A stretch of DNA of 64,000 nt from Candidatus Poribacteria bacterium (GTDB taxonomy: Bacteria; Poribacteria; WGA-4E; UBA9662). The DNA is taken from contig DTUY01000304.1 in NCBI GenBank assembly GCA_012963885.1, forward strand, positions 1 through 64,000, read 5' to 3'. Within the stretch, counting starts at the first letter, position 1. Each line of letters opens with the position of its first letter. Below the pieces are notes generated by a model. It was not told where the DNA came from. It did no database searches and saw only the letters and a program-made list of their open reading frames with translations. A program made the position numbers and the translations under genes. Of this stretch, positions 1 through 64,000 are shown one piece after another.

Positions 1-72
1 GTTGGTGTGAATGTTAACAAGCCCTAATATTCTAAGGTCTATATTGCATGATACTTGTACGAGGAATACCAA

Positions 73-915
73 ATGTCCGAAAATTCGGTTAAAGTTGCAG
101 CCTGTCAATTACTGTCTAGTGAAGAGGTAGAAGAAAATGTATCAAAAGTACTTAATCTCATTGAATCATGTGCAGAAGAGAACATTGATATTGTAGCTTT
201 TCCTGAAGGATGTTTGTTTGGATACTGTTGTTGTCCTGATTATTGGGATCAAATGTCACCGGCTACTCTTGCCAAAGCAGAGTATTACATCAGCAGCGCT
301 TGCAGAAAATATCATATTAACGTTATTGTGGGGTCAGCCAGTCATCAGAACGGAAATTGGTATAATGATTTAGCAATCTTCGATTGGAATGGCGAATTAA
401 GATATCGATACGCAAAAACCTTTCTTGCTGGTGAAAAATGGTGTCTTAACAACCGTGGGAAATTACCAATTGTGAACTTGGCAGGTGTTGATTGTTGTTT
501 TATCATCTGTCATGACGTGCGTTACCCCGAACTTGTCAAACTTCCAGCTGCAATGGGTGCACAGATTTGCTTTTTCTGCTCCTGTGAGTCAGGTCTAATC
601 AGTGAACATAAGCTTTCTGCTTACCACGCTATGCCGATATCAAGAGCCACTGAAAATGGTATCTACCTTATCATGGCCAATACGCCAGCAAATCCCACTG
701 ATATGTATGCGCCCGGTTCCTCACATGGGAATTCGAAAATTATTGATCCCGATGGCAATGTGGTTAAAGAAGCTGGTTTTTTTGGGGATCACATCATCAG
801 CGCGACTGTTGATTTGTCTAAGGCGAAAGGAATAATGGCCAAACGGACTTATTCCGAGGAAACAATTCTACGGGATTGGTTCCAAGAAGGATGTGAATTT
901 GCTGTTCGCGTATAA
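73..915 (+). CDS. Carbon-nitrogen hydrolase (nitrilase superfamily)
   Basis: Cytoplasmic C-N hydrolase that probably cleaves an amide, carbamoyl or nitrile substrate; the substrate is unknown. The Glu-Lys-Cys triad is visible: Glu in FPEG (about residue 45), Lys in the KTFLAGEKW segment, and the nucleophilic Cys in ICHDVRYPE, the usual place before a D-x-R-[FY]-P-E motif. The length of 280 aa is normal for the family. The open frame extends six codons upstream to a TTG at 55, but GAGGA at 61-65 sits about 7 bases before the ATG at 73, so I prefer that start. It is followed on the same strand by a cupin gene and rhamnulokinase, which hints at a role in sugar or amide catabolism, but this is inference only. 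Confidence 0.85.
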   Translation: MSENSVKVAACQLLSSEEVEENVSKVLNLIESCAEENIDIVAFPEGCLFGYCCCPDYWDQMSPATLAKAEYYISSACRKYHINVIVGSASHQNGNWYNDLAIFDWNGELRYRYAKTFLAGEKWCLNNRGKLPIVNLAGVDCCFIICHDVRYPELVKLPAAMGAQICFFCSCESGLISEHKLSAYHAMPISRATENGIYLIMANTPANPTDMYAPGSSHGNSKIIDPDGNVVKEAGFFGDHIISATVDLSKAKGIMAKRTYSEETILRDWFQEGCEFAVRV

Positions 916-1058
916 TGTCTTAATCAGAAAAATCATTTTTTCAGACAGAATGAAAATGTTATAATCTTACCTGGATCAATGATTTTGGAGAACCAATTGG
1001 AAAAGAAAATTCTTGTTACAGCAGACCAAGCACCAATTGTTAACTTTCCCACTGTAAA

Positions 1059-1355
1059 TTGAAATGGATATGTCACGGCGATTTCACCAATTCAAATGAG
1101 CTCACAGCAGGTTTCGCTACGTTTCAGGTAGGCAAAGGACACGGCCATCACTACCATCTGAACGCTGAAGAGATTATTTACGTTGTCCGAGGTGAATCCC
1201 AGCAGGCTCTTGAGGATCAAGAATTTGATATGTTGGAGGGCGACAGTATACATATCCCCAAAGGTGCTGTACACTGGACAAAAAACATTGGCCAAAAGGA
1301 GTTGATTATTTTAGTTGTCTTCAGTTTTCCAATACCTGAAACAATCGATTTGTGA
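1059..1355 (+). CDS. Small cupin-domain protein, N-terminus probably frameshifted
   Basis: A single cupin fold. Motif 1 is visible as GHGHHYHLNAEEIIYVVRG (metal-binding His, His and Glu) and motif 2 as GDSIHIPKGAVHW. The 98-residue frame starts only at a TTG without a ribosome site. In another frame, from an ATG at 979 or a TTG at 997 (GGAG at 987-990), about 20 residues ending in APIVNFPTVN read like the missing N-terminal strand of a cupin and stop at 1060-1062, just where the main frame begins. The simplest reading is one gene from about 979 or 997 to 1355 with a one-base frameshift near 1055-1062, either a real mutation or a sequence error. The role is unknown; it lies 18 bases upstream of rhaB. 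Confidence 0.7.
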   Translation: MKWICHGDFTNSNELTAGFATFQVGKGHGHHYHLNAEEIIYVVRGESQQALEDQEFDMLEGDSIHIPKGAVHWTKNIGQKELIILVVFSFPIPETIDL

Positions 1356-1373
1356 TGTTTAAGAAGAATTGAG

Positions 1374-2855
1374 ATGAACAAAAGCAAAAATTTCCTTGCC
1401 TTTGATTTGGGTGCTGAAAGTGGTCGTGGAATACTAGGCTGCTTTGACGGGACACAGATCAAACTGGAGGTCCTTCACCGCTTTCCAAATGGTGGGATTC
1501 GGATTCTTGATAACTTACACTGGGATATCGTTAGCTTGTGGAGAGAAATTAAAAATACACTCTCGATCTGTGCAAGAAACGGTTCTAGCATCGCATCGAT
1601 TGGCGTTGATACATGGGGCGTCGATTTTGGTTTACTCGACAAATCCGGACACCTGATAGGTTTACCCTTTCATTATCGAGATTCTCGTACTACTGGTGTG
1701 TTGGAGAAGGTATTTGACCTGATGCCAAGGCAGTCAATATTTGAGCTTAGCGGCTGCCAGTTCATGGAAATCAATACGGTTTACCAACTCTACTCTATGG
1801 TACTCGCAAATTCACCTCTTCTTCGGATTGCCGAAACATTCCTAACAATTCCGGATTTGATTAACTTTTGGTTAACCGGTCAGAAAGTGGCAGAATTTAC
1901 CAATGCAACAACCACGCAGTTATATGATCCGCGAAAAGAGAATTGGTCGGCTGAACTGTGTCAAGCCCTGAGTATTCCGCTTGGCATATTCCCCGAGATT
2001 ATTCAGCCTGGGACGGACATCGGGCTGATTCTCTCATCTGTTACTGATGAGACCTCCCTTCAACCAACACGTGTGATTGCTCCCGCTTGCCACGACACAG
2101 GTTCGGCGGTGGCGGCAGTTCCGGTACTGGATGGAAGTTGGGCTTATATTAGTTCGGGTACTTGGTCTCTAATGGGGATTGAGGTGGATGAACCTATCAT
2201 AACTGAACAGTCACTTGATTTGAATTTTACCAATGAAGGTGGAGTAAATAATACCTTCCGCTTCCTTAAGAATATCATGGGCTTATGGCTTATTCAGGAA
2301 TGCCGTCGTAAATGGTCACGGTCGGGAGAACAGATGTCGTATGATGAGATTTTGCAAATTGTAGACCAGGCTGAACCTTTTAAGGCTTTAATAGATCCGG
2401 ACCACTATTCATTCCTAGCCTCAGGTGATATGCCAACACGAATTGTGGATTTTTGTAAACAAACGAACCAAAATCTGCCGTTAACTAAAGGGGAGGTTGT
2501 ACGATCCGCCCTTGAAAGCCTCGCGCTTAAATACCGATGGGTACTCGAAAAACTTGAATTTGTCAGGGGAGAGACCATCAGTACCATTCACATCATCGGT
2601 GGAGGAACCCAAAACGAACTCCTTTGCCGGTTCACTGCGGACGCGACAAAGCGTCGAGTCATCGCTGGGCCAGTGGAGGCAACTTCTATAGGTAATTTGT
2701 TAGTTCAGATGACTTCAAGCGGGACCATTGGATCTATCGCAGAAGGGCGAGAAATTGTTGCCAAATCATCAAAACTTATTCATTATGAACCAACGGGTAG
2801 CCAACAATGGGATCAAGCCTACAATCGGTTTTTAGAAATTACGGGTTTGCCATAA
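1374..2855 (+). CDS. rhaB: L-rhamnulokinase (FGGY kinase)
   Basis: Phosphorylates L-rhamnulose at C1 in cytoplasmic L-rhamnose catabolism. It is an FGGY-family sugar kinase of two actin-like domains. The N-terminal phosphate-binding motif DLGAESGRG is at residues 11-19, GVDTWGVDFG at 77-86 and HYRDSRT at 100-106. The C-terminal ATP-binding stretch HIIGGGTQNELLCRF is about residue 406 onward. The length of 493 aa fits RhaB. DLGAESGR together with VDTWGVDFGLLD is characteristic of rhamnulokinase more than xylulo- or glycerol kinase, though L-fuculokinase activity cannot be excluded. No rhaA, rhaD or rhaM is adjacent, so the rest of the pathway must lie elsewhere. Confidence 0.88.
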   Translation: MNKSKNFLAFDLGAESGRGILGCFDGTQIKLEVLHRFPNGGIRILDNLHWDIVSLWREIKNTLSICARNGSSIASIGVDTWGVDFGLLDKSGHLIGLPFHYRDSRTTGVLEKVFDLMPRQSIFELSGCQFMEINTVYQLYSMVLANSPLLRIAETFLTIPDLINFWLTGQKVAEFTNATTTQLYDPRKENWSAELCQALSIPLGIFPEIIQPGTDIGLILSSVTDETSLQPTRVIAPACHDTGSAVAAVPVLDGSWAYISSGTWSLMGIEVDEPIITEQSLDLNFTNEGGVNNTFRFLKNIMGLWLIQECRRKWSRSGEQMSYDEILQIVDQAEPFKALIDPDHYSFLASGDMPTRIVDFCKQTNQNLPLTKGEVVRSALESLALKYRWVLEKLEFVRGETISTIHIIGGGTQNELLCRFTADATKRRVIAGPVEATSIGNLLVQMTSSGTIGSIAEGREIVAKSSKLIHYEPTGSQQWDQAYNRFLEITGLP

Positions 2856-2907
2856 ACATTAGCTGTAAGATTAGTATAATCAGTATGGAAATTAAAAACC
2901 AGAAATA

Positions 2908-4551
2908 ATGACCACGAGAACCAATTACAAATCCATTTTGGCACTTACCGAAATATATGCTGGTCGGGCACTGCATAGTCAAGTTTTGGAGAAAACAGAC
3001 TTGGACTATGGGGGATTTCGTTGTCCCGAAAAATTAGTTTGTGAGCCGTGGGCCGCGGCAAACATATTATCAACTTTAACACAACTCTACGTCAACTCAG
3101 ATTCTCAATACCATTACAAGCAAGAATTGCTGAGTCGAATGGAACTCACCATCAAATTTCTGCTTAGGTCACAACACCGAGATGGAACAGTCAGCGGGTA
3201 TTTCTGCGAACCTACAATTTCTCTGCCAAATACTGCAGTTTCTACACTGGCACTTCTACGTGCATATAAATGGCTAATACGAGATTCAACTGTTGATAAA
3301 GGTATGCCCGATCAAATAAAGAGCTTTCTGGATAAAGCAATGAATGGACTTCAAAACGAGCCTGTTTTTGTCAATCACCACCAGTTTGTAATTGCTGTAG
3401 CTTTTCTTGAATACGATCGGCTCTTTGACGACCTGGAAATCCAAGAAAGAGCAAGATCATACATTCAAGATGGAATTGAAATTAGCGACGACGGTCTTTA
3501 TCCAGATCGAAGTCCTACCTCAAGCATGATTATTAACGCCGCAATTTTAAGTTTTGCTGAACGGTTGGGACAACTTGATTTACTAGATTTTGTACGGCGT
3601 AACCTCAATTGTTTGCTGTACATGTTTCGATCAAATGGTGAAGTCACCACGGAGTTCTCAGGCGAAATCCGTGAAAATGGCCTTCCTTCTGGCTATGCTG
3701 TCTGGAAAAAAATGTCAATTGTGGATCAGAATGGATTATACGCGACGGCTGGTGACTTGACACTAACCACATATCTTAACCGTTTTGATAATGGGATAAT
3801 TCGGCCATACCTGAATCATCCTGATCCTAATTTTCAAACCGGCAATAACTCGCGTCTGTTTGTGGCATCCAATGTTGGGAAATTTCTTGAGACGGAGTTG
3901 GAACTTGATAACGATTGGATCCATCGGTTACCGATGGATGACCAATACGAAAAGTTTTACCGAAAGTCGAATGTTGCATTTATTCGATCTGGCAAGACAA
4001 CTGCAACTATCATGGGGAACCAAAGCAACTTCTTTGCGCTTCACAATAATAGCATTGCTATTGATAGTATATTAATCAGCAGTGTCTATAAAGGATTTCG
4101 TCATGTGTTAATGACAGAAATCACCGTTGACCAAAAAACCTACCTTACTGAAAGTGAAACTATTCAGTGGGTATTTCGACCTAATCCTAAAAAGCGTGAA
4201 GTGGTTGTGCTTAATCTCAGGATCTTTATGGAAATCGACCGGATTGAGGGTGGTTTTGAGTTGAACTTTACAACCGAAGGGTGGGATAGGATTCCACTGA
4301 TCATTGAATTTGGTCTAAGGAAGGTTGGTACTTTATTCGTTGGTGATTGCAACTGGGATCTAAGCGAAACTGATGCTGTGTTCTTTTCTGAAGAACTGGC
4401 TATCATCCAAAACAACACGGATCGGATCACAATTGAAGGTGGGAAAGCGGAGCACAAGATTTTCCAAACAGGGGGTAGTAACCAAGTTGCGCGACTCTTC
4501 TTGGCACCAATCACCCCATATGAAGGACTCATCCGAATTACTACTCAATGA
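2908..4551 (+). CDS. Unrecognised protein, possibly helical-barrel glycan-active enzyme
   Basis: I do not firmly recognise this 547-residue protein. The first 300 residues are helical, with repeated aromatic and charged segments that resemble an (alpha/alpha)6-barrel, as found in heparinase II/III-like lyases and unsaturated glucuronyl hydrolases. The last 200 residues look like beta-sandwich (for example GGFELNFTTEGWDRIPLIIEF), again like a lyase C-terminal domain. There is no signal peptide, so it should be cytoplasmic. It follows rhaB by 52 bases on the same strand, so a role in breakdown of a rhamnose-containing saccharide is possible. No catalytic residues could be assigned. Confidence 0.65.
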   Translation: MTTRTNYKSILALTEIYAGRALHSQVLEKTDLDYGGFRCPEKLVCEPWAAANILSTLTQLYVNSDSQYHYKQELLSRMELTIKFLLRSQHRDGTVSGYFCEPTISLPNTAVSTLALLRAYKWLIRDSTVDKGMPDQIKSFLDKAMNGLQNEPVFVNHHQFVIAVAFLEYDRLFDDLEIQERARSYIQDGIEISDDGLYPDRSPTSSMIINAAILSFAERLGQLDLLDFVRRNLNCLLYMFRSNGEVTTEFSGEIRENGLPSGYAVWKKMSIVDQNGLYATAGDLTLTTYLNRFDNGIIRPYLNHPDPNFQTGNNSRLFVASNVGKFLETELELDNDWIHRLPMDDQYEKFYRKSNVAFIRSGKTTATIMGNQSNFFALHNNSIAIDSILISSVYKGFRHVLMTEITVDQKTYLTESETIQWVFRPNPKKREVVVLNLRIFMEIDRIEGGFELNFTTEGWDRIPLIIEFGLRKVGTLFVGDCNWDLSETDAVFFSEELAIIQNNTDRITIEGGKAEHKIFQTGGSNQVARLFLAPITPYEGLIRITTQ

Positions 4552-4570
4552 CTAACCGCACCATCTCCGC

Positions 4571-4870
4571 TTAAAAGATTCCAAGTTCGTCTTTTGCTTC
4601 TTCGCTCATCATCTCTGGATCCCATCGTGGCGTCCAAACAACATTGATGTTCACTTCCTCAACACCGTCTAGTTGTTGAACAACAGTTTGTGACCCATTC
4701 AATAATTGTGGTGCTGCTGGGCAACCTGGGCTAGTTAAAGTCATGGTAATATTGACAATATCATCGTTGATGTCAACGCCGTAAATTAAACCCATATCTA
4801 CAATGTTTAGACCAACGTCTGGGTCTATAACCTGCTTTATTTGTTCGAGAACAACTTCTTCTGTAACCAT
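4571..4870 (-). CDS. sufT: SufT-like iron-sulfur assembly factor (DUF59/MIP18 family)
   Basis: A 99-residue DUF59 protein. The family includes SufT, the PaaD-type factors and eukaryotic CIA2/MIP18, which help mature Fe-S proteins. Visible family features are the start VxxxLxxVIDPDVGLNIVDMGLIY, the strand TMTLTSPGCPAAPQL with its conserved Cys, and the tail VVWTPRWDPEMMSEEAK, with the Trp-x-P-x-Trp typical of these proteins. It is the last gene of the SUF operon, 21 bases after the Rieske gene, and this position supports the SufT name over a phenylacetate-degradation role. Confidence 0.88.
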   Translation of the reverse strand: MVTEEVVLEQIKQVIDPDVGLNIVDMGLIYGVDINDDIVNITMTLTSPGCPAAPQLLNGSQTVVQQLDGVEEVNINVVWTPRWDPEMMSEEAKDELGIF

Positions 4871-4891
4871 AGCTATTTCCCTTGTGTGACT

Positions 4892-5203
4892 TCAATCAAC
4901 ACAGACATAAAGTTCGTCATTTTCAATCTTGACTTCATAGCATTCTACGCTTTCGAATGCTGGCATACATAAAGCTTGTCCTGTTTTAACGTTGAAGCGT
5001 GCTCCGTGTCTGGGACACATAATCTCTTCGCCTTCCAATTTACCTTCAGCAAGTGGCCCACCATCATGGGTACACACATCCTCTATGGCATAGTACTCAC
5101 CACTGACATTGAAAATAGCAACTGGTACAAAATCAACCTCAACCAGCTTTTTTTCACCCTGCGGAATTTCACTTGTCTTGGCAACCTTGAAAAACTCACC
5201 CAT
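4892..5203 (-). CDS. Rieske [2Fe-2S] ferredoxin in the SUF operon
   Basis: Small soluble Rieske protein of the NirD/dioxygenase-ferredoxin type. The two cluster-binding pairs are visible, C-T-H in VCTHDGGPL and C-P-R-H-G in MCPRHGARF, spaced as in Rieske ferredoxins. It probably carries electrons, but the partner is unknown. The frame continues to an ATG at 5218, but GAAGGA lies 7 bases before the ATG at 5203 (MGEFFKVAK), so the 103-residue form is preferred. It sits between the glutaredoxin gene and sufT. Rieske ferredoxins are encoded beside SUF genes in other bacteria, so the placement is probably functional. Confidence 0.9.
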   Translation of the reverse strand: MGEFFKVAKTSEIPQGEKKLVEVDFVPVAIFNVSGEYYAIEDVCTHDGGPLAEGKLEGEEIMCPRHGARFNVKTGQALCMPAFESVECYEVKIENDELYVCVD

Positions 5204-5296
5204 TGAACAGTCCTTCATTTATTCAACAAAGCCCCAAGCGATAGGCATAACTCGCCCATTTTCTTTTAGATTAGCAAGGGGAATATAAACAGTGTA

Positions 5297-5665
5297 CTAT
5301 TCAGAGGAGAAGTTTCTGGTCCACTGAGTGGTAGCTTCATCAGCACGCATAGCAGCATGCTCTTCATCTGAACATCCGCGGTCTGTAGCTACGTCTAAAT
5401 CTTCCTCAACAGGTTTAACAATTTCTTCTTGAAGCAGATAGGCCTCGACTTCCTCTCCGCTCACATCAGCTAAAATCGCATCACCAATCTGGACGCATGG
5501 TTGGGATGACTGACCGGTTTTTTCAACCATTTCTTGATAGTTACTTGGGTTATTGATGATATCCCGATCTTCATATTCCAATTCGTATTTTTGCAGAACG
5601 GCTCGGACGCCTTGACTCCATCCACAAGAGGGTTTCATGTATCCAATGATTTTTGGTTGGTTCAT
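5297..5665 (-). CDS. Glutaredoxin-family protein in the SUF operon
   Basis: A 122-residue thioredoxin-fold protein. The N-terminal active site is S-C-G-W-S, with one cysteine (monothiol-like). The glutathione-binding loop is TGQSSQPCVQIGD with the cis-proline, and GEEVEAYL follows it. Monothiol glutaredoxins commonly bind and transfer Fe-S clusters, which agrees with the location 28 bases downstream of sufD. The C-terminal 35 residues (VATDRGCSDEEHAAMRADEA) are an extension beyond the glutaredoxin fold that I do not recognise. Cluster carrier is the most likely role; a plain reductase is less likely. Confidence 0.82.
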   Translation of the reverse strand: MNQPKIIGYMKPSCGWSQGVRAVLQKYELEYEDRDIINNPSNYQEMVEKTGQSSQPCVQIGDAILADVSGEEVEAYLLQEEIVKPVEEDLDVATDRGCSDEEHAAMRADEATTQWTRNFSSE

Positions 5666-5693
5666 TTTGTTTTCTCCTTAATTTTGGGAATAA

Positions 5694-7040
5694 TTAATTC
5701 AATTGCAGCTTACCCGCAATTGATTCTTGTAATTGATTACGTAAATATTCTAATGGAATTCGTTGTAAGACTGATTCAAAAAAACCATTAACGATTAGTT
5801 GCTCAGCTTGGTTGTAGGACAACCCTCGACTCATCAGGTAGAAGATCTGATCTTGATCGATCTTTCCAGCTGTTGCTCCATGAGTACAACGTACATCATC
5901 AGCTAGGATTTCTAACCCTGGAATTGTATCGGCACGAGCTTGCTTACTCAGAATCAAATTGTCATTTTGCTGATACGAGTCAATCTTTTGTGCGTCCTTT
6001 TGAACTTCGATCATACCCCGCCAGACTGTTCGGGATCGATCTTTTAAGACATTCCGATATAGCAAGTTGCTTGTACTGTTTGAAACAGCATGTTTCTGGT
6101 AGGTGTGGATGTCGATATGTTGTCGCGCGTGCGTCACGGTTAGTCCCAGAAGGTCAGCATGACTGCCTTCCCCATTCATCTCTACCAGTTGATCTAGTTT
6201 ACTCAAGCGACTCCCTAACGAAGTGGTAATCCAACGCAAGTTGGCACCACGTTCAAGCTTGGCCCTCTGTGTCGAAAAATTCCAGACTTTTTTATTCCAA
6301 TTCTGAATTTGGGCGTAATTGACGAGGGCATTTTGGCCAAGGAACATTTCAACGCCACCACAATGTAGCCCTTTCTCCTGCTGATCAACTGAAAGATGCT
6401 CTTCGAGAATAGTTACTTGACTGTCAGCTTCGGCAATAACAAGTGTATGCGAAAAATCGGCAATTGCTTCACCAGATAATGACACAATAACCCGTAAGGG
6501 AAGATCTACCACCACCCCTTTTGGTATATATAAAACATAACCGCTTTGCAAAAATGCATTATGCATTGCATTGAATTTATTGTCCTCTGATTGAATTGTC
6601 TGGCATACATAGGTTTTCAGAAGATCTGGTCGTTCATCAAGTGCCGCCTTAAATCCGGCAAAATATACCCCTTTATCAGTAAGTGTGTCTGAAAGTGCAG
6701 AATAAACAACAGCAGCATCTTTCTGAATGATTAATCCTGAGTTTCTTTTTTCTTCTTCTAAAGCTGAGAAAAACCCAGGGGATTTTCCGTTAGGTTGGGA
6801 CTTATTTGAAATAACTAATTGAAACTGTTCGAGATCTAGTCCCCGAATGTCTGTTCTACGCCAACTTTCGCTATTTGTCTTCGGAAGCGGGAGCTGTTCA
6901 AAAACCTGAAAGGCCTGAATTCGCTTCTCAAGCATCCAAGGAGGCTCATTTTGCAAGCTGGAAATCCTCGCGACAGATTCACCGGTAAAATCGCCCGTTA
7001 CAGTTTGATTTACTCCCAATCCAAGCTCCTGATCTGACAA
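5694..7040 (-). CDS. sufD: FeS cluster assembly scaffold subunit SufD
   Basis: Subunit of the cytoplasmic SufBCD scaffold on which [Fe-S] clusters are built. The length of 448 aa is normal. The right-handed beta-helix core and C-terminal helical domain are recognisable: YIPKGVVVDLPLRV, RNVLKDRSRTVWRGMIEV, and DDVRCTHGATAGKIDQDQ, which carries the conserved His-Gly-Ala involved in cluster formation. [20 protein letters not shown] follows. Like many SufD it begins with a helical segment (PPWMLEKRIQAFQVFEQLP). It lies six bases after sufB. Confidence 0.95.
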   Translation of the reverse strand: MSDQELGLGVNQTVTGDFTGESVARISSLQNEPPWMLEKRIQAFQVFEQLPLPKTNSESWRRTDIRGLDLEQFQLVISNKSQPNGKSPGFFSALEEEKRNSGLIIQKDAAVVYSALSDTLTDKGVYFAGFKAALDERPDLLKTYVCQTIQSEDNKFNAMHNAFLQSGYVLYIPKGVVVDLPLRVIVSLSGEAIADFSHTLVIAEADSQVTILEEHLSVDQQEKGLHCGGVEMFLGQNALVNYAQIQNWNKKVWNFSTQRAKLERGANLRWITTSLGSRLSKLDQLVEMNGEGSHADLLGLTVTHARQHIDIHTYQKHAVSNSTSNLLYRNVLKDRSRTVWRGMIEVQKDAQKIDSYQQNDNLILSKQARADTIPGLEILADDVRCTHGATAGKIDQDQIFYLMSRGLSYNQAEQLIVNGFFESVLQRIPLEYLRNQLQESIAGKLQLN

Positions 7041-7046
7041 TCGAGG

Positions 7047-8450
7047 TTAGCCAATAGATCCTTCCATCTGCAGTTGAATCAGACGGTTCATCTCTACTGC
7101 ATATTCCATGGGAAGCTCTTTGACAAGTGGTTCGATAAACCCGTTCACAATCATCGCTGAGGCTTCCTCTTCAGAAAGTCCGCGACTCATCAGATAGAAG
7201 AGCTGCTCTTCACCAATTTTGCTGACACGAGCCTCATGTTCAACTGTGACGTCTGCAGCATCAACTTCTATAACTGGATAAGTATCGGAGCGCGAATCAG
7301 AATCCAGCATAAGCGCATCGCAAACGACATGCGATTTGCAACCAGTCGCATTTTTAGCAACTTTCAATAATCCCCGATAACTTGAGCGACCACCATTTTT
7401 ACTAATTGATTTAGAAATAATTCGTGAAGTGGTGTTTGGAGCGAGATGTACCACTTTCCCCCCAGCATCCTGATGCTGATTCGCTCCAGAAAAGGCAATT
7501 GAGAGGATTTCGCCATGTGCCCCTTCTTCAACCATGTAGACACTTGGGTATTTCATGGTGAGTTTACTGCCAAGATTACCATCGACCCATTCCATGGTTG
7601 CACCTTCGTAGGCCATGGCGCGTTTTGTTACCAGATTATAGACATTTCCAGACCAGTTCTGGATCGTCGTATAGCGAACACGAGAATGTGGCTTACAGAT
7701 AATTTCAACGACTGCACTGTGTAAGGATTCACTTGAGTAGGTTGGCGCGGTGCACCCTTCGACATAATGAATTTCTGCACCTTCGTCCACGATAATCAAT
7801 GTCCGCTCAAATTGTCCCATATTCTCAGTATTAATTCGAAAATATGCTTGAAGTGGATAGTCAACTTTCACTCCCGGAGGCACATAGATAAAACTTCCCC
7901 CACTCCAAACGGCGCTATTCAGCGCTGCAAACTTATTGTCCAAGGATGGTATTACTGTTCCGAAATATTCACGGAAAATTTCGGGGTGTTCTTTTAATGC
8001 GGTATCCGTATCGAGAAAAAGCACACCTATTTTCTCAAATTCTTCTCGGGCACTATGGTAAACAACTTCAGAATCATACTGGGCACCGACGCCAGCCAGA
8101 AACTTACGCTCGGCTTCAGGAATCCCAAGTCGATCGAAGGTATTCTTGATATCTTCCGGTACATCTTCCCAATTACGTTCAGTTCGGTCAGTGGCTTTCA
8201 CGTAGTAGTATATATCATTAAAATCAAGTGATGCGAGATGTCCACCCCACTTGACATCAGGTTTTGCTTTAAATATTTCATATGCTTCGAGTCGGAATTC
8301 AAGCATCCAATCTGGTTCATCCTTCATATCCGATATCTGATGAATAATTTCTTTGTTTAAACCTTTGCGGGATTTGAAAACCGGCGCTACGTCATCGTGA
8401 AAACCATATTTGTAGTCACTGATGCCAACTTCAGACATATTTGTTGCCAT
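7047..8450 (-). CDS. sufB: FeS cluster assembly scaffold subunit SufB
   Basis: Core scaffold of the SUF machinery, with SufC and SufD. Family hallmarks are [17 protein letters not shown] near residue 45, [67 protein letters not shown] and the conserved Cys in [36 protein letters not shown] closes the beta-helix. The length of 467 aa is standard. It is 39 bases downstream of sufC, and no SufR/IscR-type regulator gene is in the operon. Confidence 0.97.
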
Positions 8451-8489
8451 TTTTCACCTTCTTTAATGCTCAGATTCTATATTTGGATT

Positions 8490-9314
8490 TTATATTTGAA
8501 TTGAGGTGTCGAGATTTGGATTCGTTTGTGTAATAAATTCAATTCCATGTTTTTCGCGTATAGCTTCATAACCTTCTGCTTCAAGAATCTCGGCAAGTTC
8601 CCACCCACCAGATTCAACGATTCTACCATCCAGAATTACATGGACAAAATCGGGTTTAATGTAATTCAAAAGTCTTGGATAATGTGTAATAATCAATATG
8701 CCAAGATCTGGGCCTACAAGCCGATTGACATTTTCTCCGACTACTTTAATTGCATCAATATCAAGGCCAGAATCAGTTTCATCAAGAACCGCAATTTTTG
8801 GTTCAAGCATGGCAAGTTGTAATACCTCAGCTCTTTTCTTTTCTCCACCGGAAAGTCCATCATTGAGATAACGACGCGCGAATGAATCATCAACGCCCAT
8901 ATTTTTCATTTTTTCCCTGAGTTCTTTGCGAAACTCTCGCATTGGAACCAGTGGCGTTGTTGCAGAATCGTTGTTCTCTACAGTTCGAACAGCGCTAACC
9001 GCCATTCGAAGAAAGTTTGCCAATGTTACGCCAGGAATTGCTGTTGGGTATTGAAAGGCTAAAAACAATCCTAATTTGGCACGCTCATCTGGTTCAAGTT
9101 CCAAAATGTCGATCCCATTAAAAGTCACGTTGCCAGAGTCAACATCATAGTTAGGATGTCCCATTAGAGTGTTAGCAAGCGTACTTTTCCCACAACCATT
9201 CGGTCCCATTAGTGCATGGATTTCGCCAGATTTGATTGCTACCGAAAGCCCTTTCAGAATTTCTTCCCCTGATACGCTCACGTGTAAATTTTTAATGACT
9301 AATTCATCACTCAT
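8490..9314 (-). CDS. sufC: FeS assembly ATPase SufC
   Basis: Soluble ABC-type ATPase that drives SufBD during cluster assembly. It has the Walker A GPNGCGKST, the Q-loop in FLAFQYPTAIPGVT, the signature LSGGEKKRAEVLQ, the Walker B IAVLDETDSGLD and the His switch ITHYPRLL. The Asp-Glu-Thr form of Walker B and the short LSGGEKKR signature are typical of SufC. It is somewhat longer than usual, with a C-terminal tail ending FITQTNPNLDTSIQI. It is the first gene of the SUF block, 77 bases after moaA, so it may share that transcript. Confidence 0.97.
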   Translation of the reverse strand: MSDELVIKNLHVSVSGEEILKGLSVAIKSGEIHALMGPNGCGKSTLANTLMGHPNYDVDSGNVTFNGIDILELEPDERAKLGLFLAFQYPTAIPGVTLANFLRMAVSAVRTVENNDSATTPLVPMREFRKELREKMKNMGVDDSFARRYLNDGLSGGEKKRAEVLQLAMLEPKIAVLDETDSGLDIDAIKVVGENVNRLVGPDLGILIITHYPRLLNYIKPDFVHVILDGRIVESGGWELAEILEAEGYEAIREKHGIEFITQTNPNLDTSIQI

Positions 9315-9391
9315 TTGATTTAGATATGCTTCCCTTAACTTTTCGAAATTCGTACTTGCATGGCAAAAAAACTTTAATTTTCAGCCTTTCT

Positions 9392-10390
9392 CTATCCGCC
9401 GATCATTGACATATTTCGTTTAGGCTTAATGAAGTCAACCGAGTTGATCAGATGCCCAGCTTTCTTTTTAGCAACCGATTCAATCATCATATCAGCAATT
9501 ACTTCGTCAGAAGCCCCTTTACGGAGCGGTGTTAATAAATCCGTTTCTTCAGTTGCGAACAGGCAGTTGCGAAACTTGCCATCTGCAGTCAAACGAACAC
9601 GGTTACAATCATCACAAAAAGGTTCACTGACCGAAGAAATAAAACCGACTCGGCCGATTCCATCCTTAAACTGGTAGTTTTTTGCCGTTTCATGCTTTAG
9701 CGTGGAACTACTTTCGATAGGCTCAAGAGGATAGAGTTCGCTGATTTTATCTACCAATTCTTTTTTTGGCACAAACATATTTCGTCCCCAGATATCATCT
9801 GCATCAAGTGGCATAAACTCGATAAAACGCATCTCATAAGAATTTTTACGTGCAAACGAAACTAATTTTACAACTTCTTCCTCAGTAAATCCGCGCATTG
9901 TAACTGCGTTGATCTTAATTGGATTAAAACCGCATCGGTTTGCTTCTTTCAGTCCTTCTAAAACTTTTGTCAGTGCTTTTCGACGTGTTATCTGTTCAAA
10001 TTTTGCTTCGCTTAGGGCGTCAAGACTAACATTAATACGGCGCAACCCCGCATCATAGAGAGCTTGCGCTTGTTTTGCTAAACCTATACCATTGGTTGTT
10101 AGACTGACATCCTTGATACCATCGATCTCTAGAACTCTTAGTATTAGGTCAGATAAATTAGGTCGGACGAGTGGCTCTCCACCGGTAATCCGAACCTTAT
10201 TAACCCCAAGGCCAACAGCGATTCGAATGAGTTGGTCGATTTCATCAAACGTCATAATCTTAGATTTGTCAATAAACTGCATGTCTTCCGACATACAGTA
10301 TGTACATCGCAGATTACAGACATCCGTTACAGAAACACGCAGATTCGTGGCAATCCGGTTAAAACGATCGACTAAATGTCCTTGTCCCAT
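9392..10390 (-). CDS. moaA: GTP 3',8-cyclase MoaA (molybdopterin biosynthesis)
   Basis: Radical SAM enzyme that converts GTP to 3',8-cyclo-GTP, the first step of molybdenum cofactor synthesis. The N-terminal [4Fe-4S] motif CNLRCTYC is at residues 25-32, SAM-binding RITGGEPLVR follows, and the C-terminal second cluster is ligated by CDDCNRVRLTADGKFRNC. The chain ends with the Gly-Gly needed for activity. At 332 aa it is full length. It stands alone here, without other moa genes, and is directly upstream of the SUF operon, which would supply its two clusters. Confidence 0.96.
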   Translation of the reverse strand: MGQGHLVDRFNRIATNLRVSVTDVCNLRCTYCMSEDMQFIDKSKIMTFDEIDQLIRIAVGLGVNKVRITGGEPLVRPNLSDLILRVLEIDGIKDVSLTTNGIGLAKQAQALYDAGLRRINVSLDALSEAKFEQITRRKALTKVLEGLKEANRCGFNPIKINAVTMRGFTEEEVVKLVSFARKNSYEMRFIEFMPLDADDIWGRNMFVPKKELVDKISELYPLEPIESSSTLKHETAKNYQFKDGIGRVGFISSVSEPFCDDCNRVRLTADGKFRNCLFATEETDLLTPLRKGASDEVIADMMIESVAKKKAGHLINSVDFIKPKRNMSMIGG

Positions 10391-10425
10391 ATCTTTATAA
10401 TGGAGCTGCTACCGATGATACCTTA

Positions 10426-10454
10426 ATAATATCATAAGCTTACAGGTGCTGCAA
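10426..10454 (-). promoter_or_regulatory. Possible sigma70-type promoter for moaA
   Basis: On the minus strand a -35-like TTGCAG (10449-10454) and a -10-like TATTAT (10426-10431) are separated by 17 bases, ending about 36 bases before the moaA start. The -35 match is poor (3 of 6). Confidence 0.35.
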
Positions 10455-11455
10455 TATTTTTTATGCTATTTTCCTTAATAAGTATAAAAATGTTGATTTT
10501 CCCCCTCCACCTTTACTAGCGATACTCTAACCAGAGCACAGTTTGGGTGCCGATTCTGTTAACTGATCAATTGTAGCATTTGTCGTGTTTGCACTCAGTT
10601 TCTTTATATTCGAAGTAATGTATAAGCAGATAACCGAATTTCTCTGAGTCTCCCTTAAGCTAATGTAGAAATCATGTCAGTAGCATCTTCACGTAACTGT
10701 ACCAGCCTAACAACGAGGTCAGGTCGGCGTGATGGCCAATCTGCTACCAACAAACAAGTTCAAGGGTGTTTTGCCCACACGTTGCTGCCCAGAATAAACA
10801 ATCAAAAGGAGATCTTCGATTTTCATATGATCTTAGCAGACCTCTATCTGATCCATTGTAAATCCTCGATATTGCTAACCGCGCCCTGTCCCTAGCATTT
10901 GTTTCACAGACAAAACTTGGGTAAAAAGTTGCTCGTTTGTCCGTTCAGTACCAGTCAGTTTCTAGACTGCCCGACGACTCTGGGGAAAGAAAGAACGTTG
11001 CTGGAGTCTAAACCAGAACCCATTGGGACATTGCACTGAGGTGTAATTTCCAAGCCACTGTCAGTGTGATTTAGAAATTCGCCAGCTTTTAACACCACGC
11101 GGTGAATAGTAAGCGGGTCTTCTAAATCCGATGGAGATTTCAGATCACCACACGTTGCGACAATAACAGATTCAATATTTTGGACGATAATACTAAAGAA
11201 TTCATAAGTCGATTTAAAAACAGAGTCCATTGGTTTCGGCAGGGCGGGCTAAACTATGGCACGGAATCCGCCGACTATCCCATCGGAGTGTGCGATCAGA
11301 ATCCGAGATTGCGTAATTTGGGTGTTAAGCTGGCGGAGGGCATCTGGCATAGCATCACCACTTCCGATGTACTGATCGCTTGGGTTACAAAAACCAAGTA
11401 ATCGGTATCTGAATGCAGAACTCCTGTTCGAGTAAACCGATTTAGTTTTAAACGA
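10440..11455 (-). pseudogene. Decayed L-fucokinase / fucose-1-phosphate guanylyltransferase-type gene
   Basis: No intact gene lies here, but successive minus-strand frames read in order as pieces of the fucokinase (Fkp/FUK) family. From 11455 down these are QYIGSGDAMPDALRQL (like the GSGGATLNAL of the pyrophosphorylase part), RILIAHSDG, LPKPMDSVF, then SDLEDPLTIHRVVL, GLEITPQCNVPMGSGLDSS (the GHMP kinase PxGSGLGSS loop), QMLGTGRG, LLLIVYSGQQRVGK, RRPDLVVRLVQLRED, GDSEKFGYLLIHYFEYKE and finally GGGGK (10497-10517). There is an in-frame stop at 11249-11251 and several frame changes. The intact family is about 950-1100 aa, and only about 340 codons remain, so a large internal part is also deleted. 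The normal enzyme salvages L-fucose to GDP-fucose. Confidence 0.75.
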
Positions 11456-11477
11456 TAGACTTCCGCCTGTGACTTGT

Positions 11478-12440
11478 TTACGGTTTTTTCAAGTATTTGT
11501 AAAGATCACTATCAGTTGTTAGAAAGAGTTTGGTATTCTCGGTTTCGCCGATTGTTTTCTGGTAAGTCTCAAGCGTTTTGGTGAAGGCATAGAACTCTGG
11601 ATCTTTGCTGTGAGCTTCAGCATAGATTTGGATGGCTTCTGCATCAGCTTGACCTTTGATTTGTTCTGCTGTTTTGTATGCTTCAGATTGAATTCGTTGT
11701 AGCTCTTTATCAGCTTGACCTTCAATATCAGCCGCTTCCCCTTCGCCCTCCGATTTGTATTTAGAAGCAATCCGCTGGCGTTCTGAAATCATTCGCAGGA
11801 AAACCTTTTGGCGGACTTGATCGACGTAGTTGATCCGTTTAATTTGGACATCAACGATCTCGATGCCAAACTCTTCAGATAAATTCTGCTGTGCTTTTTC
11901 CAGAATCATCTGAGCTATTTTGCGTCTCCCTACTTCAATTACTTCAATCTGTTCAGTGTTTTGCTCTCCTTCCTCTAGATCTTCCGTAGCTTGCCGGATA
12001 TCATTCGTATTTCGGACGACCTCGACCAGTTTCTGTCCTGTTACCAGATCACGTGAGGCAGAATTAATAATATCATCAAGACGCGATTGGGCGTTCTCTT
12101 CAGTTTTGAGTGATTGGAAGAACTTCAGGGCGTCTGAAATGCGCCAGCGTGCTGTGGTATCCAACCAAATAAACCTTTTATCCTTGGTTGTAACTTCCTT
12201 TTCTCGACCATCCCATTCCAGAATTCGCTTATCGAATCGGTCAACCTTTTGAATAAATGGCGTTTTAATTTTCAAACCGGAGGTTGTGTGGGGTTGACCA
12301 ATAGGCTTGCCAAACTGCGTAATGATAACTTGTTGACCTTCAGGCACAATGTAGAAAACGCCACTAAAAACCAAAATAATTACAGCTATAGCAATGCCAA
12401 GTATGATTAAAATCTGGTTATTCACAAGATGTCTCCTCAT
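11478..12440 (-). CDS. hflC: HflC, SPFH-family membrane protease modulator
   Basis: Inner-membrane SPFH (stomatin/prohibitin) protein that forms the HflKC cage around the FtsH protease. One N-terminal membrane helix (about residues 9-30, ILIILGIAIAVIILVFSG) is followed by the SPFH domain (YIVPEGQQVIITQFGKPIG, ARWRISDALKFFQS) and a long charged helix (RIASKYKSEGEGEAADIEGQ). The region DVQIKRINYVDQVRQKVF is typical of HflC. The length is 320 aa. Its ATG overlaps the hflK stop by four bases, so translation is coupled. Confidence 0.93.
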   Translation of the reverse strand: MRRHLVNNQILIILGIAIAVIILVFSGVFYIVPEGQQVIITQFGKPIGQPHTTSGLKIKTPFIQKVDRFDKRILEWDGREKEVTTKDKRFIWLDTTARWRISDALKFFQSLKTEENAQSRLDDIINSASRDLVTGQKLVEVVRNTNDIRQATEDLEEGEQNTEQIEVIEVGRRKIAQMILEKAQQNLSEEFGIEIVDVQIKRINYVDQVRQKVFLRMISERQRIASKYKSEGEGEAADIEGQADKELQRIQSEAYKTAEQIKGQADAEAIQIYAEAHSKDPEFYAFTKTLETYQKTIGETENTKLFLTTDSDLYKYLKKP

Positions 12441-13417
12441 TGTCCAAGTTGTAGGATTGGAATTGGCTGGTTGGACTTATCGTCGATGATATAAACTTCC
12501 TTGGCGCTAGGCAGTATTTTACTCATCGTTTCCAAATAAAGCCTTTTTTTCGTTACTTCTTTGGCTTTATTATATTGAGCCCGAATTGCATTGAACCGGT
12601 CGGCGTCCCCTTTGGCTTCGTTAACACGCTGAAGCGCATACCCTTCAGCCTCTGAGATCATTTTTTTGGCAAGCCCTGAGGCTTTCGGGACAACTTGGTT
12701 GTACTCCTTCAGTGCTTCGTTAATGAGCTTTTCCTTTTCCTGCTTTGCTTCATTGACTGCGTTAAAAGCAGGTTTTACTGTTTCCGGAGGATTAATTTCC
12801 TGCAGGAAAACTTCGACGACCCTCAAGCCTGTATTGTATTCCGCTAATTTCTGCTTTAACCGTTCTTCTATGTCGTTTTGAGTCGAGGCTCGGCCAACAG
12901 TCAGCACATTAGTAACCGTACGGTCACCAACGACTAGACTCGTTACTGATTCACTCAGATCGCGTAATGCGGCCACTGGTTTTCGTATGCTAAACAGAAA
13001 CTTGAGTGGATCAGAAATTTGATATTGGACCACCCATTCAACATCAGCAATATTCAGGTCTCCTGTTAATAGGAGTGATTCTTGTGATTGATCGTTAGGA
13101 TCATATTGCGTTCGCACTCCGGCACTGTGTGTACGAAACCCAAATTCCGCTTTGAATATCTGTTTGACCGGAACCGCGAATTTTTTGTCAATGCCAAACG
13201 GCAGCTTAAAATGCAAACCTGGGTTGGTGGTATCAACATGCTTACCGAAACGTAAGATCAGGGCCTGTTCATCAGCTTTAACTGTGTAGAAACAGGTTGA
13301 TGCCGCAATCAATACAATCAGTGCAATGAAGATCCAGAAAACCAATTTGGAGGTTGACTTGGGATCGAACTTCGAAATGTAAGATTCTATGCCGTCAAGT
13401 ATTCCTGGATTTTCCAC
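12437..13417 (-). CDS. hflK: HflK, SPFH-family membrane protease modulator
   Basis: Partner of HflC in the FtsH-regulating complex, with the SPFH domain on the outer face of the inner membrane. One membrane helix lies at about residues 24-46 (LVFWIFIALIVLIAAST), followed by the SPFH core (KADEQALILRFGKHVDTTNP, VEWVVQYQISDPLKFLFSI) and the helical part with VVEVFLQEINPPETVKPAF, diagnostic of HflK. It starts with GTG at 13417, preceded by AAGGAG. It lacks the Gly-rich N-terminal tail of enterobacterial HflK. First gene of the hflKC pair. Confidence 0.92.
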   Translation of the reverse strand: MENPGILDGIESYISKFDPKSTSKLVFWIFIALIVLIAASTCFYTVKADEQALILRFGKHVDTTNPGLHFKLPFGIDKKFAVPVKQIFKAEFGFRTHSAGVRTQYDPNDQSQESLLLTGDLNIADVEWVVQYQISDPLKFLFSIRKPVAALRDLSESVTSLVVGDRTVTNVLTVGRASTQNDIEERLKQKLAEYNTGLRVVEVFLQEINPPETVKPAFNAVNEAKQEKEKLINEALKEYNQVVPKASGLAKKMISEAEGYALQRVNEAKGDADRFNAIRAQYNKAKEVTKKRLYLETMSKILPSAKEVYIIDDKSNQPIPILQLGQ

Positions 13418-13455
13418 TCGATTCTCCTTTTATTCAGATAAAGATTATTAAAACC

Positions 13456-13464
13456 ATTATAACA
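13456..13464 (-). promoter_or_regulatory. Extended -10 promoter element for hflKC
   Basis: The minus strand carries TGT followed by a perfect TATAAT (13456-13461), an extended -10, about 40 bases upstream of the hflK GTG. No good -35 is seen. Confidence 0.4.
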
Positions 13465-13511
13465 CATCAATTACCTCATATCCATTTCATCTTCGATCAA
13501 GTCGTTTGAAC

Positions 13512-13540
13512 TTGACACCTACCATCACTCATGATATTTT
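13512..13540 (+). promoter_or_regulatory. Sigma70-type promoter for hisC
   Basis: A perfect TTGACA (13512-13517), a 17-base spacer and TATTTT (13535-13540, 4 of 6). It lies inside the longest open frame of hisC and 44 bases before the ATG at 13584, which argues that the real start is that ATG. Confidence 0.5.
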
Positions 13541-13583
13541 GAACCCATATATTAAGTGCGTAAAAGTTGCTGGAACCCAAGAA

Positions 13584-14672
13584 ATGAAACCCAAAATTGG
13601 AATTGATGAGATCCAGCCATACCAAGGTGGGAAACCGATTGAAGAAGTACAGCGTGAACTGGGTATAGGAAATATTATCAAACTCGCTTCTAACGAGAAT
13701 CCGCTTGGGCCATCCCCGCTAGCCGTTGCCTCCATGAAGGAAGCGATGTCCGATATCAACTTGTATCCTGATGGAAATATCTACTACCTAAAGCGGGATC
13801 TTGCCGTACACCTCGGCGTTTTACCTGAAAATCTCCTCTTGGGAAACGGATCTAATGAGGTTCTACAAATCGTCGGCGAAACTTTCATCTCGCCCAACGA
13901 CGAGGTGATATTCTCCGAGAGTGCATTCGTAGTTTACCAACTTGTTTCCAAAATCTGTAGTGCCAAATCAGTCATCGTTCCAATGTTGGGTTTTGATCAG
14001 GATCTTGGGGCTATGGCAGATGCTATCACTGATCGGACAAAGGTGATTTTTGTAGCCAATCCGAATAATCCAACCGGAACAATGGTTACCAAGAATCAGG
14101 TTGAACAGCTTATAGAGCGGGTTCCAGGTCATGTCCTCATCATTTTTGATGAAGCATATTGCGAATATATAAACCGATCAGATTATCCTCAGACTATCAA
14201 TTACATTAGTGAAAAAGAAAACATTATTATTACCCGTACTTTTGCCAAGATCTATGGTTTGGCTGGACTAAGAATTGGCTATGGTATATCGTCTCCAGAG
14301 ATAATTGACTTGATGAATCGTGTTAGGCAACCATTCAACTGCAACACGCTGGCACAGGTTGCCGCACGTGCGGCATTAAAGGATTATCAACACGTGCGAG
14401 AAAGTCGTGAACTTAACGAAAGGGGTAAAACCCAACTCTACCATTTTTTCGATGAGATTGGACTCGACTATGTACGATCAGAAGGCAACTTCATTCTAGT
14501 CCACTTCGATACCTCCGGTCAGGAAATTGCAGATCAATTATTGCAAAAAGGGGTGATTGTCAGACCCGTAGCCGGTTATGGGTTTCCGAATTCGATCCGT
14601 GTCACAATCGGTACTGCCGAAGAAAATCAGCGCTTTATATCTACACTCGAAGGGATTTTGCAAACCACTTAA
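13584..14672 (+). CDS. hisC: Histidinol-phosphate aminotransferase
   Basis: PLP-dependent fold-type I transaminase of histidine biosynthesis; it also acts on aromatic amino acids in some bacteria. Hallmarks are IIKLASNENPLGPSPLA, the substrate loop NPNNPTGT, DEAYCEY, the PLP-lysine segment RTFAKIYGLAGLRIGYG and the C-terminal arginine in NSIRVTIGT. The frame is open back to a TTG at 13506, but a promoter overlaps that extension, so I choose the ATG at 13584 (362 aa, the normal length). No other his genes are nearby. A glycosyltransferase gene starts five bases after the stop. Confidence 0.93.
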   Translation: MKPKIGIDEIQPYQGGKPIEEVQRELGIGNIIKLASNENPLGPSPLAVASMKEAMSDINLYPDGNIYYLKRDLAVHLGVLPENLLLGNGSNEVLQIVGETFISPNDEVIFSESAFVVYQLVSKICSAKSVIVPMLGFDQDLGAMADAITDRTKVIFVANPNNPTGTMVTKNQVEQLIERVPGHVLIIFDEAYCEYINRSDYPQTINYISEKENIIITRTFAKIYGLAGLRIGYGISSPEIIDLMNRVRQPFNCNTLAQVAARAALKDYQHVRESRELNERGKTQLYHFFDEIGLDYVRSEGNFILVHFDTSGQEIADQLLQKGVIVRPVAGYGFPNSIRVTIGTAEENQRFISTLEGILQTT

Positions 14673-14677
14673 ACGAA

Positions 14678-16468
14678 TTGATCAAGCTTACCACCAATCC
14701 CATTTCGTGTCTTGTCACACGCAATTGGGTTAGCAAATGTATTAATGCCAGATTCGCAATATTCTGGATCTTGCTAGCTTCCTTCCTGGCAGTCTTACGA
14801 AATCTCGGACATACGGCAATACACTACTGGGACGAAGGATTCCACGCAATCGTTGCCCGTAACTTGCTTAAACACCCTCTCACGTTTACGCTCTATGATC
14901 AACCATGGCTTCCCTATGATTACAAAGGGTGGGGTGCTAATCATATCTGGTTGCACAAACCGCCGTTGGCCATGTGGAAAATTGCTCTTTCGTACTGGGC
15001 ATTAGGTGAGAATACCCTTGCGCTGCGTTTACCATCTGCCATCTTAGCAACAATGGCTGTCTGGGTGACTTATCGAATCGCTGCAGATCTGTTTGACCGG
15101 CGTGCTGGCGTCATCGCCGCCTTCCTGCAAGGTTTCAACCCATTCCTATTTGGATCAATTCATGGCTATAACTACTCTGATCATATTGATATAGCACTTC
15201 TGTTCTGGGTCGAAGTATCCTGTTGGCTACTTATTCGGGCAATCCGTAGCGGTACATTGGGACTATACGCTCTTTGTGGGATTGCCCAAGGGTTAGCCTA
15301 CCTGTCGAAAAGCTATTTAGCACTGATTACATTTGGTATTGCCATTGCCATATGGGTCGCTACACGGATCAAAATGCTTAATCTAAAGGATGGGCGAATT
15401 AGAGTGCGTGATATTGCCGTACAGTTGCTGTCTTCAATGTTGACGGTAATACCATGGGTAACTTACTGCTTAATTAAGCATCCCAAGGAATATATATGGG
15501 AACATAAGCGTGTTTTAGATCACCTGTCTGCGGACGTGGAAAGTTGGGGAGCAACCTGGGATCGACCACTTTTTGACTACATGGTTCAGTTCTATCCAGT
15601 CATTTATACTATTGTGATCGGTGCTGTCCTATGCCTTATCTGGACAACGTTCAAGAATCGATCCTTTGGTGAATTCCTCACCTTAGCTTGGGTAATTGGT
15701 GTAGTAGTTCCACATTCTTTTGCTTTAACCAAAACGCCATCCGCGACAATGATTGTAACACCTGCACTGGTTATCTGCCTGTCGGTAATCATCAGCAGAT
15801 CATGGCGAAAAAATGACTGGATTTACACCGCATCATGGTTTGCTTTGACATTAGCAACTGTAATCATAAAGGGAGGAAAAAGCCTGGTTAAAGGGCGAGA
15901 TCAGTTTGATACGCTCAGTAAATTAGCTCCGTACCTTGAAACGAACTTCTGGATTATTAAACAACTCTTGGTGTTCGGGGTTGTTTTGGGGTTTCTGTTT
16001 CTTTGTCATTGGCTGATCCATCGATTTAGTTGGCAAAGATGGGTATGGTTTTGTCTTCGCCTTGGTGTGGTAGGAATCTCAATTTTTTATGCCAAAGGAT
16101 ATATTGATTCCTCAACTACTGTTACCAGCAGGAATGTAAATCACCCGTTGTATCAAGCCATTGGCGAAAAAATCAGAACCGATTTCCCTGACAACGCATG
16201 TTTCTTTATAGATCATTCGGACTACGGAACCCACTTTTATCTTATGTTTTACGCGGATCGTTCGGTTTATCAAACAACCACCAGAGATGCCAAACAACAG
16301 ATTGTTGATAGGGATTTACAGAAGTTAGCTAACCAGGTCCAAGATGTGGGTGGGATACCATACCTTGTAGGAATTATAGGAAAAGATCATAACTATGATA
16401 TCGTTTTCGAAGCGAGGGTTGAAGCAGCGATGGACCGAACCTACCGGATCTATAAACTTGGGGACTAG
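14678..16468 (+). CDS. GT39/ArnT-like membrane glycosyltransferase
   Basis: Polytopic GT-C glycosyltransferase, about 596 aa and about a dozen hydrophobic segments, probably using a polyprenyl-phosphate sugar to modify lipid or protein at the outer face of the inner membrane. The first extracytoplasmic loop has the acidic motif HYWDEGFHAIVARN typical of the PMT/ArnT group, followed by HKPPLAMWKIALSYWALG and LRLPSAILATMAVWVTYRIA, a classic GT39 stretch. The C-terminal 110 residues are soluble (FFIDHSDYGTHFYLMFYADR). It starts with TTG five bases after hisC, so the two may be co-transcribed. Donor and acceptor are unknown. Confidence 0.85.
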   Translation: MIKLTTNPISCLVTRNWVSKCINARFAIFWILLASFLAVLRNLGHTAIHYWDEGFHAIVARNLLKHPLTFTLYDQPWLPYDYKGWGANHIWLHKPPLAMWKIALSYWALGENTLALRLPSAILATMAVWVTYRIAADLFDRRAGVIAAFLQGFNPFLFGSIHGYNYSDHIDIALLFWVEVSCWLLIRAIRSGTLGLYALCGIAQGLAYLSKSYLALITFGIAIAIWVATRIKMLNLKDGRIRVRDIAVQLLSSMLTVIPWVTYCLIKHPKEYIWEHKRVLDHLSADVESWGATWDRPLFDYMVQFYPVIYTIVIGAVLCLIWTTFKNRSFGEFLTLAWVIGVVVPHSFALTKTPSATMIVTPALVICLSVIISRSWRKNDWIYTASWFALTLATVIIKGGKSLVKGRDQFDTLSKLAPYLETNFWIIKQLLVFGVVLGFLFLCHWLIHRFSWQRWVWFCLRLGVVGISIFYAKGYIDSSTTVTSRNVNHPLYQAIGEKIRTDFPDNACFFIDHSDYGTHFYLMFYADRSVYQTTTRDAKQQIVDRDLQKLANQVQDVGGIPYLVGIIGKDHNYDIVFEARVEAAMDRTYRIYKLGD

Positions 16469-16472
16469 GCAC

Positions 16473-16496
16473 AAAAAAAGGGCTAATTAGCCCTTC
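16473..16496 (-). terminator. Rho-independent terminator of tRNA-Leu
   Basis: Perfect 7-bp stem (arms 16478-16484 and 16489-16495) with a 4-base loop. Read on the minus strand it is followed by a run of Ts. It lies just downstream of the tRNA. Confidence 0.75.
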
Positions 16497-16511
16497 AAAA
16501 GATTCTAAGAA

Positions 16512-16595
16512 TGCCCCCGACTGGACTCGAACCAGCACGCCTAAGAAGGCACAGGCCCTCAACCTGCCGTGTATACCAATTCCACCACAGGGGCA
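16512..16595 (-). tRNA. tRNA-Leu (anticodon GAG)
   Basis: An 84-base class II tRNA on the minus strand. The 7-bp acceptor stem closes with one G-U pair, the D-arm contains AATTGGTA, the anticodon stem GCAGG/CCTGT encloses TTGAGGG (anticodon GAG, reading CUC and CUU), there is a long variable arm, and the T-loop is GGTTCGAGTCC. The CCA tail is not encoded. Confidence 0.95.
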
Positions 16596-16604
16596 TGATT
16601 TGCA

Positions 16605-16633
16605 ATTATATCAATCACTGTTGAGGTTGTCAA
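16605..16633 (-). promoter_or_regulatory. Consensus sigma70 promoter of tRNA-Leu
   Basis: On the minus strand a perfect TTGACA (16628-16633), a 17-base spacer and a perfect TATAAT (16605-16610), nine bases before the mature tRNA 5' end. Confidence 0.85.
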
Positions 16634-16655
16634 GCTAGGACAAGCAATTCTATCC

Positions 16656-18602
16656 TTAATTAATTACGGCAAATTTTCCAGTATGTTTGAGTTTTTCAAT
16701 TTCCCAGGGATGAGGAAGTTGTTCCTCTTTTACCAGATTATGGGTTTTAACAGAACCAATATCCTCAACATAGTAGATGTAAACTCCAGCTGATAAAGAC
16801 TCTCCATCCTGATTTTTAAGGTCCCATTCCAAGCCAGGACTCTTATCAATGTGTTCCAATTGCTGAATCAAAGTACCTGATCCATCGTAGATGTAAATCA
16901 TTGCACGGGCCGTTAAGTTATCGAATATCATGGTTTGATGTCGACTAATCTGAAATGGGTTGGGATAGACAATAACCTTCTGCAAATCCAGTTTTGCAGA
17001 AGGTATCGGCGCTTCAATGATCTCTAAACTGACAGGTTCTTCAGTTTCAGGGTTTACCATTACGGCAATATCGCCGATATCGCCAGATTGATTGGTTGCT
17101 GCCAAAGCATAGAAATACTGGTGATCAGGGTAAATATTCACGTCGGTGAAGTTGGTTGTATCTGGCTTAACTTTGGCTATTGGTGTCCAGGGTGGTTCGC
17201 CGGTATGATTACGATATATGATATACCCACTGATCTTCTGAATGGGTTTTGGCAATCTCAGTAGAAAACGATCTCCATTTGCAGTTGCCTCTCCAGTCAT
17301 TCCAACCGGCGGATCAGGAATGAAATCTGGTATGACTGTCACTTCCTGAGAATAAGACTCGGTTGGCGTACCTTTATAATCAACTGCCGCAACTTTATAT
17401 GTATATTCAATGCCATATTGGACATCTGTATCGGGAAAAACAGCACCTTCTATAATGCGAGGGCCAATCTGCTCAAATTCTTCTTCTCCTTCGATCCTTC
17501 GAAATAATTGGTACCCTCCAACAAAGCTAATCGGTTTTTCCCACCCTATTTTGACGCCTCCTTTGACAACTTTTGCCGTAATGCTGGGCGAGGCATATGC
17601 GATCTGTTTGGCGTTACTGGTATTTTGTTTTAGATCTGGTAAACTCTTGCCAGCAACTAATGCAAACGTAACCGAAATAGATTTGCCTGCTCGGATGGTA
17701 TGTGGTCCTGACGACAAGATTCCCATGTAGTCCCACGGTGGAAACTTGAGTTTAACTAAATCTGCTCTGGATCGTCCTCCAATCCGCTTGGCAACTAGGA
17801 AATTGGGGTTCGACATAAAAAGTGATCGATTTGCGTCGTTAAAAACTCCAACATCTACTTGCCCTTTAATATTTCTAAAAGTATAGATTTGGTGGGCAGC
17901 CAAGTTTCCACTAATTAGTGCCGTACCGACATGAACAGGATCTCGTTTGTCCTTACTATCAGCATCAAAGGCAAAAAGCATGTGGTTTTCTTCGTCCCAA
18001 TCCATCATATCAGTGCTTAATTGCCCCGCTTTTATATCTTCACCATCAACGTTCCAATTCGTACTGAGAGCAACATAAATACCTTTAAGATTAACCGCAC
18101 CAGGATTTGTAATTGTTAACTTCAAAATCAGAAAATCGTCATATTCTGGATGATTTTTAGTTGACCAAGAAAAACTCTGCTGGTCAACAAGCAAGTCTAG
18201 TGGAAACCCTTTAATGCGATGTGAATCATATTGCGCATTTACAATCTGCCGTCCATCCGGTTTGGGATCAAGCGTAACCTCCCCAGTATCCGTTGTTCGC
18301 CAGTTGCCCGAGAGGGGGGCAACCCCTTTGTTCGTTAAGTTCCAAGCGGTTGCGACGTTTCCTTTTGCATCGCCAATCCAGATTTCGGAAAATTGTTGAA
18401 GATAGTACTTGCCACTCCCTTTAGGGTACTCAAAATTATCTGCAAAACCACCACCCCGAAATGCTGTAAATGATCCAAAATCCGTTACTGAAACATCGAC
18501 ATTTCCAGAGACGTGCCTGAATGCTTTATCAGCCACAGACAAAATTGGCATGGCAGCTAAAATCAGTAAAAGGATCATGGGTTTTGGAATCTTCATATTC
18601 AT
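16656..18602 (-). CDS. Secreted protein with fibronectin-like domains and C-terminal sorting domain
   Basis: A 648-residue exported protein of unknown function. A signal peptide (residues 1-24, ILLLILAAMPILSVA) is followed by a beta-rich region of about 330 residues. Two fibronectin-type-III-like domains come next (GGYQLFRRIEGEEEFEQIG and ISGYIIYRNHTGEPPWTPIA). The C-terminal domain begins with VIVYPNPFQIS and continues MIYIYDGSGTLIQQLEHI. The YPNPF start plus FlgD-Ig-like fold is the sorting domain seen in secreted proteins of FCB-group and Poribacteria-like genomes. It probably stays attached to the cell surface. Confidence 0.85.
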   Translation of the reverse strand: MNMKIPKPMILLLILAAMPILSVADKAFRHVSGNVDVSVTDFGSFTAFRGGGFADNFEYPKGSGKYYLQQFSEIWIGDAKGNVATAWNLTNKGVAPLSGNWRTTDTGEVTLDPKPDGRQIVNAQYDSHRIKGFPLDLLVDQQSFSWSTKNHPEYDDFLILKLTITNPGAVNLKGIYVALSTNWNVDGEDIKAGQLSTDMMDWDEENHMLFAFDADSKDKRDPVHVGTALISGNLAAHQIYTFRNIKGQVDVGVFNDANRSLFMSNPNFLVAKRIGGRSRADLVKLKFPPWDYMGILSSGPHTIRAGKSISVTFALVAGKSLPDLKQNTSNAKQIAYASPSITAKVVKGGVKIGWEKPISFVGGYQLFRRIEGEEEFEQIGPRIIEGAVFPDTDVQYGIEYTYKVAAVDYKGTPTESYSQEVTVIPDFIPDPPVGMTGEATANGDRFLLRLPKPIQKISGYIIYRNHTGEPPWTPIAKVKPDTTNFTDVNIYPDHQYFYALAATNQSGDIGDIAVMVNPETEEPVSLEIIEAPIPSAKLDLQKVIVYPNPFQISRHQTMIFDNLTARAMIYIYDGSGTLIQQLEHIDKSPGLEWDLKNQDGESLSAGVYIYYVEDIGSVKTHNLVKEEQLPHPWEIEKLKHTGKFAVIN

Positions 18603-18702
18603 CCTTCTAGGCAGGTAAAACAGTGAGAAAGCTAAGGTATCATAGCAAAGGCTAAATATAGTGTCAAGGAAAGATTAATTCAGCGCCAAAAACCAGGTCA
18701 AA

Positions 18703-18736
18703 AAAAATCCTAATCATTTAGTCGATTAGGATTTTT
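18703..18736 (-). terminator. Strong hairpin terminator after the cohesin-protein gene
   Basis: Thirteen-base perfect inverted repeat (18703-18715 and 18724-18736) with an 8-base loop and an A/T run on each side. It could work in both directions; it lies 35 bases past the stop of the upstream minus-strand gene. Confidence 0.8.
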
Positions 18737-18771
18737 GACTCAGTTTAGAGAAGTATTTCAGAATCAGAAAA

Positions 18772-19833
18772 TTACTTGAAATTCTTGATTTTTCCCCAAA
18801 TTGTGATGACCTTATTCTTGGGTTCAACAGCAATTTTCACATCATCACTAACATCTAGATCAAGACTTTCAACGCCGACGAGATCTCCGTAAGGCTCAGC
18901 TGACACCGGATCGCCAGCGTTGGCAGAAGAAAGCCATATCGGTTGCAACATTTTGTTTCCGTTAGTCAACTGGATATTGTCAACCAACATACTGAAAAGT
19001 CCCGCTGGAGCCGAATCAACTTTGGTTCCAACGGTAATGGCGGCAATTTGCTTGCCAGCGACGGGGGTTAGAGATAATCTGCTATGGACCCAACCACCAT
19101 CTTCATCAGCTTGCAGTCGCATTCCTTGGGCTATATCCGACGGCCCAATTACTTTGCCGTCTGCTGTGTGAACATAAACACCACCGACTTTCAAAACACT
19201 CAGATTTGAAAACTTTACTTGATATTCGATGAATGTTCCAGCTTTAGCAATGCCTGCATCCTGTGAGACAGCTCTCAGCGCAGTCACAGGTGCACCCGCT
19301 GTGGTAATCTTAGCGTTGAGTTTAAGGGATTTACCACCAAACGGCCGTTTCGTGATAATAGCAGCAAGTTCCGAAGCAATTTTACCATCTACAGTTTTCG
19401 ATGTAATCGCAGTTGCATCTGGATCAGAAAGCTTGACGCCTGAGAGTTTAAGTGTAGAATCCGATTTTTTAAGGACCTTAAAGGTTGCTTTAGCCAGCGT
19501 TCCGTCGCCGTTTGTTCCTCCAGTTAGCGAGGTTGCGGCTAAAGTTACCTTATCACCGTTTACCTTTGGAGGAATAGCAAACGCTCCTGCAGGCAGAAAG
19601 TCCGCGTTGATAATAGTAACATACTCAAGAGCAGTACCATCAAATTCCAGTGTAAATTGATACCCAGCAATATTATTGCCTTGACTAATCTTAATACTAA
19701 CTTTCAGATCCTCGCCCACAGTTGGTGATTCTACGACAGAAGGATCAACTAGAACAACAGTCTGTGCCATGCAAACTGACGAAGCTAATAGCAAAATAAC
19801 TAATGTAGAACGTACTATTTTCAATCGTGTCAT
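18772..19833 (-). CDS. Secreted cohesin-domain protein
   Basis: A 353-residue exported protein. The signal peptide is LVILLLASSVCMAQ (cleavage after about residue 23). A cohesin-type domain of about 140 residues follows: the start VVESPTVGEDLKVSIKI, the strand IAGYQFTLEFDGTALEYV and LAKATFKVLKKSDSTLKLSG are the usual cohesin pattern. The remaining 190 residues are beta-rich and unrecognised (VGGVYVHTADGKVIGPSD). No dockerin or cellulase is nearby, so the domain probably serves as a surface adhesion or assembly module. The open frame extends ten codons further, but AAGGAG sits directly before the ATG at 19833. Confidence 0.85.
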   Translation of the reverse strand: MTRLKIVRSTLVILLLASSVCMAQTVVLVDPSVVESPTVGEDLKVSIKISQGNNIAGYQFTLEFDGTALEYVTIINADFLPAGAFAIPPKVNGDKVTLAATSLTGGTNGDGTLAKATFKVLKKSDSTLKLSGVKLSDPDATAITSKTVDGKIASELAAIITKRPFGGKSLKLNAKITTAGAPVTALRAVSQDAGIAKAGTFIEYQVKFSNLSVLKVGGVYVHTADGKVIGPSDIAQGMRLQADEDGGWVHSRLSLTPVAGKQIAAITVGTKVDSAPAGLFSMLVDNIQLTNGNKMLQPIWLSSANAGDPVSAEPYGDLVGVESLDLDVSDDVKIAVEPKNKVITIWGKIKNFK

Positions 19834-19894
19834 GCTTTTCTCCTTGTAAATAATTCGATTCACAGAAAGCCTGTTTTCCCAAATTCCAACGCCG

Positions 19895-19903
19895 ATTATA
19901 ACA
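19895..19903 (-). promoter_or_regulatory. Extended -10 promoter element for cohesin gene
   Basis: The minus strand has TGT plus a perfect TATAAT (19895-19900), about 60 bases upstream of the ATG at 19833. No convincing -35. Confidence 0.4.
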
Positions 19904-19998
19904 TATCATCTCTTATGCACGCAAACTGAATCCTGAGGTCCTATGTTGAGCGGTAATTTAAACAGCATAATTTAAGTTGGAGCCAGTTTGTTATTCGC

Positions 19999-20271
19999 TC
20001 AAATCGACTTGAGATTTGCCAATGTGGCACCCCAGGCACCTTCCCTCTCATCAGCAAGTTGAAACTGAGCAACAAAACTTAGATCCGAAAGCACCGAGTG
20101 GACAATTTCTCGCAGTACACCCGCTCCTTTGCCATGAATGATGCGAACACGATATATTCTAATTTTCTGACATTCAATCAGATAGTTTTTAACAAGATCT
20201 CTCACGTCACTTGGATGAAACGTGTGTAGATCAAGAGTCCCATCAATCGGCAGCTTTTTAATATCAGCCAT
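19999..20271 (-). CDS. Stand-alone Smr-domain protein
   Basis: A 90-residue protein consisting of one Smr domain, the module found at the C-terminus of MutS2 and acting as a nuclease or nucleic-acid-binding unit. Visible are the LDLHTFHP start (LDLH motif), the VRIIHGKGAGVLREIVHSVL core (H-G-K-G-x-G-x-L-R) and the short C-terminal strand. The ATG at 20271 (MADIKKLPIDGTLDLH) fits the domain best; an upstream in-frame start at 20295 adds eight residues. The target, DNA or RNA, is unknown. Confidence 0.85.
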   Translation of the reverse strand: MADIKKLPIDGTLDLHTFHPSDVRDLVKNYLIECQKIRIYRVRIIHGKGAGVLREIVHSVLSDLSFVAQFQLADEREGAWGATLANLKSI

Positions 20272-20485
20272 CAATTTAAATGTGGTTACCTGCAAATTTT
20301 ACGTGCACAGAATTCAGCGAAACCGAGTTTGGAGCTGTACAAATTTTGGTTATGTCAACATTTTTGTTCAAACAAACAGAAATAGAAGGACAAATGTCCT
20401 CAAACTCCGCTATGTTTTTCGCCGTCTTCAGCATACTTTGCTATTTTATACTTAATATAGTCTTCTTCTAGGCTTAATTTAAGTT

Positions 20486-21301
20486 TTATGCGACAGCAAC
20501 ATTTTCCGGCATATTTTCCAGACGGGATAACCAGTACCCGATATCAAAGTTTTCATTGCCTGTCAAAAACCGCCAGAATTTGATTCGGTTGACAAACTCA
20601 AGACGAACATCATTCCCATACCATTTGTGATTTTTACCCAATAGCCCGGGTATTGAAGGATCATCAATATCATCTGTGTTCCAGAGTTGCATCTGGCGCA
20701 CTGTTGGGTTCAGTCTCAGTTTAAACATGTATCGTGTGCGGTCAGTCAGATTTGGCTGGGCGCAATGCCACATGCCATGGTGAACAACTATAATTGTGCC
20801 CGCCTTACAGACAGAAGGTAGTTGCCCTAAGAAGTTCTGATACCGCGCGATGTCTGTCTCGCAAATGCGGCGATAATGGCTGCCTGGTAGAATCATGGTC
20901 CCTCCCATTTCACGTGGCGTGTCATGGGCAAAGTAAAAGAATTGGATGTCAAAATGCATGCGTATATCAATAATAGCGTCTCCATGCCAAATTTGACCGC
21001 TGTTGTTGCCGGCGTTAACAACATGAATAGCTTGGTGGTCATATAGAGGTTTCGGTCCAACCATACTATGAATAATTCCCTGAATTTCAGACATATTGAA
21101 GATCCTGCGCATAGGAGAATCTTGAGACCATACCTGACTGAATGCTGTACCAGCGCGACCTCCTTCAATGGTCCTGTCTTCCATAGCTTTATGAGCAGCT
21201 TTGTTTAATTCGTCAGGAACTAATTCGTCAAACCGAAGAAATCCATCAGAGGCAAAATTTGCCATCTGTTTGGAATCTAAGAGATAATTTTTGTTAATCA
21301 T
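20486..21301 (-). CDS. Phytanoyl-CoA dioxygenase (PhyH)-family Fe(II)/2-oxoglutarate oxygenase
   Basis: A 271-residue cupin-fold oxygenase. Likely iron ligands are His and Asp in IWHGDAIIDI and the distal His in HHGMWHCAQPN; Arg in DRTRYMFKL should bind 2-oxoglutarate. GGTMILPGSHYRR is the usual core loop. The substrate is unknown; this family is greatly expanded in Poribacteria. The ATG at 21301 has GGAG about 7 bases upstream and lies inside the end of the preceding small gene (8-base overlap), so translation is coupled. Confidence 0.88.
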   Translation of the reverse strand: MINKNYLLDSKQMANFASDGFLRFDELVPDELNKAAHKAMEDRTIEGGRAGTAFSQVWSQDSPMRRIFNMSEIQGIIHSMVGPKPLYDHQAIHVVNAGNNSGQIWHGDAIIDIRMHFDIQFFYFAHDTPREMGGTMILPGSHYRRICETDIARYQNFLGQLPSVCKAGTIIVVHHGMWHCAQPNLTDRTRYMFKLRLNPTVRQMQLWNTDDIDDPSIPGLLGKNHKWYGNDVRLEFVNRIKFWRFLTGNENFDIGYWLSRLENMPENVAVA

Positions 21302-21575
21302 CGATTTTCTCCATTTTTTCGAGGATGTATTCAAACCTGAGATATGCAGTATGGTATTCCGTGCCTGGATAGGCAGGGAATTGCTGTGGGAATTGGACTA
21401 CTCGCCAACCTTCCTTCATTGCGGCCAGAACGGAATTATATGGAGGTTGATCGCTGTCTCCTGTTGTAGCATTGGATCTGTCTGTGCCATCATATTCTGA
21501 CCAGGCAACGACGTGGCTGTCAAGATTCGGTGTATGCAGATAAAGCATGAGTATCTTTTGCCGTAGCTGTGACAT
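21294..21575 (-). CDS. Small conserved-looking protein coupled to the PhyH oxygenase
   Basis: A 93-residue protein of unknown function. It is mixed alpha/beta in appearance: an N-terminal strand MLYLHTPNLDSHVVAWSEYD, a low-complexity stretch rich in Asp and Thr, then NSVLAAMKEGWRVVQFPQQF and a C-terminal helix LRFEYILEKMEKI. The ATG at 21575 is preceded by AAGG at a good distance and a promoter lies about 60 bases upstream. Its stop overlaps the PhyH start by eight bases. I believe it is real because it has its own ribosome site, a promoter and a coupled neighbour. Confidence 0.65.
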   Translation of the reverse strand: MSQLRQKILMLYLHTPNLDSHVVAWSEYDGTDRSNATTGDSDQPPYNSVLAAMKEGWRVVQFPQQFPAYPGTEYHTAYLRFEYILEKMEKIDD

Positions 21576-21630
21576 GTAATACCTTAAACATAACATGAAT
21601 ATAAATGAGAAAATTTCGCTTTAATTGATC

Positions 21631-21660
21631 ATAATATATAGGAGGGTGCGAACTTGTCAA
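21631..21660 (-). promoter_or_regulatory. Sigma70-type promoter for the small gene and PhyH
   Basis: On the minus strand a perfect TTGACA (21655-21660) is followed after 18 bases by TATTAT (21631-21636), or after 16 bases by TATATT. Confidence 0.55.
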
Positions 21661-21741
21661 GGTTGAATTGCGGCTTATCTTGCGATTCAGGTAGATCAAA
21701 CTTATAATTTTAGTGGATCTGTCAACTTAAGTTCATCATTT

Positions 21742-21778
21742 TAATCCAAACTGAACATGGTAATCCAACTGAACATGG
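21742..21778 (+). repeat. Short tandem duplication over the start codon
   Basis: Two adjacent copies, 19 bases (21742-21760) and 18 bases (21761-21778), differ by one A. Each contains an in-frame ATG for the outer-membrane protein gene. Confidence 0.8.
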
Positions 21779-22668
21779 TAGCGAATCAACGGACCTTCAT
21801 TCCTTTTGTTTTTCTGTTTTCCTTTTTATCTCTTCATCTTGATGCAGCTTTTGAGAATGTGGGACTCTCCGCGCGACCAATGGGCATGGGAGGTTCATAT
21901 ACTGCTTTGGCTAAGGGAACTAACGCAATTATATGGAACCCCGCTGGCTTGGTTGACGCGAGTCGGCCGGAAATGGGTTTGAACTATTTCGAGATCCATG
22001 ATCTGGTCAATTATAGTTTTATTTCGTTGGCGATCCCAGTTCAGTCGAATCGCGGGATTGGGTTTGGTCTGCTAAGTTCGAGCGATTTAGAAGAACTCTA
22101 TCAGGAACTTGTCTTCGATATATCGATAGCGCAGAAAGTTTGGAAAACCTTGCAAATCGGTTTGAATTGTGGATTCCTTTCATCATCAGCTAGCATCGGT
22201 GAAATTCGGGTTGGATCTGGGCGTGGCGTTGCACTCGATATTGGTGCCCGCTACACCATGCAGGAAAATCAAGTAATGATTGGTTTGAAACTCCCAAATC
22301 TGATTTCGCGCGTCAATTATAATCGTCGGAAGTTAAAAAATGCGGAAGCCAAATCTTATCATGAAATACTGAACCGTGAATTTGGGATCGGTGTGGCGAT
22401 CAAGCTTGGGTTGTTGTCCGAAAAGATGGCAGGTAGCATACTGGCGATTGACTATGCCAATGGAGCCCCTTTAATTGGTTTAGAGTACCTGATCCAAGGT
22501 GTCAATATACAGTTGGGTTATCGTTTTACCAATGGAATCTCACATGGTCCTACTGTTGGATTCGGTTACCAGCTCAATAGTTTTCGTGTTGACTATGCTT
22601 ATGTCAACGGAAAATATGGCACATCAACCTCAGTTTTTTCAGTGACAATTTACGATTTGGGATTCTAG
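21757..22668 (+). CDS. Outer-membrane beta-barrel protein, UPF0164/PorV-like
   Basis: A 303-residue exported protein. The hydrophobic signal is FVFLFSFLSLHLDAAF, and the mature start FENVGLSARPMGMGGSYTALAKGTNAIIWNPAGL is the UPF0164/FadL-like N-terminal plug, where small residues and a NPAGL motif are typical. The rest is alternating beta-strand with aromatic ends, finishing in ...SVFSVTIYDLGF with a C-terminal Phe, as expected for an outer-membrane barrel. Two start codons, 21757 and 21775, are produced by a short tandem duplication. A paralogue follows two bases after the stop. Function may be transport or, as for PorV, assisting surface protein export. Confidence 0.75.
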   Translation: MVIQLNMVANQRTFIPFVFLFSFLSLHLDAAFENVGLSARPMGMGGSYTALAKGTNAIIWNPAGLVDASRPEMGLNYFEIHDLVNYSFISLAIPVQSNRGIGFGLLSSSDLEELYQELVFDISIAQKVWKTLQIGLNCGFLSSSASIGEIRVGSGRGVALDIGARYTMQENQVMIGLKLPNLISRVNYNRRKLKNAEAKSYHEILNREFGIGVAIKLGLLSEKMAGSILAIDYANGAPLIGLEYLIQGVNIQLGYRFTNGISHGPTVGFGYQLNSFRVDYAYVNGKYGTSTSVFSVTIYDLGF

Positions 22669-22669
22669 T

Positions 22670-23803
22670 TTGAGACGCCTCAAAATCTTACTGTTCGTTC
22701 TCTTTTTCACCTGTTATCCCATCTCGGCAAATGAAAATCTAAGGATTGTTGGAATGGGCGGTGTCAGGATTGCCACAAATGCTTCAGATGCCTCGATCTT
22801 CGGCAATCCAGCTGGACTAATTGATGTCGAGAAAAACAATTTGTCTGCCGCGGTCACGGTCTCTAATTTTCGCTATATCCCGTTGCCTGCGATTCCAGAA
22901 CTACAATTCTCGGATCAACTAACCTTGGATTTAAGTCCATCAATCACATATTCCCGATCTTTTCATAATTTAGGATTTAGCGTTGGGTACCTATCAAAAC
23001 TAAAAAATAAGGCCACGTTTTCACTGGAAAATACTAGATCTCAGTACTTGGTTGATGAACAAAGATTTCTAGCCAAGACACTTTCAGTTACTGAATACAA
23101 CCAACTTTTGCAATTCGGATGGTATGTTGGATTCAGTAGAAAACTGGATCAATCACAGTTTGGATTTCGCTTAAATCGAATTAGTCAACATGCGAAAAGA
23201 GGTCAGGTGCTGATGGGTTTGAACTTAGATGCTCAACACGCCAGCGACATTAATGTCAATGATCCTCGAGCGCTAATCCCAGCTATTATCGACAGCTTGG
23301 ATCTGGCAAATCTGGGGCAATATATTGATCAATTTGATGAAGTCAGTCAGGATTTGGAGATATCCAAATTCGACTTCGATCTTGGTTATCAGCACTATTT
23401 CAATATTGATCTGATGGGAGCTCGTAAGGTTTTAACTGGCGTGGTTATACAAAATCTACTGCAACGTAAGCTCGTGGAACGTTTGCCAACAATAATTGGT
23501 ATTGGTGCAAATACCAAAGTTTTTCAGTGGTTAACTACTGGACTAGATCTGTGGCGCGTGCCAGGGCACCATGGGGTGGATTTTGCTTTTGGTTGGGAAC
23601 TAGTGCAGTCATGGCAACGTGGGTTTTCCGGAAACATTGCCTTGCGAAATGGCCTGAGTCGAATCAATGGTGTCGGCATATTTTCATTCGGTTTAAGTCT
23701 TGGTTTAGGCGGGTCAAGATGGGAGTACTCACTGCAAAAATGTTTTCGGGATCAACCGTTGGATCAAGCTGTTCATTCTTTCGCCTCGACAGTCAGATTT
23801 TGA
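22670..23803 (+). CDS. Outer-membrane beta-barrel protein, UPF0164/PorV-like (second copy)
   Basis: A 377-residue exported protein similar in pattern to its upstream neighbour. It has a signal peptide (ILLFVLFFTCYPISA), then ENLRIVGMGGVRIATNASDASIFGNPAGLIDV, again the plug with N-P-A-G-L. It continues with alternating strands and ends in SFASTVRF with a C-terminal Phe. A TTG start two bases after the preceding stop implies translational coupling. The two barrels may form a complex or be parallel duplicates; the middle part (residues 130-230) is much longer than in the first copy. Confidence 0.75.
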   Translation: MRRLKILLFVLFFTCYPISANENLRIVGMGGVRIATNASDASIFGNPAGLIDVEKNNLSAAVTVSNFRYIPLPAIPELQFSDQLTLDLSPSITYSRSFHNLGFSVGYLSKLKNKATFSLENTRSQYLVDEQRFLAKTLSVTEYNQLLQFGWYVGFSRKLDQSQFGFRLNRISQHAKRGQVLMGLNLDAQHASDINVNDPRALIPAIIDSLDLANLGQYIDQFDEVSQDLEISKFDFDLGYQHYFNIDLMGARKVLTGVVIQNLLQRKLVERLPTIIGIGANTKVFQWLTTGLDLWRVPGHHGVDFAFGWELVQSWQRGFSGNIALRNGLSRINGVGIFSFGLSLGLGGSRWEYSLQKCFRDQPLDQAVHSFASTVRF

Positions 23804-23828
23804 GTGTGTTCCTAACAATCTACAACGA

Positions 23829-23858
23829 TTGATCCATTAGCTGATTGCATGCTATAAT
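23829..23858 (+). promoter_or_regulatory. Sigma70-type promoter for the DUF4432 gene
   Basis: TTGATC (23829-23834), an 18-base spacer and a perfect TATAAT (23853-23858). A second TATAAT overlaps at 23864-23869. Confidence 0.55.
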
Positions 23859-23895
23859 ATGATTATAATGTCCCAAGGATCAGGGGAGGTAACTG

Positions 23896-24981
23896 ATTAA
23901 ATTATATCAAAAGGATTACGATAGATCTCAACTGCTTCGGCGGGTTGGTGACATTTCCCAAATAGCTGAAATTAAACAGTACCAGCTAACAACTGGGAAG
24001 CAGAAAGGAGTGCAAGCCGTTGATTTTCAGACAGGTTCTGGCTTCCATTATACTGTTCTTCCCGATCGAGGTATGGACATTTCCTATGCCGAATACCAGG
24101 GGATACCTTTGTGTTGGCGATCTGGCACGGGGGATGCAGCACCTGCATATTATGATTCGGAGGGATCAGAATGGCTGCGGGGTTTTGCCGGCGGCTTGTT
24201 AACAACATGTGGTATGACGTATCTTGGCGATCCAGAAGAAGATCAAGGACAAAAACTGGGACTTCACGGACGAGTCGCCTACCTGCCAGCTGATAACATA
24301 TGGGTTGATAGCCGATGGGAAGGAGATAGATATACCATGTGGGTACAGGGGAAAGTCTCTGAAGTAAAGGCTTTGGGGCCACATCTTCTTCGAACACGAC
24401 GTATTTCAACTGAGTTGGGAGTGGCGAGACTAAACATTGAGGATGTGATAGAAAACGTCGATTATAAAGAGAGCCCCTTGATGTACTTGTTCCACATTAA
24501 CGTGGGATTTCCAATTGTCGATGATGGATCAGAATTTATCAGTAATTCGACCAAAGTCATTCCGCGTGATGATCGTGCTGAAGAAGGCTTAGACAGCTAC
24601 AATAAATGCCCACCTCCGACCGCTGGTTTCGCAGAACAGGTTTTCTACCACGAAATGGCAGTTGACCAGGATAACCATGTCTATGTTGCCATTGTCAACA
24701 GGTCCTTTGGCAACGGACGCGGTATCGGACTCTATGTGAAATATCATAAGACACAACTTCCCAGGTTTGTTCAATGGAAAATGATGGATGAACGTGGATA
24801 CGTTATTGGATTAGAACCTGCAAATTGCTGGGTCGATGGACGTACAAAGGAGCGCCAACGTGGCACGCTTGATTACCTTGAGCCAGGAGGTCGTCGACAC
24901 TACGAAGTCGAAATAGGCGTACTAACATCAAACCAAGAAATTGATATATTTTCGTCCAAGGTAAAAAACAATTTAGAATAA
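23896..24981 (+). CDS. DUF4432 aldose-1-epimerase-family protein, apparent ATT start
   Basis: Galactose-mutarotase-fold enzyme of the DUF4432 family (361 aa), probably an epimerase or isomerase of a sugar in catabolism. The core is visible: YTVLPDRGMDISYAEYQGI, FAGGLLTTCGMTYLG, KLGLHGRVAYLPA, YLFHINVGFPIVDDG and GLEPANCWVDGR. Conventional starts (GTG at 24010) would delete about 38 residues that clearly belong to the family (LLRRVGDISQIAEIKQY). Upstream of these the frame is open only to a stop at 23890-23892. The best ribosome site, GGGGAGG (23883-23889), sits six bases before an ATT at 23896, which would start the expected KLYQKDYDRSQLL. I infer an ATT start, or an ATG lost by mutation or error. 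Confidence 0.8.
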   Translation: MKLYQKDYDRSQLLRRVGDISQIAEIKQYQLTTGKQKGVQAVDFQTGSGFHYTVLPDRGMDISYAEYQGIPLCWRSGTGDAAPAYYDSEGSEWLRGFAGGLLTTCGMTYLGDPEEDQGQKLGLHGRVAYLPADNIWVDSRWEGDRYTMWVQGKVSEVKALGPHLLRTRRISTELGVARLNIEDVIENVDYKESPLMYLFHINVGFPIVDDGSEFISNSTKVIPRDDRAEEGLDSYNKCPPPTAGFAEQVFYHEMAVDQDNHVYVAIVNRSFGNGRGIGLYVKYHKTQLPRFVQWKMMDERGYVIGLEPANCWVDGRTKERQRGTLDYLEPGGRRHYEVEIGVLTSNQEIDIFSSKVKNNLE

Positions 24982-24990
24982 TCGGAGTTT

Positions 24991-26763
24991 ATGATGAAAC
25001 GATTCGCTATGCTCGCTCTAGCAAGCTCTCTGCTAATATCGATTTCCGCCGCCGCGAAAATTGATACTGTCCTTAGCATTGTTCCGCACGACGCTATTGG
25101 CCTCATTTACGCTCAGTCACTGAAGAATCTGAATCAGGAAATCAGTGACTTGATGGCTGAAATGAATCCAGCCGATCCCAATCGAGACTACGTTGCTGGT
25201 GTGCTGTCAGACATGTTTGAGGCTGGATTCGAAAGTCTGGCGGATTTGGAGGGAGATGGATTTGATATGAAACGGGATTTTGTTCTCTACATTCATCAAA
25301 TTCCTTCCGAAACTGAGCTTGTGCTTTCAGCTGTTGTGCATCTCGCTGATCAAGATGCTGCTAAACAGATGATTGACGCTGAATCTGGTGAAGCACAGCA
25401 AATCGATTATAACGGGGTAAATTATGTCAAAATCGTAGATGAATCTGCTTATTTCTCTTTTTTAGATGATGTGATGATATATTCTAAGCATCAGGAAGTC
25501 TGCGAAAAAACTATCGATGTCTACAAAAAAGAAACACCTTCAATTCTGGAGAACCATAGTTTTACTAGCAACCTCGACTTAGACGATGCTTCCAACGATC
25601 TGGTTGGATTTATCGATCGTCCTTTACTCGCAGAATCCTCAGAACTAGTAGAATCCTTAGGCACCATTATGCAATTGCCGTTAACTGCTGATGATCAGGG
25701 CATGGTGAGTTCAATTGTCGGATTTTTTGATCAGATCCAGTCGATAACTTTGACTGTTCAACATGATACAGGAGAATTTGTAGTCACTCCAGCCATGCAA
25801 CTTATGCCCGACAGTGAGATTGGAAACCTCTTCAGTTCAGCAAAAAACGATTTTTCTGCAATCCTCAAGTTCCTGCCAGAACAATCCAGTGTAAATGTAG
25901 GGGTAGGTCTGGAGCTTTATAAGTACCTCTCAAATTTTGGAATGAAACAGTTGGCTGAGATGAACGTATTGAAGTCTGATAATCCGGCAACTGCAGACGT
26001 TCAACTATTGTTTGAGGATCTTAATCAGAGTGTAGAAGAATTCCTAAATCTCGTTGATGACGAGGTGGGCATGGCAATGAATTTTAGTGGTAGTGTTATC
26101 CCAGATCAGACATTCGTCTTCAGAGTTATCGACGAGGGAAAAATAATCATGTCTCTCGAAGAACAACTCCAAAAATTAGATGCTTTTTTGCAGGCAGTCG
26201 GTGTGGCTGAAACAGGTATTGCTAGGGTTGATAATGTCGTGGAAGTCTATGAAGGCGTTGAAATTAGAAGATTCAACTACAATAACCTGTTAATGACCTC
26301 GTTGGTTCCTGACGAGATATCACAGAATCTGATGCCAAGTGACTATTATTACTACTATGGAATCGCCAATGGTTTTTTAGTTGCTTCGGCTGCAGGCACC
26401 TCATCTTCAATCAAGTCGATGATTGATAGAATCTTTGGGTTTGAGAACGGCTTTGATCGAAGTGATGGGTATACTCGGATAATAGATAAGCTGGATGCTA
26501 ATGGGGATATGATACTTGCCTTGTCTCCGGTGACACTCATAAATCAGGTAATAAAGGTAATGGCTCCGAGTGGTGGTCCCAATATTGGAATGATGGCGGT
26601 CATGTTTGCCAATATGCCGCAAACGTACTCCATTGGTACAAGTGTGTTCAGTGATAATAACGTAATAAAGTTGCGGCTTTTCGTTTCGTTGCTTGATTTA
26701 AAAGATTTGTATACGATAGCAAGTGCCATGATGTTGCAGATGCCAAGGCAGACTTTCCAGTGA
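24991..26763 (+). CDS. Secreted protein of unknown function (DUF3352-like)
   Basis: A 590-residue exported protein. The signal peptide is RFAMLALASSLLISISAAA, and the mature protein begins IDTVLSIVPHDAIGLIYAQS. The pattern of long helices alternating with short strands (MKRDFVLYIHQIPSETELVL, VNVGVGLELYKYLSNFG) resembles large periplasmic DUF3352-type proteins, but I am not certain. It has no membrane anchor. It starts nine bases after the DUF4432 gene and its last codons overlap the tsaD start by four bases, so it lies in one operon with the t6A genes, an odd companionship with no obvious functional meaning. Confidence 0.7.
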   Translation: MMKRFAMLALASSLLISISAAAKIDTVLSIVPHDAIGLIYAQSLKNLNQEISDLMAEMNPADPNRDYVAGVLSDMFEAGFESLADLEGDGFDMKRDFVLYIHQIPSETELVLSAVVHLADQDAAKQMIDAESGEAQQIDYNGVNYVKIVDESAYFSFLDDVMIYSKHQEVCEKTIDVYKKETPSILENHSFTSNLDLDDASNDLVGFIDRPLLAESSELVESLGTIMQLPLTADDQGMVSSIVGFFDQIQSITLTVQHDTGEFVVTPAMQLMPDSEIGNLFSSAKNDFSAILKFLPEQSSVNVGVGLELYKYLSNFGMKQLAEMNVLKSDNPATADVQLLFEDLNQSVEEFLNLVDDEVGMAMNFSGSVIPDQTFVFRVIDEGKIIMSLEEQLQKLDAFLQAVGVAETGIARVDNVVEVYEGVEIRRFNYNNLLMTSLVPDEISQNLMPSDYYYYYGIANGFLVASAAGTSSSIKSMIDRIFGFENGFDRSDGYTRIIDKLDANGDMILALSPVTLINQVIKVMAPSGGPNIGMMAVMFANMPQTYSIGTSVFSDNNVIKLRLFVSLLDLKDLYTIASAMMLQMPRQTFQ

Positions 26764-27767
26764 AGATTCTTGGCATTGACACGAGTTGTGATGATACCTC
26801 TGTTGCCGTTGTCGAAGATGGTAAACGCATCTTGTCTAACGTCATCTCATCCCAATTCGATCTGCACAAAAAATATGGTGGTATCGTGCCTGAGTTGGCG
26901 TCGCGAAAACACATCGAATCCATCAACTACATCATAGATCAGGCGCTGGCTGAAGCGAAAGTTTCGTTTCAGGATCTGTCGGCCATTGCTGTTACCAACC
27001 GTCCAGGACTGATTGGGGCCTTACTTATCGGTGTATCAGCGGCAAAGTCACTTGCCTTTTGTCATAACCTGCCACTTATTGGGATAAACCATGTTGAAGG
27101 TCACGTCTACGCCAATTTCATGCAACATGAAGAGCTCACATTTCCGCATATTTGCCTGACTGTCTCTGGTGGACATACGTTACTTCTCAACGTTAATAGG
27201 GGTTGGACGTATCAAGTCCTTGGAAGTACAATTGACGATGCCGCAGGCGAGGCTTACGATAAGATTGCGCAATATCTGGGATTAGGATTTCCAGGTGGGC
27301 GGATCATCGATGATATGGCAGGTGAAGGAAATGATAAAGCCATCGACTTCCCACGGCCGTTGATCGATCGTGATGACTACAATTTCAGTTTCAGTGGTTT
27401 GAAAACATCGGTTCGTTATTTTGTGGAAAAAGCTAAAAAGGCAGGAAATTTACCACCGTTAGAGGACGTCGCTGCCAGCTTTCAGGCCGCTGTGGTCGAC
27501 GTATTAGTTCAAAAAACGATTCGGTCAGCTCAGGAGTATCAGGTGAAATCAATTAACCTAACAGGAGGTGTGGCTGCTAACAGTCGGTTACGGCATGACT
27601 TACGAAACGCGGCTGATGAAAATGATATACGCGTTTTTTACCCTCCTATTGAACTTTGTACTGACAATGCTGCCATGATTGCTGGAATTGCCTACCAAAA
27701 ATATCAGCAGGGACAACGCGATGGACTAGATCTTAACGCCTCAGCAAATTCGGATCTAGGACAATGA
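26760..27767 (+). CDS. tsaD: tRNA N6-threonylcarbamoyladenosine synthase TsaD
   Basis: Catalytic subunit that transfers threonylcarbamoyl to A37 of ANN-decoding tRNAs. The ASKHA ATPase fold is recognisable: ILGIDTSCDDTSVAVV, VPELASRKHIESI, the metal-binding HVEGHVYA (His-x3-His), LTVSGGHTLL, STIDDAAGEAYDKIA and NLTGGVAANSRLR, with DNAAMIAGIAY at the end. It is full length at 335 aa. It starts with GTG overlapping the previous stop by four bases, and its own end overlaps tsaC by four bases, so the two t6A genes are coupled. Confidence 0.97.
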   Translation: MKILGIDTSCDDTSVAVVEDGKRILSNVISSQFDLHKKYGGIVPELASRKHIESINYIIDQALAEAKVSFQDLSAIAVTNRPGLIGALLIGVSAAKSLAFCHNLPLIGINHVEGHVYANFMQHEELTFPHICLTVSGGHTLLLNVNRGWTYQVLGSTIDDAAGEAYDKIAQYLGLGFPGGRIIDDMAGEGNDKAIDFPRPLIDRDDYNFSFSGLKTSVRYFVEKAKKAGNLPPLEDVAASFQAAVVDVLVQKTIRSAQEYQVKSINLTGGVAANSRLRHDLRNAADENDIRVFYPPIELCTDNAAMIAGIAYQKYQQGQRDGLDLNASANSDLGQ

Positions 27768-28348
27768 GTATTGAAAAAGCCGCTGACACGCTGAGAAGTG
27801 GCGGTGTGGTTGCTTTTCCCACCGATACTGTTTATGGAATCGGCGTTGATCCATTTCAACCCAAAGCCATTCAGAAGCTTTACACTATTAAGGGCCGTTC
27901 TGAAAACAAGCCGATACCAATTCTGGTCGGATCCTGTCAAGATGTTGAAAATATTGCTCAGAACCTGCCTAAGATCTTTTTTCAACTGGTTAAGCAATTT
28001 TGGCCTGGAGCATTAACGTTAATCGTTGAAGCAAAAGGATTACCAGTTCAAATTACCGCTGGTGGGAAAACTGTTGGCCTTCGGATGCCAAATCACCCAA
28101 TAGCACTGGAAGTGTTACGGTGTTTTGCTGGTCCAATTGCGACGACCAGCGCCAATAAGTCTAACCAAACACCTGCTACATCAAAAACCCAGATAGAACA
28201 GCAACTGGGTGGTCTCGTTGATTTAATAATTGATGGTGGGGAAACAAACGCAGGTACATCTTCAACCGTAATTGACCTTTTAAAAACGCCGCCAAAAGTT
28301 TTGAGACAAGGAGAAATCTTTGTCGAGGTGGGAACTCCTCAATCTTAA
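27764..28348 (+). CDS. tsaC: Threonylcarbamoyl-AMP synthase (TsaC/Sua5 family)
   Basis: Makes threonylcarbamoyl-AMP from threonine, bicarbonate and ATP, the donor used by TsaD. The YrdC fold is shown by GGVVAFPTDTVYGIGVD, LYTIKGRSENKPIPILVG, FWPGALTLIVEAKG, VGLRMPNHPIALEVL and ATTSANKSNQTPAT. At 194 aa it is the short form without the Sua5 C-terminal domain. Pairing with tsaD in a four-base overlap is a strong functional context. The partner tsaB and tsaE genes are not in the window. Confidence 0.95.
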   Translation: MSIEKAADTLRSGGVVAFPTDTVYGIGVDPFQPKAIQKLYTIKGRSENKPIPILVGSCQDVENIAQNLPKIFFQLVKQFWPGALTLIVEAKGLPVQITAGGKTVGLRMPNHPIALEVLRCFAGPIATTSANKSNQTPATSKTQIEQQLGGLVDLIIDGGETNAGTSSTVIDLLKTPPKVLRQGEIFVEVGTPQS

Positions 28349-28363
28349 CTTTTTTGTTTTTCC

Positions 28364-29398
28364 TCAATGACGGTATATTTTCTCACGGTTATGGAACCCA
28401 TCTTTAATGACGGTTTCATCAAGGTTATCCTTATCTACCTGAATTGGTGTCAGCAAAATCGATGTCACCTCAATCTTGTCGTTGTTGACTAACTGAACCG
28501 CATCAGCAATTGAATCGTCTTTAGCCAGGGCAACTGCTGCCTCAGCTGCCCGCTTAGCGATCAGTTTGATTGGTTTATACACTGTCATAGATTGTGTGCC
28601 GGCAGCGATTCGTTGACAGGCTGCCAAGTCAGCGTCTTGACCTGTGCTACCTTGCCTTCTAACTTTTGTGTTTCAAGTGCTTGAATTGCACCACCAGCTG
28701 TGCCATCGTTTGAAGCAATAATCGCGTCAAGCTGATTATTTTGACGCGTTAAAACCTGCTCAGTTTTGTTCAGCGCGACGCTCGGGCTCCAATCTTCTAC
28801 CCATTGCTGAGCTACAATCGCAATATTGCCTTGATCGATCAAAGGTTGAAGCGCACGCATTTGACCGTCACGAAGCAGTCTGGCATTATTATCTGTTGGC
28901 GCACCGCTGAGTAAGAAGTACTTTCCTTTTGATACTTTCTTGGCAATATAATCCGCCTGTAGAAATCCTACTTTTTCATTATCAAACGAAATATAGAGAT
29001 CGACATCGCAGTTCATGATCAACCGATCATAAGCCAGAACTTTGATGCCTTCCTTTATGTGCTGATTCTACGATTTGGGCGGCAGCAACTCCGTCTTTGG
29101 CGATGACAACCAAGACATCAACTCCTTGGGCAATCATGTTTTCTGCTTGATCGTTTTGTTTCCTGGCATCGCCATTAGCCGATTGGACAATGACCTCAGC
29201 ACCAAGTTTTTCGGCACGGGTCTGAAAGTATCACGATCCTTTTGCTATCGTTCAACGCGCAACGAATCCATCGAAAGGCCAATCTTGATTCTCTTGGTTT
29301 CTGTATCTGCAGACTTGGACTTTTTCTGGTTACTACAACCAATCAATAAAAATAAAATTGAACAGAAAAAAACAGAAAAATTTAATATATCCTCTCAT
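28364..29398 (-). pseudogene. Decayed D-xylose-binding lipoprotein gene (xylF-like)
   Basis: Minus-strand frames read in order as a XylF-type sugar-binding protein. They are a start at 29398 with GAGGAGG before it and a lipobox LLIGCSNQ, then IKIGLSMDSLRVER, then AENMIAQGVDVLVVIAKDG, EGIKVLAYDR, YISFDNEKVGFLQADYI, GAPTDNNARLLRDGQM, IIASNDGTAGGAIQALE, GTQSMTVYKPIKLIA and LLTPIQVDKDNLDETVIKDG. There is a nonsense TAG at 29245-29247 (in place of the Trp of RWQKD) and at least four frame changes: near 29365, near 29225, near 29055 and near 28650. The longest intact piece is 28585-29022. No xylG or xylH is adjacent. Confidence 0.85.
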
Positions 29399-29529
29399 CC
29401 ATTCCTCCTCTGATCTGCCGAAATAATAATGATTCTGAAATGATTGTATCAGATTGAATTGACAGTAACAACTCAATTTTTTCTGGGTTTTCAACTTGTG
29501 TAATAGCAAGTATCTCACGAACTTTTGGG

Positions 29530-29558
29530 TTGTAAATTTAAGGTGTGTCATGTATAGT
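29530..29558 (+). promoter_or_regulatory. Sigma70-type promoter for ilvD
   Basis: TTGTAA (29530-29535), a 17-base spacer and TATAGT (29553-29558), 72 bases before the ilvD ATG. Confidence 0.5.
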
Positions 29559-29629
29559 AGCGGCCTGGTAATAACAGGATGTAAGTGTAGGCATTCTATC
29601 AATTTTTAATCAGGTGAAGGATCGTATCT

Positions 29630-31318
29630 ATGGCAACCAAAAGAGTCTTAAATCAGTATAGTTTGAAAATCACACAGCCTAGATCCCAAGGTGCGAGTCA
29701 GGCGATGTTGTACGCCACCGGTCTTACTAGGGAAGACATGGATAAACCGCAAGTTGGCATCTCAAGTAATTGGTATGAAGGCAATTCTTGTAATATCCAT
29801 CTCAATTGTCTGGCTGCCAAGGTAAAAGAAGGAGTCGAAAAAGCTGGTTTGGTGGGTATGCGTTTTAACACCATTGGTGTTAGTGATGGGATTTCGATGG
29901 GAACTGATGGAATGAGCTTTTCACTACAATCGAGAGATATTATCGCAGATTCGATAGAAACAGTTATGAGTGCGCAATGGTACGATGCCAATATTTCCTT
30001 GCCGGGTTGTGATAAAAACATGCCAGGTTGTTTAATCGCCATGGGACGTTTGAACCGACCATCTTTGATGATTTATGGTGGTACAATCAAGCCGGGTTGT
30101 TCAGAGGAAGGCGATACTCTAGATATCGTTTCGGCTTTTCAGAGTTATGGACAATACATTGCCAGTTCCATCAGCGATGAGAAACGACAATCGATTGTCG
30201 AGAAGTCCTGTCCGGGGGCCGGTGCTTGTGGAGGGATGTATACAGCAAACACTATGGCTTCGGCTATTGAAGCTATGGGGATGAGCCTTCCTTACAGTTC
30301 CTCCATCCCTGCGGAAGATGTCGAGAAAGAAGAGGAATGCCTTCGTGCAGGTCGAGCTATCCTTCTCCTATTGGAAAAAGATATTAAGCCGAAAGATATC
30401 ATGACCCGTGCTGCCTTTGAGAATGCTATGGTCTTAATCATGGCACTTGGTGGTTCCACGAATGCTGTTTTGCACTTAGTTGCCATGGCCAAAGCTGTAG
30501 ATGTATCACTTAGCATCGATGACTTTCAGGTGGTAAGTGACAAAGTTCCCTTCATCGCTGACCTAAAACCGAGTGGCCGTTACGTTATGGAAGATCTACA
30601 CAAGGTTGGTGGAACACCTGCTGTCTTGAAATACCTGCTGGAAAACGGTCTTATTGATGGGAGTTGCCTAACCGTTACCGGTAAAACTCTAGCCGAAAAT
30701 TTAAAGGATATTCCCGGATTAAAAACAGGGCAAGATGTAATTCTACCACTTGAAAACCCAATAAAAGAAAGTGGGCACATCCAAATTCTAAGAGGAAATC
30801 TAGCACTAGAAGGTGCGGTGGCTAAAATAACAGGGAAAGAAGGCTTAAGCTTTATCGGAATAGCCAAAGTCTACGATTCTGAGGAGGAGATGTTGAAGGC
30901 GCTGGAGAGAAACGAAATTTCCAAAGGATCCGTCGTTATAATTCGCTACGAAGGGCCAAAGGGAGGACCGGGAATGCCCGAAATGTTAACGCCGACATCA
31001 GCGATTATGGGAGCAGGTTTAGGCAAAGATGTAGCCCTTTTAACCGATGGCCGTTTTTCCGGTGGATCGCATGGTTTTATTGTTGGGCATGTTACCCCAG
31101 AGGCCCAGGTAGGTGGTAATATTGCCCTAGTTGAGGATGGAGATCAGGTTACCATTGATATTGCGGCCAAAGAAATCAGGTTGCATATTAGCGACAGTGA
31201 ACTGGAAGATCGTCGTAAAGCCTGGGTTGCACCAGAGTATAAGTTCAAGCGGGGAACTTTATATAAGTACATCAAAAACGTGAAGTCTGCGTCTGAAGGA
31301 TGCGTTACCGACGAGTAG
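29630..31318 (+). CDS. ilvD: Dihydroxy-acid dehydratase
   Basis: Fe-S enzyme that dehydrates 2,3-dihydroxy-3-methylvalerate and the related isovalerate in branched-chain amino acid synthesis. The cluster cysteines are visible in [16 protein letters not shown] and [47 protein letters not shown] and [16 protein letters not shown] are the usual IlvD/Edd motifs. At 562 aa it is full length. AAGGA sits about 8 bases before the ATG. Sugar-acid dehydratases of this family are similar, but the short length and motif set favour IlvD. It stands alone, without other ilv genes. Confidence 0.95.
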
Positions 31319-31402
31319 TCTTGTTATCGAGCTTTTTTACAACGGTGATAACGGCATACAGCGGACTTGATCGCGGTTCTGCCTCTTGTTGATTGTCTTG
31401 GC

Positions 31403-31828
31403 CTATTTATATCTAAAGACATACCACCGCTGCGCAGGAAAGTTGAAAAAGAACCCAACAAAGAAAGATACACCTAAACGCGCAATTGGGAAATACACGT
31501 GTAACAGGTCGTGAACAAAGTAAACACCCAACATGTTTAGACTAATGCTGCTCACACAAATGATGAAGAAACGGGCAGCCTGTCCTCGTATTGGTACATG
31601 GTCGGCTCTAAAACTCCAAAATCTGCCTATAAAAAAGTGAACTATCCCACCTATCGTGGCTCCGAAAAATGTGGCAATTACTGCCAGTTGCCCAAATGCG
31701 TGAAAAAGGCAACTGAGTACAAAATCCAATCCATTTCCGAACGATGCAGAAATTTGAGAGCGGATAAATGAAATTACCAGCCTCGGTCGTTGTTTTTCGG
31801 GTTCTAGCTCTATATTTATTTCATTCAC
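31403..31828 (-). CDS. GtrA-like membrane protein
   Basis: A 141-residue protein with about four membrane helices: VLSCLFHAFGQLAVIATFFG, GGIVHFFIGRFWSF, FIICVSSISLNMLGVYFV and LGVSFFVGFFFNFPAQRW. The charged R-x-W-S-F and N-x-P-x-QRWYVF motifs are typical of GtrA proteins, proposed flippases or helpers for undecaprenyl-linked sugars. A 25-residue soluble N-terminus precedes the first helix. Such proteins usually lie beside a polyprenyl-phosphate sugar transferase; here only degenerate sequence remains upstream. Confidence 0.82.
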   Translation of the reverse strand: MNEINIELEPEKQRPRLVISFIRSQISASFGNGLDFVLSCLFHAFGQLAVIATFFGATIGGIVHFFIGRFWSFRADHVPIRGQAARFFIICVSSISLNMLGVYFVHDLLHVYFPIARLGVSFFVGFFFNFPAQRWYVFRYK

Positions 31829-32671
31829 TGCTGGTTGTTTCTGTGGTTTCGTTAAACCATATCAGCCGAAACTTAATTTCCTATCCTGAAAGATATAATT
31901 AATTGTGTTTTTCAGACCATACTTCGGATACCAAATATAGTTCGAAGTAAAGAACTTACGACTAACAATCTATATCCGTACACTTCCACAGATTGATAAA
32001 TGGAACTCCTTGTTGGCATTGATCTGCCTTGCTCTGTCAATTTGAGCTGGAGAAAAACTAAACCCTAAACAAAATTTTCCACCTGTAGATTTAGGTCACT
32101 TGCAATAAAGGTCAGATTTTCTCGTTTAAGAATACTGTAGGGGGGCATATAAAGGATAAGTGGCATGAAATAACGACTGATCAAGTATTTAGATCACGGA
32201 AATGCTACCATAAAATTATCCAAGTTGCCATCTATCTGTATTTTAAAGGATCGTTACTAAAAATTTGCCAATATTCTAACTCTTTGTTTATCATCTCGAG
32301 CGTATTCGGTGGAGGGGTGCCATCATATTCATATTCGTTTGTAGGTGCAACTTCAGCTACAACATCGAGTCACACAAAAATGAACTAATAGCGGATGGTC
32401 AGTAGATACTATGGCGTAGCCAAAGGCCTTTAGACTCGTTACAAAATTGTTCGTTCTTATGTTTGCTAATTCTCAATGGAGTCGTGTATTGTGTCAGCGG
32501 AGTTTTGTATAACCGTGAATGTTTCACCTAAACTTAATACTATGCGCCAGTTCGATATATTTCCATTGATTTCATCTGCTTAAGTGGTATGTGGTATTAG
32601 CAAATCTAAGTTAGGTATAGACAAACTCAGCGGGGCTGTCACAATTTCCACTGCGCTATATTCTGAGTTAA
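31829..32671 (-). other. Region without intact genes; possible minus-strand coding remnants
   Basis: About 840 bases with no intact gene. Minus-strand frames contain coding-looking pieces broken by stops: from about 32660 VNSEYSAVEIVTAPLSLSIP, stopped at 32580-32582; then NGNISNWRIVLSLGETFTVI; VVAEVAPTNEYEYDGTPPPN near 32350 running into LEMINKELEYWQIFSNDP; and YPKYGLKNTINYIFQDRKL ending just upstream of the GtrA-like gene. I cannot name the family. It may be one or more decayed genes. Confidence 0.4.
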
Positions 32672-33892
32672 CTAATAGTGATCCGGCGTCCAGAAAACCA
32701 CCATTCGTTGGGTAAACAGAATCGAAAAAAGAGTGGAAATTTCCTGCGTGACGGATAGACCATGGACCTTGAGCGTCGGTTCAATCTGATCCCAACCTGA
32801 TTCACCCAGCAACATACGCCAGAAGAATCGATCTGGTATTTTCACACAAGTAGCTTTTTCATCCAAGTCGAAGATTTGCAGAGTGCCTGAATCGTGAAGA
32901 CGTAGAACGGCTTGTTGATCATGGGTTTCAAAACAAATTGAAATTGGTCCTAGTTTACGGTCAGATGCGTCAATTCTGGATTGCAATTCTGGTAACAGTT
33001 TTCTCAGTAAGGCCGGAAGATTGACAGCGTACAACATCATAGACGAATTACCTGTTAAAAATGGATCTCCAGCACAGCCCTCAATCGTCAAATCAACAAG
33101 TGGGTGCTGACGAGGGATCTCGCCGCATATCGCTTTAATTTGTTGTTGATTACAAATATCCAATAGATAACCAACTAGAGCAGATAAAGATGTTGGATCC
33201 TCTCGATCAAATGCAACTTCAAGCACTTTGGCCTGCTTACCTTCAATTTGAAAATTGAGATATCCACCTAATGTATCTCTACTTCGTGCCACTACTGAAG
33301 GAAGAATATCTCTAAGATGGGATGGCGCCATATCCCAATAAGATCGAGGTCGAACAATAGTTCCACTATGAGACAAGTTATACTCGTCATAGAGTGTAGC
33401 AACCTGATTAAGATCCCGACCCTCATTGAACGTTTCAACCCTCCAATTTGTATCTTTTAAGGCGTCTATGCGACGGGATACAATTCGAAAACCCTCTAAG
33501 GATAAAGGCGTCCATCCAAGCTTACCGTAAAACTTGCCGGGAATAATAGAAAAGAGCACTCCAACATCATAATTCGCTGTCCGCATGTACTCAATGGCGT
33601 TTTTCATCAGCACAGTTGCGTAACCCAACCCACGATAATCCGGATGGGTACACACGCCACCGATACCGCCCATCGCTACGATAGACGAACCAATTCGCAT
33701 CCGACGCTCCCATATGCGGAGGGATGCAACAATACGCCTGTTAACAACCACAACACGGGTCTGATCAAGTTGATAGGTGCAATCACCCTCAACATATTGC
33801 CAATATCGAGCATGTCCATTCGGCCGGAACACCAGACAATAGAGATTAATAGTCTCTTCTAATTCCGATTTATGAACACCTCGAACCTCCAT
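32672..33892 (-). CDS. Eis-like GNAT N-acetyltransferase
   Basis: A 406-residue acetyltransferase organised like the Eis/DUF4111-type enzymes. The N-terminal GNAT domain has the acetyl-CoA loop GGVCTHPDYRGLGYATVLM (about residues 78-96) and IIPGKFYGKLGWTP. A second GNAT-like half follows (about residues 150-290). The C-terminal 110 residues resemble the SCP2-like domain of this group (LPALLRKLLPELQSRI, FWRMLLGESG). Substrate is unknown; Eis relatives acetylate amines of small molecules. GAGAGGT lies about 7 bases before the ATG. It appears to be a single-gene unit. Confidence 0.85.
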   Translation of the reverse strand: MEVRGVHKSELEETINLYCLVFRPNGHARYWQYVEGDCTYQLDQTRVVVVNRRIVASLRIWERRMRIGSSIVAMGGIGGVCTHPDYRGLGYATVLMKNAIEYMRTANYDVGVLFSIIPGKFYGKLGWTPLSLEGFRIVSRRIDALKDTNWRVETFNEGRDLNQVATLYDEYNLSHSGTIVRPRSYWDMAPSHLRDILPSVVARSRDTLGGYLNFQIEGKQAKVLEVAFDREDPTSLSALVGYLLDICNQQQIKAICGEIPRQHPLVDLTIEGCAGDPFLTGNSSMMLYAVNLPALLRKLLPELQSRIDASDRKLGPISICFETHDQQAVLRLHDSGTLQIFDLDEKATCVKIPDRFFWRMLLGESGWDQIEPTLKVHGLSVTQEISTLFSILFTQRMVVFWTPDHY

Positions 33893-33931
33893 TTAACGTA
33901 CCTCTCTGATCAAATCTATTTGTTCCATGCG

Positions 33932-34885
33932 TTACTGTTGGCTCGATTTGTTTCTGTTTTTAAAAACGACCCACATTATTACTGATAAACTGATAATAAT
34001 GATAATAAACCAGATGTGAAATCCCATTTCGGAATCTTGATTACTTGGTTGATTGGTATTTGCATTGACTATTTGGTTTGCTGTATCCATTTTTGTGGCC
34101 TGTTTGGGCGTTACCAGTTGCTTGCCAATTGGCTGATTCCCTGGAACTTTTGTCATTTCATCAATTAGAGACGAGGCCAATTCTTCAGTGAGTGGTGAAA
34201 TTAATTCGAATATATCCTCACCTCCAGAATCTATCCCTGTACCGGCAACCTCAGCCAGGACCTCAGATACCGCTTTAATTAGCTGTTCCGGATTGTCCGC
34301 CCGACGGTAACTATCAACAACAGTGGCTAACATATGATCTTGTTCCATGTCGACGCCGATTACATCGATCCGTATTTGTTTATGCATTATCTCTGGCGTA
34401 TACAGCCGAACTTTATCAGGGTCACTCGCTGCACCATCAGTGACAACTAATAGACGATAGCTGCCGTAGTTGTACTGTTTTTCCCGCTGTTCAAGAAGTC
34501 GGTTAGCACCAATTTTGAGGTATGTACCAAGGGGTGTTGTTCCGCCAGGTAGGGGAAAGTTAATCGCCTTAATCAAAGCCTCGTTGTCCTTTGGTCCGAG
34601 AGGATAAACCCAATGGTTTTTTACATTGGAACCACTGAAAACGAGTAGTCCAATATTGGTGCCGTCGAGAATTGTCGTTAAAACGGTTTGCAATGCTTCT
34701 TTGGCTGCATTCATCCTCGTCTTCGTTGGATCACTGCTGAATTTCTCCCCCATCGATCCCGACGCATCCAAGATAACGACAATGTTATCTGTGTGCACAT
34801 TTTCATCAGGTAAGACAGTCACAGATAAAGATACAAGGAAGGCATAGATAGTTAATAGCACCACTGGCGAGCTTGTGTTCTGCAT
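33932..34885 (-). CDS. Exported von Willebrand A domain protein with C-terminal membrane anchor
   Basis: A 317-residue protein. The signal is VVLLTIYAFLVSLSVTV, the VWA domain spans about residues 33-215 with an intact MIDAS (DASGS at 40-44, Thr in GGTTPLG, Asp in VVTDGAASD), then a linker rich in Asn, Gln and Thr, and a C-terminal helix IWFIIIIISLSVIMWVVF. It should sit in the periplasm, tethered by the tail. It is 82 bases downstream of the SBP-OmpA fusion gene on the same strand, so the two are probably co-transcribed and may act together at the envelope. Confidence 0.85.
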   Translation of the reverse strand: MQNTSSPVVLLTIYAFLVSLSVTVLPDENVHTDNIVVILDASGSMGEKFSSDPTKTRMNAAKEALQTVLTTILDGTNIGLLVFSGSNVKNHWVYPLGPKDNEALIKAINFPLPGGTTPLGTYLKIGANRLLEQREKQYNYGSYRLLVVTDGAASDPDKVRLYTPEIMHKQIRIDVIGVDMEQDHMLATVVDSYRRADNPEQLIKAVSEVLAEVAGTGIDSGGEDIFELISPLTEELASSLIDEMTKVPGNQPIGKQLVTPKQATKMDTANQIVNANTNQPSNQDSEMGFHIWFIIIIISLSVIMWVVFKNRNKSSQQ

Positions 34886-34967
34886 AGCCGAGCTCCCTTT
34901 TTGACATTATGGGTCTAATTGCTGATGTGATTGATGTGAGTAATAAAAATTTAAGAATTGAGCCTTA

Positions 34968-36815
34968 TTAGAAATCAAAATCGGCTTCAGCAACAGACTC
35001 GGAAGAGATCTTAATTAAGGCAAATTCCACACGTCGGTTTTTTCCTGCTTCCGCCGGATTAGTTGGCTTAGCAATGACAGGTTCTTTGATGCCAACTCCA
35101 ACTGGGACAATCTGTTCAGCTTCAATCCTCGCGTTTAGTCTATTGGCATAGGCAAGAATTGCTTGTTTGACAGCTTTACCTCTCTGCTCAGACAGTTTTA
35201 GACCAGCTCTCATTATTTGGTATGGTCCATCAAAGTCGCTCCCGTCATCAAATTTTTTTTGCTGAATGAGTCGAATCAATTCGGAGGTATCTTCCAAACT
35301 AAAGGGCCTACCGTTCATGAAGTACTCGTAATTCCCTCTAGTTCCCGTGCGCTTTAGAATTCCTCTTTTAATTCCGGTTTTTACCAGAGCGAACAGGACT
35401 TTCGAGGGATCGGTATGCCCTTTAATCGCTACTGCCGCGTTACCATACCGAGAAGCGAGCTCAATCACTCGATCGAATTCTTCACGATACCGGGCTTCAC
35501 TAAACGTATCTTGATTGGCCTCAAATTGAATTGTAAATGATATTAGTGTGTTGTCATCAAGAACGTCTTCTTCGCTAAATGTTTCAATTTCGGCTCTAAC
35601 CGATTCTTCTTTGAAACGTTTCCTTTGAATTGGGGTTGTAACGGTTGTTGTTAGGAAGGTTGCAAAGGTCGGCGAATTGAAATCCAAACTGGAAGGAATC
35701 AAATCGTATCTCTTTCTGGCAAATCCCCAGTTGACGGCCATGTCCAATCCATTTTTATTAAATCCTTCAAACCCGGTTACAATATTTGTAGGATCATTAA
35801 AAAATGCCATATTACCAGGTTGTCCGACAAAAGTACAATCAGCGATAAGTCCATGAGCGTCTTCATCAAGTGTTGGCAACACATCCTTCCCATAGATATC
35901 CTGCATCATTTGAAGTAGAGCCGTATACTCTTTTGATCCTCCCGATTCATAGCTCTTCTTCAACCGAATAACTTCTTCTGCCCCTTTCAGATACCCGGCA
36001 AAAAACTTTTCAATAATGCCTCTGCTCTTGTCGGAGTAGTCTTTTCGACATGCATAGACATCTGCAATCGATCGGGAGAGTGTTGCGGTACTAACCACCA
36101 ATCGTGCGCTTTTGACTGTACCTCCTGTACCGTCACCAACTGCTTGATAATCACCAACCAAGCTGAGCATATCTGGCGTAATGACAAAGCAACCGGAGAC
36201 CGTCGAATCTTTTCTGAACTTCTCTGCTGGGCTGTTTGCCCCCGTTAATTCATCCATCCAGATGATTTCCAGATCCGACTTTGGAAGCCTAGCAGTCAAC
36301 AACATATCGTACAGCATACCGATATGAGGTCCTCCCTTTTGTATGGCAATCTTTTTACCTTTTAAATCGGAGATCTTTCTGATATTAGACCTGCCGACGA
36401 AATGATCACCGGCAGACCAAGTTAACTGGCCAAAAACAACGCCCTGCGTTCTTGGGTCACGTCCAATCACTTCGCTAGCTTGGGCAATCATTCTAAACGT
36501 ACCACGCAGAATAGGAGATTTACCAGCCAGATAATCTCTGACTTGCTGCATGAAGTTATCACCTGGCACCAGCTTTAAATTTAATCCCAAACTCGCCATG
36601 ATTGAATTAGGTTGGGTGTTTAACCCTCCGTTAGCGTAGAACAGCGCCGATTCGCCTCCCCAGGTGATATAGGGAATCAACAACGGATCCTGAGATTGGA
36701 TAATTCTAACTCGAGTAGGCCCTATTTCGTCTGAGAAATATTGTTGCGCACTGGTCAGCGAAACGAAATATATCACACTCAGTAAAACAACGATAATCAA
36801 CCTCTTTAAAGGCAT
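34968..36815 (-). CDS. Exported substrate-binding protein fused to an OmpA-like domain
   Basis: A 615-residue periplasmic protein. The signal is RLIIVVLLSVIYFVSLTSA. An NMT1/THI5-like type 2 substrate-binding fold covers about residues 30-400 (DLKGKKIAIQKGGPHIGMLY, FFNDPTNIVTGFEGFNKN). A C-terminal OmpA-like peptidoglycan-binding domain covers about residues 425-610 (IQFEANQDTFSEARY, VAIKGHTDPSK, LSEQRGKAVKQAI, GKNRRVEFALIK). The Asp of GHTD and the Arg of LSxxR, which contact diaminopimelate in OmpA, are kept. About 50 residues are inserted between them. No transporter subunits are adjacent. A second SBP-OmpA fusion occurs at 47129-48691 in the ABC/PspA cluster. Confidence 0.85.
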   Translation of the reverse strand: MPLKRLIIVVLLSVIYFVSLTSAQQYFSDEIGPTRVRIIQSQDPLLIPYITWGGESALFYANGGLNTQPNSIMASLGLNLKLVPGDNFMQQVRDYLAGKSPILRGTFRMIAQASEVIGRDPRTQGVVFGQLTWSAGDHFVGRSNIRKISDLKGKKIAIQKGGPHIGMLYDMLLTARLPKSDLEIIWMDELTGANSPAEKFRKDSTVSGCFVITPDMLSLVGDYQAVGDGTGGTVKSARLVVSTATLSRSIADVYACRKDYSDKSRGIIEKFFAGYLKGAEEVIRLKKSYESGGSKEYTALLQMMQDIYGKDVLPTLDEDAHGLIADCTFVGQPGNMAFFNDPTNIVTGFEGFNKNGLDMAVNWGFARKRYDLIPSSLDFNSPTFATFLTTTVTTPIQRKRFKEESVRAEIETFSEEDVLDDNTLISFTIQFEANQDTFSEARYREEFDRVIELASRYGNAAVAIKGHTDPSKVLFALVKTGIKRGILKRTGTRGNYEYFMNGRPFSLEDTSELIRLIQQKKFDDGSDFDGPYQIMRAGLKLSEQRGKAVKQAILAYANRLNARIEAEQIVPVGVGIKEPVIAKPTNPAEAGKNRRVEFALIKISSESVAEADFDF

Positions 36816-36911
36816 AATTGGTCTCCTTAAATTTAGTAATGGCTAAAGAAATGGAATGACTGGATTTATCCACGCTGCTTCCAATTGAACGGATATCTTC
36901 ACTATAGGCTT

Positions 36912-37487
36912 CTAACTGAGCAACCTTTGACTTTCCACAGATTTTGGGTATCGTCGTTTCTCAATAGTGTAATAGGCTTGTAAAAGATTCGTTTCTATGC
37001 CCAAGTCTTCTCGTATTTCCCCCAGCGGCTGCTCAAGATACCGAGAATAATCCACCTCGGACAAAGTCTGACAATCAGAAATAAAGCCAAGCTTTACAGC
37101 ATCCTTAAAAACATGTAAGTCTTCGTCTGTGAAGCGGTATGCTTTAGGATATAAATACTTGGTAAAAAAACTGTAAAGGTTTTCCTCAGTGGAAGTCACA
37201 CGGTTGGTACTTCCCATAGTGAAGCCGATGACAAAAGCCTCATCTTTTGCTAGGATCCCTCTGCCCAAAATAATGTGAAGGTAATCGTGTGTCTCTATAT
37301 TTGTTTTTCCGTGGAAGATATCACCACCCGGCAAGTCAAATTTAGGATTTTCCACGATCTGTATGATGTACGGGATTTCCTCCTGTTTCAAACCGAATTC
37401 CTGAAGTTCTTGATAAGCCGAACTCAGGGTTTTATCACTGTAGGAAAGTGGGATAAACCAACTTTCAATTTTCTCTTTCAAATCCAC
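36912..37487 (-). CDS. Coq4-like protein
   Basis: A 191-residue soluble protein. It contains THDYLHIILGRGILAKDEAF, exactly the HDxxH-x11-E zinc motif of Coq4, preceded by GGDIFHGKT and followed by GFTMGS. Coq4 is a scaffold or hydroxylating C1-decarboxylase of ubiquinone synthesis in mitochondria, and related bacterial proteins are largely uncharacterised. Except for this motif I see little else to confirm it. It starts with GTG, with AAGGGA upstream. It lies between dapB and the SBP-OmpA gene; no quinone genes are nearby. Confidence 0.55.
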   Translation of the reverse strand: MDLKEKIESWFIPLSYSDKTLSSAYQELQEFGLKQEEIPYIIQIVENPKFDLPGGDIFHGKTNIETHDYLHIILGRGILAKDEAFVIGFTMGSTNRVTSTEENLYSFFTKYLYPKAYRFTDEDLHVFKDAVKLGFISDCQTLSEVDYSRYLEQPLGEIREDLGIETNLLQAYYTIEKRRYPKSVESQRLLS

Positions 37488-37529
37488 AATATATTTCCCT
37501 TATAGTTTACCAAATTCTCTATTAGGTAT

Positions 37530-38327
37530 TTAAAAGAGGACCTCACTGATATCATGAAGCCCATTGGGCGCGTTAACAATCCATCGTGTCGCGCGGATCG
37601 CTCCACTGGCAAAAGACTCCCGGCTCTGTGCGCGATGGGAGATCTCCAACCGCTCACCAATTCCGGCGAAAAGGACCGTGTGATCACCGACAATATCACC
37701 TCCACGAACCGCATGAACACCGATCTCTTTCTTAGGACGTACTCCAACTATTCCCTCACGTCCATAAACGCCAACTTGATTCATGTCCCGATCCAATGCA
37801 GTTGCCAGCACATCGGCAATACGAACGGCAGTACCGCTTGGTGAATCTTTTTTCTGATTATGGTGTGCTTCGATAACCTCGACATCATAATCATCACCAA
37901 GCGCTTTAGCCACCAGCTCAATGGCTCTTAACATAACATTAACACCAACGCTCATGTTAGGTGACATTAGACACGGAATATGTTCCGCCAACAAGCGAAT
38001 TTTCGCCAATTGATCGGCCGTACAACCTGTTGTGCCAATGACCATGGACTTCTTTGCATCAACGACTTTTTTGAGATTGGAAACAGTGGCTTCAGGAGAA
38101 GTGAATTCGATGGCGACATCTCCCTGATCGATAACATCTGCTAGATTTGCCACAATTTTAACGCCAAGTGAACCGATGCCGGCGACCTCACCGGCATCGG
38201 TACCCATTTTCGGATGTGCAGGATACTCAGTTGCTCCAACAAGTTCCATGTCTGGTTGTCGAGTGACTAAGAAAATCAGCATTCGTCCCATTCGACCGCA
38301 GGCACCATCAACAATAACTTTTATCAT
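37530..38327 (-). CDS. dapB: 4-hydroxy-tetrahydrodipicolinate reductase
   Basis: Reduces hydroxytetrahydrodipicolinate in lysine and diaminopimelate synthesis, in the cytoplasm. The Rossmann NAD(P) motif is VDGACGRMGRML; IEFTSPEAT and VIGTTGCTADQL follow, and the catalytic loop is EAHHNQKKDSPSGTA, with His-His and Lys as in DapB. SHRAQSRESFASGAI is the usual tail. At 265 aa it is full length. The start could also be the ATG three codons upstream at 38336, but GGAG lies only one base before that one. It is a single gene with no dapA nearby. Confidence 0.95.
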   Translation of the reverse strand: MIKVIVDGACGRMGRMLIFLVTRQPDMELVGATEYPAHPKMGTDAGEVAGIGSLGVKIVANLADVIDQGDVAIEFTSPEATVSNLKKVVDAKKSMVIGTTGCTADQLAKIRLLAEHIPCLMSPNMSVGVNVMLRAIELVAKALGDDYDVEVIEAHHNQKKDSPSGTAVRIADVLATALDRDMNQVGVYGREGIVGVRPKKEIGVHAVRGGDIVGDHTVLFAGIGERLEISHRAQSRESFASGAIRATRWIVNAPNGLHDISEVLF

Positions 38328-38402
38328 AATATTCATACTCCATCAATTTCAAAATTTTGTCCTAATAAATACCTAACCATCAAAACAATGGTTAGAAACA
38401 TC

Positions 38403-40700
38403 TCAGTTTTCAATATCACGTGCGCAACGGAAACCGACCCAGGAAATCATTTGATCAGGTAGCAGCGGAAACCTCGCGGTTGTTCTCACACTTCTCGGAT
38501 TTAGACTCTTCCATGATCCACCACGGACTATCTTTGCTTTCCCAGGAACTTTCTTTGGTGTGACCCACTCCGCCACGTTTCCGGCTAAATCATGTATGCC
38601 CAACGGATTTGCACCTCTGGGGTAACTCCCTACTGGAACTGGTGCTTTAGATCTATAATTTAGTAGATTCCTGTCAGGAGGCTGGTTCCCCCAAGGAAAT
38701 AGACGCTGATTATTACCTCGAGCAATCCATTCCCACTCAGTCTCAGTCAATAAACGTTTACCTGCCCATTCTGCATAAGTTTGTGCACCGTACCAACTCA
38801 CGCCTACAACCGGGTGCCTTTCAAAGACGGATTGGACTTGATATCCATTGCTGGTTTTCTCAATCTTCGTGGCCTGAGAGTCAAGGCTAATTAACACTCT
38901 ACCATCTGTATCGACGACACGCTGATAACTGTTCAAAAAGCTGACGTACTCCGCGTTTGTAACTTCAAACCGATCAACATCAAATGCTAAGGTAAAAACT
39001 GTATTGCCTGATTTTTCTGAAATGTCACTGTCTATACCAATCACAAAATTACTTTCAGGAACCCGAATCATCTGGTCAGGCGGTCGCAGATCAACCTGCG
39101 TATTCTCTGCCGGTTGCTCCTCAGGTTGCTCTATGTTGAACACAACAATAGTAATCGGAAGTTTGGTGTCAAGTTCGCCATCGCTAACTGTCAACGTGAC
39201 TGGGATTTCAGTTTTAAGGTCTTCAGTAGACACAAAATCAAACGATGGTTCCCAGCGAATTCGATTCTTATCAAACTGAGCATCGCTTGGTAAATCCGTT
39301 GCGGTATAGGTGAGCGGATCGCCATTTCGATCATATGCCTGTACCTTGGTATCAAGCACTTCTCCTTCATTGACTGTTAATTTTGGTGTTGGAACTTCTC
39401 GTACCATAAACGCACCGATTTGGGTGAAGACTGGCGCAACGTTGATGGATTGCACCTCAATATCAAGATCAAGGGAGGTTGAGCGACCATCTTTCGTTTC
39501 TGCTAAAAATCTGATATTCTTTTCTCCGATCTGAGAGAAATCGGGTGTCCATCGAAACAGATTGCGGTTTGAATCAAAGTTGGTGTTATCGATCGGCGTA
39601 AATAACCGTATCATCGCTGATATTGAACAGTCGACTTGGATTTCGATAGTCTCTCCTACTGCGACAACATAAGGTGGTAGAGGAGTTGCCTTCAACACCA
39701 ATCTCTTTGGCTTTTTAGCCAACACCTGAGTCTTTTTCGGCTTTACTTGTTTTGCTATACTTCTCCTTCGGACTTCGCCACCAAGCCAAATTTTCCCCTC
39801 AGCAGTTGCAAAGGCAAATTGCTTGCCATTGCCCGCACAAGCCAGATTTTGAATAGGCGAATTAACTTGTTTGTATCGATATGTTTTTGTTATCCGGTTA
39901 GCTGATAGATTCCATACTTGTATTGTGTTATCAGATGATGCAGAAACAGCAACGTTAGGTTGACGTGCAAAACAGAAGCTTACAATTTTATCGTCATATT
40001 CCATCAGATTGCGCATGTCGCCTGTTTGACAGTCTCTTACCTCTACAATGTTATTACGGACAAGTGCCATTTGGTCGCCTAAAGGGCTGAACGCCATCAT
40101 ATTCATATTAACATCAGATCCGTTTATACCTTCCCACAATGTTTTTCTGAAACTGTGGAAACTGATTTTATTATTATGGCGAATTACGAATTGATGCTTG
40201 CTTGTTGGGATGAAACGGAGCTCTGTCACATAACTGTAATTCGCACCAATGACTTGCTTCGGTTTGGTTTGTCCAATATTAAATTTCAAAAGTGTTCCAT
40301 CAATCAAACCAACGTATAGTCCTGAAGATATGAACCAAATATCAGCGATTTCTTTTTTAATCTGTTCTGCTTGAATAGTGAATACTTTTTTTTGTCCTTG
40401 GATATCCCAGACGTGGATTGTACCAGTGCTTACAAGAACTGCAATCCAGTGTCTCTTTACTTCAAAGGCAACTTGTTTAGATACGTCGGGAAGCCGAATT
40501 GCGAAAATCCTCTTTCGCTTTTTAGTGTTATATAAATTCACACCACTGGAGGTAGTAGCCGCAATAATCTCATCATCGGCACTATAGTATAAGCCATGAA
40601 CTTTTTGGCGAGTTCCATCAATTAGGATTTGTGAGTCTGCCTCAAATTCCATGACTGTAAAGAAACAGAGAAACAGAAAAAGAACGAGAATCCTATGCAT
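38403..40700 (-). CDS. Exported beta-propeller / Ig-like / FGE-sulfatase-fold protein
   Basis: A 765-residue exported protein. The signal is ILVLFLFLCFFTVMEFEADS, then a WD40-like propeller (about residues 25-310; WDIQGQKKVF, ASASSDNTIQVWN). Two cadherin/Ig-like domains follow (about residues 325-530; GDPLTYTATDLPSDAQFDK). Last is a formylglycine-generating-enzyme-fold domain (about residues 545-760; FDVDRFEVTNAEYVSFLN, PVVGVSWYGAQTYAEWAGKR, GIHDLAGNVAEWV, RGGSW). The active-site cysteines of true FGE are missing from RGGSWKSLNPRSVRTTARF, so it is probably a non-catalytic or different-activity relative. A surface binding role is possible. Confidence 0.85.
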   Translation of the reverse strand: MHRILVLFLFLCFFTVMEFEADSQILIDGTRQKVHGLYYSADDEIIAATTSSGVNLYNTKKRKRIFAIRLPDVSKQVAFEVKRHWIAVLVSTGTIHVWDIQGQKKVFTIQAEQIKKEIADIWFISSGLYVGLIDGTLLKFNIGQTKPKQVIGANYSYVTELRFIPTSKHQFVIRHNNKISFHSFRKTLWEGINGSDVNMNMMAFSPLGDQMALVRNNIVEVRDCQTGDMRNLMEYDDKIVSFCFARQPNVAVSASSDNTIQVWNLSANRITKTYRYKQVNSPIQNLACAGNGKQFAFATAEGKIWLGGEVRRRSIAKQVKPKKTQVLAKKPKRLVLKATPLPPYVVAVGETIEIQVDCSISAMIRLFTPIDNTNFDSNRNLFRWTPDFSQIGEKNIRFLAETKDGRSTSLDLDIEVQSINVAPVFTQIGAFMVREVPTPKLTVNEGEVLDTKVQAYDRNGDPLTYTATDLPSDAQFDKNRIRWEPSFDFVSTEDLKTEIPVTLTVSDGELDTKLPITIVVFNIEQPEEQPAENTQVDLRPPDQMIRVPESNFVIGIDSDISEKSGNTVFTLAFDVDRFEVTNAEYVSFLNSYQRVVDTDGRVLISLDSQATKIEKTSNGYQVQSVFERHPVVGVSWYGAQTYAEWAGKRLLTETEWEWIARGNNQRLFPWGNQPPDRNLLNYRSKAPVPVGSYPRGANPLGIHDLAGNVAEWVTPKKVPGKAKIVRGGSWKSLNPRSVRTTARFPLLPDQMISWVGFRCARDIEN

Positions 40701-40716
40701 CGTAAATTCCTGAGAT

Positions 40717-41355
40717 TTACCTCACAAAGGTCTCTTTTCTTGTTGCGGTAAATTGATCGGCACTAAGAGTGCAAAAGTAAATGTCGTTTGCAACCATATC
40801 GTCGTAATTATCTCTTTCACTCCGGTGGGCAGATTGGATTTCGTCATCATGCCAACTCGCTGATTGATGACCGTCAGGTAATGTCCTTACAATTCGGCCT
40901 GCACTGCTATAGATCAAGATCTCTGCGTATGCCAAAGTCGCAGTATCATAATGAAACCATGTATTTGGAATGAGTTAGGAGGGTTCTATTCAGCCCGGTT
41001 TCCTGGCTGGAGGAACCTGATTGAATAGAACCTAGCATTATTAGCAAATCTTCGTAACCGGATTTGACCATCTAAATTGTCCTCAACTGAATCCGGCATC
41101 CATAGATGGTTGTCGAATCTGTGGTTTGCATCCGTACTAGAAGATCCAAATCTTCTACCTATCAAAAAACTCCAGACCTTTCCCAATCTCAAGAATTAGG
41201 TTAGGTGTTGAGAGACTGCGAACTGCCTTCACCACTTAGAGTGTTAAGTTTCATTGTATGAGGAAGTGTTGCATTCGGTCCAGCGATACTATTAACTATA
41301 ATCTTCCAAGACTCATTATCTCCCTGCCATTCTAGTAAGGTCGCCGATTAAACAA
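40717..41355 (-). pseudogene. Decayed secreted-protein gene with C-terminal sorting domain
   Basis: Minus-strand fragments read in order: ATLLEWQGDNESWKIIVNSI near 41310, then GPNATLPHTMKLNTLSGEG ending at a stop, then a 68-codon open piece at 40986-41192 (GKVWSFLIGRRFGSSSTDA). The last piece is clear: NTWFHYDTATLAYAEILIYS, AGRIVRTLPDGHQSASWHD and ANDIYFCTLSADQFTATRK (to 40717). That last part is the FlgD-like sorting domain of Poribacteria-type secreted proteins, normally introduced by NPFNPxTW, here corrupted by a frame change near 40965. Several frames and stops interrupt it. Confidence 0.7.
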
Positions 41356-41490
41356 GTCAAGAATTGTTTAAGCTGTTATGGGTCTAATTATAGCTACGAG
41401 CCCAAACATCATAGTAACGAACAAAATCCTTTGGTATCGCATTGGAATTGCAACTTTAGTCTCAACGTTACTAGGCAGAAAAAGCGAGAT

Positions 41491-43209
41491 CTAATTTTCA
41501 CCCAATAAAATTTTCAATTCACTGATCTGCGTGTAAGCCTCTTGCTTGGTCATATCGACATATTTTTCCGGAATTAGGCTTTGGTATGAACATTCGACAA
41601 ATGCTAATAATTCCTGCAATTGTCGTTGTAAACTGATATCGTCGGGTATGAAATCATACCCAATTTCCAAAATCTCATCTACAGTCAGATTCCTCGATGT
41701 GAGATGTTTCTTGCGTTCAAGGTTGGTTAAAAATTGGACGAAATCAGCTGGAGAATAACTGGCGGTATGATCCAAAAATCGTCGTTTATGATCTTCAAGA
41801 AAATTATCAAGTGACAGTCCAACTTTTGATAAGACAAAGTTGATAAACTCTTCACGTTCTTGTCCTTCTGGATCAAAGACAGGTAAGTGTTCGCCAGCAC
41901 GTCCGGTTCGTTTGATATCCGGTTCTAATTTGTCAGGCCTAGCAGTGATAATTATCCAGATAATTTTCCCTCGATTATTAGGGTCACTCATCATCCTCAA
42001 AATTGCGCCAAAAAGTCGTTTATCGACATCATGTGTGCCAGCACTCCGTCCTCCAAGTTCTGTATCTGCTTCGTCATAGATCACCATTACATTTCCCATG
42101 ACTTCAAGGATTGACCGGATTCTCTCCCATGTCATTTCGGTCTGTCCCACGTACTGACCACGAACATTCTTGATAATTACCGGTAGGTAACCACACTCTT
42201 TGGCAAATGCTTTGAAAGTATAGGTCTTTCCAACACCGTTTGGACCAGGTACCAGAATGCCGGTTGGCATCAAGTCAGAGTTCCCACTCATGATGAAAGA
42301 CTTCATTTCTTCCAACTTGGCTAGTAACTTTTTGGCCCCAATTACATCAGAAAAATCATAGTTAATAATTGGGAATTCAATATTACCGCTGAGTTCTTTC
42401 TCAATTACTTCTTGCGTAAGCTTAAATATCATTTCAGCAGTTAGCTTCGTGTTGGTATGATTTGCTTGCATAAACATCTTCTGCAAATCTTGCAGTGTCA
42501 ATCCACCGGTGTAAAAAACGGCATCTTTTTCTTTTAGCCCTAAACTAACCTGGTGCTGCTTTTTCAGAAATCGGAGATACCTTTGCCGTTGTGTGTCGCT
42601 GGGGCGAGGAACTTGAATTGCGGTGACAAAAGGAAGTTCAACCACCGTTTCATTTAGTTCTGCTAGCGTTTGTGTAATTAGAACAGCCAGATGGCGTCCG
42701 CGAATAAAAGCAGGATCAGTAAACCATTGATGGAAAATCATCGCTTTTCGCTGTTCGACCTCGTTCGGATGATTGCTTTCCTGACGGTGGATCAACGATT
42801 CAACATGATTGATGATAAATCCCCATCCTTGCTTTTCGGAGTTAATAGTGTGAAGGCTGATTTTGCTCAATTCCTGAAGAAAAACCAATGCTTGCAGTGG
42901 ATGCTGGATACTATCTTGCATATACTTCTGAAGTTCAGCTTTTCCCAGAATGGACTCAACAAGAGCCAAGTCGTCTTGATTACGGAACTGAACACCACTA
43001 ATCAGATCGTAATAGGCAATGATACGCCGTTGATCGCCTTCTGGGGGATCCATCAGCCGTTTGAGACAATCAATTAAGCTATAGAACTGGTCTTTCCCAA
43101 GCGAATACAGATCGCGTACATTTCCGTATAGTATGAATTGATTACTCTGACCAGAATTGAACTTTTCGATAATTGTTTGTAGAAATTGCGGTGCTGATTT
43201 CCAATTCAT
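41491..43209 (-). CDS. Two-part AAA+ ATPase of the PspA/ABC cluster
   Basis: A 572-residue soluble ATPase resembling the Ycf46-type AAA+ proteins. The N-terminal half (residues 1-270) looks like a degenerate AAA domain lacking a Walker A (NQFILYGNVRDLYSLGKDQF). The C-terminal half is an active classic AAA module: Walker A GPNGVGKT at 322-329, Walker B VMVIYDEAD at 374-382, sensor ITARPD at 421-426, Arg-finger-like KRTGRAGE. It ends in a helical lid. It is the last gene of the block, 223 bases after the coiled-coil gene. A role in remodelling PspA or the membrane is inferred from context, not shown. Confidence 0.82.
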   Translation of the reverse strand: MNWKSAPQFLQTIIEKFNSGQSNQFILYGNVRDLYSLGKDQFYSLIDCLKRLMDPPEGDQRRIIAYYDLISGVQFRNQDDLALVESILGKAELQKYMQDSIQHPLQALVFLQELSKISLHTINSEKQGWGFIINHVESLIHRQESNHPNEVEQRKAMIFHQWFTDPAFIRGRHLAVLITQTLAELNETVVELPFVTAIQVPRPSDTQRQRYLRFLKKQHQVSLGLKEKDAVFYTGGLTLQDLQKMFMQANHTNTKLTAEMIFKLTQEVIEKELSGNIEFPIINYDFSDVIGAKKLLAKLEEMKSFIMSGNSDLMPTGILVPGPNGVGKTYTFKAFAKECGYLPVIIKNVRGQYVGQTEMTWERIRSILEVMGNVMVIYDEADTELGGRSAGTHDVDKRLFGAILRMMSDPNNRGKIIWIIITARPDKLEPDIKRTGRAGEHLPVFDPEGQEREEFINFVLSKVGLSLDNFLEDHKRRFLDHTASYSPADFVQFLTNLERKKHLTSRNLTVDEILEIGYDFIPDDISLQRQLQELLAFVECSYQSLIPEKYVDMTKQEAYTQISELKILLGEN

Positions 43210-43432
43210 TTTCTCAGTCTGCTGTTTTGAAAATTAAGGTGTTTACTGTTTCAAAGGGACAAGTTCATATTATGACATCTTTATAAGGATTATGCAATTG
43301 CTTAGACTGCTAGGGTGTTTAGGGGTGTTAATTGAGGTGGGAAATTTAACAAGTGTGGAATCTAAGAGTATTTTATTGCAAGTAAAGTTGATAGGTTGAA
43401 ATGATCCGTCGAGTCAAGAATCCCACAAGCCA

Positions 43433-44269
43433 CTAAGCTTTAACCTGAGGATTGATACCAAAATCTGCTAATTCTTGATTAACTTTTTTAGCAACTTCCA
43501 CTTCATCTCGCAATTTAGCTACTTGTTGCTCTAGACGTGAGGTATGATCGGCTGACTGTGGTTGAGATACAAGAAGAATAGTGCCCCGAAGCGAAGATTG
43601 CGCAGTAATTATGTCCTGTTCCAGTTGTTCCATTGCCGTCTCTAGCTTTTTAAGTTGGTTAAGTTCGTTGGTCAATGCTTGTATTGTCTGACGGTATTCT
43701 CTTTTGAGGTTGATATCTTTCTCATCTTCATACTTTGATTTTGTTTCATTCAGGTCTTGCTGCAACTTTTGAACATCGAACTGTTCTAACAGCGATTTAT
43801 AAGTGATTCGGCTTTTTAAGGATTTTATCGATTCGAAAGTGACCTCTCTGGACATCTGCATCAACTGATTGACCACCAATTGATTACCTAAATTCGTGAT
43901 CTTTTCATCAAGTATTTGTTCCAGTTTGATCAAGTTCTCAAAATGGGATCTACCGCGTTCGTCAAGTTTCTGATGAAGTTCCTCTCGGCTCTCCTGATCC
44001 AGACGAGTTCGTTCCTCGTCGTTATGTTGAATCTGGTCTTCAATCTGTTGTTGTATCCGCTTACGTGGTGCTTTACCTAGAAGAAAATAGTATGACAACG
44101 ATATAGTACTAGCGAGAAATGCCCCTAGGGCAAGAACAGGTTGATCAATAAATCCTAAGAAAATTCCAGCCGCCGCTGGACCATAAAAAAGAGGCTGAAA
44201 AAGACACTCTTTAAATAAATTCCAAGTCAATTTCTGGTATGAAAGATCATTGTCTTGGTGGATAGGCAT
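43433..44269 (-). CDS. Membrane-anchored coiled-coil protein of the cluster
   Basis: A 278-residue protein of unknown family. Two hydrophobic segments near the N-terminus (about residues 28-43 and 47-66: FYGPAAAGIFLGFIDQP and LALGAFLASTISLSYYFLLG) are followed by about 190 residues of charged coiled coil in the cytoplasm (RIQQQIEDQIQHNDEERTRL, LNETKSKYEDEKDINLKREY). The long helices resemble those of PspA and invite a role as membrane partner of PspA or adaptor for the AAA+ ATPase. It lies between the ABC ATPase (138 bases) and the AAA+ gene. Confidence 0.75.
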   Translation of the reverse strand: MPIHQDNDLSYQKLTWNLFKECLFQPLFYGPAAAGIFLGFIDQPVLALGAFLASTISLSYYFLLGKAPRKRIQQQIEDQIQHNDEERTRLDQESREELHQKLDERGRSHFENLIKLEQILDEKITNLGNQLVVNQLMQMSREVTFESIKSLKSRITYKSLLEQFDVQKLQQDLNETKSKYEDEKDINLKREYRQTIQALTNELNQLKKLETAMEQLEQDIITAQSSLRGTILLVSQPQSADHTSRLEQQVAKLRDEVEVAKKVNQELADFGINPQVKA

Positions 44270-44407
44270 TGTGACTTTCTAAGTACGCTCAATCGATCTA
44301 GATCCAACATCCTGCGCGAAAGTTGGCTAAAATATCAGTGGATTTCTATCGTTGAATATTCAAGTGGGCTTTGAGTAAGTGATCAGAGGTGAAAATTAGA
44401 CAAAGTC

Positions 44408-45292
44408 CTACTGGTTATCTGCTTTGTTTCGATAACTTTGGTCAAATGCTTCCACAATACCTTTCTGATCCGGTGCAAACCCTGACATCCGAATATCTTG
44501 GACTAATCCTCCAAAGTCTCCTGTTCGTTTCACGTCCGTGGATTTAAACACCGGAGCGTGGACATCTTTAACAATTGTGGCGCCCTCATTGTCGTCATGT
44601 AGCTTATACTGTGAGAGAACAATCACACGTTCAGCCACGTAGACTGCTTCTTCCAAATCGTGCGTTACGAAAAAAACGGTATTTTGTTCCTGTTCGTGAA
44701 TTTTTAGGATTAATATTTGAAGCACCTCTCGTGTTTGTGGATCAAGGGCACCAAACGGTTCATCCATGAGTAAAATTGATGGTTTTCGAATAATCTCCTG
44801 GGCGATGGCTACCCTTTGCTTCATCCCACCTGATAATTGATGAGGTTTCTTGCGTTCGGCTTCCTTCAAACCCATTTCCTGGAGATAAAGCCTTGCCTTT
44901 TCTCTGTAACTACGATGCAATTGCCTAAAACGAAAAGGACGAATCCATTTCATAAGAAAATTGATTTCCTCTAATTCCATACCGTAAGCTACATTATCAA
45001 TTACTGTCAACCAAGGAAAAAGCGTATAGTCCTGAAACACAATGCCTGTATTACGACTAGGTCCCTTGACGGGCTCTCCATCGACCAAGATTTGGCCTGA
45101 AGTGGGATGCATGAATCCAGCAATCAGGTTTAACAACGATGACTTACCGCAACCGCTGGGCCCAACAATAGCAACGAATTCGCCCCGTTTGACCTGTAAG
45201 TTGATGCCATCGAGAACAACCTTTGTCGTTTTTTGATCCTTAAAAACAAGTACCAGGTCCTTAATCTCCAATGCCAATGAGGATTCAGGCAT
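44408..45292 (-). CDS. ABC transporter ATPase, TauB/SsuB/NrtD type
   Basis: A 294-residue transporter ATPase. Walker A is GPSGCGKSSLLNL, the Q-loop is in GIVFQDYTLFPWLTV, the signature is LSGGMKQRVAIAQE, Walker B is ILLMDEPFGALDPQT and the His switch is FFVTHDLEEAVYVAE. Between the Q-loop and the signature is an insert of about 15 residues (FLMKWIRPFRFRQLHRSYRE), positively charged and aromatic, absent from ordinary TauB proteins. The C-terminal tail is longer than usual. It partners the adjacent permease (6-base gap) and two substrate-binding proteins; the transported solute is unknown. Confidence 0.93.
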   Translation of the reverse strand: MPESSLALEIKDLVLVFKDQKTTKVVLDGINLQVKRGEFVAIVGPSGCGKSSLLNLIAGFMHPTSGQILVDGEPVKGPSRNTGIVFQDYTLFPWLTVIDNVAYGMELEEINFLMKWIRPFRFRQLHRSYREKARLYLQEMGLKEAERKKPHQLSGGMKQRVAIAQEIIRKPSILLMDEPFGALDPQTREVLQILILKIHEQEQNTVFFVTHDLEEAVYVAERVIVLSQYKLHDDNEGATIVKDVHAPVFKSTDVKRTGDFGGLVQDIRMSGFAPDQKGIVEAFDQSYRNKADNQ

Positions 45293-45298
45293 GAATTT

Positions 45299-46120
45299 CT
45301 ATTTCTCCAAACTCCAAGCGTAACGTGTTTGAATGATCTTTAACAATATGAAATCACAGGTAAACCCGATGGCGCCAATGATAAAAATGTACCATAAAAT
45401 GATATTGACACCTATCTGTCTCTGAACCAGTATAATGCGGTAACCGAGTCCAGCTTCAGAGGCGATCATCTCGGCGGCGATTAAAAATATCCAAGCCTGT
45501 CGAAGCGTAAAGCGGATGCTGTTAAGGATTCTAGGCCAAGCGAACATCAGCACAACTTTGAAGACAACTTCTACAGTTGATGCTCCCATGGTGTAAGCCT
45601 TCTGTATCAGCTTCCTCGGTACATCTTTACAAGCTAGAAAAACATCCATCACTAGAATGAAATATGTTCCCAGAAAGATGAGCAGTATTTTGGCCGGTGT
45701 GTCCGTGCCAACAAAAATGAATATTAGGGGCAAAAGAGCTAGAGGCGGGATGAAACTGACAAAACGGACAAACTTCATATGCAACGCTTCAATGACTGAG
45801 AAGCAGGCCATGTGTAATCCAACGAGTACGGCGCAGGTGACAGTGATAGCTACACTGAGAACCATCAAACGGAGGCTATATTTGAGATCCTTCAATAGCC
45901 ATCTATCGCCGGTCCGGCAGTTAACTTCAACTGTTTTGACAATTCCTGTTTGAATCTGTTTCAGGTTTGGCATCATTCGATCTTTTGGGTTTTCCTGATG
46001 CCGTTTATGTGATCCGTAGAGATACAGCGCTATGACAAAGACAATAGGCAGAAGAACTAAAAGTGATGCCAATCGCGCATCAATTTCTTCTCCAACTCGG
46101 TATAATTTCCGCACACTCAT
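45299..46120 (-). CDS. ABC transporter permease, TauC/SsuC type
   Basis: A 273-residue inner-membrane permease with about six helices. The family EAA-like loop is seen in RKLIQKAYTMGASTVEVVFKVV, and AWIFLIAAEMIASEAGLGYRI is the typical region after it. It forms the channel with the ATPase encoded six bases downstream. The first ATG overlaps the upstream substrate-binding gene by four bases, so translation is coupled. The N-terminal helix (ASLLVLLPIVFVIALYLYG) is followed by an unusually long soluble segment of about 40 residues. Confidence 0.92.
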   Translation of the reverse strand: MSVRKLYRVGEEIDARLASLLVLLPIVFVIALYLYGSHKRHQENPKDRMMPNLKQIQTGIVKTVEVNCRTGDRWLLKDLKYSLRLMVLSVAITVTCAVLVGLHMACFSVIEALHMKFVRFVSFIPPLALLPLIFIFVGTDTPAKILLIFLGTYFILVMDVFLACKDVPRKLIQKAYTMGASTVEVVFKVVLMFAWPRILNSIRFTLRQAWIFLIAAEMIASEAGLGYRIILVQRQIGVNIILWYIFIIGAIGFTCDFILLKIIQTRYAWSLEK

Positions 46121-47109
46121 TTTGCTGGGCGAACAGCTTGAATAATCGTTGCATCGTATTTGAGATTGACCTTATCGTTGATTAGTCCATGACTTTTCGC
46201 GAATTTGACTACTTTCCTCTCCGTATTTTGGATTTCTTTACTGTTGAGGAGGTCTATGGCACGTTGAGGATCCAAAAACAGATCTGTTCCTCCAAGCATT
46301 TTATTGAATTCTGCCGGTTTAGTACCAGCCAACTCCGACATAATGCTAATGGCTTCCTGCCGCGTTTCAGGATTCTTAATCATGTCCATGGCATCATACC
46401 AAGCGGAGACGAAAGCTTGAGCAACTCTGGGGTTTTGCTTTAAACGTTTGTTATTAAATACCACCAAGTCGATAATTTCACCGGGGATCTTTTTACTGTT
46501 AAACAAAACGTAGCCGCGTCCTGCCTCCTCGGCCAGAAAAAGGTGTGGATTCCATGTAACAACCGCTTCTGCTCTTCCTGCTATAAAAGCGCGTCCCGCA
46601 TCATCACCAGGCGTGTTTTTTATCGTAACATCCCTTTCTGTTAACCCAATCGTTTCTAGATAACGAAGAAGTAAATAATGTGAAACTGAGAATTCTTCAA
46701 GTAGTATTTCTACGCCTTTAAAGTTTGAGCCATCAATACCATATTGAACCAGAATGCCATCTCCACCTTTACTGAAATCATTGACGAGCACGGCAGCAAC
46801 ATCAATTCCCGCATCAGCCGGTGGAAGCGCATCCATGATTGTCATTGCACAGGCATCCAGTTCCCCAGCGGTAAACGCCTGTACAGAGGCAAGATAATCC
46901 TTGAACTTCCTAAGTTCAATCTCAACTCCGTATTCTTGTGCCCGTCTTTTAAGGAATCCTTTCTCCTCCATCAAGTAAATTGGCATCCAGCCTGTCCAGA
47001 TAGAAACACCGACCTTAACTGGTTTTGCGTATATGACTTGATTGCTAATGAACACAAGTAAACAGGAAATAAGGAAATAAGATAAATATATTTGTAATTT
47101 ATGTCTCAA
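46117..47109 (-). CDS. ABC substrate-binding protein, NMT1/THI5-like
   Basis: A 330-residue periplasmic type 2 binding protein. The signal is LSYFLISCLLVFISNQVIYA, then KVGVSIWTGWMPIYLMEEKG, AFTAGELDACAMTIMDALP and DFSKGGDGILVQYG. This pattern recalls binding proteins encoded near urea/guanidine carboxylase genes, but no such enzyme and no riboswitch is nearby, so the ligand stays open. It is followed with a four-base overlap by the permease. It is one of two binding proteins encoded in a row; the other carries an OmpA domain. Confidence 0.9.
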   Translation of the reverse strand: MRHKLQIYLSYFLISCLLVFISNQVIYAKPVKVGVSIWTGWMPIYLMEEKGFLKRRAQEYGVEIELRKFKDYLASVQAFTAGELDACAMTIMDALPPADAGIDVAAVLVNDFSKGGDGILVQYGIDGSNFKGVEILLEEFSVSHYLLLRYLETIGLTERDVTIKNTPGDDAGRAFIAGRAEAVVTWNPHLFLAEEAGRGYVLFNSKKIPGEIIDLVVFNNKRLKQNPRVAQAFVSAWYDAMDMIKNPETRQEAISIMSELAGTKPAEFNKMLGGTDLFLDPQRAIDLLNSKEIQNTERKVVKFAKSHGLINDKVNLKYDATIIQAVRPAK

Positions 47110-47128
47110 TTTTTGCCTCCGTTAAACT

Positions 47129-48691
47129 TTATCTGTCTTTGACCAGCACAAATTCAGTACGTTGGTTTCGTTCCAACCAATCAGCATAAGCCTCATTTTG
47201 GTCGCGTTCGAGTGGTTCTCTGTCACCATGAGCGACAGTATTAATCCGGCTGCCTTGAACACTGTGTTCTCGAACCAGATACTGGGCAATTGATCCAGCG
47301 CGTTTCCTGGAGAGGTCCATGTTGATCTGGGATGAACCGGTAGGAGATGAGTAACCATGCAGGACCAAACGGTAGTTCGGATAGTGGAGAAGAGTATCGG
47401 AAAATTTATCAACAACTAGTTTCGACTGTTGACTTAACTTTGCCGAACCGCTACCGAAGTAGATGGGATCAACTCTCATTTCACCGATGCGTTGAGTTTT
47501 ACTTTCAATCTCCTCGGCTTTCATCCTGGTAAATTGCCGCTTAGTCTCAACTGGTGGCGGTGCCACCTCTTTTTCTGGCATGCCTTTGATTTGAGGTGCC
47601 GCACTCGGGGTCAACTGGCTGAGAAAATCCTTATTCACTATCCAATATGCTCCACCGGGTTTGCTGGCAAATGGGTCTGTCATCAATTTATCATGAAATT
47701 GTTGAACACTAATTGTATCTTCAATAACCTTTGCAATCTTGTCAGTGGCAGTCTGACCTATGCCAAACCAGAGGTGATGGTTTTCCCTCAGATCGATAAA
47801 GTCGATACCATTCATGATGTTTTTCGCCACTGATTGATCAACCCCTCCATCTTCCGCTAGATACTGGATGAATTCAGATTCTCGTTTTTGGTAATAATCA
47901 AGCGTCTTAAAATATGCGCGAGTCACTTTCTGTACAACTTGTGGATTGCTTGTAACGATTTGGCGTGAGGCGATGCAGACATCGATGATAATGTCATCAC
48001 TATCTTTGGTGCTGGTTAATAAGGTGTAGCCTTCCTGAATAGCACGTGATGTTTCAGGTTCCCATACAACTGCTGCCTCAACCTGTCCTTGTTTCAACAT
48101 TTGGTAGGATTTCTCTGAAAGTCCATCAGTCACCGGCATACGCTTAATGCTAAGAATGTCGAAGTGTGTCAATGTGACATCTAATAGATGTTCACTGGGG
48201 AAACCTTTCGAGTAGGAGACCTTTGCACCCTCTAAATCGTCTAGAGCTTGAATTTTTGAACTGGCGACAACCGAATCGCCACCGTTGGATTCATCTACCA
48301 AAAAGATAATAACGCCTGGATAGTTCAAGTTGATGGCATTGAGTGTATAGCCGTCGATTGTGGCGACCACAAAATCATATTTGCCATTGACCAATCCTTG
48401 AAAACGTTTTTCCAGATCTTCCTCTGTTTCATAGCGGTAACCAATCTGAAGTTGGGAAAGAACCGTACGGAATCGATCGGAGCGAAAGAGACTATAACCA
48501 GACCACGGATCACCGGCAACGGTGATATTGGTATCGAAACGACCACCGCTACTGGCTTGATCGTATTTTTTCGCTTGTTGGTTTTCTTGAAGTTTGGGAA
48601 TCACATATTTGTAAGCAAGGCCACCGATGACAGCTGTAAGAATAACGAGTATCATAAAGATCCGGCCAAGTGCCAATTTTTGTTCCGCCAT
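47129..48691 (-). CDS. Membrane-anchored substrate-binding protein fused to an OmpA-like domain
   Basis: A 520-residue protein. One membrane helix near the N-terminus (about residues 9-27, IFMILVILTAVIGGLAYK) tethers it. A type 2 substrate-binding fold covers about residues 55-350 (DLEGAKVSYSKGFPSEHLL, QGQVEAAVVWEPETSRAI). A proline-rich linker is followed by the OmpA-like domain (about residues 405-518: PIYFGSGSAKLSQQSKLVVD, INMDLSRKRAGSIAQYLV, RNQRTEFVLV). The Arg of LSxxRA is kept, but the usual GHxD is GYSS, so peptidoglycan binding may be altered. It could tie the transporter to the cell wall. AGGAG precedes its ATG. Confidence 0.88.
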   Translation of the reverse strand: MAEQKLALGRIFMILVILTAVIGGLAYKYVIPKLQENQQAKKYDQASSGGRFDTNITVAGDPWSGYSLFRSDRFRTVLSQLQIGYRYETEEDLEKRFQGLVNGKYDFVVATIDGYTLNAINLNYPGVIIFLVDESNGGDSVVASSKIQALDDLEGAKVSYSKGFPSEHLLDVTLTHFDILSIKRMPVTDGLSEKSYQMLKQGQVEAAVVWEPETSRAIQEGYTLLTSTKDSDDIIIDVCIASRQIVTSNPQVVQKVTRAYFKTLDYYQKRESEFIQYLAEDGGVDQSVAKNIMNGIDFIDLRENHHLWFGIGQTATDKIAKVIEDTISVQQFHDKLMTDPFASKPGGAYWIVNKDFLSQLTPSAAPQIKGMPEKEVAPPPVETKRQFTRMKAEEIESKTQRIGEMRVDPIYFGSGSAKLSQQSKLVVDKFSDTLLHYPNYRLVLHGYSSPTGSSQINMDLSRKRAGSIAQYLVREHSVQGSRINTVAHGDREPLERDQNEAYADWLERNQRTEFVLVKDR

Positions 48692-48803
48692 TACTGTATT
48701 TCTCCTACTTTTAAGTGAAGTTGTAAGGATTGATTGGAGAGGATTATGGAATGCTAGTTGCTAGCTACGGCAATCTTGAATCGAAATTCGAATATAAAAT
48801 ATC

Positions 48804-49568
48804 CTATTCTCCTAACTTGCGTTCCTCTGCTGTTTCTGTCTGGGATTGACCCTCCTTTGTCTGCTGTCTTTGTTTCAGTCTCTCTGAGAACTCATTGGTT
48901 CCAGTACTCTGCTTAGCTGCAGCTCGATAGCGTTCGCGTTGACGGGACACATTCGTGCCGCCAATCTCAGAAGAAATTTGTGCCTTAGCCTTTGTATCCT
49001 GAACTTTGCGACGAACGGCATCTAATGCCTGATCCGTACCCTCTGTTGAAAGACCTTGTAGTCTCTGCTCGATTCGAACAATTGATTCACTGCTGATCAA
49101 ATCAGCGACGGCTTCATCACCTTCTTGTTTCAATGACTGAACACGTTCCTGGAAATTGCCAAGTTCGATTTTGTAGTTTTCAACCTTCTGGTCTAGTTCT
49201 TCAAACTTACCTTGACGCTGTTCTAGATGAACTTCTAATTCTTCCTTTCTTGTGAAAGCGCGATTGTAGGCTTCTTCATGCACTTGTTGGTTTTCGGGTT
49301 CACGCTCAGCAATAGCTAAGGCCCCTTCCATTTCCTGCTCCGATTCGCTGAGTTGCTCTTCGTCTTTTTGGATCTCCTGTTCTGTTTGCGCCCTTTGCCG
49401 TGCAAGTGAAGAAACAGCATCAAGCATCTGGTTGTAACGTTTAATTTCTTGTTCTTCTATTGTTCTGTAAGTTGCTTTGATGCTTGATGTGCTTCCTGAA
49501 ACGATGTCATCTCCTGCTTGAAGGAAAAAACCCTTGATTCGAATAAGGACTGATGAAAAAAAACCCAT
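48804..49568 (-). CDS. pspA: PspA/IM30-family protein
   Basis: A 254-residue ESCRT-III-like membrane stress protein. The N-terminal amphipathic helix is MGFFSSVLIRIKGFFLQAG, followed by the PspA coiled-coil hairpin (VSSLARQRAQTEQEIQKDEE, HLEQRQGKFEELDQKVENYK, SLKQEGDEAVADLISSESIV). The tail is hydrophilic. Such proteins bind damaged inner membrane and form rods. GAGGAGG precedes the start. Its position inside an ABC/AAA+ cluster with no pspB, pspC or pspF suggests a different regulatory arrangement from the enterobacterial psp operon. Confidence 0.9.
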   Translation of the reverse strand: MGFFSSVLIRIKGFFLQAGDDIVSGSTSSIKATYRTIEEQEIKRYNQMLDAVSSLARQRAQTEQEIQKDEEQLSESEQEMEGALAIAEREPENQQVHEEAYNRAFTRKEELEVHLEQRQGKFEELDQKVENYKIELGNFQERVQSLKQEGDEAVADLISSESIVRIEQRLQGLSTEGTDQALDAVRRKVQDTKAKAQISSEIGGTNVSRQRERYRAAAKQSTGTNEFSERLKQRQQTKEGQSQTETAEERKLGE

Positions 49569-49618
49569 TTTCCTGCCTCCTCAGATATATTGATGTTTAA
49601 AATAAACTAAATAATCTA

Positions 49619-50470
49619 TTATTCTGATTCACTCGGTTTGGGTTGCCCGAGAAATTTTACCACTTCCGCGCACTTAGCCTCGTAGTCATTTAGAATGCTA
49701 ATATCCTGGTTGAATTTATGGATTAAAGCCTGTTTCCTAGCTCGAAGCTCATTTAGACTATTCTGTCGATTTTCTTCCAGATCCTGGATTCTCATGTCCA
49801 TTTCTGCTTTCAACTGATCTATTTCCTGATTGGTTTCCTGTTCAATCTGTTTCATATCGTCCTCGGTTTGTTGAACCTGTGCATGGTGTTCTTGCTGATA
49901 GCTTTCTTCAAACTCTTCGCAAATTGCTCCTTTTTGCAGAGCATCCTGAACGATATCCTCAACAGACTTGCCTGAAACTTTGATAACAGGCGGTAGACTT
50001 TCTTTTGGGACACCTTCTTCAATGAGTTGCATTACTTTTTCAACTGAGTATTCACCACTATCTAGCTCCCAATTGCGATCAATTCCACCAGCTGTCAGAA
50101 TTTTATCAATATCTATTCTGCTCTCATCATCATCGAACTCACCTGCGGGTAGGTCAAATAATATCTGAGAAACAGCACTATCAACAGAACTCAAGTCTTC
50201 TTGATTAATAATTTCATCTGGCCCCTCTGAGGTTTCGAAGTTTCTGTTTTCTTCGTTTATTTTTTCCAGAAAAGGGTTTGGTTCATCATTATTATGCCCA
50301 GTTTCAGTGGGATCCTGTAGAAAAGGATTTGATTCATTTTGACTTTCATCTGTATCTTCAGGGAAATCCACCAAGAAAGGATTTGGTTCGTTATCGGTGT
50401 CCTGATTCTCATCTTTTTCTGGCTTTTCTGTCTCAACAGTTTTATAAAAAAGCTTTTTTATAAAGCCCAT
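49619..50470 (-). CDS. Acidic NPFL-repeat coiled-coil protein, first gene of the PspA cluster
   Basis: A 283-residue soluble protein of unknown family. It begins MGFIKKLFYKTVE, a short amphipathic helix like that of PspA. Residues about 15-85 are strongly acidic and hold three copies of an N-P-F-L motif about 22 residues apart (EPNPFLVDF, ESNPFLQDP, EPNPFLEKI). A second part (about 130-185) is compact (RIDIDKILTAGGIDRNWEL), and the last 90 residues are coiled coil. The ATG at 50470 fits the 5' leader from the promoter and the amphipathic start; an in-frame ATG also lies at 50485. It could be a membrane-recruited partner of PspA. Confidence 0.75.
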   Translation of the reverse strand: MGFIKKLFYKTVETEKPEKDENQDTDNEPNPFLVDFPEDTDESQNESNPFLQDPTETGHNNDEPNPFLEKINEENRNFETSEGPDEIINQEDLSSVDSAVSQILFDLPAGEFDDDESRIDIDKILTAGGIDRNWELDSGEYSVEKVMQLIEEGVPKESLPPVIKVSGKSVEDIVQDALQKGAICEEFEESYQQEHHAQVQQTEDDMKQIEQETNQEIDQLKAEMDMRIQDLEENRQNSLNELRARKQALIHKFNQDISILNDYEAKCAEVVKFLGQPKPSESE

Positions 50471-50485
50471 ATGCCATTCAGCCAA

Positions 50486-50871
50486 ACCCTAAAATTTTGG
50501 GGATTCTAACACAATTCTATCTTCCATTCAACTGAAAACTTAAAGTGCTCCAAGGAAGGTCGGGGTAACGTGATTTTGGAGATAAACAAGCTAATTTAAA
50601 TGCCAATATCAGCTACAGTCTTTCTCAAACTATGCCAATTTGACAAAAATCTCTAACTTTTGTTATGGAATCAACGTTTTTTAAGATATCCAAATCTAAA
50701 CCACGGGCTTTAAGATAAAATCGAGATTAACCCTAAGGAAATCATTCGGTCATCTTTAATGAACCATCTTGTTGGAACTGATTATGACTTTCCAAAATCA
50801 ATGCTATTTGGGAATTGGTATTAAACTTGCTCCTTTCACTGGAAATAAAACAGCAGAGGTGAGTATTAACA
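50486..50871. other. Divergent intergenic region between the cluster and clpB
   Basis: About 385 bases. It holds the minus-strand promoter above. I see no convincing promoter, heat-shock element or small gene for clpB, and no terminator. Confidence 0.5.
50503..50531 (-). promoter_or_regulatory. Promoter of the PspA/ABC/AAA+ cluster
   Basis: On the minus strand TTGAAT (50526-50531, 4 of 6), a 17-base spacer and TAGAAT (50503-50508, 5 of 6) with TGT just before it, an extended -10. It lies about 30 bases before the first gene. Confidence 0.55.
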
Positions 50872-53454
50872 ATGAGATACGATCAATTTACAATTAAAGC
50901 ACAAGAAATTATACAAAAAGCACAAGATCTAGCTGTCCAAACGCAAAGCCCAGAAATTAATCCGGATCATCTGCTTGAAGCATTAGTAACCCAGGAGGAT
51001 GGAGTAACCCAACCGATTCTTCAGAAACTTGGAGCAGACGTTGAGGGGATAAGACTGGCATTAAATCAAGCACGTGATCGCAACCCAAAAGTACAAGGAA
51101 CAGGTCAGGAACCGGTTGTCTCACACACGTTAAAACGCGTTTTTGACCTAGCCTTAAAAGAAGCAACTCATCTTAAAGACGAGTATCTGAGCACTGAGCA
51201 TCTTCTGATCGGTATCGTAGAAGAGAAGATGAGTCAAGCCGCCAAAATTCTGAAGAATCACGGTGTTACCAAAGATCAGGTTCTCAAGTCACTTGTCGCT
51301 ATTCGCGGAGGACAACAGGTTACCGATCAGAACGCCGAAGAGAAATATCAATCGCTTACACGCTTCGGTCAGGATTTGACACTCGCAGCTCAAGCTGGAA
51401 AACTTGATCCTGTTATCGGTCGTGATGATGAAGTTCGCCGAATTTTACAGGTGTTATCACGTCGGCGTAAAAATAATCCTGTGTTAATAGGGGAACCGGG
51501 TGTTGGGAAAACAGCCATTGTCGAGGGACTAGCTCAGAGAATTGTCAATGGCGATGTTCCAGAGACCCTGAAAGACAAAAAATTAATCGCCCTTGATCTT
51601 GGTGCAATGCTAGCAGGCGCAAAGTATCGTGGTGAGTTTGAAGATCGGTTAAAAGCTGTGTTGAAGGAAATCGAACAAGCTGATGGCAGAGTCATCCTGT
51701 TTATTGATGAATTGCACACTATTGTTGGCGCGGGAGCGGCAGAGGGAGCGGTTGATGCCTCGAACATGCTTAAGCCTGCGCTTGCACGCGGTGAGTTGCG
51801 ATGTATTGGTGCTTCTACGCTTGATGAGTACCGCAGACATGTTGAAAAAGACGCAGCATTGGAGAGACGTTTTCAACCGGTGATGGTCGGTGAACCGTCA
51901 GTTGAAGAGACAATTGCGATCTTACGTGGCTTAAAGGAACGTTATGAAACACATCACGGTGTCCAAATTCAGGACAACGCTATTGTTGCAGCCGCGACGT
52001 TGTCAAACCGCTATATCTCGGATCGTTTCCTGCCAGACAAAGCAGTAGATCTAATTGATGAGGCTGCATCTTGTTTAAGAATTGAGATTGATAGTGTGCC
52101 GCAAGAAATTGATGAAGTTGATCGTAAGATCATTCAGCTTGAGATTGAACGGCAAGCACTTGACAAAGAGGAGGATGAGGCTTCAAAGGAACGACTAATC
52201 CAACTCACTTCCGAACAATCCGATCTCGGGGAAAGACGGAACCAACTCAAAGCCAAGTGGCACAACGAAAAAGAGATGCTTCAAGGTATCCGCGAGATTA
52301 TGGAGCAGATCGAAACGTTGAAAATCAGGGAAGAACAAGCTAGGCGCACCGGAGATCTCACCTTAGCGTCACGAATACTATACGGAGATCTTCCAAGTTT
52401 GGAATCACAGCTTGGAAATGCTAAATCAAGTTTGGAAAAGATGCAGGGATTAGGACAACTCCTGAAAGAAAAGGTTGATCAAGATGACGTGGCTGAAGTC
52501 GTTTCAAAATGGACAGGTATTCCTGTTGCTAAAATGTTAGAAGGTGAAATCCAAAAGCTGGTTCAGATGGGAATTCGGCTTCAGGCAGATGTCATCGGTC
52601 AAGATGAAGCAATTGCTATTGTGTCTAACGCGATACGGAGGTCCCGTGTTGGCTTACAGGATCAGAACAGGCCAATCAGTTCTCTTATCTTTATGGGGCC
52701 GACTGGTGTTGGGAAAACACATCTTGCTAAGACCTTAGCTGCTTTTCTATTTGACGATGAAAACACCATAATTAGAATTGATATGAGTGAATACATGGAG
52801 AAACACTCCGTGTCAAAGCTAATCGGTGCTCCCCCTGGATACGTGGGTTACGACGAGGGTGGGCAATTGACCGAAGCAATTCGACGGAAACCGTATGCCG
52901 TTATACTTTTAGATGAGATTGAGAAAGCACATCCTGAAGTCCTCAATATACTATTACAACTTTTCGATGACGGTCGCTTGACAGACGGTCAGGGGCGAGT
53001 TGTTGATTTCAAAAATACTGTCGTCATCATGACCTCAAATATTGGCAGTCAATGGTTCAATGATAAGAGTTTGGATCCAGACGAGGTTCATCGGCGGATT
53101 GTGGAATCTTTACAACAGCATTTCCGTCCCGAATTCCTTAATCGAATCGATGATCAGATTGTTTTCAATCAGCTCGACCTAAAATCCATAAAGCAAATTG
53201 TCCAGCTTGAACTAGATCAAGTTGCCCTGAGACTGTCGGATAAAAATATCAACCTGCAGATTTCAGAATTGGCCAAGGAAGAACTAGCTAAACAAAGCTA
53301 TGACGAAATTTATGGCGCTAGACCGCTTCGGCGCACTATTCAGCGTAAGATTCTAGATCCTTTAGCTATCCAACTCCTTGAAGACAAATTTAGTGATAAA
53401 AGTAATCTTCACGTTGACTTTGAGGACGGTCAGTTTCACTTTCATCAGTCCTGA
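50872..53454 (+). CDS. clpB: ClpB disaggregase
   Basis: Hsp100 chaperone that resolves aggregated proteins with DnaK, in the cytoplasm. The Clp-N domain has two repeats ([20 protein letters not shown] and [15 protein letters not shown]). The first ATPase has Walker A GEPGVGKT at 207-214 and [14 protein letters not shown]. The middle coiled coil runs from about residue 410 to 530, and the second ATPase has GPTGVGKT and [17 protein letters not shown]. The pore loop KYRGEFE in the first ring is visible. At 860 aa it is normal. It is divergent from the PspA cluster, which would be consistent with a shared stress context. Confidence 0.97.
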
Positions 53455-53553
53455 TGTATGTTAGTATCCAATTTCCAATGACTGGTTAGTATAAACCTGA
53501 ATGGACAAATTGCGGGCAGATCTAAGAAAAGCTTTTTTTATTTTCCTTGTTGA

Positions 53554-54855
53554 TTGATACATGATAGAATCGGGAGTGTGGAACCTACGACAAGAAATTC
53601 ACCAACTCCCTCTCTCTTAGATCTTCATCCCTCGTTCGGTTTCGGCGACCGGCTTGGGCTAGCGACTCCAGGCCATATCTTAGCCACTCAAGCTGGTCAG
53701 CTACTTCCGATCTTTGCGCAACAATCAGTTCGGGAAATGGATCGAACCAACCGCACGCCACTAGAAGTTATGTCCGCTGCGAAAGAAGCCATCCGTGCTT
53801 CTGGTTGGCAGGGAGCTTGGGGGGCTGATGCCGATCACTTAAAAACAGAGACCGACGTCATTAATTTAGCCAATGCTGGGTTCACTTTTTTCACCATCGA
53901 TCCCTCGGATTTTGTCAATAATGCAGCGGCCAATTTAGTCCAAAATCGATTGAAAGGGGCTTTAGATGCAGTAGTTAAATCGCAAGCATTCGAGTCAATT
54001 GGTCAGATCGAAGATCTCTATCTAGGTAAGAATATTGAAGTAAGTAATGATCTCACCCTCGATTTCAAAAATAAGGAAGAACTGTACCGGACAGTCGTGA
54101 AATATGGTCGGGCGATTGCATACGCTGAAAAAATGTCGGGGTGGATCACTAAAGCAACATCAGGTGCTGACTGCGAAATTGAAGTTTCAGTTGATGAGAC
54201 TGATACACCAACAACACCGATTGAGCATCTATTCATCGGTATGGAACTGAAACGTCGGGGGATTCAGTGCGTCAGCTTAGCACCGCGATTTGTTGGTCAA
54301 TTTGAAAAAGCAATTGATTATAAAGGTGACCTCGACTCATTCGAATTAACGCTGGCTCAACATGTTGCCATTGCTCGCTATTGCGGGCCATACAAAATCA
54401 GTGTCCATAGTGGATCAGATAAATTTAGGATCTACCCAATCATTGGTCGTGTCTGTGGTAATCTACTACATGTTAAAACTGCTGGCACAAGTTATCTTGA
54501 AGCCTTAAGAGTGGTGGCTAAAAGGAATCCTGAGGCGTTTCTGGAAATTATTAAGTTCTCTATCGAAAGATTTAATACAGACCGGGCGACGTACCATATC
54601 TCGGCAGATCTTAATCGGGTTAATGATCCAGTAACCCTAAACCAAAAGGAAAGGGAGGTGGAGTTTCTTAATCTGGATGATGGTCGTCAAGTTATGCACG
54701 TCACCTTTGGTTCTGTGTTAACAATCGGTAAAATGCCAGACAATCAGCCTTTCAAAGAGGTAATTTTGGAAACGCTTAGCACTAATCTGGATTTGCACAA
54801 TCAGCTTTTGAACGAACATTTAGGCCGCCACATTCGGCTGTTGAGTTACGGTTAA
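53554..54855 (+). CDS. uxaE: Tagaturonate epimerase-family protein (UxaE-like)
   Basis: A 433-residue soluble protein. SFGFGDRLGLATPGH near the N-terminus and AWGADADHLKTETDVINLAN match the UxaE family, enzymes that epimerise D-tagaturonate to D-fructuronate in galacturonate catabolism. KISVHSGSDKFRIYPIIG and HVKTAGTSYLEALRVVAK fit too. Substrate preference is not provable from sequence; members of the family may act on other 2-keto sugar acids. The start is uncertain: TTG at 53554 or GTG at 53578. It is followed at 17 bases by an aldo/keto reductase and then a dehydrogenase. Confidence 0.82.
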   Translation: MIHDRIGSVEPTTRNSPTPSLLDLHPSFGFGDRLGLATPGHILATQAGQLLPIFAQQSVREMDRTNRTPLEVMSAAKEAIRASGWQGAWGADADHLKTETDVINLANAGFTFFTIDPSDFVNNAAANLVQNRLKGALDAVVKSQAFESIGQIEDLYLGKNIEVSNDLTLDFKNKEELYRTVVKYGRAIAYAEKMSGWITKATSGADCEIEVSVDETDTPTTPIEHLFIGMELKRRGIQCVSLAPRFVGQFEKAIDYKGDLDSFELTLAQHVAIARYCGPYKISVHSGSDKFRIYPIIGRVCGNLLHVKTAGTSYLEALRVVAKRNPEAFLEIIKFSIERFNTDRATYHISADLNRVNDPVTLNQKEREVEFLNLDDGRQVMHVTFGSVLTIGKMPDNQPFKEVILETLSTNLDLHNQLLNEHLGRHIRLLSYG

Positions 54856-54872
54856 ACGAAAGGAAAGCAAGG

Positions 54873-55802
54873 ATGCAATATAGAACGTTAGGAAAAACAG
54901 GTTTAGAGGTCTCAGTAATTAGTTTTGGAGCGGCACCACTTGGCAGCGAATACCGAAATATAGATGAATCAGAAGGGATTTCTGCTGTCCATACTGCCCT
55001 TGATTTAGGAGTCAACTTCATTGATACTTCTCCCTATTACGGACGCGCCAAATCCGAGATAGTTTTAGGTAAAGCACTTAGAACCATCAACCGAGATCAA
55101 TATTATCTCGCCACCAAAGTTGGACGTTATGGCCTCCAAGATTTTGACTTCACAGTCAATAGTGTCATCAAAAGCGTGGATCAAAGCCTAGCTCGGCTCG
55201 GTATAGACTATATTGATCTCATCCAGTGCCATGATATCGAATTTGGCGATCTCGGCATGATCATCAATGAAACTATTCCTGCGTTGCGAAAAGTTCAAAA
55301 ACAGGGGAAAGTTAGATTCATTGGTATCACTGGGTTACCGTTGAAGATATTCTGCTATGTGTTGGAAAGAACTGCCGTCGATACCATTTTATCTTACTGC
55401 CATTATGCGTTAAATGATGTTTCTTTAGAAAGTTTGATTCCAACATTCGAAGATGAAAACATAGGTATTATTAATGCTTCAGCGTTATCAATGCAACTTC
55501 TGACTAATATAGGAGCTCCGGATTGGCATCCAGCTGACGACGAAATTAAAGTCGCCTGCTTGAAGGCAGCAGAACATTGTCGTAGTAAAGGTGCTGATAT
55601 CGCAGAACTTGGTCTTCAGTTTGCCTTGGCTAATCCGAAAATTCATACAACCTTAATGGGAACTGCAAACCCCGAAAACGTCAAAAAAAATGTTGCTTGT
55701 GTCAATCAGACACCGGACACACAATTATTAACAGAAATTTTAGAAATTCTTGATTCAATCCGTGACAGAACCTGGTCTAGCGGCAGACCAGAAAATAACT
55801 AA
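54873..55802 (+). CDS. Aldo/keto reductase (L-fucose/D-threo-aldose dehydrogenase type)
   Basis: A 309-residue TIM-barrel oxidoreductase using NAD(P)H. The catalytic tetrad is visible: Asp and Tyr in IDTSPYYGRAKSEIVLG, Lys in LATKVGRYG and His in LIQCHDIEFGD. The GASPLGSxY-like start (ISFGAAPLGSEYRNI) and family pattern resemble L-fucose or D-arabinose dehydrogenases. It sits between uxaE-like and zinc dehydrogenase genes, an arrangement suggesting oxidation of a deoxysugar or aldonic acid. Confidence 0.88.
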   Translation: MQYRTLGKTGLEVSVISFGAAPLGSEYRNIDESEGISAVHTALDLGVNFIDTSPYYGRAKSEIVLGKALRTINRDQYYLATKVGRYGLQDFDFTVNSVIKSVDQSLARLGIDYIDLIQCHDIEFGDLGMIINETIPALRKVQKQGKVRFIGITGLPLKIFCYVLERTAVDTILSYCHYALNDVSLESLIPTFEDENIGIINASALSMQLLTNIGAPDWHPADDEIKVACLKAAEHCRSKGADIAELGLQFALANPKIHTTLMGTANPENVKKNVACVNQTPDTQLLTEILEILDSIRDRTWSSGRPENN

Positions 55803-55805
55803 ATC

Positions 55806-56828
55806 ATGCAAACAATTACACTTGACAGTCCAGGACACTTTTCAATATCGCAGACCGGAATTCCTACTCGATCTTCTGGCTCGGCATTGGTACGAATCCA
55901 CCGGGTGGGAATTTGTGGTACTGATCTACACGCATTTCGCGGTCGACAGCCTTTCCTGAGTTATCCACGGATTTTAGGACACGAACTTGGCGTTCAGATA
56001 ATGGAAATTGATGAGAACGATCTGGATCTTCACGTCGGGGATATCTGTGCAATCGAGCCTTATTTAAATTGTGGTGAGTGTATCTCTTGCAGACACGGAA
56101 AAACTAATTGCTGTACAATATTACAAACACTGGGTGTCCACACTGATGGTGGGATGCGCGAGTTCATCACCATACCAGTTAATAAACTGCATAAATCGGA
56201 TTTGTTGAGTCTTGATCAGCTTGCGCTGGTTGAGACACTTGGTATTGGTGCTCACGCTGTGGATCGGGCCAATTTCAATCTGGGAGAATTTGTTCTGGTC
56301 ATCGGCGCGGGACCTATAGGACTGACAGTTACTCAATTTGCTAAGATCGCAGGTGGTCGTATTATAGTGATGGACGTTAACGAAAATCGTCTTGATTTTT
56401 GTCGTCAGGTTTTTGGCGTTGAATTTACTGTCAACGCACAGGAAAATCCGGTTGAACAACTCAAGGCAATTACATCAAACGATATGCCAACTGTCATCTT
56501 CGATGCAACTGGTAGTGTAAAGTCAATGGAAAACGCATTTAGTTACGTTGCCTCAGGGGGAAAGCTTATCTTTGTTGGATTGGTACAGGATAATATTACT
56601 TTGTACGATCCAGAATTTCACCGAAAAGAGATCACCCTCTTTAGCACACGTAACTCAACGGGCAATGACTTTAGGCGAATTATCACACTGGTAGAGCAGA
56701 ACAAAATTGATACCAATCCGTGGATCACACACCGTGCAACTTCCGATGAATTAATAGATGCTTTCCCAACTTGGCTTAAACCAGATTCTGGTACGATTAA
56801 AGCTATGATGTCATTTGAGAATCGGTAG
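55806..56828 (+). CDS. Zinc-containing alcohol dehydrogenase-family oxidoreductase
   Basis: A 340-residue MDR-family dehydrogenase. The catalytic zinc ligands are seen in RVGICGTDLHAF and GHELGVQIME, the structural zinc in LNCGECISCRHGKTNCC and the NAD-binding motif in VIGAGPIGLTVTQFAKIAGG with the Asp of VMDVNENRL. It resembles the sugar-acid and threonine/sorbitol dehydrogenases used in uronate and L-galactonate pathways. It starts four bases after the aldo/keto reductase gene. Its last 26 bases overlap, tail to tail, with the VWA gene on the other strand. Confidence 0.9.
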   Translation: MQTITLDSPGHFSISQTGIPTRSSGSALVRIHRVGICGTDLHAFRGRQPFLSYPRILGHELGVQIMEIDENDLDLHVGDICAIEPYLNCGECISCRHGKTNCCTILQTLGVHTDGGMREFITIPVNKLHKSDLLSLDQLALVETLGIGAHAVDRANFNLGEFVLVIGAGPIGLTVTQFAKIAGGRIIVMDVNENRLDFCRQVFGVEFTVNAQENPVEQLKAITSNDMPTVIFDATGSVKSMENAFSYVASGGKLIFVGLVQDNITLYDPEFHRKEITLFSTRNSTGNDFRRIITLVEQNKIDTNPWITHRATSDELIDAFPTWLKPDSGTIKAMMSFENR

Positions 56829-59481
56829 TTGACCGCCGTTTGGCGTGCAGCAATTTCTGTATGCTAGAATCAATCTCCAACTTTTGATCTGCTAATGTAG
56901 AAATGGGCATTGACCGTTGCGTGACTGGAGGTTCGCTTGTTACGGTTGTCTGATAATTTTTGAAACGGAACTGACGTATAATCATTTCTAAAACAAAAAA
57001 AATAACGCAGATTATCAAGAACATTGGAGCAAGGTCTTTTGATTTTTTGATTAATCTACTAGGACGAGCGGCAATCTCTTCCATGGATGGCTTGAAAACT
57101 CCATTCGTTTGATCGGCAATTTTATGTAGCAACTGCTGATTTGTTGTGAAACTTGCTAGTTCTGATGGATACGACACTACCAAACTTGTTGTTTGCTGAT
57201 CTTTAGCTGTTTTGGCTGTAATCAAATAGGCTCCAAGATCATCAACCTTGATTTTACCTTCGTAGCGAGTCGGTGTTGTACGTATCATCTCAACTGGCTG
57301 TCCCTGATAGTTGGGCTGTGAAACGCGAACAACTAGTTCAGAACTATCACCGGCTGCCAATAGGTTTTTTGCTTCAACAACGACTTTTATATATTCGCCA
57401 TTAATAGATGTTTGTATGTCGAAATCCTTGCCGATGTTAGGTTGTGGTAGAACCGCGCTGACAACTTGTGTCCAAAACTTACCGAAATTTTCCCACGAAA
57501 TCCAATCTCGTCCCCAACTGTTTAAATCAGAGGTAAAAGCAACTGACCGCCCCAACCCATAGTCCCATACTGCCAGAATCGGGTGATCCTTGTGGGATTT
57601 AATTAATATCTTTCCAGTTTTCTTTTCTGATGTGGCTATGTAACCGTGAAGATTAGGTGGTTGCCTTATACCGCCTAAAATCTGGGTTGTCTGATTGAGA
57701 CGCGGAACGAACGTTTCTTGAACAGTGTATTCCTGTGTCAGATGTACCTCCTCGGCTAGTATTCGGGGTAGTCGCGTCATATCTTCAACGTGCACGTAAC
57801 GTCCTTTTCCGTTGCGCGCAATCATTCTCAGTAAGTCCTGCGCGACATCACCTATGGCGATCGTGGTAATAGTAATATTGTCTTTGGCAACCAGTGCCGT
57901 CAATGATTCAAAATCACCGTCTGATTTGCCATCTGAGAGAATAACAATGTGCTTTTGCTTAGCTTCAGTTTTTTTGATTAATTTGTATGCTTTCTGGAGT
58001 GCTGGAAACAACTGTGTGCCATTTCTGGGACGTAGCGATCCTACCGCCTGTGCAACCCGTTGATGATCAGTTGTCGGTGGTATTTCAAGGCCAATAGAGG
58101 TTGCAAAACTAACTACGCCAACTAGATCCGCTTCGTCTAACGAATTAATAGCCAATCGAATGCTTTCGATAGCCAACCCAATTTTCTGGTCAGCACCCAC
58201 ATAGTTTGCCATGCTGCCAGAGGTGTCAATCAGCATCAGAATTGAGAGTGACTCTTTTTGCTGTTTGGGGGTCATTTTAAGTGGTAACATGCGCTCAAGC
58301 AGGGTGTCTTGATATGAACCTCTACCAAATGAATGATCGCCTCCAATGACAACCAGTCCACGACCGAAATCTCGAACATAAGTTTCGATCTGATTCATCT
58401 GTAATTGGGATAATTCGTCAGCCGATACATTTATCAGAATAATCCCCTCATTATTTTGTAATTGAGTGAAATCGGTTGGGAATTCAGATGGTCGAATCAC
58501 ATCAACTACAAAATTTTCGCTTTCAAGAACTGTTTTTATTGTCTTGGCAACAAATGGATTAGAGGCAATACAAAGTAGTCTAGACTGACCAGAAATCTGT
58601 GTTAAAGCATAGGCAGTATTATTTTCGCTTACCTCGTCGGCTACAATCACCTCGATCTGAAATTCGTGAGTGCCTGCATCAAAGATTTGTTGATCAAGCG
58701 CGATGATCTGTTTTCCTGATTTTAAGGATATTTCTCTGTGGGTAATCATGGGAAAGCCATTTCGATAAAGATTGATACTGACCACTTGATCCATAGTATT
58801 CTCAACGATGGCCCGAACCTTAAAAATTTCCCCTATTCGTATTTTTGGTGGGATTTGAAGTTCCTGCATAATAACTTCATTTTTCCGCTCAGCTAATATT
58901 GGTATGGTAAGCACTGTGATTTCGCTTGCTTGGGCTAGTTCCAGTATACTGTCAATTCTGCCGGTGTTTTGAAGCCCGTCACTGAATAGCACAATCCGCT
59001 TTTGAGCTACTTCCGGTAACATGGAAATCGCTAGCTGAATTGCACTAGCTAGATCAGTGTAATCTTGAACAATTGCGTTTTGCCAGATGGATTCAGGAGA
59101 TACATTCAGGCTGTTCTGAACAGTCACTAAAGGAACTGAGACTGATGGCTGTTTGGCGAACGAAATCACACAATACTGATCCATTGGTTCCAGTGATTTA
59201 ATGATTGTATTGACTTGATCGATTGCTAAGCGTTGTTGACTTTTCGGTATGCTTTTTGAAATGTCAATTAGAAACGCGAATACTAGTTGGTTGGACTGAG
59301 CTTTTCGATGTACTCCAGCAAGGGCTAGTGCCAGGCAAGCTAGACTGACAAGACGAAGGAGGAGAAGGAAGTTTCTGTTTTTTAATTTAGATTGAGTTTT
59401 TGTGCCTTGCTGAGTAAGCAGAAAAAAAGGGACGGCGAGGAGAAGAAGTGTGAGGAAGATCGGTGCTGTCAAGCTAAACAT
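56803..59481 (-). CDS. Membrane protein with two VWA domains and a glutamine-amidotransferase-like domain
   Basis: An 892-residue inner-membrane protein. Two helices near the N-terminus (FLTLLLLAVPFFLLT, LLRLVSLACLALALAG) come first. A first VWA domain follows (about residues 68-210; FAFLIDISKSIP). A glutamine-amidotransferase-like region (about 300-400) has YVRDFGRGLVVIGGDHSFGR. A second VWA domain (about 410-570) has MLIDTSGSMANYVG and ILSDGKSDGDF. A C-terminal helix (MFLIICVIFFVLEMII) closes the chain. The first MIDAS is DISKS. Similar proteins, often near Bat operons, have unknown periplasmic roles. It begins 17 bases after the small membrane protein gene. Confidence 0.85.
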   Translation of the reverse strand: MFSLTAPIFLTLLLLAVPFFLLTQQGTKTQSKLKNRNFLLLLRLVSLACLALALAGVHRKAQSNQLVFAFLIDISKSIPKSQQRLAIDQVNTIIKSLEPMDQYCVISFAKQPSVSVPLVTVQNSLNVSPESIWQNAIVQDYTDLASAIQLAISMLPEVAQKRIVLFSDGLQNTGRIDSILELAQASEITVLTIPILAERKNEVIMQELQIPPKIRIGEIFKVRAIVENTMDQVVSINLYRNGFPMITHREISLKSGKQIIALDQQIFDAGTHEFQIEVIVADEVSENNTAYALTQISGQSRLLCIASNPFVAKTIKTVLESENFVVDVIRPSEFPTDFTQLQNNEGIILINVSADELSQLQMNQIETYVRDFGRGLVVIGGDHSFGRGSYQDTLLERMLPLKMTPKQQKESLSILMLIDTSGSMANYVGADQKIGLAIESIRLAINSLDEADLVGVVSFATSIGLEIPPTTDHQRVAQAVGSLRPRNGTQLFPALQKAYKLIKKTEAKQKHIVILSDGKSDGDFESLTALVAKDNITITTIAIGDVAQDLLRMIARNGKGRYVHVEDMTRLPRILAEEVHLTQEYTVQETFVPRLNQTTQILGGIRQPPNLHGYIATSEKKTGKILIKSHKDHPILAVWDYGLGRSVAFTSDLNSWGRDWISWENFGKFWTQVVSAVLPQPNIGKDFDIQTSINGEYIKVVVEAKNLLAAGDSSELVVRVSQPNYQGQPVEMIRTTPTRYEGKIKVDDLGAYLITAKTAKDQQTTSLVVSYPSELASFTTNQQLLHKIADQTNGVFKPSMEEIAARPSRLIKKSKDLAPMFLIICVIFFVLEMIIRQFRFKNYQTTVTSEPPVTQRSMPISTLADQKLEIDSSIQKLLHAKRRSTTDSQMTS

Positions 59482-59498
59482 GGTGTATCAAAGTAGAT

Positions 59499-59771
59499 TC
59501 ATCTGTTGCGCCCCCCTGATGATTCAGCGTCAACAATGATTGGTTCTGCCTCTTCTGGGATTTCGATCCGATCTGGTAGTTCCCCTTCTTCGACTTCACT
59601 ACTGCTTTCTTGCTTTTTTGGCTTGTTTGTTGGCTCAATTTCGAGAACAACTGAGACGAGAAGAACAACGGTTAAAATTCCAGCTACCGTAACACCAAGT
59701 AAGAATTTCATGTTTTGGCTGGCTACCACGAAAACAGCTGCTAAGATTGTGAGAAGAATAATTGATCTCAA
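59499..59771 (-). CDS. Small two-helix membrane protein
   Basis: A 90-residue protein of unknown function with two hydrophobic helices (SIILLTILAAVFVVAS and FLLGVTVAGILTVVLLVSVV), then an acidic cytoplasmic or periplasmic tail (SSSEVEEGELPDRIEIPEE) ending in SSGGRNR. It starts with TTG, with AGGA a few bases upstream, and is followed 17 bases later by the 892-residue VWA protein, so it is probably its partner. Confidence 0.6.
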   Translation of the reverse strand: MRSIILLTILAAVFVVASQNMKFLLGVTVAGILTVVLLVSVVLEIEPTNKPKKQESSSEVEEGELPDRIEIPEEAEPIIVDAESSGGRNR

Positions 59772-59814
59772 TCTGATTTCCTAATGTTTTTTTACATAGT
59801 TTGAAGTTTGGTGA

Positions 59815-61413
59815 TTAGCTGTCTTTATGTTGCAGACTGATGTGTTTTTTCCATGTTGCATCATTTGCTTGCGGAAAATCGCGCCGATAATGTGCCCCGC
59901 GACTTTCAGTACGTTGAATTGATGCTTGAGTAATCAGCTTTGCCACGTCAATCATATTTTGAAGTTCAAAGGCTTCAATATCATTTGGCGAATAAGCCTG
60001 GTCTATCTCAATTCCATCAAGTATTTTCCTGACATGTTGTAGATCGTCCGCATGACGGACAATTCCAGCGTATTTCCACATTGATTTACGGACTAGTTGC
60101 TGGGCTGATTTCACATCGAAATCGATGTCAAGCTTGGAATCCGTTTTGTTTTTGACGGAATTTTTTGGCATTGGACGACCATCAAACTGATTAAGATATG
60201 CGGCGGCGGAGGTTCCTGCACGTGCACCGAAAACTAAGCATTCAAGTAGCGAATTACTCGCCAAGCGGTTAGCTCCGTGAACACCTGTACATGCCGCCTC
60301 TCCGCAGGCAAAGAGCCCTTGGATATTTGTTTCAGTTTCTATGTTTGTCCGTATTCCACCCATCATAAAGTGAGCAGCTGAACATACGGGAATGGAGGAC
60401 GATGAGATGTTCAACCCATAGTACATGCAGGTTTGGTAGATTGTCGGGAAACGTTTTCGAATGTATTCTTCTGTAAGATGTGTTGCATCTAAATAGACAC
60501 AAGGTGAATCTGTGAGTTGCATTTCATTTGAAATTGCTCGACTAACAACATCACGTGGTGCTAGTTCCTTCATATGGTGATATTTTTCCATAAATATATC
60601 ACCACACGAATTCAAAAGGATCCCGCCTTCTCCACGAACTGTTTCAGATATTAAAAAATGAGGGGTACCTTCCATGAATAAAGTCGTTGGGTGAAATTGC
60701 ACAAACTCCATATCTATCATTTCACATCCAGCACGCCACGCAATTGCACATCCATCCCCAGTAGCAATTGGCGGATTTGAAGTGCATGCAAAAATCTGAC
60801 CCAGTCCTCCTGAGGCAATCACTGTTGCTCCAGCACAAATCCAATGTAGCTTATTGTTAACAATGGCAATCGTACCAAAGCAAACTTCATCTTCTATCAC
60901 AAGGTCAATGACAAAACAGTATTCAATGTACTGAATCCCCCGCTTCCTCTGTAAATGATTAGCCAAAACCTTTGTGGTTTCTCTGCCTGTTTCATCACCA
61001 CGATGAACAACGCGATGACGCTGATGTGCCGCCTCGATCGTGAAGCCAAGGTTGTTATTGCCATCCCCATCAAATTTTGCTCCCCACTCAATTAATTCGG
61101 AAACACGATCGATTCCTTCTTCTACCATGATTTCGACGGCCACTTTATCACAAAGACCGTTACCAGCTTTCAATGTATCTTCAACATGGTAATCGACTGT
61201 GTCGTCTTGGCCCATGGCAACAGCAATACCACCCTGAGCATATCGTGAATTGCTTTCTCTGAGTGGCCCCTTGGTAACCAAAAGCACATCACCATGTTGA
61301 CAGATCTCGATAGCAGCTCGCATTCCAGCACTACCACTGCCAATTACCAGGAAATCGGTTTGGATCATTGGAAGATTTTTGAGATCGAATTCAACGATGT
61401 ATCTGCGACTCAT
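59815..61413 (-). CDS. nadB: L-aspartate oxidase
   Basis: Flavoenzyme that oxidises L-aspartate to iminoaspartate for NAD synthesis. The FAD-binding motif is VIGSGSAGMRAAIEI, then NSRYAQGGIAVAMG and the dinucleotide-related HRVVHRGDETGRETTKVL. The catalytic region includes GGIRTNIETETNIQGLFACGEA and CTGVHGANRLASNSLLE, typical of NadB and the fumarate reductase fold. At 532 aa it is full length. Alternative start at residue 16 (61368). nadA and nadC are not in the window. Confidence 0.95.
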   Translation of the reverse strand: MSRRYIVEFDLKNLPMIQTDFLVIGSGSAGMRAAIEICQHGDVLLVTKGPLRESNSRYAQGGIAVAMGQDDTVDYHVEDTLKAGNGLCDKVAVEIMVEEGIDRVSELIEWGAKFDGDGNNNLGFTIEAAHQRHRVVHRGDETGRETTKVLANHLQRKRGIQYIEYCFVIDLVIEDEVCFGTIAIVNNKLHWICAGATVIASGGLGQIFACTSNPPIATGDGCAIAWRAGCEMIDMEFVQFHPTTLFMEGTPHFLISETVRGEGGILLNSCGDIFMEKYHHMKELAPRDVVSRAISNEMQLTDSPCVYLDATHLTEEYIRKRFPTIYQTCMYYGLNISSSSIPVCSAAHFMMGGIRTNIETETNIQGLFACGEAACTGVHGANRLASNSLLECLVFGARAGTSAAAYLNQFDGRPMPKNSVKNKTDSKLDIDFDVKSAQQLVRKSMWKYAGIVRHADDLQHVRKILDGIEIDQAYSPNDIEAFELQNMIDVAKLITQASIQRTESRGAHYRRDFPQANDATWKKHISLQHKDS

Positions 61414-61569
61414 AGCTAATGATTAGGTTTCTGCTTAAAATGCAAAGAGATGCTTCAATTTTTTAAAAGGAATTTCATTCTAGCACACTGACTGCAGAAT
61501 GGCAAAGTAAATAGGGAAATTTCAGCCTCCAATAGATAATTGACCTCCAGTTTCAATTCAGAAAATGTC

Positions 61570-61598
61570 TTGACAGAAATGAAAATATTCTGTAAACT
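61570..61598 (+). promoter_or_regulatory. Sigma70-type promoter for the HEAT lipoprotein
   Basis: Perfect TTGACA (61570-61575), 17-base spacer and TAAACT (61593-61598, 4 of 6), 63 bases before the ATG. Confidence 0.5.
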
Positions 61599-61661
61599 AA
61601 AAAATTCGCGGAGCTAAGTATCCTGACACCGATACAAATTTACAGGAGAATAGAACTTTTT

Positions 61662-62858
61662 ATGACAAAATACCCTTTGGCCGTATGTGTGCTAATTCTA
61701 TTAATATTAAATACTGGCTGCATAGATAAACCGGGGCCAACCCCATATGAACTCGGTCGTGACAAGTTACTTGGTTCAGCTTTAACAATTGAGGCTATCG
61801 AACACCTAAAAAAGTCCGAAGAAAGACAAAGACGCAAAGTCGGACCGCGGGGGCTCCTTCTCATTGCCTACTATAGCGCGCTTTCAACTGGTGACGCTGG
61901 CACTCAAGGTAAATCCGCAGAGTTTAGAGGTGAAAAGGAACGACGCTTAAATGAACTTAATAAGGAAGAAATGGCTTTTCTTCTCGATATTCTTGGCGAG
62001 CGACACGGAGTGCTACAGAAAGATCTTTTCCAAATCTTTATTGATAAGATTGCAAAAGATCCGGATAAAATCCAGATCGTGATTGATGCGTATAGTAGTG
62101 AGCGCCATGATAAAACTCATCCCGAGTTGAACCAGATTTTAAAAGAAGTTGGTAGAGCAGAACCAATCGCTGATGCACTTGGCAACTCCAAATTCAGTGA
62201 AAATGTTAAATTGAACTTCGTGCGGCTTATCGGTGAGGTGAATGATCCTAACATAATTCCAAAGCTCGAAACGCAAAAACAAAAGAGTAGCGAAACAGTT
62301 GCTGCAGCGATCATATCGGTACTTTATCAACTCGGGAAAAAAGAATATAAACCCGATATTTTGGTAAAACTAAACAGTAGCAATCCAGCTATTCGTGTCT
62401 CTGCTGCGCGCACCCTTTCTTTGTTTGATGAGCCTGCTACCAAAGAGACGCTGGCATCTTTGAAGGATACGACTGGACAAGTTCGGATACACGCTATTGA
62501 AGCTCTGGTCAAATTCCCAACTAAGGATGCTGTTAATACGCTTCTCGATATCTTATACAATGACGCGGACGAAAATGCCAAGCAGTTAACAATAGATGCT
62601 CTAGTGGTACATGCAGAAAGCGGATTGGCTAAAGGGTTGGCCAAAACCTTGATCGGTCAATTGTACCAAACTGAAATTCCAAAGGACCGGCTACGGATTA
62701 TAGCTATCCTCAGAACGGAACGACTGAGACGACAGATTAAAGCAAATCCTTATGATAACCTTGAGTTTCAGCTATCTGAGTTTTTTCAGAAAAAAGAAGA
62801 TAACGACATGGTGAAGTCTTATCTAAGTCAGTTGTTAAATGATCTTGAGTCGTCTTAG
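61662..62858 (+). CDS. HEAT-repeat lipoprotein
   Basis: A 398-residue exported lipoprotein. The signal peptide carries a lipobox, LNTGC (LCys at about residue 20), followed by a soluble region and HEAT repeats from about residue 170 onward (FSENVKLNFVRLIGEVNDPN, NPAIRVSAARTLSLFDEPAT, TGQVRIHAIEALVKFPTKDA, DENAKQLTIDALVVHAES). Repeats of about 30 residues with the helical A-R-x-L and V-R-x-x-A-x-x-A-L pattern are clear. HEAT lipoproteins bind other proteins; the partner is unknown. It converges with the VWA gene downstream (10 bases between stops). Confidence 0.85.
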   Translation: MTKYPLAVCVLILLILNTGCIDKPGPTPYELGRDKLLGSALTIEAIEHLKKSEERQRRKVGPRGLLLIAYYSALSTGDAGTQGKSAEFRGEKERRLNELNKEEMAFLLDILGERHGVLQKDLFQIFIDKIAKDPDKIQIVIDAYSSERHDKTHPELNQILKEVGRAEPIADALGNSKFSENVKLNFVRLIGEVNDPNIIPKLETQKQKSSETVAAAIISVLYQLGKKEYKPDILVKLNSSNPAIRVSAARTLSLFDEPATKETLASLKDTTGQVRIHAIEALVKFPTKDAVNTLLDILYNDADENAKQLTIDALVVHAESGLAKGLAKTLIGQLYQTEIPKDRLRIIAILRTERLRRQIKANPYDNLEFQLSEFFQKKEDNDMVKSYLSQLLNDLESS

Positions 62859-62868
62859 TCTGCCATCT

Positions 62869-63849
62869 TCAATTGTCAACTAGCCAGAATTCTCCGCTGC
62901 TTTGATTCGACAGCATTTTAAGTAGGATAGCGCCCGGGAAATCAGGTGACATACCGGTTGCAATTACAAATACCTTTGTCGTGGGGGGGATATATTCTTG
63001 CATCTCCTCTGGGTGCGGGATTCCGGCAGAGGTGAGGATGCCGTCGCTGAAAAGTACCACGATTGTTGGGCTCTTCGGTTTTATAGAATTGAGTGTAGAC
63101 AGCATGTCATGATCAGAAGCACGCGAACTCTTTTCCGGTTTAATATTGTTCAAATACTCTTTTGCTCGTTTGATATGGCCAGTAGTTGGGGCAATCGATT
63201 CCGGCTGATAGAAGCTGATTTCACCACTAAAAGTTACAATATTAAACTGATCATGACTCTCAAGGAAATCGAGCGAATCTTGGATTATTGTAACGATTTT
63301 CCTGAGCTTTAATGGACTTAGGTTCCGCATACTTGACGAAAGGTCGAGGGAATAGAAAATTTGTTGTGCGCCCGGTTGGCTCTCGATGAATTTTACCAAC
63401 CTGCTCTTCTCGCGTTCCCTTTCTTTTCGATTTGACCCTGTTGTTCTTCCAATCATTTTCCCTAGGCTCGCGGATTTTTGCGGGACTGAGATAGCTGTTC
63501 CCAAATCCTCTGTGTCTGCGTTCAAGTTGATAGGTCCATCAAGACTGAATTCTGTTGGTTTTGAAGCAGATACAACACCGCGATCAGTAGGTGGTGCATT
63601 ACTGGTTAGAATCTTCAAATTTGGTTGGTTCGTAATCACCTTGGAAATATTTCGTTTCTGAAGTTCTCTTCGTTTTCGTGGTGCCACCCGCTTGACCTTC
63701 ATCGGTTCGGCTACCAAAATCTCGGAATAGATTATATTTTGTTGATCACTAATTGTTTGTTGTAAAATGTAGAGTGCTAAAATAACAACTAATACCATGT
63801 GCAGAAAGAAAGAGGTTCCAAGAGCACCGAATGATCTCTTTAAGCTCAT
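62869..63849 (-). CDS. TonB-like membrane-anchored VWA protein
   Basis: A 326-residue protein. A TonB-like N-terminal helix (FFLHMVLVVILALYILQQ) anchors it; a basic, low-complexity linker of about 110 residues follows (VKRVAPRKRRELQKRNISKV), then a VWA domain (about 165-320) with an intact MIDAS, FYSLDLSSSMRNLS, plus HDMLSTLNSIKPKSPTIVV and FSDGILTSAG. It would project into the periplasm. Function unknown; linker plus TonB-like start hint at a link to the ExbB/ExbD or Tol systems, but no such genes are in the window. Confidence 0.8.
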   Translation of the reverse strand: MSLKRSFGALGTSFFLHMVLVVILALYILQQTISDQQNIIYSEILVAEPMKVKRVAPRKRRELQKRNISKVITNQPNLKILTSNAPPTDRGVVSASKPTEFSLDGPINLNADTEDLGTAISVPQKSASLGKMIGRTTGSNRKEREREKSRLVKFIESQPGAQQIFYSLDLSSSMRNLSPLKLRKIVTIIQDSLDFLESHDQFNIVTFSGEISFYQPESIAPTTGHIKRAKEYLNNIKPEKSSRASDHDMLSTLNSIKPKSPTIVVLFSDGILTSAGIPHPEEMQEYIPPTTKVFVIATGMSPDFPGAILLKMLSNQSSGEFWLVDN

Positions 63850-64000
63850 CTGCAGTTACCTCCAGCTTACATGTCTTTCGCATCTAAGGATACTTGAGAC
63901 TTGTAAATGATGTCCAGACATTTCTAGATGACAATGTGCCATAAATCGAGTATATTTTACGGTATAGCCAAACTAATTTAATTAAGATTGCGGAGAAGCA

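Follow-up and report, generated by a model that had tools for sequence, protein, structure and literature searches.

A dedicated PspA is co-inherited with a dedicated two-ring AAA+ ATPase, and the two form the core of a set of nested modules, as judged from gene content: this pspA-AAA core, an envelope module (secreted SBP-OmpA2, membrane-anchored vWA and SBP-OmpA1 proteins, and CC with its membrane hairpin) and an optional ABC module. We tentatively propose that the whole is a modular inner-membrane remodelling system in which the AAA+ protein pulls PspA out of membrane polymers by its C-terminal tail, under wall-anchored periplasmic control. The window, that is, the whole 64,000-nucleotide stretch analysed here, comes from a poribacterial metagenome-assembled genome (MAG) and carries a divergent, rearranged copy of a nine-gene system. 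Its features are as follows.

33932..34885, minus strand: vWA protein with signal peptide, vWA domain and C-terminal TM helix (Pfam VWA, 49.6 bits)
34754..34768, minus strand: vWA metal site DASGS (D-x-S-G-S conserved in the family)
34968..36815, minus strand: SBP-OmpA2, secreted SBP-OmpA protein with conserved C-terminal FDF (family HMM, 1012 bits)
35397..35423, minus strand: OmpA2 peptidoglycan-binding motif GHTD, intact, with LSEQR further on
41491..43209, minus strand: AAA+ ATPase, 572 aa, with D1, the first AAA domain, predicted inactive and D2, the second, active (Pfam AAA at 318-442)
41899..41910, minus strand: D2 arginine fingers R434 (29/31 sequences) and R437 (invariant)
42070..42075, minus strand: D2 Walker B Asp-Glu (379-380), invariant in 31 sequences
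42139..42156, minus strand: D2 aromatic pore loop QYVGQT (352-357)
42223..42246, minus strand: D2 Walker A GPNGVGKT (322-329); G322, G325, G327 and K328 invariant in 31 sequences
43105..43131, minus strand: D1 P-loop site, replaced by the family signature G-N-x-x-D-L (LYGNVRDLY, residues 27-35)
43433..44269, minus strand: CC, membrane-hairpin helical protein, divergent counterpart of a ~255 aa family of the nine-gene operons
44408..45292, minus strand: ABC ATPase, NitT/TauT type (ABC_tran, 127.6 bits)
45299..46120, minus strand: ABC permease (BPD_transp_1, 47.5 bits)
46117..47109, minus strand: periplasmic substrate-binding protein, SBP (NMT1_2, 74.7 bits)
47129..48691, minus strand: SBP-OmpA1, with N-terminal membrane anchor, SBP domain and OmpA domain (OmpA 61.2 bits, NMT1 27.7 bits)
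47291..47359, minus strand: OmpA1 peptidoglycan site HGYSSPTG...LSRKRA, binding Asp lost
48804..49568, minus strand: PspA/IM30-family protein, a specialised divergent copy (Pfam PspA_IM30 and profile search)
48807..48815, minus strand: PspA tail -LGE, the window clade's counterpart of -LP[E/L/V/I]
49619-50485, minus strand: NPFL protein, a genus-specific acidic coiled-coil protein with TTG start, outside the conserved system

The eight consecutive minus-strand genes described in the initial annotation (41491-50531) are all present where it had placed them, and the 4-base overlap at 46117-46120 (SBP and permease) was read correctly, as were two gaps, of 6 and 19 bases. The remaining intergenic gaps in this run are 50, 112, 138 and 223 bases long, so that internal promoters are possible; no terminator-like sites were found on the minus strand between the eight genes. 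The good promoter reported for the run does not rise above chance, with 20 sites found against 26.7 expected from shuffles. The proposed boundary was too narrow, since SBP-OmpA2 and vWA, located 5-8 kb downstream of the run and left out, belong to the same system. It also took in the NPFL protein, whose homologues are found in the window genus only. The likelier start of this protein is an ATG at 50470 (MGFIKK...), in agreement with a sister genome, where 1 of 3 repeats is intact; the idea that NPFL is a conserved motif for binding was rejected, as the motif is genus-specific and decaying. The window copy is a mosaic, and its divergent core seems to have replaced the common core, with the older SBP-OmpA2 and vWA genes retained. 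Neither Rfam matches nor relatives on viral contigs were found. Anti-phage defence was considered and dismissed, as its weak matches (IetA 27 bits, ZorB 24.5 bits) represent general AAA and OmpA similarity.

Of 205 candidate loci, the best 80 were analysed, each with enough flank. PspA lies close to the AAA+ gene in 73 of these 80, and one nine-gene order recurs in 20 loci from at least nine phyla: SBP-OmpA2, vWA, SBP-OmpA1, CC, PspA, SBP, permease, ABC ATPase, AAA+. Within the 85 genomes of the phylum Poribacteria, all 42 with SBP-OmpA2 also carry the AAA+ gene (hypergeometric 1.9e-7). SBP-OmpA2 also co-occurs with CC (1.5e-14), including where these genes are not linked to pspA-AAA. Relatedness among the genomes inflates both values. 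The conserved unit foreseen at the outset is therefore borne out across phyla for PspA, AAA+, CC, SBP-OmpA and ABC proteins, and NPFL, the remaining family of the eight, drops out. It had also been considered that AAA+ and CC homologues might lie mostly away from PspA and ABC genes; they do not for PspA, and for ABC genes the result is mixed, as pairs of pspA and AAA lacking them are common.

The AAA+ protein scores 65.7 bits against Pfam AAA, over the cut-off, as do the ABC_tran, BPD_transp_1, NMT1_2 and OmpA matches listed above. Its AlphaFold model (pLDDT 89) matches two-ring Rix7/NVL/p97 proteins over its whole length in a Foldseek search (E=4.5e-18). The protein has two AAA domains, and its best matches are VCP-like, Afg2 and Rix7. 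In D1, G29 and D33 of the family signature are invariant in 31 sequences and the Walker A Lys is absent. Position 353 in the D2 pore loop is W or Y in 29 of the 31, G355 and T357 are invariant, and the sensor-1 Asn is replaced by Ala (A423). Judged by sequence, D1 is dead, and the usual sensor-1 Asn is the one threading or hydrolysis motif missing from D2. The protein is a Rix7/p97-type two-ring machine and not Vps4, which has a single AAA ring and an MIT domain: no MIT domain was found, and the CdvC model gave 22 bits against a cut-off of 650. The clade forms a monophyletic group in the AAA+ tree (SH-aLRT 100), and two-AAA relatives that have no PspA gene nearby branch outside it. Two-AAA proteins of Paenibacillaceae plasmids, which lack PspA and were placed in the outgroup, were rejected as members.

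With 25.9 bits, the window PspA falls below the PF04012 (PspA_IM30) gathering cut-off of 33.9, and the PspA of another poribacterial operon passes it with 35.9 bits. A profile of 20 operon PspAs matches Vipp1/PspA structures (E=2.7e-8), a profile search that supports membership of PspA/IM30 and the ESCRT-III superfamily. A separate housekeeping PspA (180 bits) is encoded elsewhere in the window genome. The C-terminus of the operon protein consists of a variable linker followed by a conserved tail, the last three alignment columns having an entropy of 1.0-1.4 bits against ~2.9 in the linker. Of 68 operon PspAs in the main clade, 63 carry an LP[E/L/V/I] tail, against none of nine in the divergent clade, whose members end in LGE, LG, RPEI and others; at <70% identity the tail is seen in 17 of 32, with ~0.04 expected from composition. 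It is not present in the seven housekeeping PspAs checked and is also retained in pspA-AAA pairs without ABC genes. A ribosome-binding artefact can be ruled out, since the tails use the full range of Leu (six) and Pro (four) codons, and GGAG occurs in 4/52. We also asked whether the near-invariant Phe227 of PspA marks a specific MIM-like motif, and rejected this on finding a similar E/D-x-F-x-x-L segment in housekeeping PspAs. The tail may bind a partner other than the AAA+ protein, and its covariation with the AAA+ clade may reflect shared descent only.

The two OmpA domains differ at the Asp that binds diaminopimelate (residue roles from PMC5974059). In SBP-OmpA1 this Asp occurs in 0/29 family members, with the Arg retained, whereas in SBP-OmpA2, which is 67% identical to a homologue in the same family and 52-55% across phyla, both residues occur in 21/21. 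The initial annotation held that OmpA domains bind peptidoglycan, which would fit the SBP-OmpA2 protein that it overlooked and not the SBP-OmpA1 that it listed. The vWA protein scores 422 bits against its family HMM. The window CC protein aligns to its family over 33 C-terminal columns (hhalign 89.9%), a weak homology, and has the same layout of a hydrophobic hairpin followed by a helical part; the two are likely homologous, though this is not proven. No ESCRT-III match for CC was found by sequence, hhalign to PspA gave 0.6%, and the fold search returned IncA as best match (E=0.038) and no ESCRT-III, leaving an ESCRT-III identity for CC unsupported.

In the mechanism that we favour, PspA would form polymers on the cytoplasmic side of the inner membrane, and the AAA+ hexamer would grip its tail and thread out single subunits, as Vps4 does for ESCRT-III (PMC11746142), so that the polymer could be remodelled and recycled. 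The AAA+ protein had earlier been suggested to act on either PspA or its coiled-coil partner; PspA as the target gives the better mechanism in our judgement. From topology alone, CC might keep the machine at the membrane and connect it to the periplasmic proteins, the SBP domains might respond to a small ligand or to the state of the envelope and thereby switch the cycle in the cytoplasm, and the role of vWA is likewise inferred. SBP-OmpA2 would tie the periplasmic proteins to peptidoglycan, and the ABC transporter, where present, could contribute ligand-dependent input or uptake. A more specific and less probable version is that of a bacterial ESCRT-III machine whose own disassembler evolved apart from Vps4: a two-ring Cdc48/Rix7-type motor recognizing the C-terminal -LP[E/L/V/I] handle of a specialized PspA, with peptidoglycan-anchored SBP/vWA control from the periplasmic side.

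The two-ring fold closest to Rix7/p97, the aromatic pore loop and the membrane helical nature of CC would also suit membrane-protein quality control, in which a Cdc48/Msp1-like AAA+ protein extracts faulty membrane proteins, with PspA as adaptor or shield and CC as receptor. We consider this unlikely, as the operon has no protease gene and the conserved tail suggests that PspA is the substrate. A mainly transport-related function, close to the initial annotation (solute sensing or export coupled to membrane repair) and to one part of the proposal of Ravi et al. 2024 (PMC11237479), would make the ABC importer the working part, with PspA and AAA+ assembling, protecting or repairing the membrane and the SBP-OmpA proteins capturing solute at the wall. 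The ABC genes are indeed intact and often overlap; in the nine-gene operon they run as SBP, permease and ATPase immediately upstream of the AAA+ gene. However, no match to the operon's ABC ATPase or permease was found in nine poribacterial genomes that keep pspA-AAA (G082, G046, G084, G080 and G083, each a single contig; G081, G028, G027 and G016), six of which also retain the envelope module, and no other form is as common in the phylum as the pspA-AAA pair lacking ABC genes. Solute transport is therefore not essential to the conserved unit, and is unlikely to be the main function. In enteric bacteria, canonical systems have an AAA+ protein, PspF, that is inhibited by PspA, and PspA might likewise sequester or inhibit the AAA+ protein here as a signalling switch, no polymer being dismantled; the AAA+ protein, however, has no DNA-binding or sigma-54 domain, which makes this improbable. 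Finally, a neighbourhood assembled by chance or transfer would agree with the patchy distribution (CC in 4/195 verrucomicrobial genomes) and the mosaic window copy, but is very hard to reconcile with the shared gene order and with members that co-occur even when unlinked.

Remodelling by a PspA-directed motor would be relevant to how ESCRT-III-like polymers are disassembled in bacteria. A clear Vps4 homologue is said to be missing from bacteria, and the way in which PspA polymers are taken apart is an open question (PMC7615534, PMC11746142). A dedicated pair that is co-inherited across many phyla and has a deletable three-residue tail offers a simple in vitro test, and the nested modules reveal which parts are core and which optional. 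New here are the full gene set and order, the nested modules and the conserved PspA tail, as well as the two-ring type of the AAA+ protein, the OmpA1/OmpA2 Asp contrast and a CC without detectable ESCRT-III homology.

Several known systems share parts with this one. The SBP, permease and ATPase families are those of NitT/TauT importers (SsuABC, TauABC, UCA-associated), as initially annotated and matched here at family level, but SBP domains are here also fused to OmpA and no NCBIfam equivalog cut-off for a known substrate subfamily is reached (SBP against TIGR03427, the best, 273 bits of 333.9; ATPase closest to SaoA/TauB-like models). The canonical Psp system (pspFABC) shares the PspA family, yet no PspB, PspC or PspF domain was found by Pfam among the operon proteins, as the initial annotation had stated, and the genome has its separate housekeeping PspA. 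ESCRT-III/Vps4 (Cdv) of archaea and eukaryotes, to which ESCRT systems with vps4 are reported to be confined (PMC10936438), likewise places an ESCRT-III-superfamily polymer protein with a C-terminal tail beside a dedicated AAA+ protein; here, however, the latter is of Cdc48/Rix7 type, lacks MIT and is not a Vps4 orthologue, and the PspA tail is no known MIM motif.

The closest precedent is that of Ravi et al. 2024 (PMC11237479), who described operons of PspA, a two-domain AAA+ protein, ABC and PBPB-OmpA proteins (example OGG56892.1) and predicted membrane remodelling linked to solute transport. The kind of system is therefore already known, in a shorter form, and not uncharacterized, as first annotated. 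As far as their account goes, the likeness extends to a two-AAA protein with inactive first domain beside PspA, a TM helical protein, an ABC ATPase, a permease and an SBP-OmpA fusion. They call the TM protein a Snf7 homologue, for which our sequence and fold searches give no support. The window carries a rearranged, divergent counterpart of their operons, and the system described here has both a vWA protein and a second SBP-OmpA, neither of which is named in their main text.

Of the eight minus-strand genes at 41491-50531 of the window, all but the genus-specific NPFL gene are part of a larger conserved system, whose order in neighbourhood profiles is SBP-OmpA2, vWA, SBP-OmpA1, CC (a membrane-hairpin helical protein), PspA, SBP, permease, ABC ATPase and AAA+. 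An AAA+ alignment search over 84,980 species genomes gave 205 relatives, and among the best 80 of these the exact nine-gene order occurs in 20 loci: eight in Verrucomicrobiota, three in Planctomycetota, two in Thermodesulfobacteriota, one each in Sumerlaeota, Acidobacteriota, CSSED10-310, Pseudomonadota and Muiribacteriota, and two without a phylum label, one of which comes from the window's own phylum. AAA+ has PspA nearby in 73/80 loci with at least 1.5 kb of upstream sequence; because these are the best scorers of the 205, the two may be associated less often in the remaining relatives. The whole system is known here from sequence alone.

Within the phylum, AAA+ was matched in 69 of 85 genomes (E<=1e-20), including 42/42 genomes having SBP-OmpA2, although co-occurrence probabilities are nominal only because the genomes are related. 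The poribacterial genera g8 to g11 carry a split system, with pspA-AAA at one site and SBP-OmpA2, vWA, SBP-OmpA1 and often CC at another; in one genome (G082) the two sites lie at 0.57 Mb and 3.41 Mb of a single contig. The operon ABC ATPase and permease had no match at thresholds of E<=1e-40 and 1e-15 in nine of 14 genomes tested, limits that a very divergent ABC would escape. All nine, five of which are single-contig genomes, encode at least the PspA-AAA pair, and six have the envelope module. Judged by gene distribution, the system is hierarchical: pspA-AAA is the core, the envelope module comes second and the ABC module is optional. In g8 and g10, a family of ~600 aa without a Pfam match lies between PspA and AAA+ (L037:6944-8752, L053:6959-8818, L038:6983-8665, L040:10481-12346) and is a candidate lineage-specific partner.

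The window copy has the parts of the nine-gene order, but rearranged. An ORF check reproduced all coordinates, the overlap and the gaps of the initial annotation, and its family assignments held, except that PspA scores under the Pfam cut-off; its "good promoter" is no better than chance. The listed genes other than NPFL do belong to the system, but two further members lie downstream of the boundary then drawn, beyond genes for an FGE/WD40 protein, DapB and a Coq4-like protein:

34968-36815, minus strand, SBP-OmpA2
33932-34885, minus strand, vWA

The name DapB for the gene between the two halves is our reading of its sequence. The halves are separated by a fusion of WD40-type propeller and sulfatase-modifying-factor (FGE-like) domains (38403-40700). 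A divergent clpB (50872-53454) adjoins the operon, an adjacency otherwise seen only in the sister genome. The window SBP-OmpA2 shares 67-75% identity with most homologues of the phylum; best identities beyond the genus are at most 45% for AAA+, 34% for PspA and 29% for SBP-OmpA1, and the window AAA+ clusters with Coatesbacteria and Desulfomonile (support 85). We infer that a divergent version displaced the core and left SBP-OmpA2 and vWA in place.

Modelled with AlphaFold (pLDDT 89), the window AAA+ matches two-ring AAA proteins over its full length (Rix7, E=4.5e-18; also NVL, p97 and Drg1). Its D1 domain has G-N-x-x-D-L at the expected P-loop position; D2, nearest by sequence to VCP-like, Afg2 and Cdc48 proteins, has Walker A, Walker B, an aromatic pore loop, two arginine fingers and Ala replacing Asn at sensor 1. 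The sensor-1 and arginine-finger positions were assigned from a comparison to p97. Neither the architecture nor the best match is that of a Vps4. A tree of 60 sequences separates a PspA-linked clade (52 rows) from PspA-less two-AAA relatives with full SH-aLRT support. Related two-AAA proteins without PspA occur on Paenibacillaceae megaplasmids (L054, L055, L056), two of them adjoining DUF262 genes. The window genome (6.84 Mb, 420 contigs) encodes a second two-AAA protein of 799 aa (G000:C189, L049:9014-11413) beside a 1925-aa protein and two ABC ATPases, an arrangement kept in the sister genome (L051).

The main new lead is the PspA C-terminus, a variable linker followed by a conserved tail that may serve as a handle for AAA+. 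Operon and housekeeping PspAs are distinct (26 vs 180 bits, respectively, in the window genome). Within the main AAA+ clade, PspA ends in an LP[E/L/V/I] tail at 63/68 loci; in the divergent clade this holds for 0/9, and LGE, LG, RPEI and others occur instead. The LP[E/L/V/I] tail is absent from the 7/7 housekeeping PspAs compared; the operon profile failed to recognise one more candidate ORF in that comparison. Codon usage rules out a ribosome-binding-site artefact. Extra truncated, tail-less PspA copies directly precede the tailed PspA in some Poribacteria (L037:5178-5933, L107, L110), possibly as capping or co-polymer subunits.

In the envelope module, OmpA1 has lost the diaminopimelate-binding Asp in 29/29 members and OmpA2 keeps Asp and Arg in 21/21 (residue roles from PMC5974059); OmpA2 is therefore probably the wall anchor. 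The extreme C-termini of both fusions are conserved, mostly -PY in SBP-OmpA1 and -DFDF in SBP-OmpA2 (window 34968-36815, for example; FDF in 11/13). The vWA metal-site motif is retained. CC is modelled as a membrane hairpin with a helical bundle (pLDDT 83), without a significant match to PDB structures or detectable homology to PspA. It was found in four of 195 sampled genomes (Verrucomicrobiota), adjoining SBP-OmpA1 in 4/4 and detected PspA in 3/4; by sequence comparison, the CC of the window is a likely but strongly diverged counterpart.

Our literature search found no experimental study of this operon type. Ravi et al. 2024 (PMC11237479) describe PspA with a two-AAA+-domain protein whose first domain is inactive, and longer operons adding a TM Snf7 homologue, ABC ATPase, permease and PBPB-OmpA protein; vWA does not appear in the main text. 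Their prediction for such operons is ATP-dependent remodelling linked to transport.

Follow-up and report, generated by a model that had tools for sequence, protein, structure and literature searches.

A membrane-anchored binding-protein/OmpA fusion in Candidatus Poribacteria, a possible ligand sensor or scaffold with relatives on Vibrio megaplasmids and in huge phages

In the window, i.e., the whole stretch of 64,000 nucleotides from a Candidatus Poribacteria genome that was analysed, a run of minus-strand genes extends from position 50485 to 41491 (Table 1) and codes, in this order, for an acidic coiled-coil protein, a PspA-like protein, a membrane-anchored fusion of a substrate-binding protein with an OmpA domain (TM-SBP-OmpA), a second binding protein (SBP2), an ABC permease, an ABC ATPase, a membrane coiled-coil protein, and an AAA ATPase. 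Farther down the same strand follow a WD40-FGE protein, DapB, a Coq4-like protein, and then a secreted SBP-OmpA and a VWA protein, the last two being situated about 10 kb downstream of the fusion with DapB and other genes in between. The WD40-FGE protein (38403-40700) consists of WD40-like repeats and an FGE (sulfatase-modifying-factor) domain behind a signal-like N-terminus; it is encoded inside the cluster and has no known link to it. The gaps from the fusion to SBP2, permease, and ATPase amount to 19, -4, and 6 bp. Promoter and terminator scans of the window gave results no better than those for shuffled sequences, so that the putative transcription unit is defined by spacing alone. The original prediction had placed the fusion in an ABC operon next to a second, free binding protein. 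SBP2 is indeed that protein and the ABC context is right; what had been missed are the PspA-like, AAA, VWA, and secreted SBP-OmpA genes.

Table 1. Position of the fusion gene, its parts, and its neighbours in the window.
Feature	Position	Strand	Evidence
TM-SBP-OmpA, membrane-anchored binding-protein/OmpA fusion, 520 aa, ATG start	47129-48691	minus	ORF, Pfam, AlphaFold, Foldseek
N-terminal membrane helix of TM-SBP-OmpA (predicted), about residues 6-28	48608-48676	minus	hydropathy, AlphaFold model
SsuA/TauA-type ligand-binding domain, about residues 54-330 (confident 54-295)	47702-48532	minus	Pfam NMT1, NCBIfam SsuA_fam, Foldseek
OmpA-like domain, residues 401-519	47135-47491	minus	Pfam OmpA, PDB matches
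GYSS, residues 446-449, in place of GHTD (Asp replaced by Ser449)	47345-47356	minus	alignments
Arg464, kept Arg of the OmpA site (LSRKRA)	47300-47302	minus	22/22 in alignment
Acidic/coiled-coil protein, 288 aa, first gene of the run	49619-50485	minus	ORF
PspA/IM30-like protein, 254 aa	48804-49568	minus	Pfam PspA_IM30, 25.9 bits (cut-off 33.9)
SBP2, secreted SsuA-type binding protein, 330 aa, TTG start, closest to TIGR03427	46117-47109	minus	profiles
ABC permease, 273 aa	45299-46120	minus	BPD_transp_1 (Pfam)
ABC ATPase, TauB/SsuB/NrtD type, 294 aa	44408-45292	minus	profiles
Membrane coiled-coil protein, 278 aa	43433-44269	minus	alignment with 2-TM coiled-coil relatives
AAA ATPase, 572 aa	41491-43209	minus	Pfam AAA (318-442), phylum survey
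Secreted SBP-OmpA, 615 aa; Asp469 (35409-35411) and Arg545 (35181-35183) kept	34968-36815	minus	alignment, model
VWA protein, 317 aa, hydrophobic segment at each end	33932-34885	minus	Pfam VWA, hydropathy

A single hydrophobic segment is found in TM-SBP-OmpA by hydropathy (residues 6-24), and the AlphaFold model places a helix at residues 2-45. As neither a lipobox nor a cleavage signal is seen at the N-terminus on inspection by eye, a single-pass anchor is the simplest reading, and the protein is predicted to consist of one N-terminal helix in the inner membrane with both domains in the periplasm. The model, built with 22 sequences (mean pLDDT 72.6), comprises two confident domains at about residues 54-295 and 401-519 and a low-confidence, disordered region at residues 336-389. 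In Foldseek searches, the first domain matches E. coli TauA (E 3.7e-17, target TM-score 0.80) as well as SsuA (0.70-0.78). TauA and SsuA share this fold but are free periplasmic proteins of about 16% identity to TM-SBP-OmpA that possess neither a membrane helix nor an OmpA domain. The Pfam family NMT1 is matched by residues 130-268 (E 3e-6, 27.7 bits, cut-off 20.5), and SsuA_fam (TIGR01728) of NCBIfam with 55.6 bits (E 4.6e-15), under the curated cut-off of 163.5. Because the NCBIfam scores are under the cut-offs, the binding domain seems to be a superfamily member, the ligand of which is not assignable from profiles. In the Poribacteria alignment the cleft-type motifs S-x-G-x-D and W-x-P are kept, which suggests that the domain may still bind a ligand. 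For the second domain, OmpA (PF00691) is matched by residues 411-500 (E 1.3e-16, 61.2 bits, cut-off 27.2), and sequence searches identify YiaD, OprF, Rv0899, and A. baumannii OmpA as relatives. The original prediction of a membrane helix, a substrate-binding domain, and an OmpA domain, for which structure prediction had been named as a check, thus agrees with hydropathy, Pfam, AlphaFold, and Foldseek.

The neighbours of the fusion differ in how well profiles define them. A homologue of the PspA-like protein, encoded beside a relative of the fusion, attains 35.9 bits and is over the PspA_IM30 cut-off of 33.9. In the AAA ATPase, the Pfam match is confined to the C-terminal AAA domain (318-442). 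SBP2 scores 273.2 bits with TIGR03427, a putative urea-type binding protein, under the cut-off of 333.9, and its profile matches the binding domain of TM-SBP-OmpA with an E of 1e-17 (hhalign). For the secreted SBP-OmpA the structure model is less confident; it likewise matches SsuA/TauA. In the VWA protein the MIDAS residues D40, S42, S44, T117, and D150 are intact and invariant in 12 sequences. Profile comparison by hhalign does not support homology of the 278-aa membrane coiled coil to PspA (probability 1.9), nor of the 288-aa protein to the phage coiled coils that occupy the same place.

Operons with PspA, Snf7-TM, and AAA+ genes that also contain an ABC ATPase, a permease, and a PBPB-OmpA protein, for example OGG56892.1, are described in passages of Ravi et al. 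(2024, mSystems, PMC11237479). The window shares with the operons of these passages the AAA protein, the ABC ATPase, the permease, and the binding-protein-OmpA fusion; its PspA-like protein, under the Pfam cut-off, and its membrane coiled coil are putative counterparts of the PspA and Snf7-TM genes. The AAA protein of the published operons has an inactive N-terminal AAA copy. The combination by which such an operon is recognized, a PBPB-OmpA protein beside an ABC ATPase, a permease, and an AAA ATPase, is found in it. By its sequence and gene content, TM-SBP-OmpA is a further member of this published fusion and operon type. As fusion and operon have been published, and as NCBI already names such proteins, the novelty that had been claimed for an unusual fusion does not hold. 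The main text of Ravi et al. (2024) mentions neither VWA nor Poribacteria, and the secreted second SBP-OmpA, the Asp loss, the TelA swap, and the phage copies treated below are absent from the passages of that article considered here.

TM-SBP-OmpA belongs to the same sequence family as the C-terminal domains of A. baumannii OmpA, Pal, MotB, and YiaD and shares their conserved Arg, but possesses a Ser instead of their diaminopimelate-binding Asp. In A. baumannii OmpA, D271 and R286 are needed for diaminopimelate binding (PMC6572160). Ser449 aligns to the Asp of GHTD/GYTD in OmpA domains of known structure, and the change from GHxD to GYSS with retention of the Arg of LSxxRA (R464), as first noticed in the sequence, is therefore confirmed. 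Among 22 aligned membrane-anchored copies from Poribacteria, the Asp column contains Arg in 18, Ser in two, Ala in one, Gly in one, and Asp in none. The Arg and Asn of the site are invariant in all 22, the Gly is also kept, and the C-terminal NRR motif is degenerate. The secreted SBP-OmpAs keep both Asp and Arg in 17 of 17 aligned Poribacteria sequences. As Asp is absent from every membrane-anchored and present in every secreted Poribacteria copy that was aligned, wall binding is probably carried out by the secreted partner and not by TM-SBP-OmpA. It had been proposed that the fusion could span from membrane to wall and that its wall binding may be altered. As a true tether, its OmpA domain would still bind peptidoglycan, by an altered site chemistry. 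The fold, the invariant Arg, Asn, and Gly, a flexible linker of about 60 residues ahead of the OmpA domain, and the Asp of some phage homologues are in favor of such a tether. The Asp that contacts diaminopimelate is, however, missing in all 22 Poribacteria copies and in those of Vibrio, with an Arg in its place in 18 of the 22, and three further OmpA domains, the only others found in this genome, have retained an Asp in the equivalent motif (GHTD, SHSD, and GHAD). This weakens the tether as the main reading, and we consider it unlikely.

Judged by a copy of 90% identity and by homologues throughout the phylum, TM-SBP-OmpA is not a chance open reading frame. The 90% identical copy, the only near one in a scan of genome contigs, is encoded in a Candidatus Poribacteria MAG of the same genus, and most of 42 further genomes from the phylum encode full-length or near-full-length homologues with 24-31% identity. 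In a survey of 85 Poribacteria-phylum genomes, the membrane-anchored fusion is encoded in 44, and a secreted SBP-OmpA in 42 of these 44 and in none of the other 41 (Fisher p 3e-22, a statistic that ignores kinship); in one of the two exceptions (G019) the contig ends near the gene. The near-constant core of the Poribacteria neighbourhoods consists of secreted SBP-OmpA, VWA protein, and TM-SBP-OmpA in this order. PspA and AAA form a second module, which in family f3 is situated elsewhere in the genome, and SBP2, permease, and ATPase form a third. In locus L048 (5178-6828) and in other g4 genomes, additional PspA-like copies, some with internal stop codons, are found beside the PspA-AAA pair. 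A conserved protein of about 600 aa lacking a Pfam match (L043, 10946-12742; L048, 6944-8749) accompanies either the SBP-OmpA triad or the PspA-AAA pair.

The same survey bears on the suggestion, made for the window, that both binding proteins serve one permease. A related permease is encoded in eight of the 85 genomes, six of which have the fusion (p 0.27). The remaining 38 of the 44 fusion-bearing genomes, single-contig ones included, lack it, and in family f3, where the fusion occurs in 38 of 59 genomes, a related permease is found in none of them. In genomes assembled into one or a few contigs, the best permease match reaches about 22% identity at an E no better than 3e-9. Other ABC permeases are present in those genomes, and service in trans is possible. 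Shared service of one permease is thus possible in the window and not general in the phylum. TM-SBP-OmpA might be an extra delivery protein, held in the membrane in order to capture ligand near the adjacent transporter alongside SBP2, a reading close to what is suggested in passages of Ravi et al. (2024, PMC11237479). The ABC genes directly follow the fusion at the short spacings given above, they are part of the gene set in Vibrio, huge phages, and some Poribacteria, and in Lak-type phages the SBP-OmpA is the sole binding protein beside permease and ATPase. The 38 genomes lacking a related permease speak against it and weaken a simple permease partnership as a general role. In addition, SBP2 accompanies the permease in every Poribacteria locus examined and its profile matches the binding domain of the fusion, so that a dedicated delivery protein seems to exist already. 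Delivery by TM-SBP-OmpA is, in our estimate, rather doubtful.

Full-length homologues of the fusion, 27-29% identical, are encoded on the megaplasmids pSEA2 of V. alfacsensis, pIFO15640 of V. penaeicida, and pAM7 of V. rotiferianus. Their NCBI product name is "phosphate ABC transporter substrate-binding/OmpA family protein," and the SBP2 counterparts carry the TIGR03427 product name. The gene order is ATPase, secreted SBP-OmpA, VWA, TM-SBP-OmpA, coiled coil, TelA (identity confirmed), SBP2, and permease. These are the same neighbours as in Poribacteria loci with the whole set, but TelA stands in for PspA, the ATPase gene comes first in the operon, and the membrane-anchored copies read GHTS, thus also lacking the Asp, where the window has GYSS; the secreted copy reads GHSD. 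The Vibrio set (L060, 5550-14325; L061; L064) is situated near an RctB-type replication initiator and a PRTRC gene in L060 and L061. Neither terminase nor capsid genes were found in the Vibrio plasmid checked.

Further homologues are encoded by huge phages. The 595-kb phage LR756511.1 (L062, 6282-14844) possesses a complete eight-gene set in the order secreted SBP-OmpA, VWA, TM-SBP-OmpA, coiled coil, PspA, SBP2, permease, and ATPase. Its PspA-like protein has no Pfam match; the name is based on the place of the gene and on a likeness, judged by eye, to the sequences of PspA-like proteins in Poribacteria. In two IMG/VR contigs, of 545 and 359 kb, the set includes a TelA or TelA-like gene. In L065 (8818-10571), the secreted SBP-OmpA appears as two overlapping ORFs, possibly a frameshift or an assembly error. 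The set is shortened to membrane coiled coil, SBP-OmpA, and permease in Lak phages, a 735-kb phage, and two contigs of 362 and 85 kb; the ATPase comes next in all but the 85-kb contig. This layout was read in Lak-A2 (L063, 6088-12454) and in the 735-kb phage (L070, 4689-9524), and SBP-OmpA is present in 15 of 15 matched Lak phage records and in the 735-kb phage record LR756501. The cultured Bacillus phage G, whose host is Gram-positive, has two SBP-OmpA genes in tandem; gp243-gp250 (L069, 2926-10011) comprise these together with genes for an ABC permease, an ATPase, and coiled coils, and the annotations read ABC permease, ABC transporter, and, for gp249 and gp250, just OmpA/MotB-domain protein. 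Both terminase and capsid genes were found for LR756511, Lak-A2, and the 362-kb contig, a borderline terminase only for the 545-kb contig, a weak capsid piece only for the 359-kb contig, and neither gene for the 85-kb contig. Like the window, the phage cassettes combine a two-domain membrane-anchored protein with permease and ATPase. Unlike the window, the Lak-type cassettes lack VWA, secreted SBP-OmpA, and SBP2. A late local addition of the ABC genes had been considered and was dropped, as Vibrio plasmids and huge phages have them in the same set. No mention of the SBP-OmpA/PspA/ABC set was found in the papers on Lak and huge phages that were consulted.

At the OmpA site, the membrane-anchored and secreted copies read GNAT and GHSD in LR756511, and GHSG and GHSD in the 359-kb contig. 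In the 545-kb contig (L066, 8857-10416), the membrane-anchored copy keeps GHTD beside a secreted copy with GHSD, and the rule that Asp is always lost when a secreted partner exists was rejected. Within the full layout, Asp loss in the membrane-anchored copy is common, not universal. The sole SBP-OmpA of the Lak-type phages, examined copies of which keep the Asp (GNTD), has no secreted partner; in phage G, by contrast, gp249 reads GNVN and the motif is lost in gp250. Should the membrane-anchored copy be a decayed and dispensable duplicate of the secreted SBP-OmpA, the loss of the Asp, the degenerate NRR motif, and the 24-31% identity between lineages would be accounted for. Intact full-length ORFs in bacteria, plasmids, and phages, conservation of the Gly, Asn, and Arg and of the cleft motifs, 90% identity within the genus, and a fixed gene order make such a relic very improbable.

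We favor the reading, with a probability of roughly 0.42, that TM-SBP-OmpA is a membrane-tethered ligand sensor or scaffold and not a wall anchor or a simple uptake protein. Since in Poribacteria the Asp/Arg pair is confined to the secreted copy and SBP2 travels with the permease, wall binding would fall to the former, delivery to the latter, and sensing or scaffolding to the membrane-anchored copy. The secreted SBP-OmpA, having kept its Asp/Arg pair, would bind the wall, and TM-SBP-OmpA might sense a small sulfonate-, phosphonate-, or urea-like ligand. Its degenerate OmpA domain could meet the wall-bound secreted SBP-OmpA or the VWA protein, and its ligand state might be relayed to membrane-stabilising proteins of the PspA/TelA type at the inner membrane and, in genomes that have it, to the ABC permease, for which SBP2 is the likely delivery protein. 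Points counted for a sensor or scaffold are the order secreted SBP-OmpA, VWA, TM-SBP-OmpA in Poribacteria, Vibrio megaplasmids, and huge phages, the co-occurrence in 42 of 44 genomes, the split in Asp retention, the 38 of 44 genomes without related permease, the adjacency of PspA or TelA, and the cleft motifs. Counted against it are the GHTD of the membrane-anchored copy in L066, the single Asp-bearing SBP-OmpA of Lak-type phages, and the split of the triad in the window. Conserved synteny is linkage, not signalling.

Taken alone, the gene adds one more copy to a fusion and operon type that has been published. Of interest would be the proposed split of tasks, with a secreted copy able to bind the wall and a membrane-anchored copy unable to do so, and the recurrence of the gene set, in whole or in shortened form, on Vibrio megaplasmids and in huge phages, among them Bacillus phage G, which is in culture. 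Tentatively, both SBP-OmpAs, VWA, PspA/TelA, and an SsuABC-like ABC transporter might constitute a mobile envelope-guarding module that several lineages of the largest phages have in common with Poribacteria and Vibrio megaplasmids. In its full or shortened form, the module might serve these phages in sensing or importing a small ligand and in preserving the membrane of the infected cell over a long infection. With the phage G copies, an unassigned part of the PSP/ESCRT-III-like envelope systems becomes open to experiments in a laboratory phage. They also raise the question of why periplasmic binding proteins and an ABC importer should be encoded by very large phages themselves.
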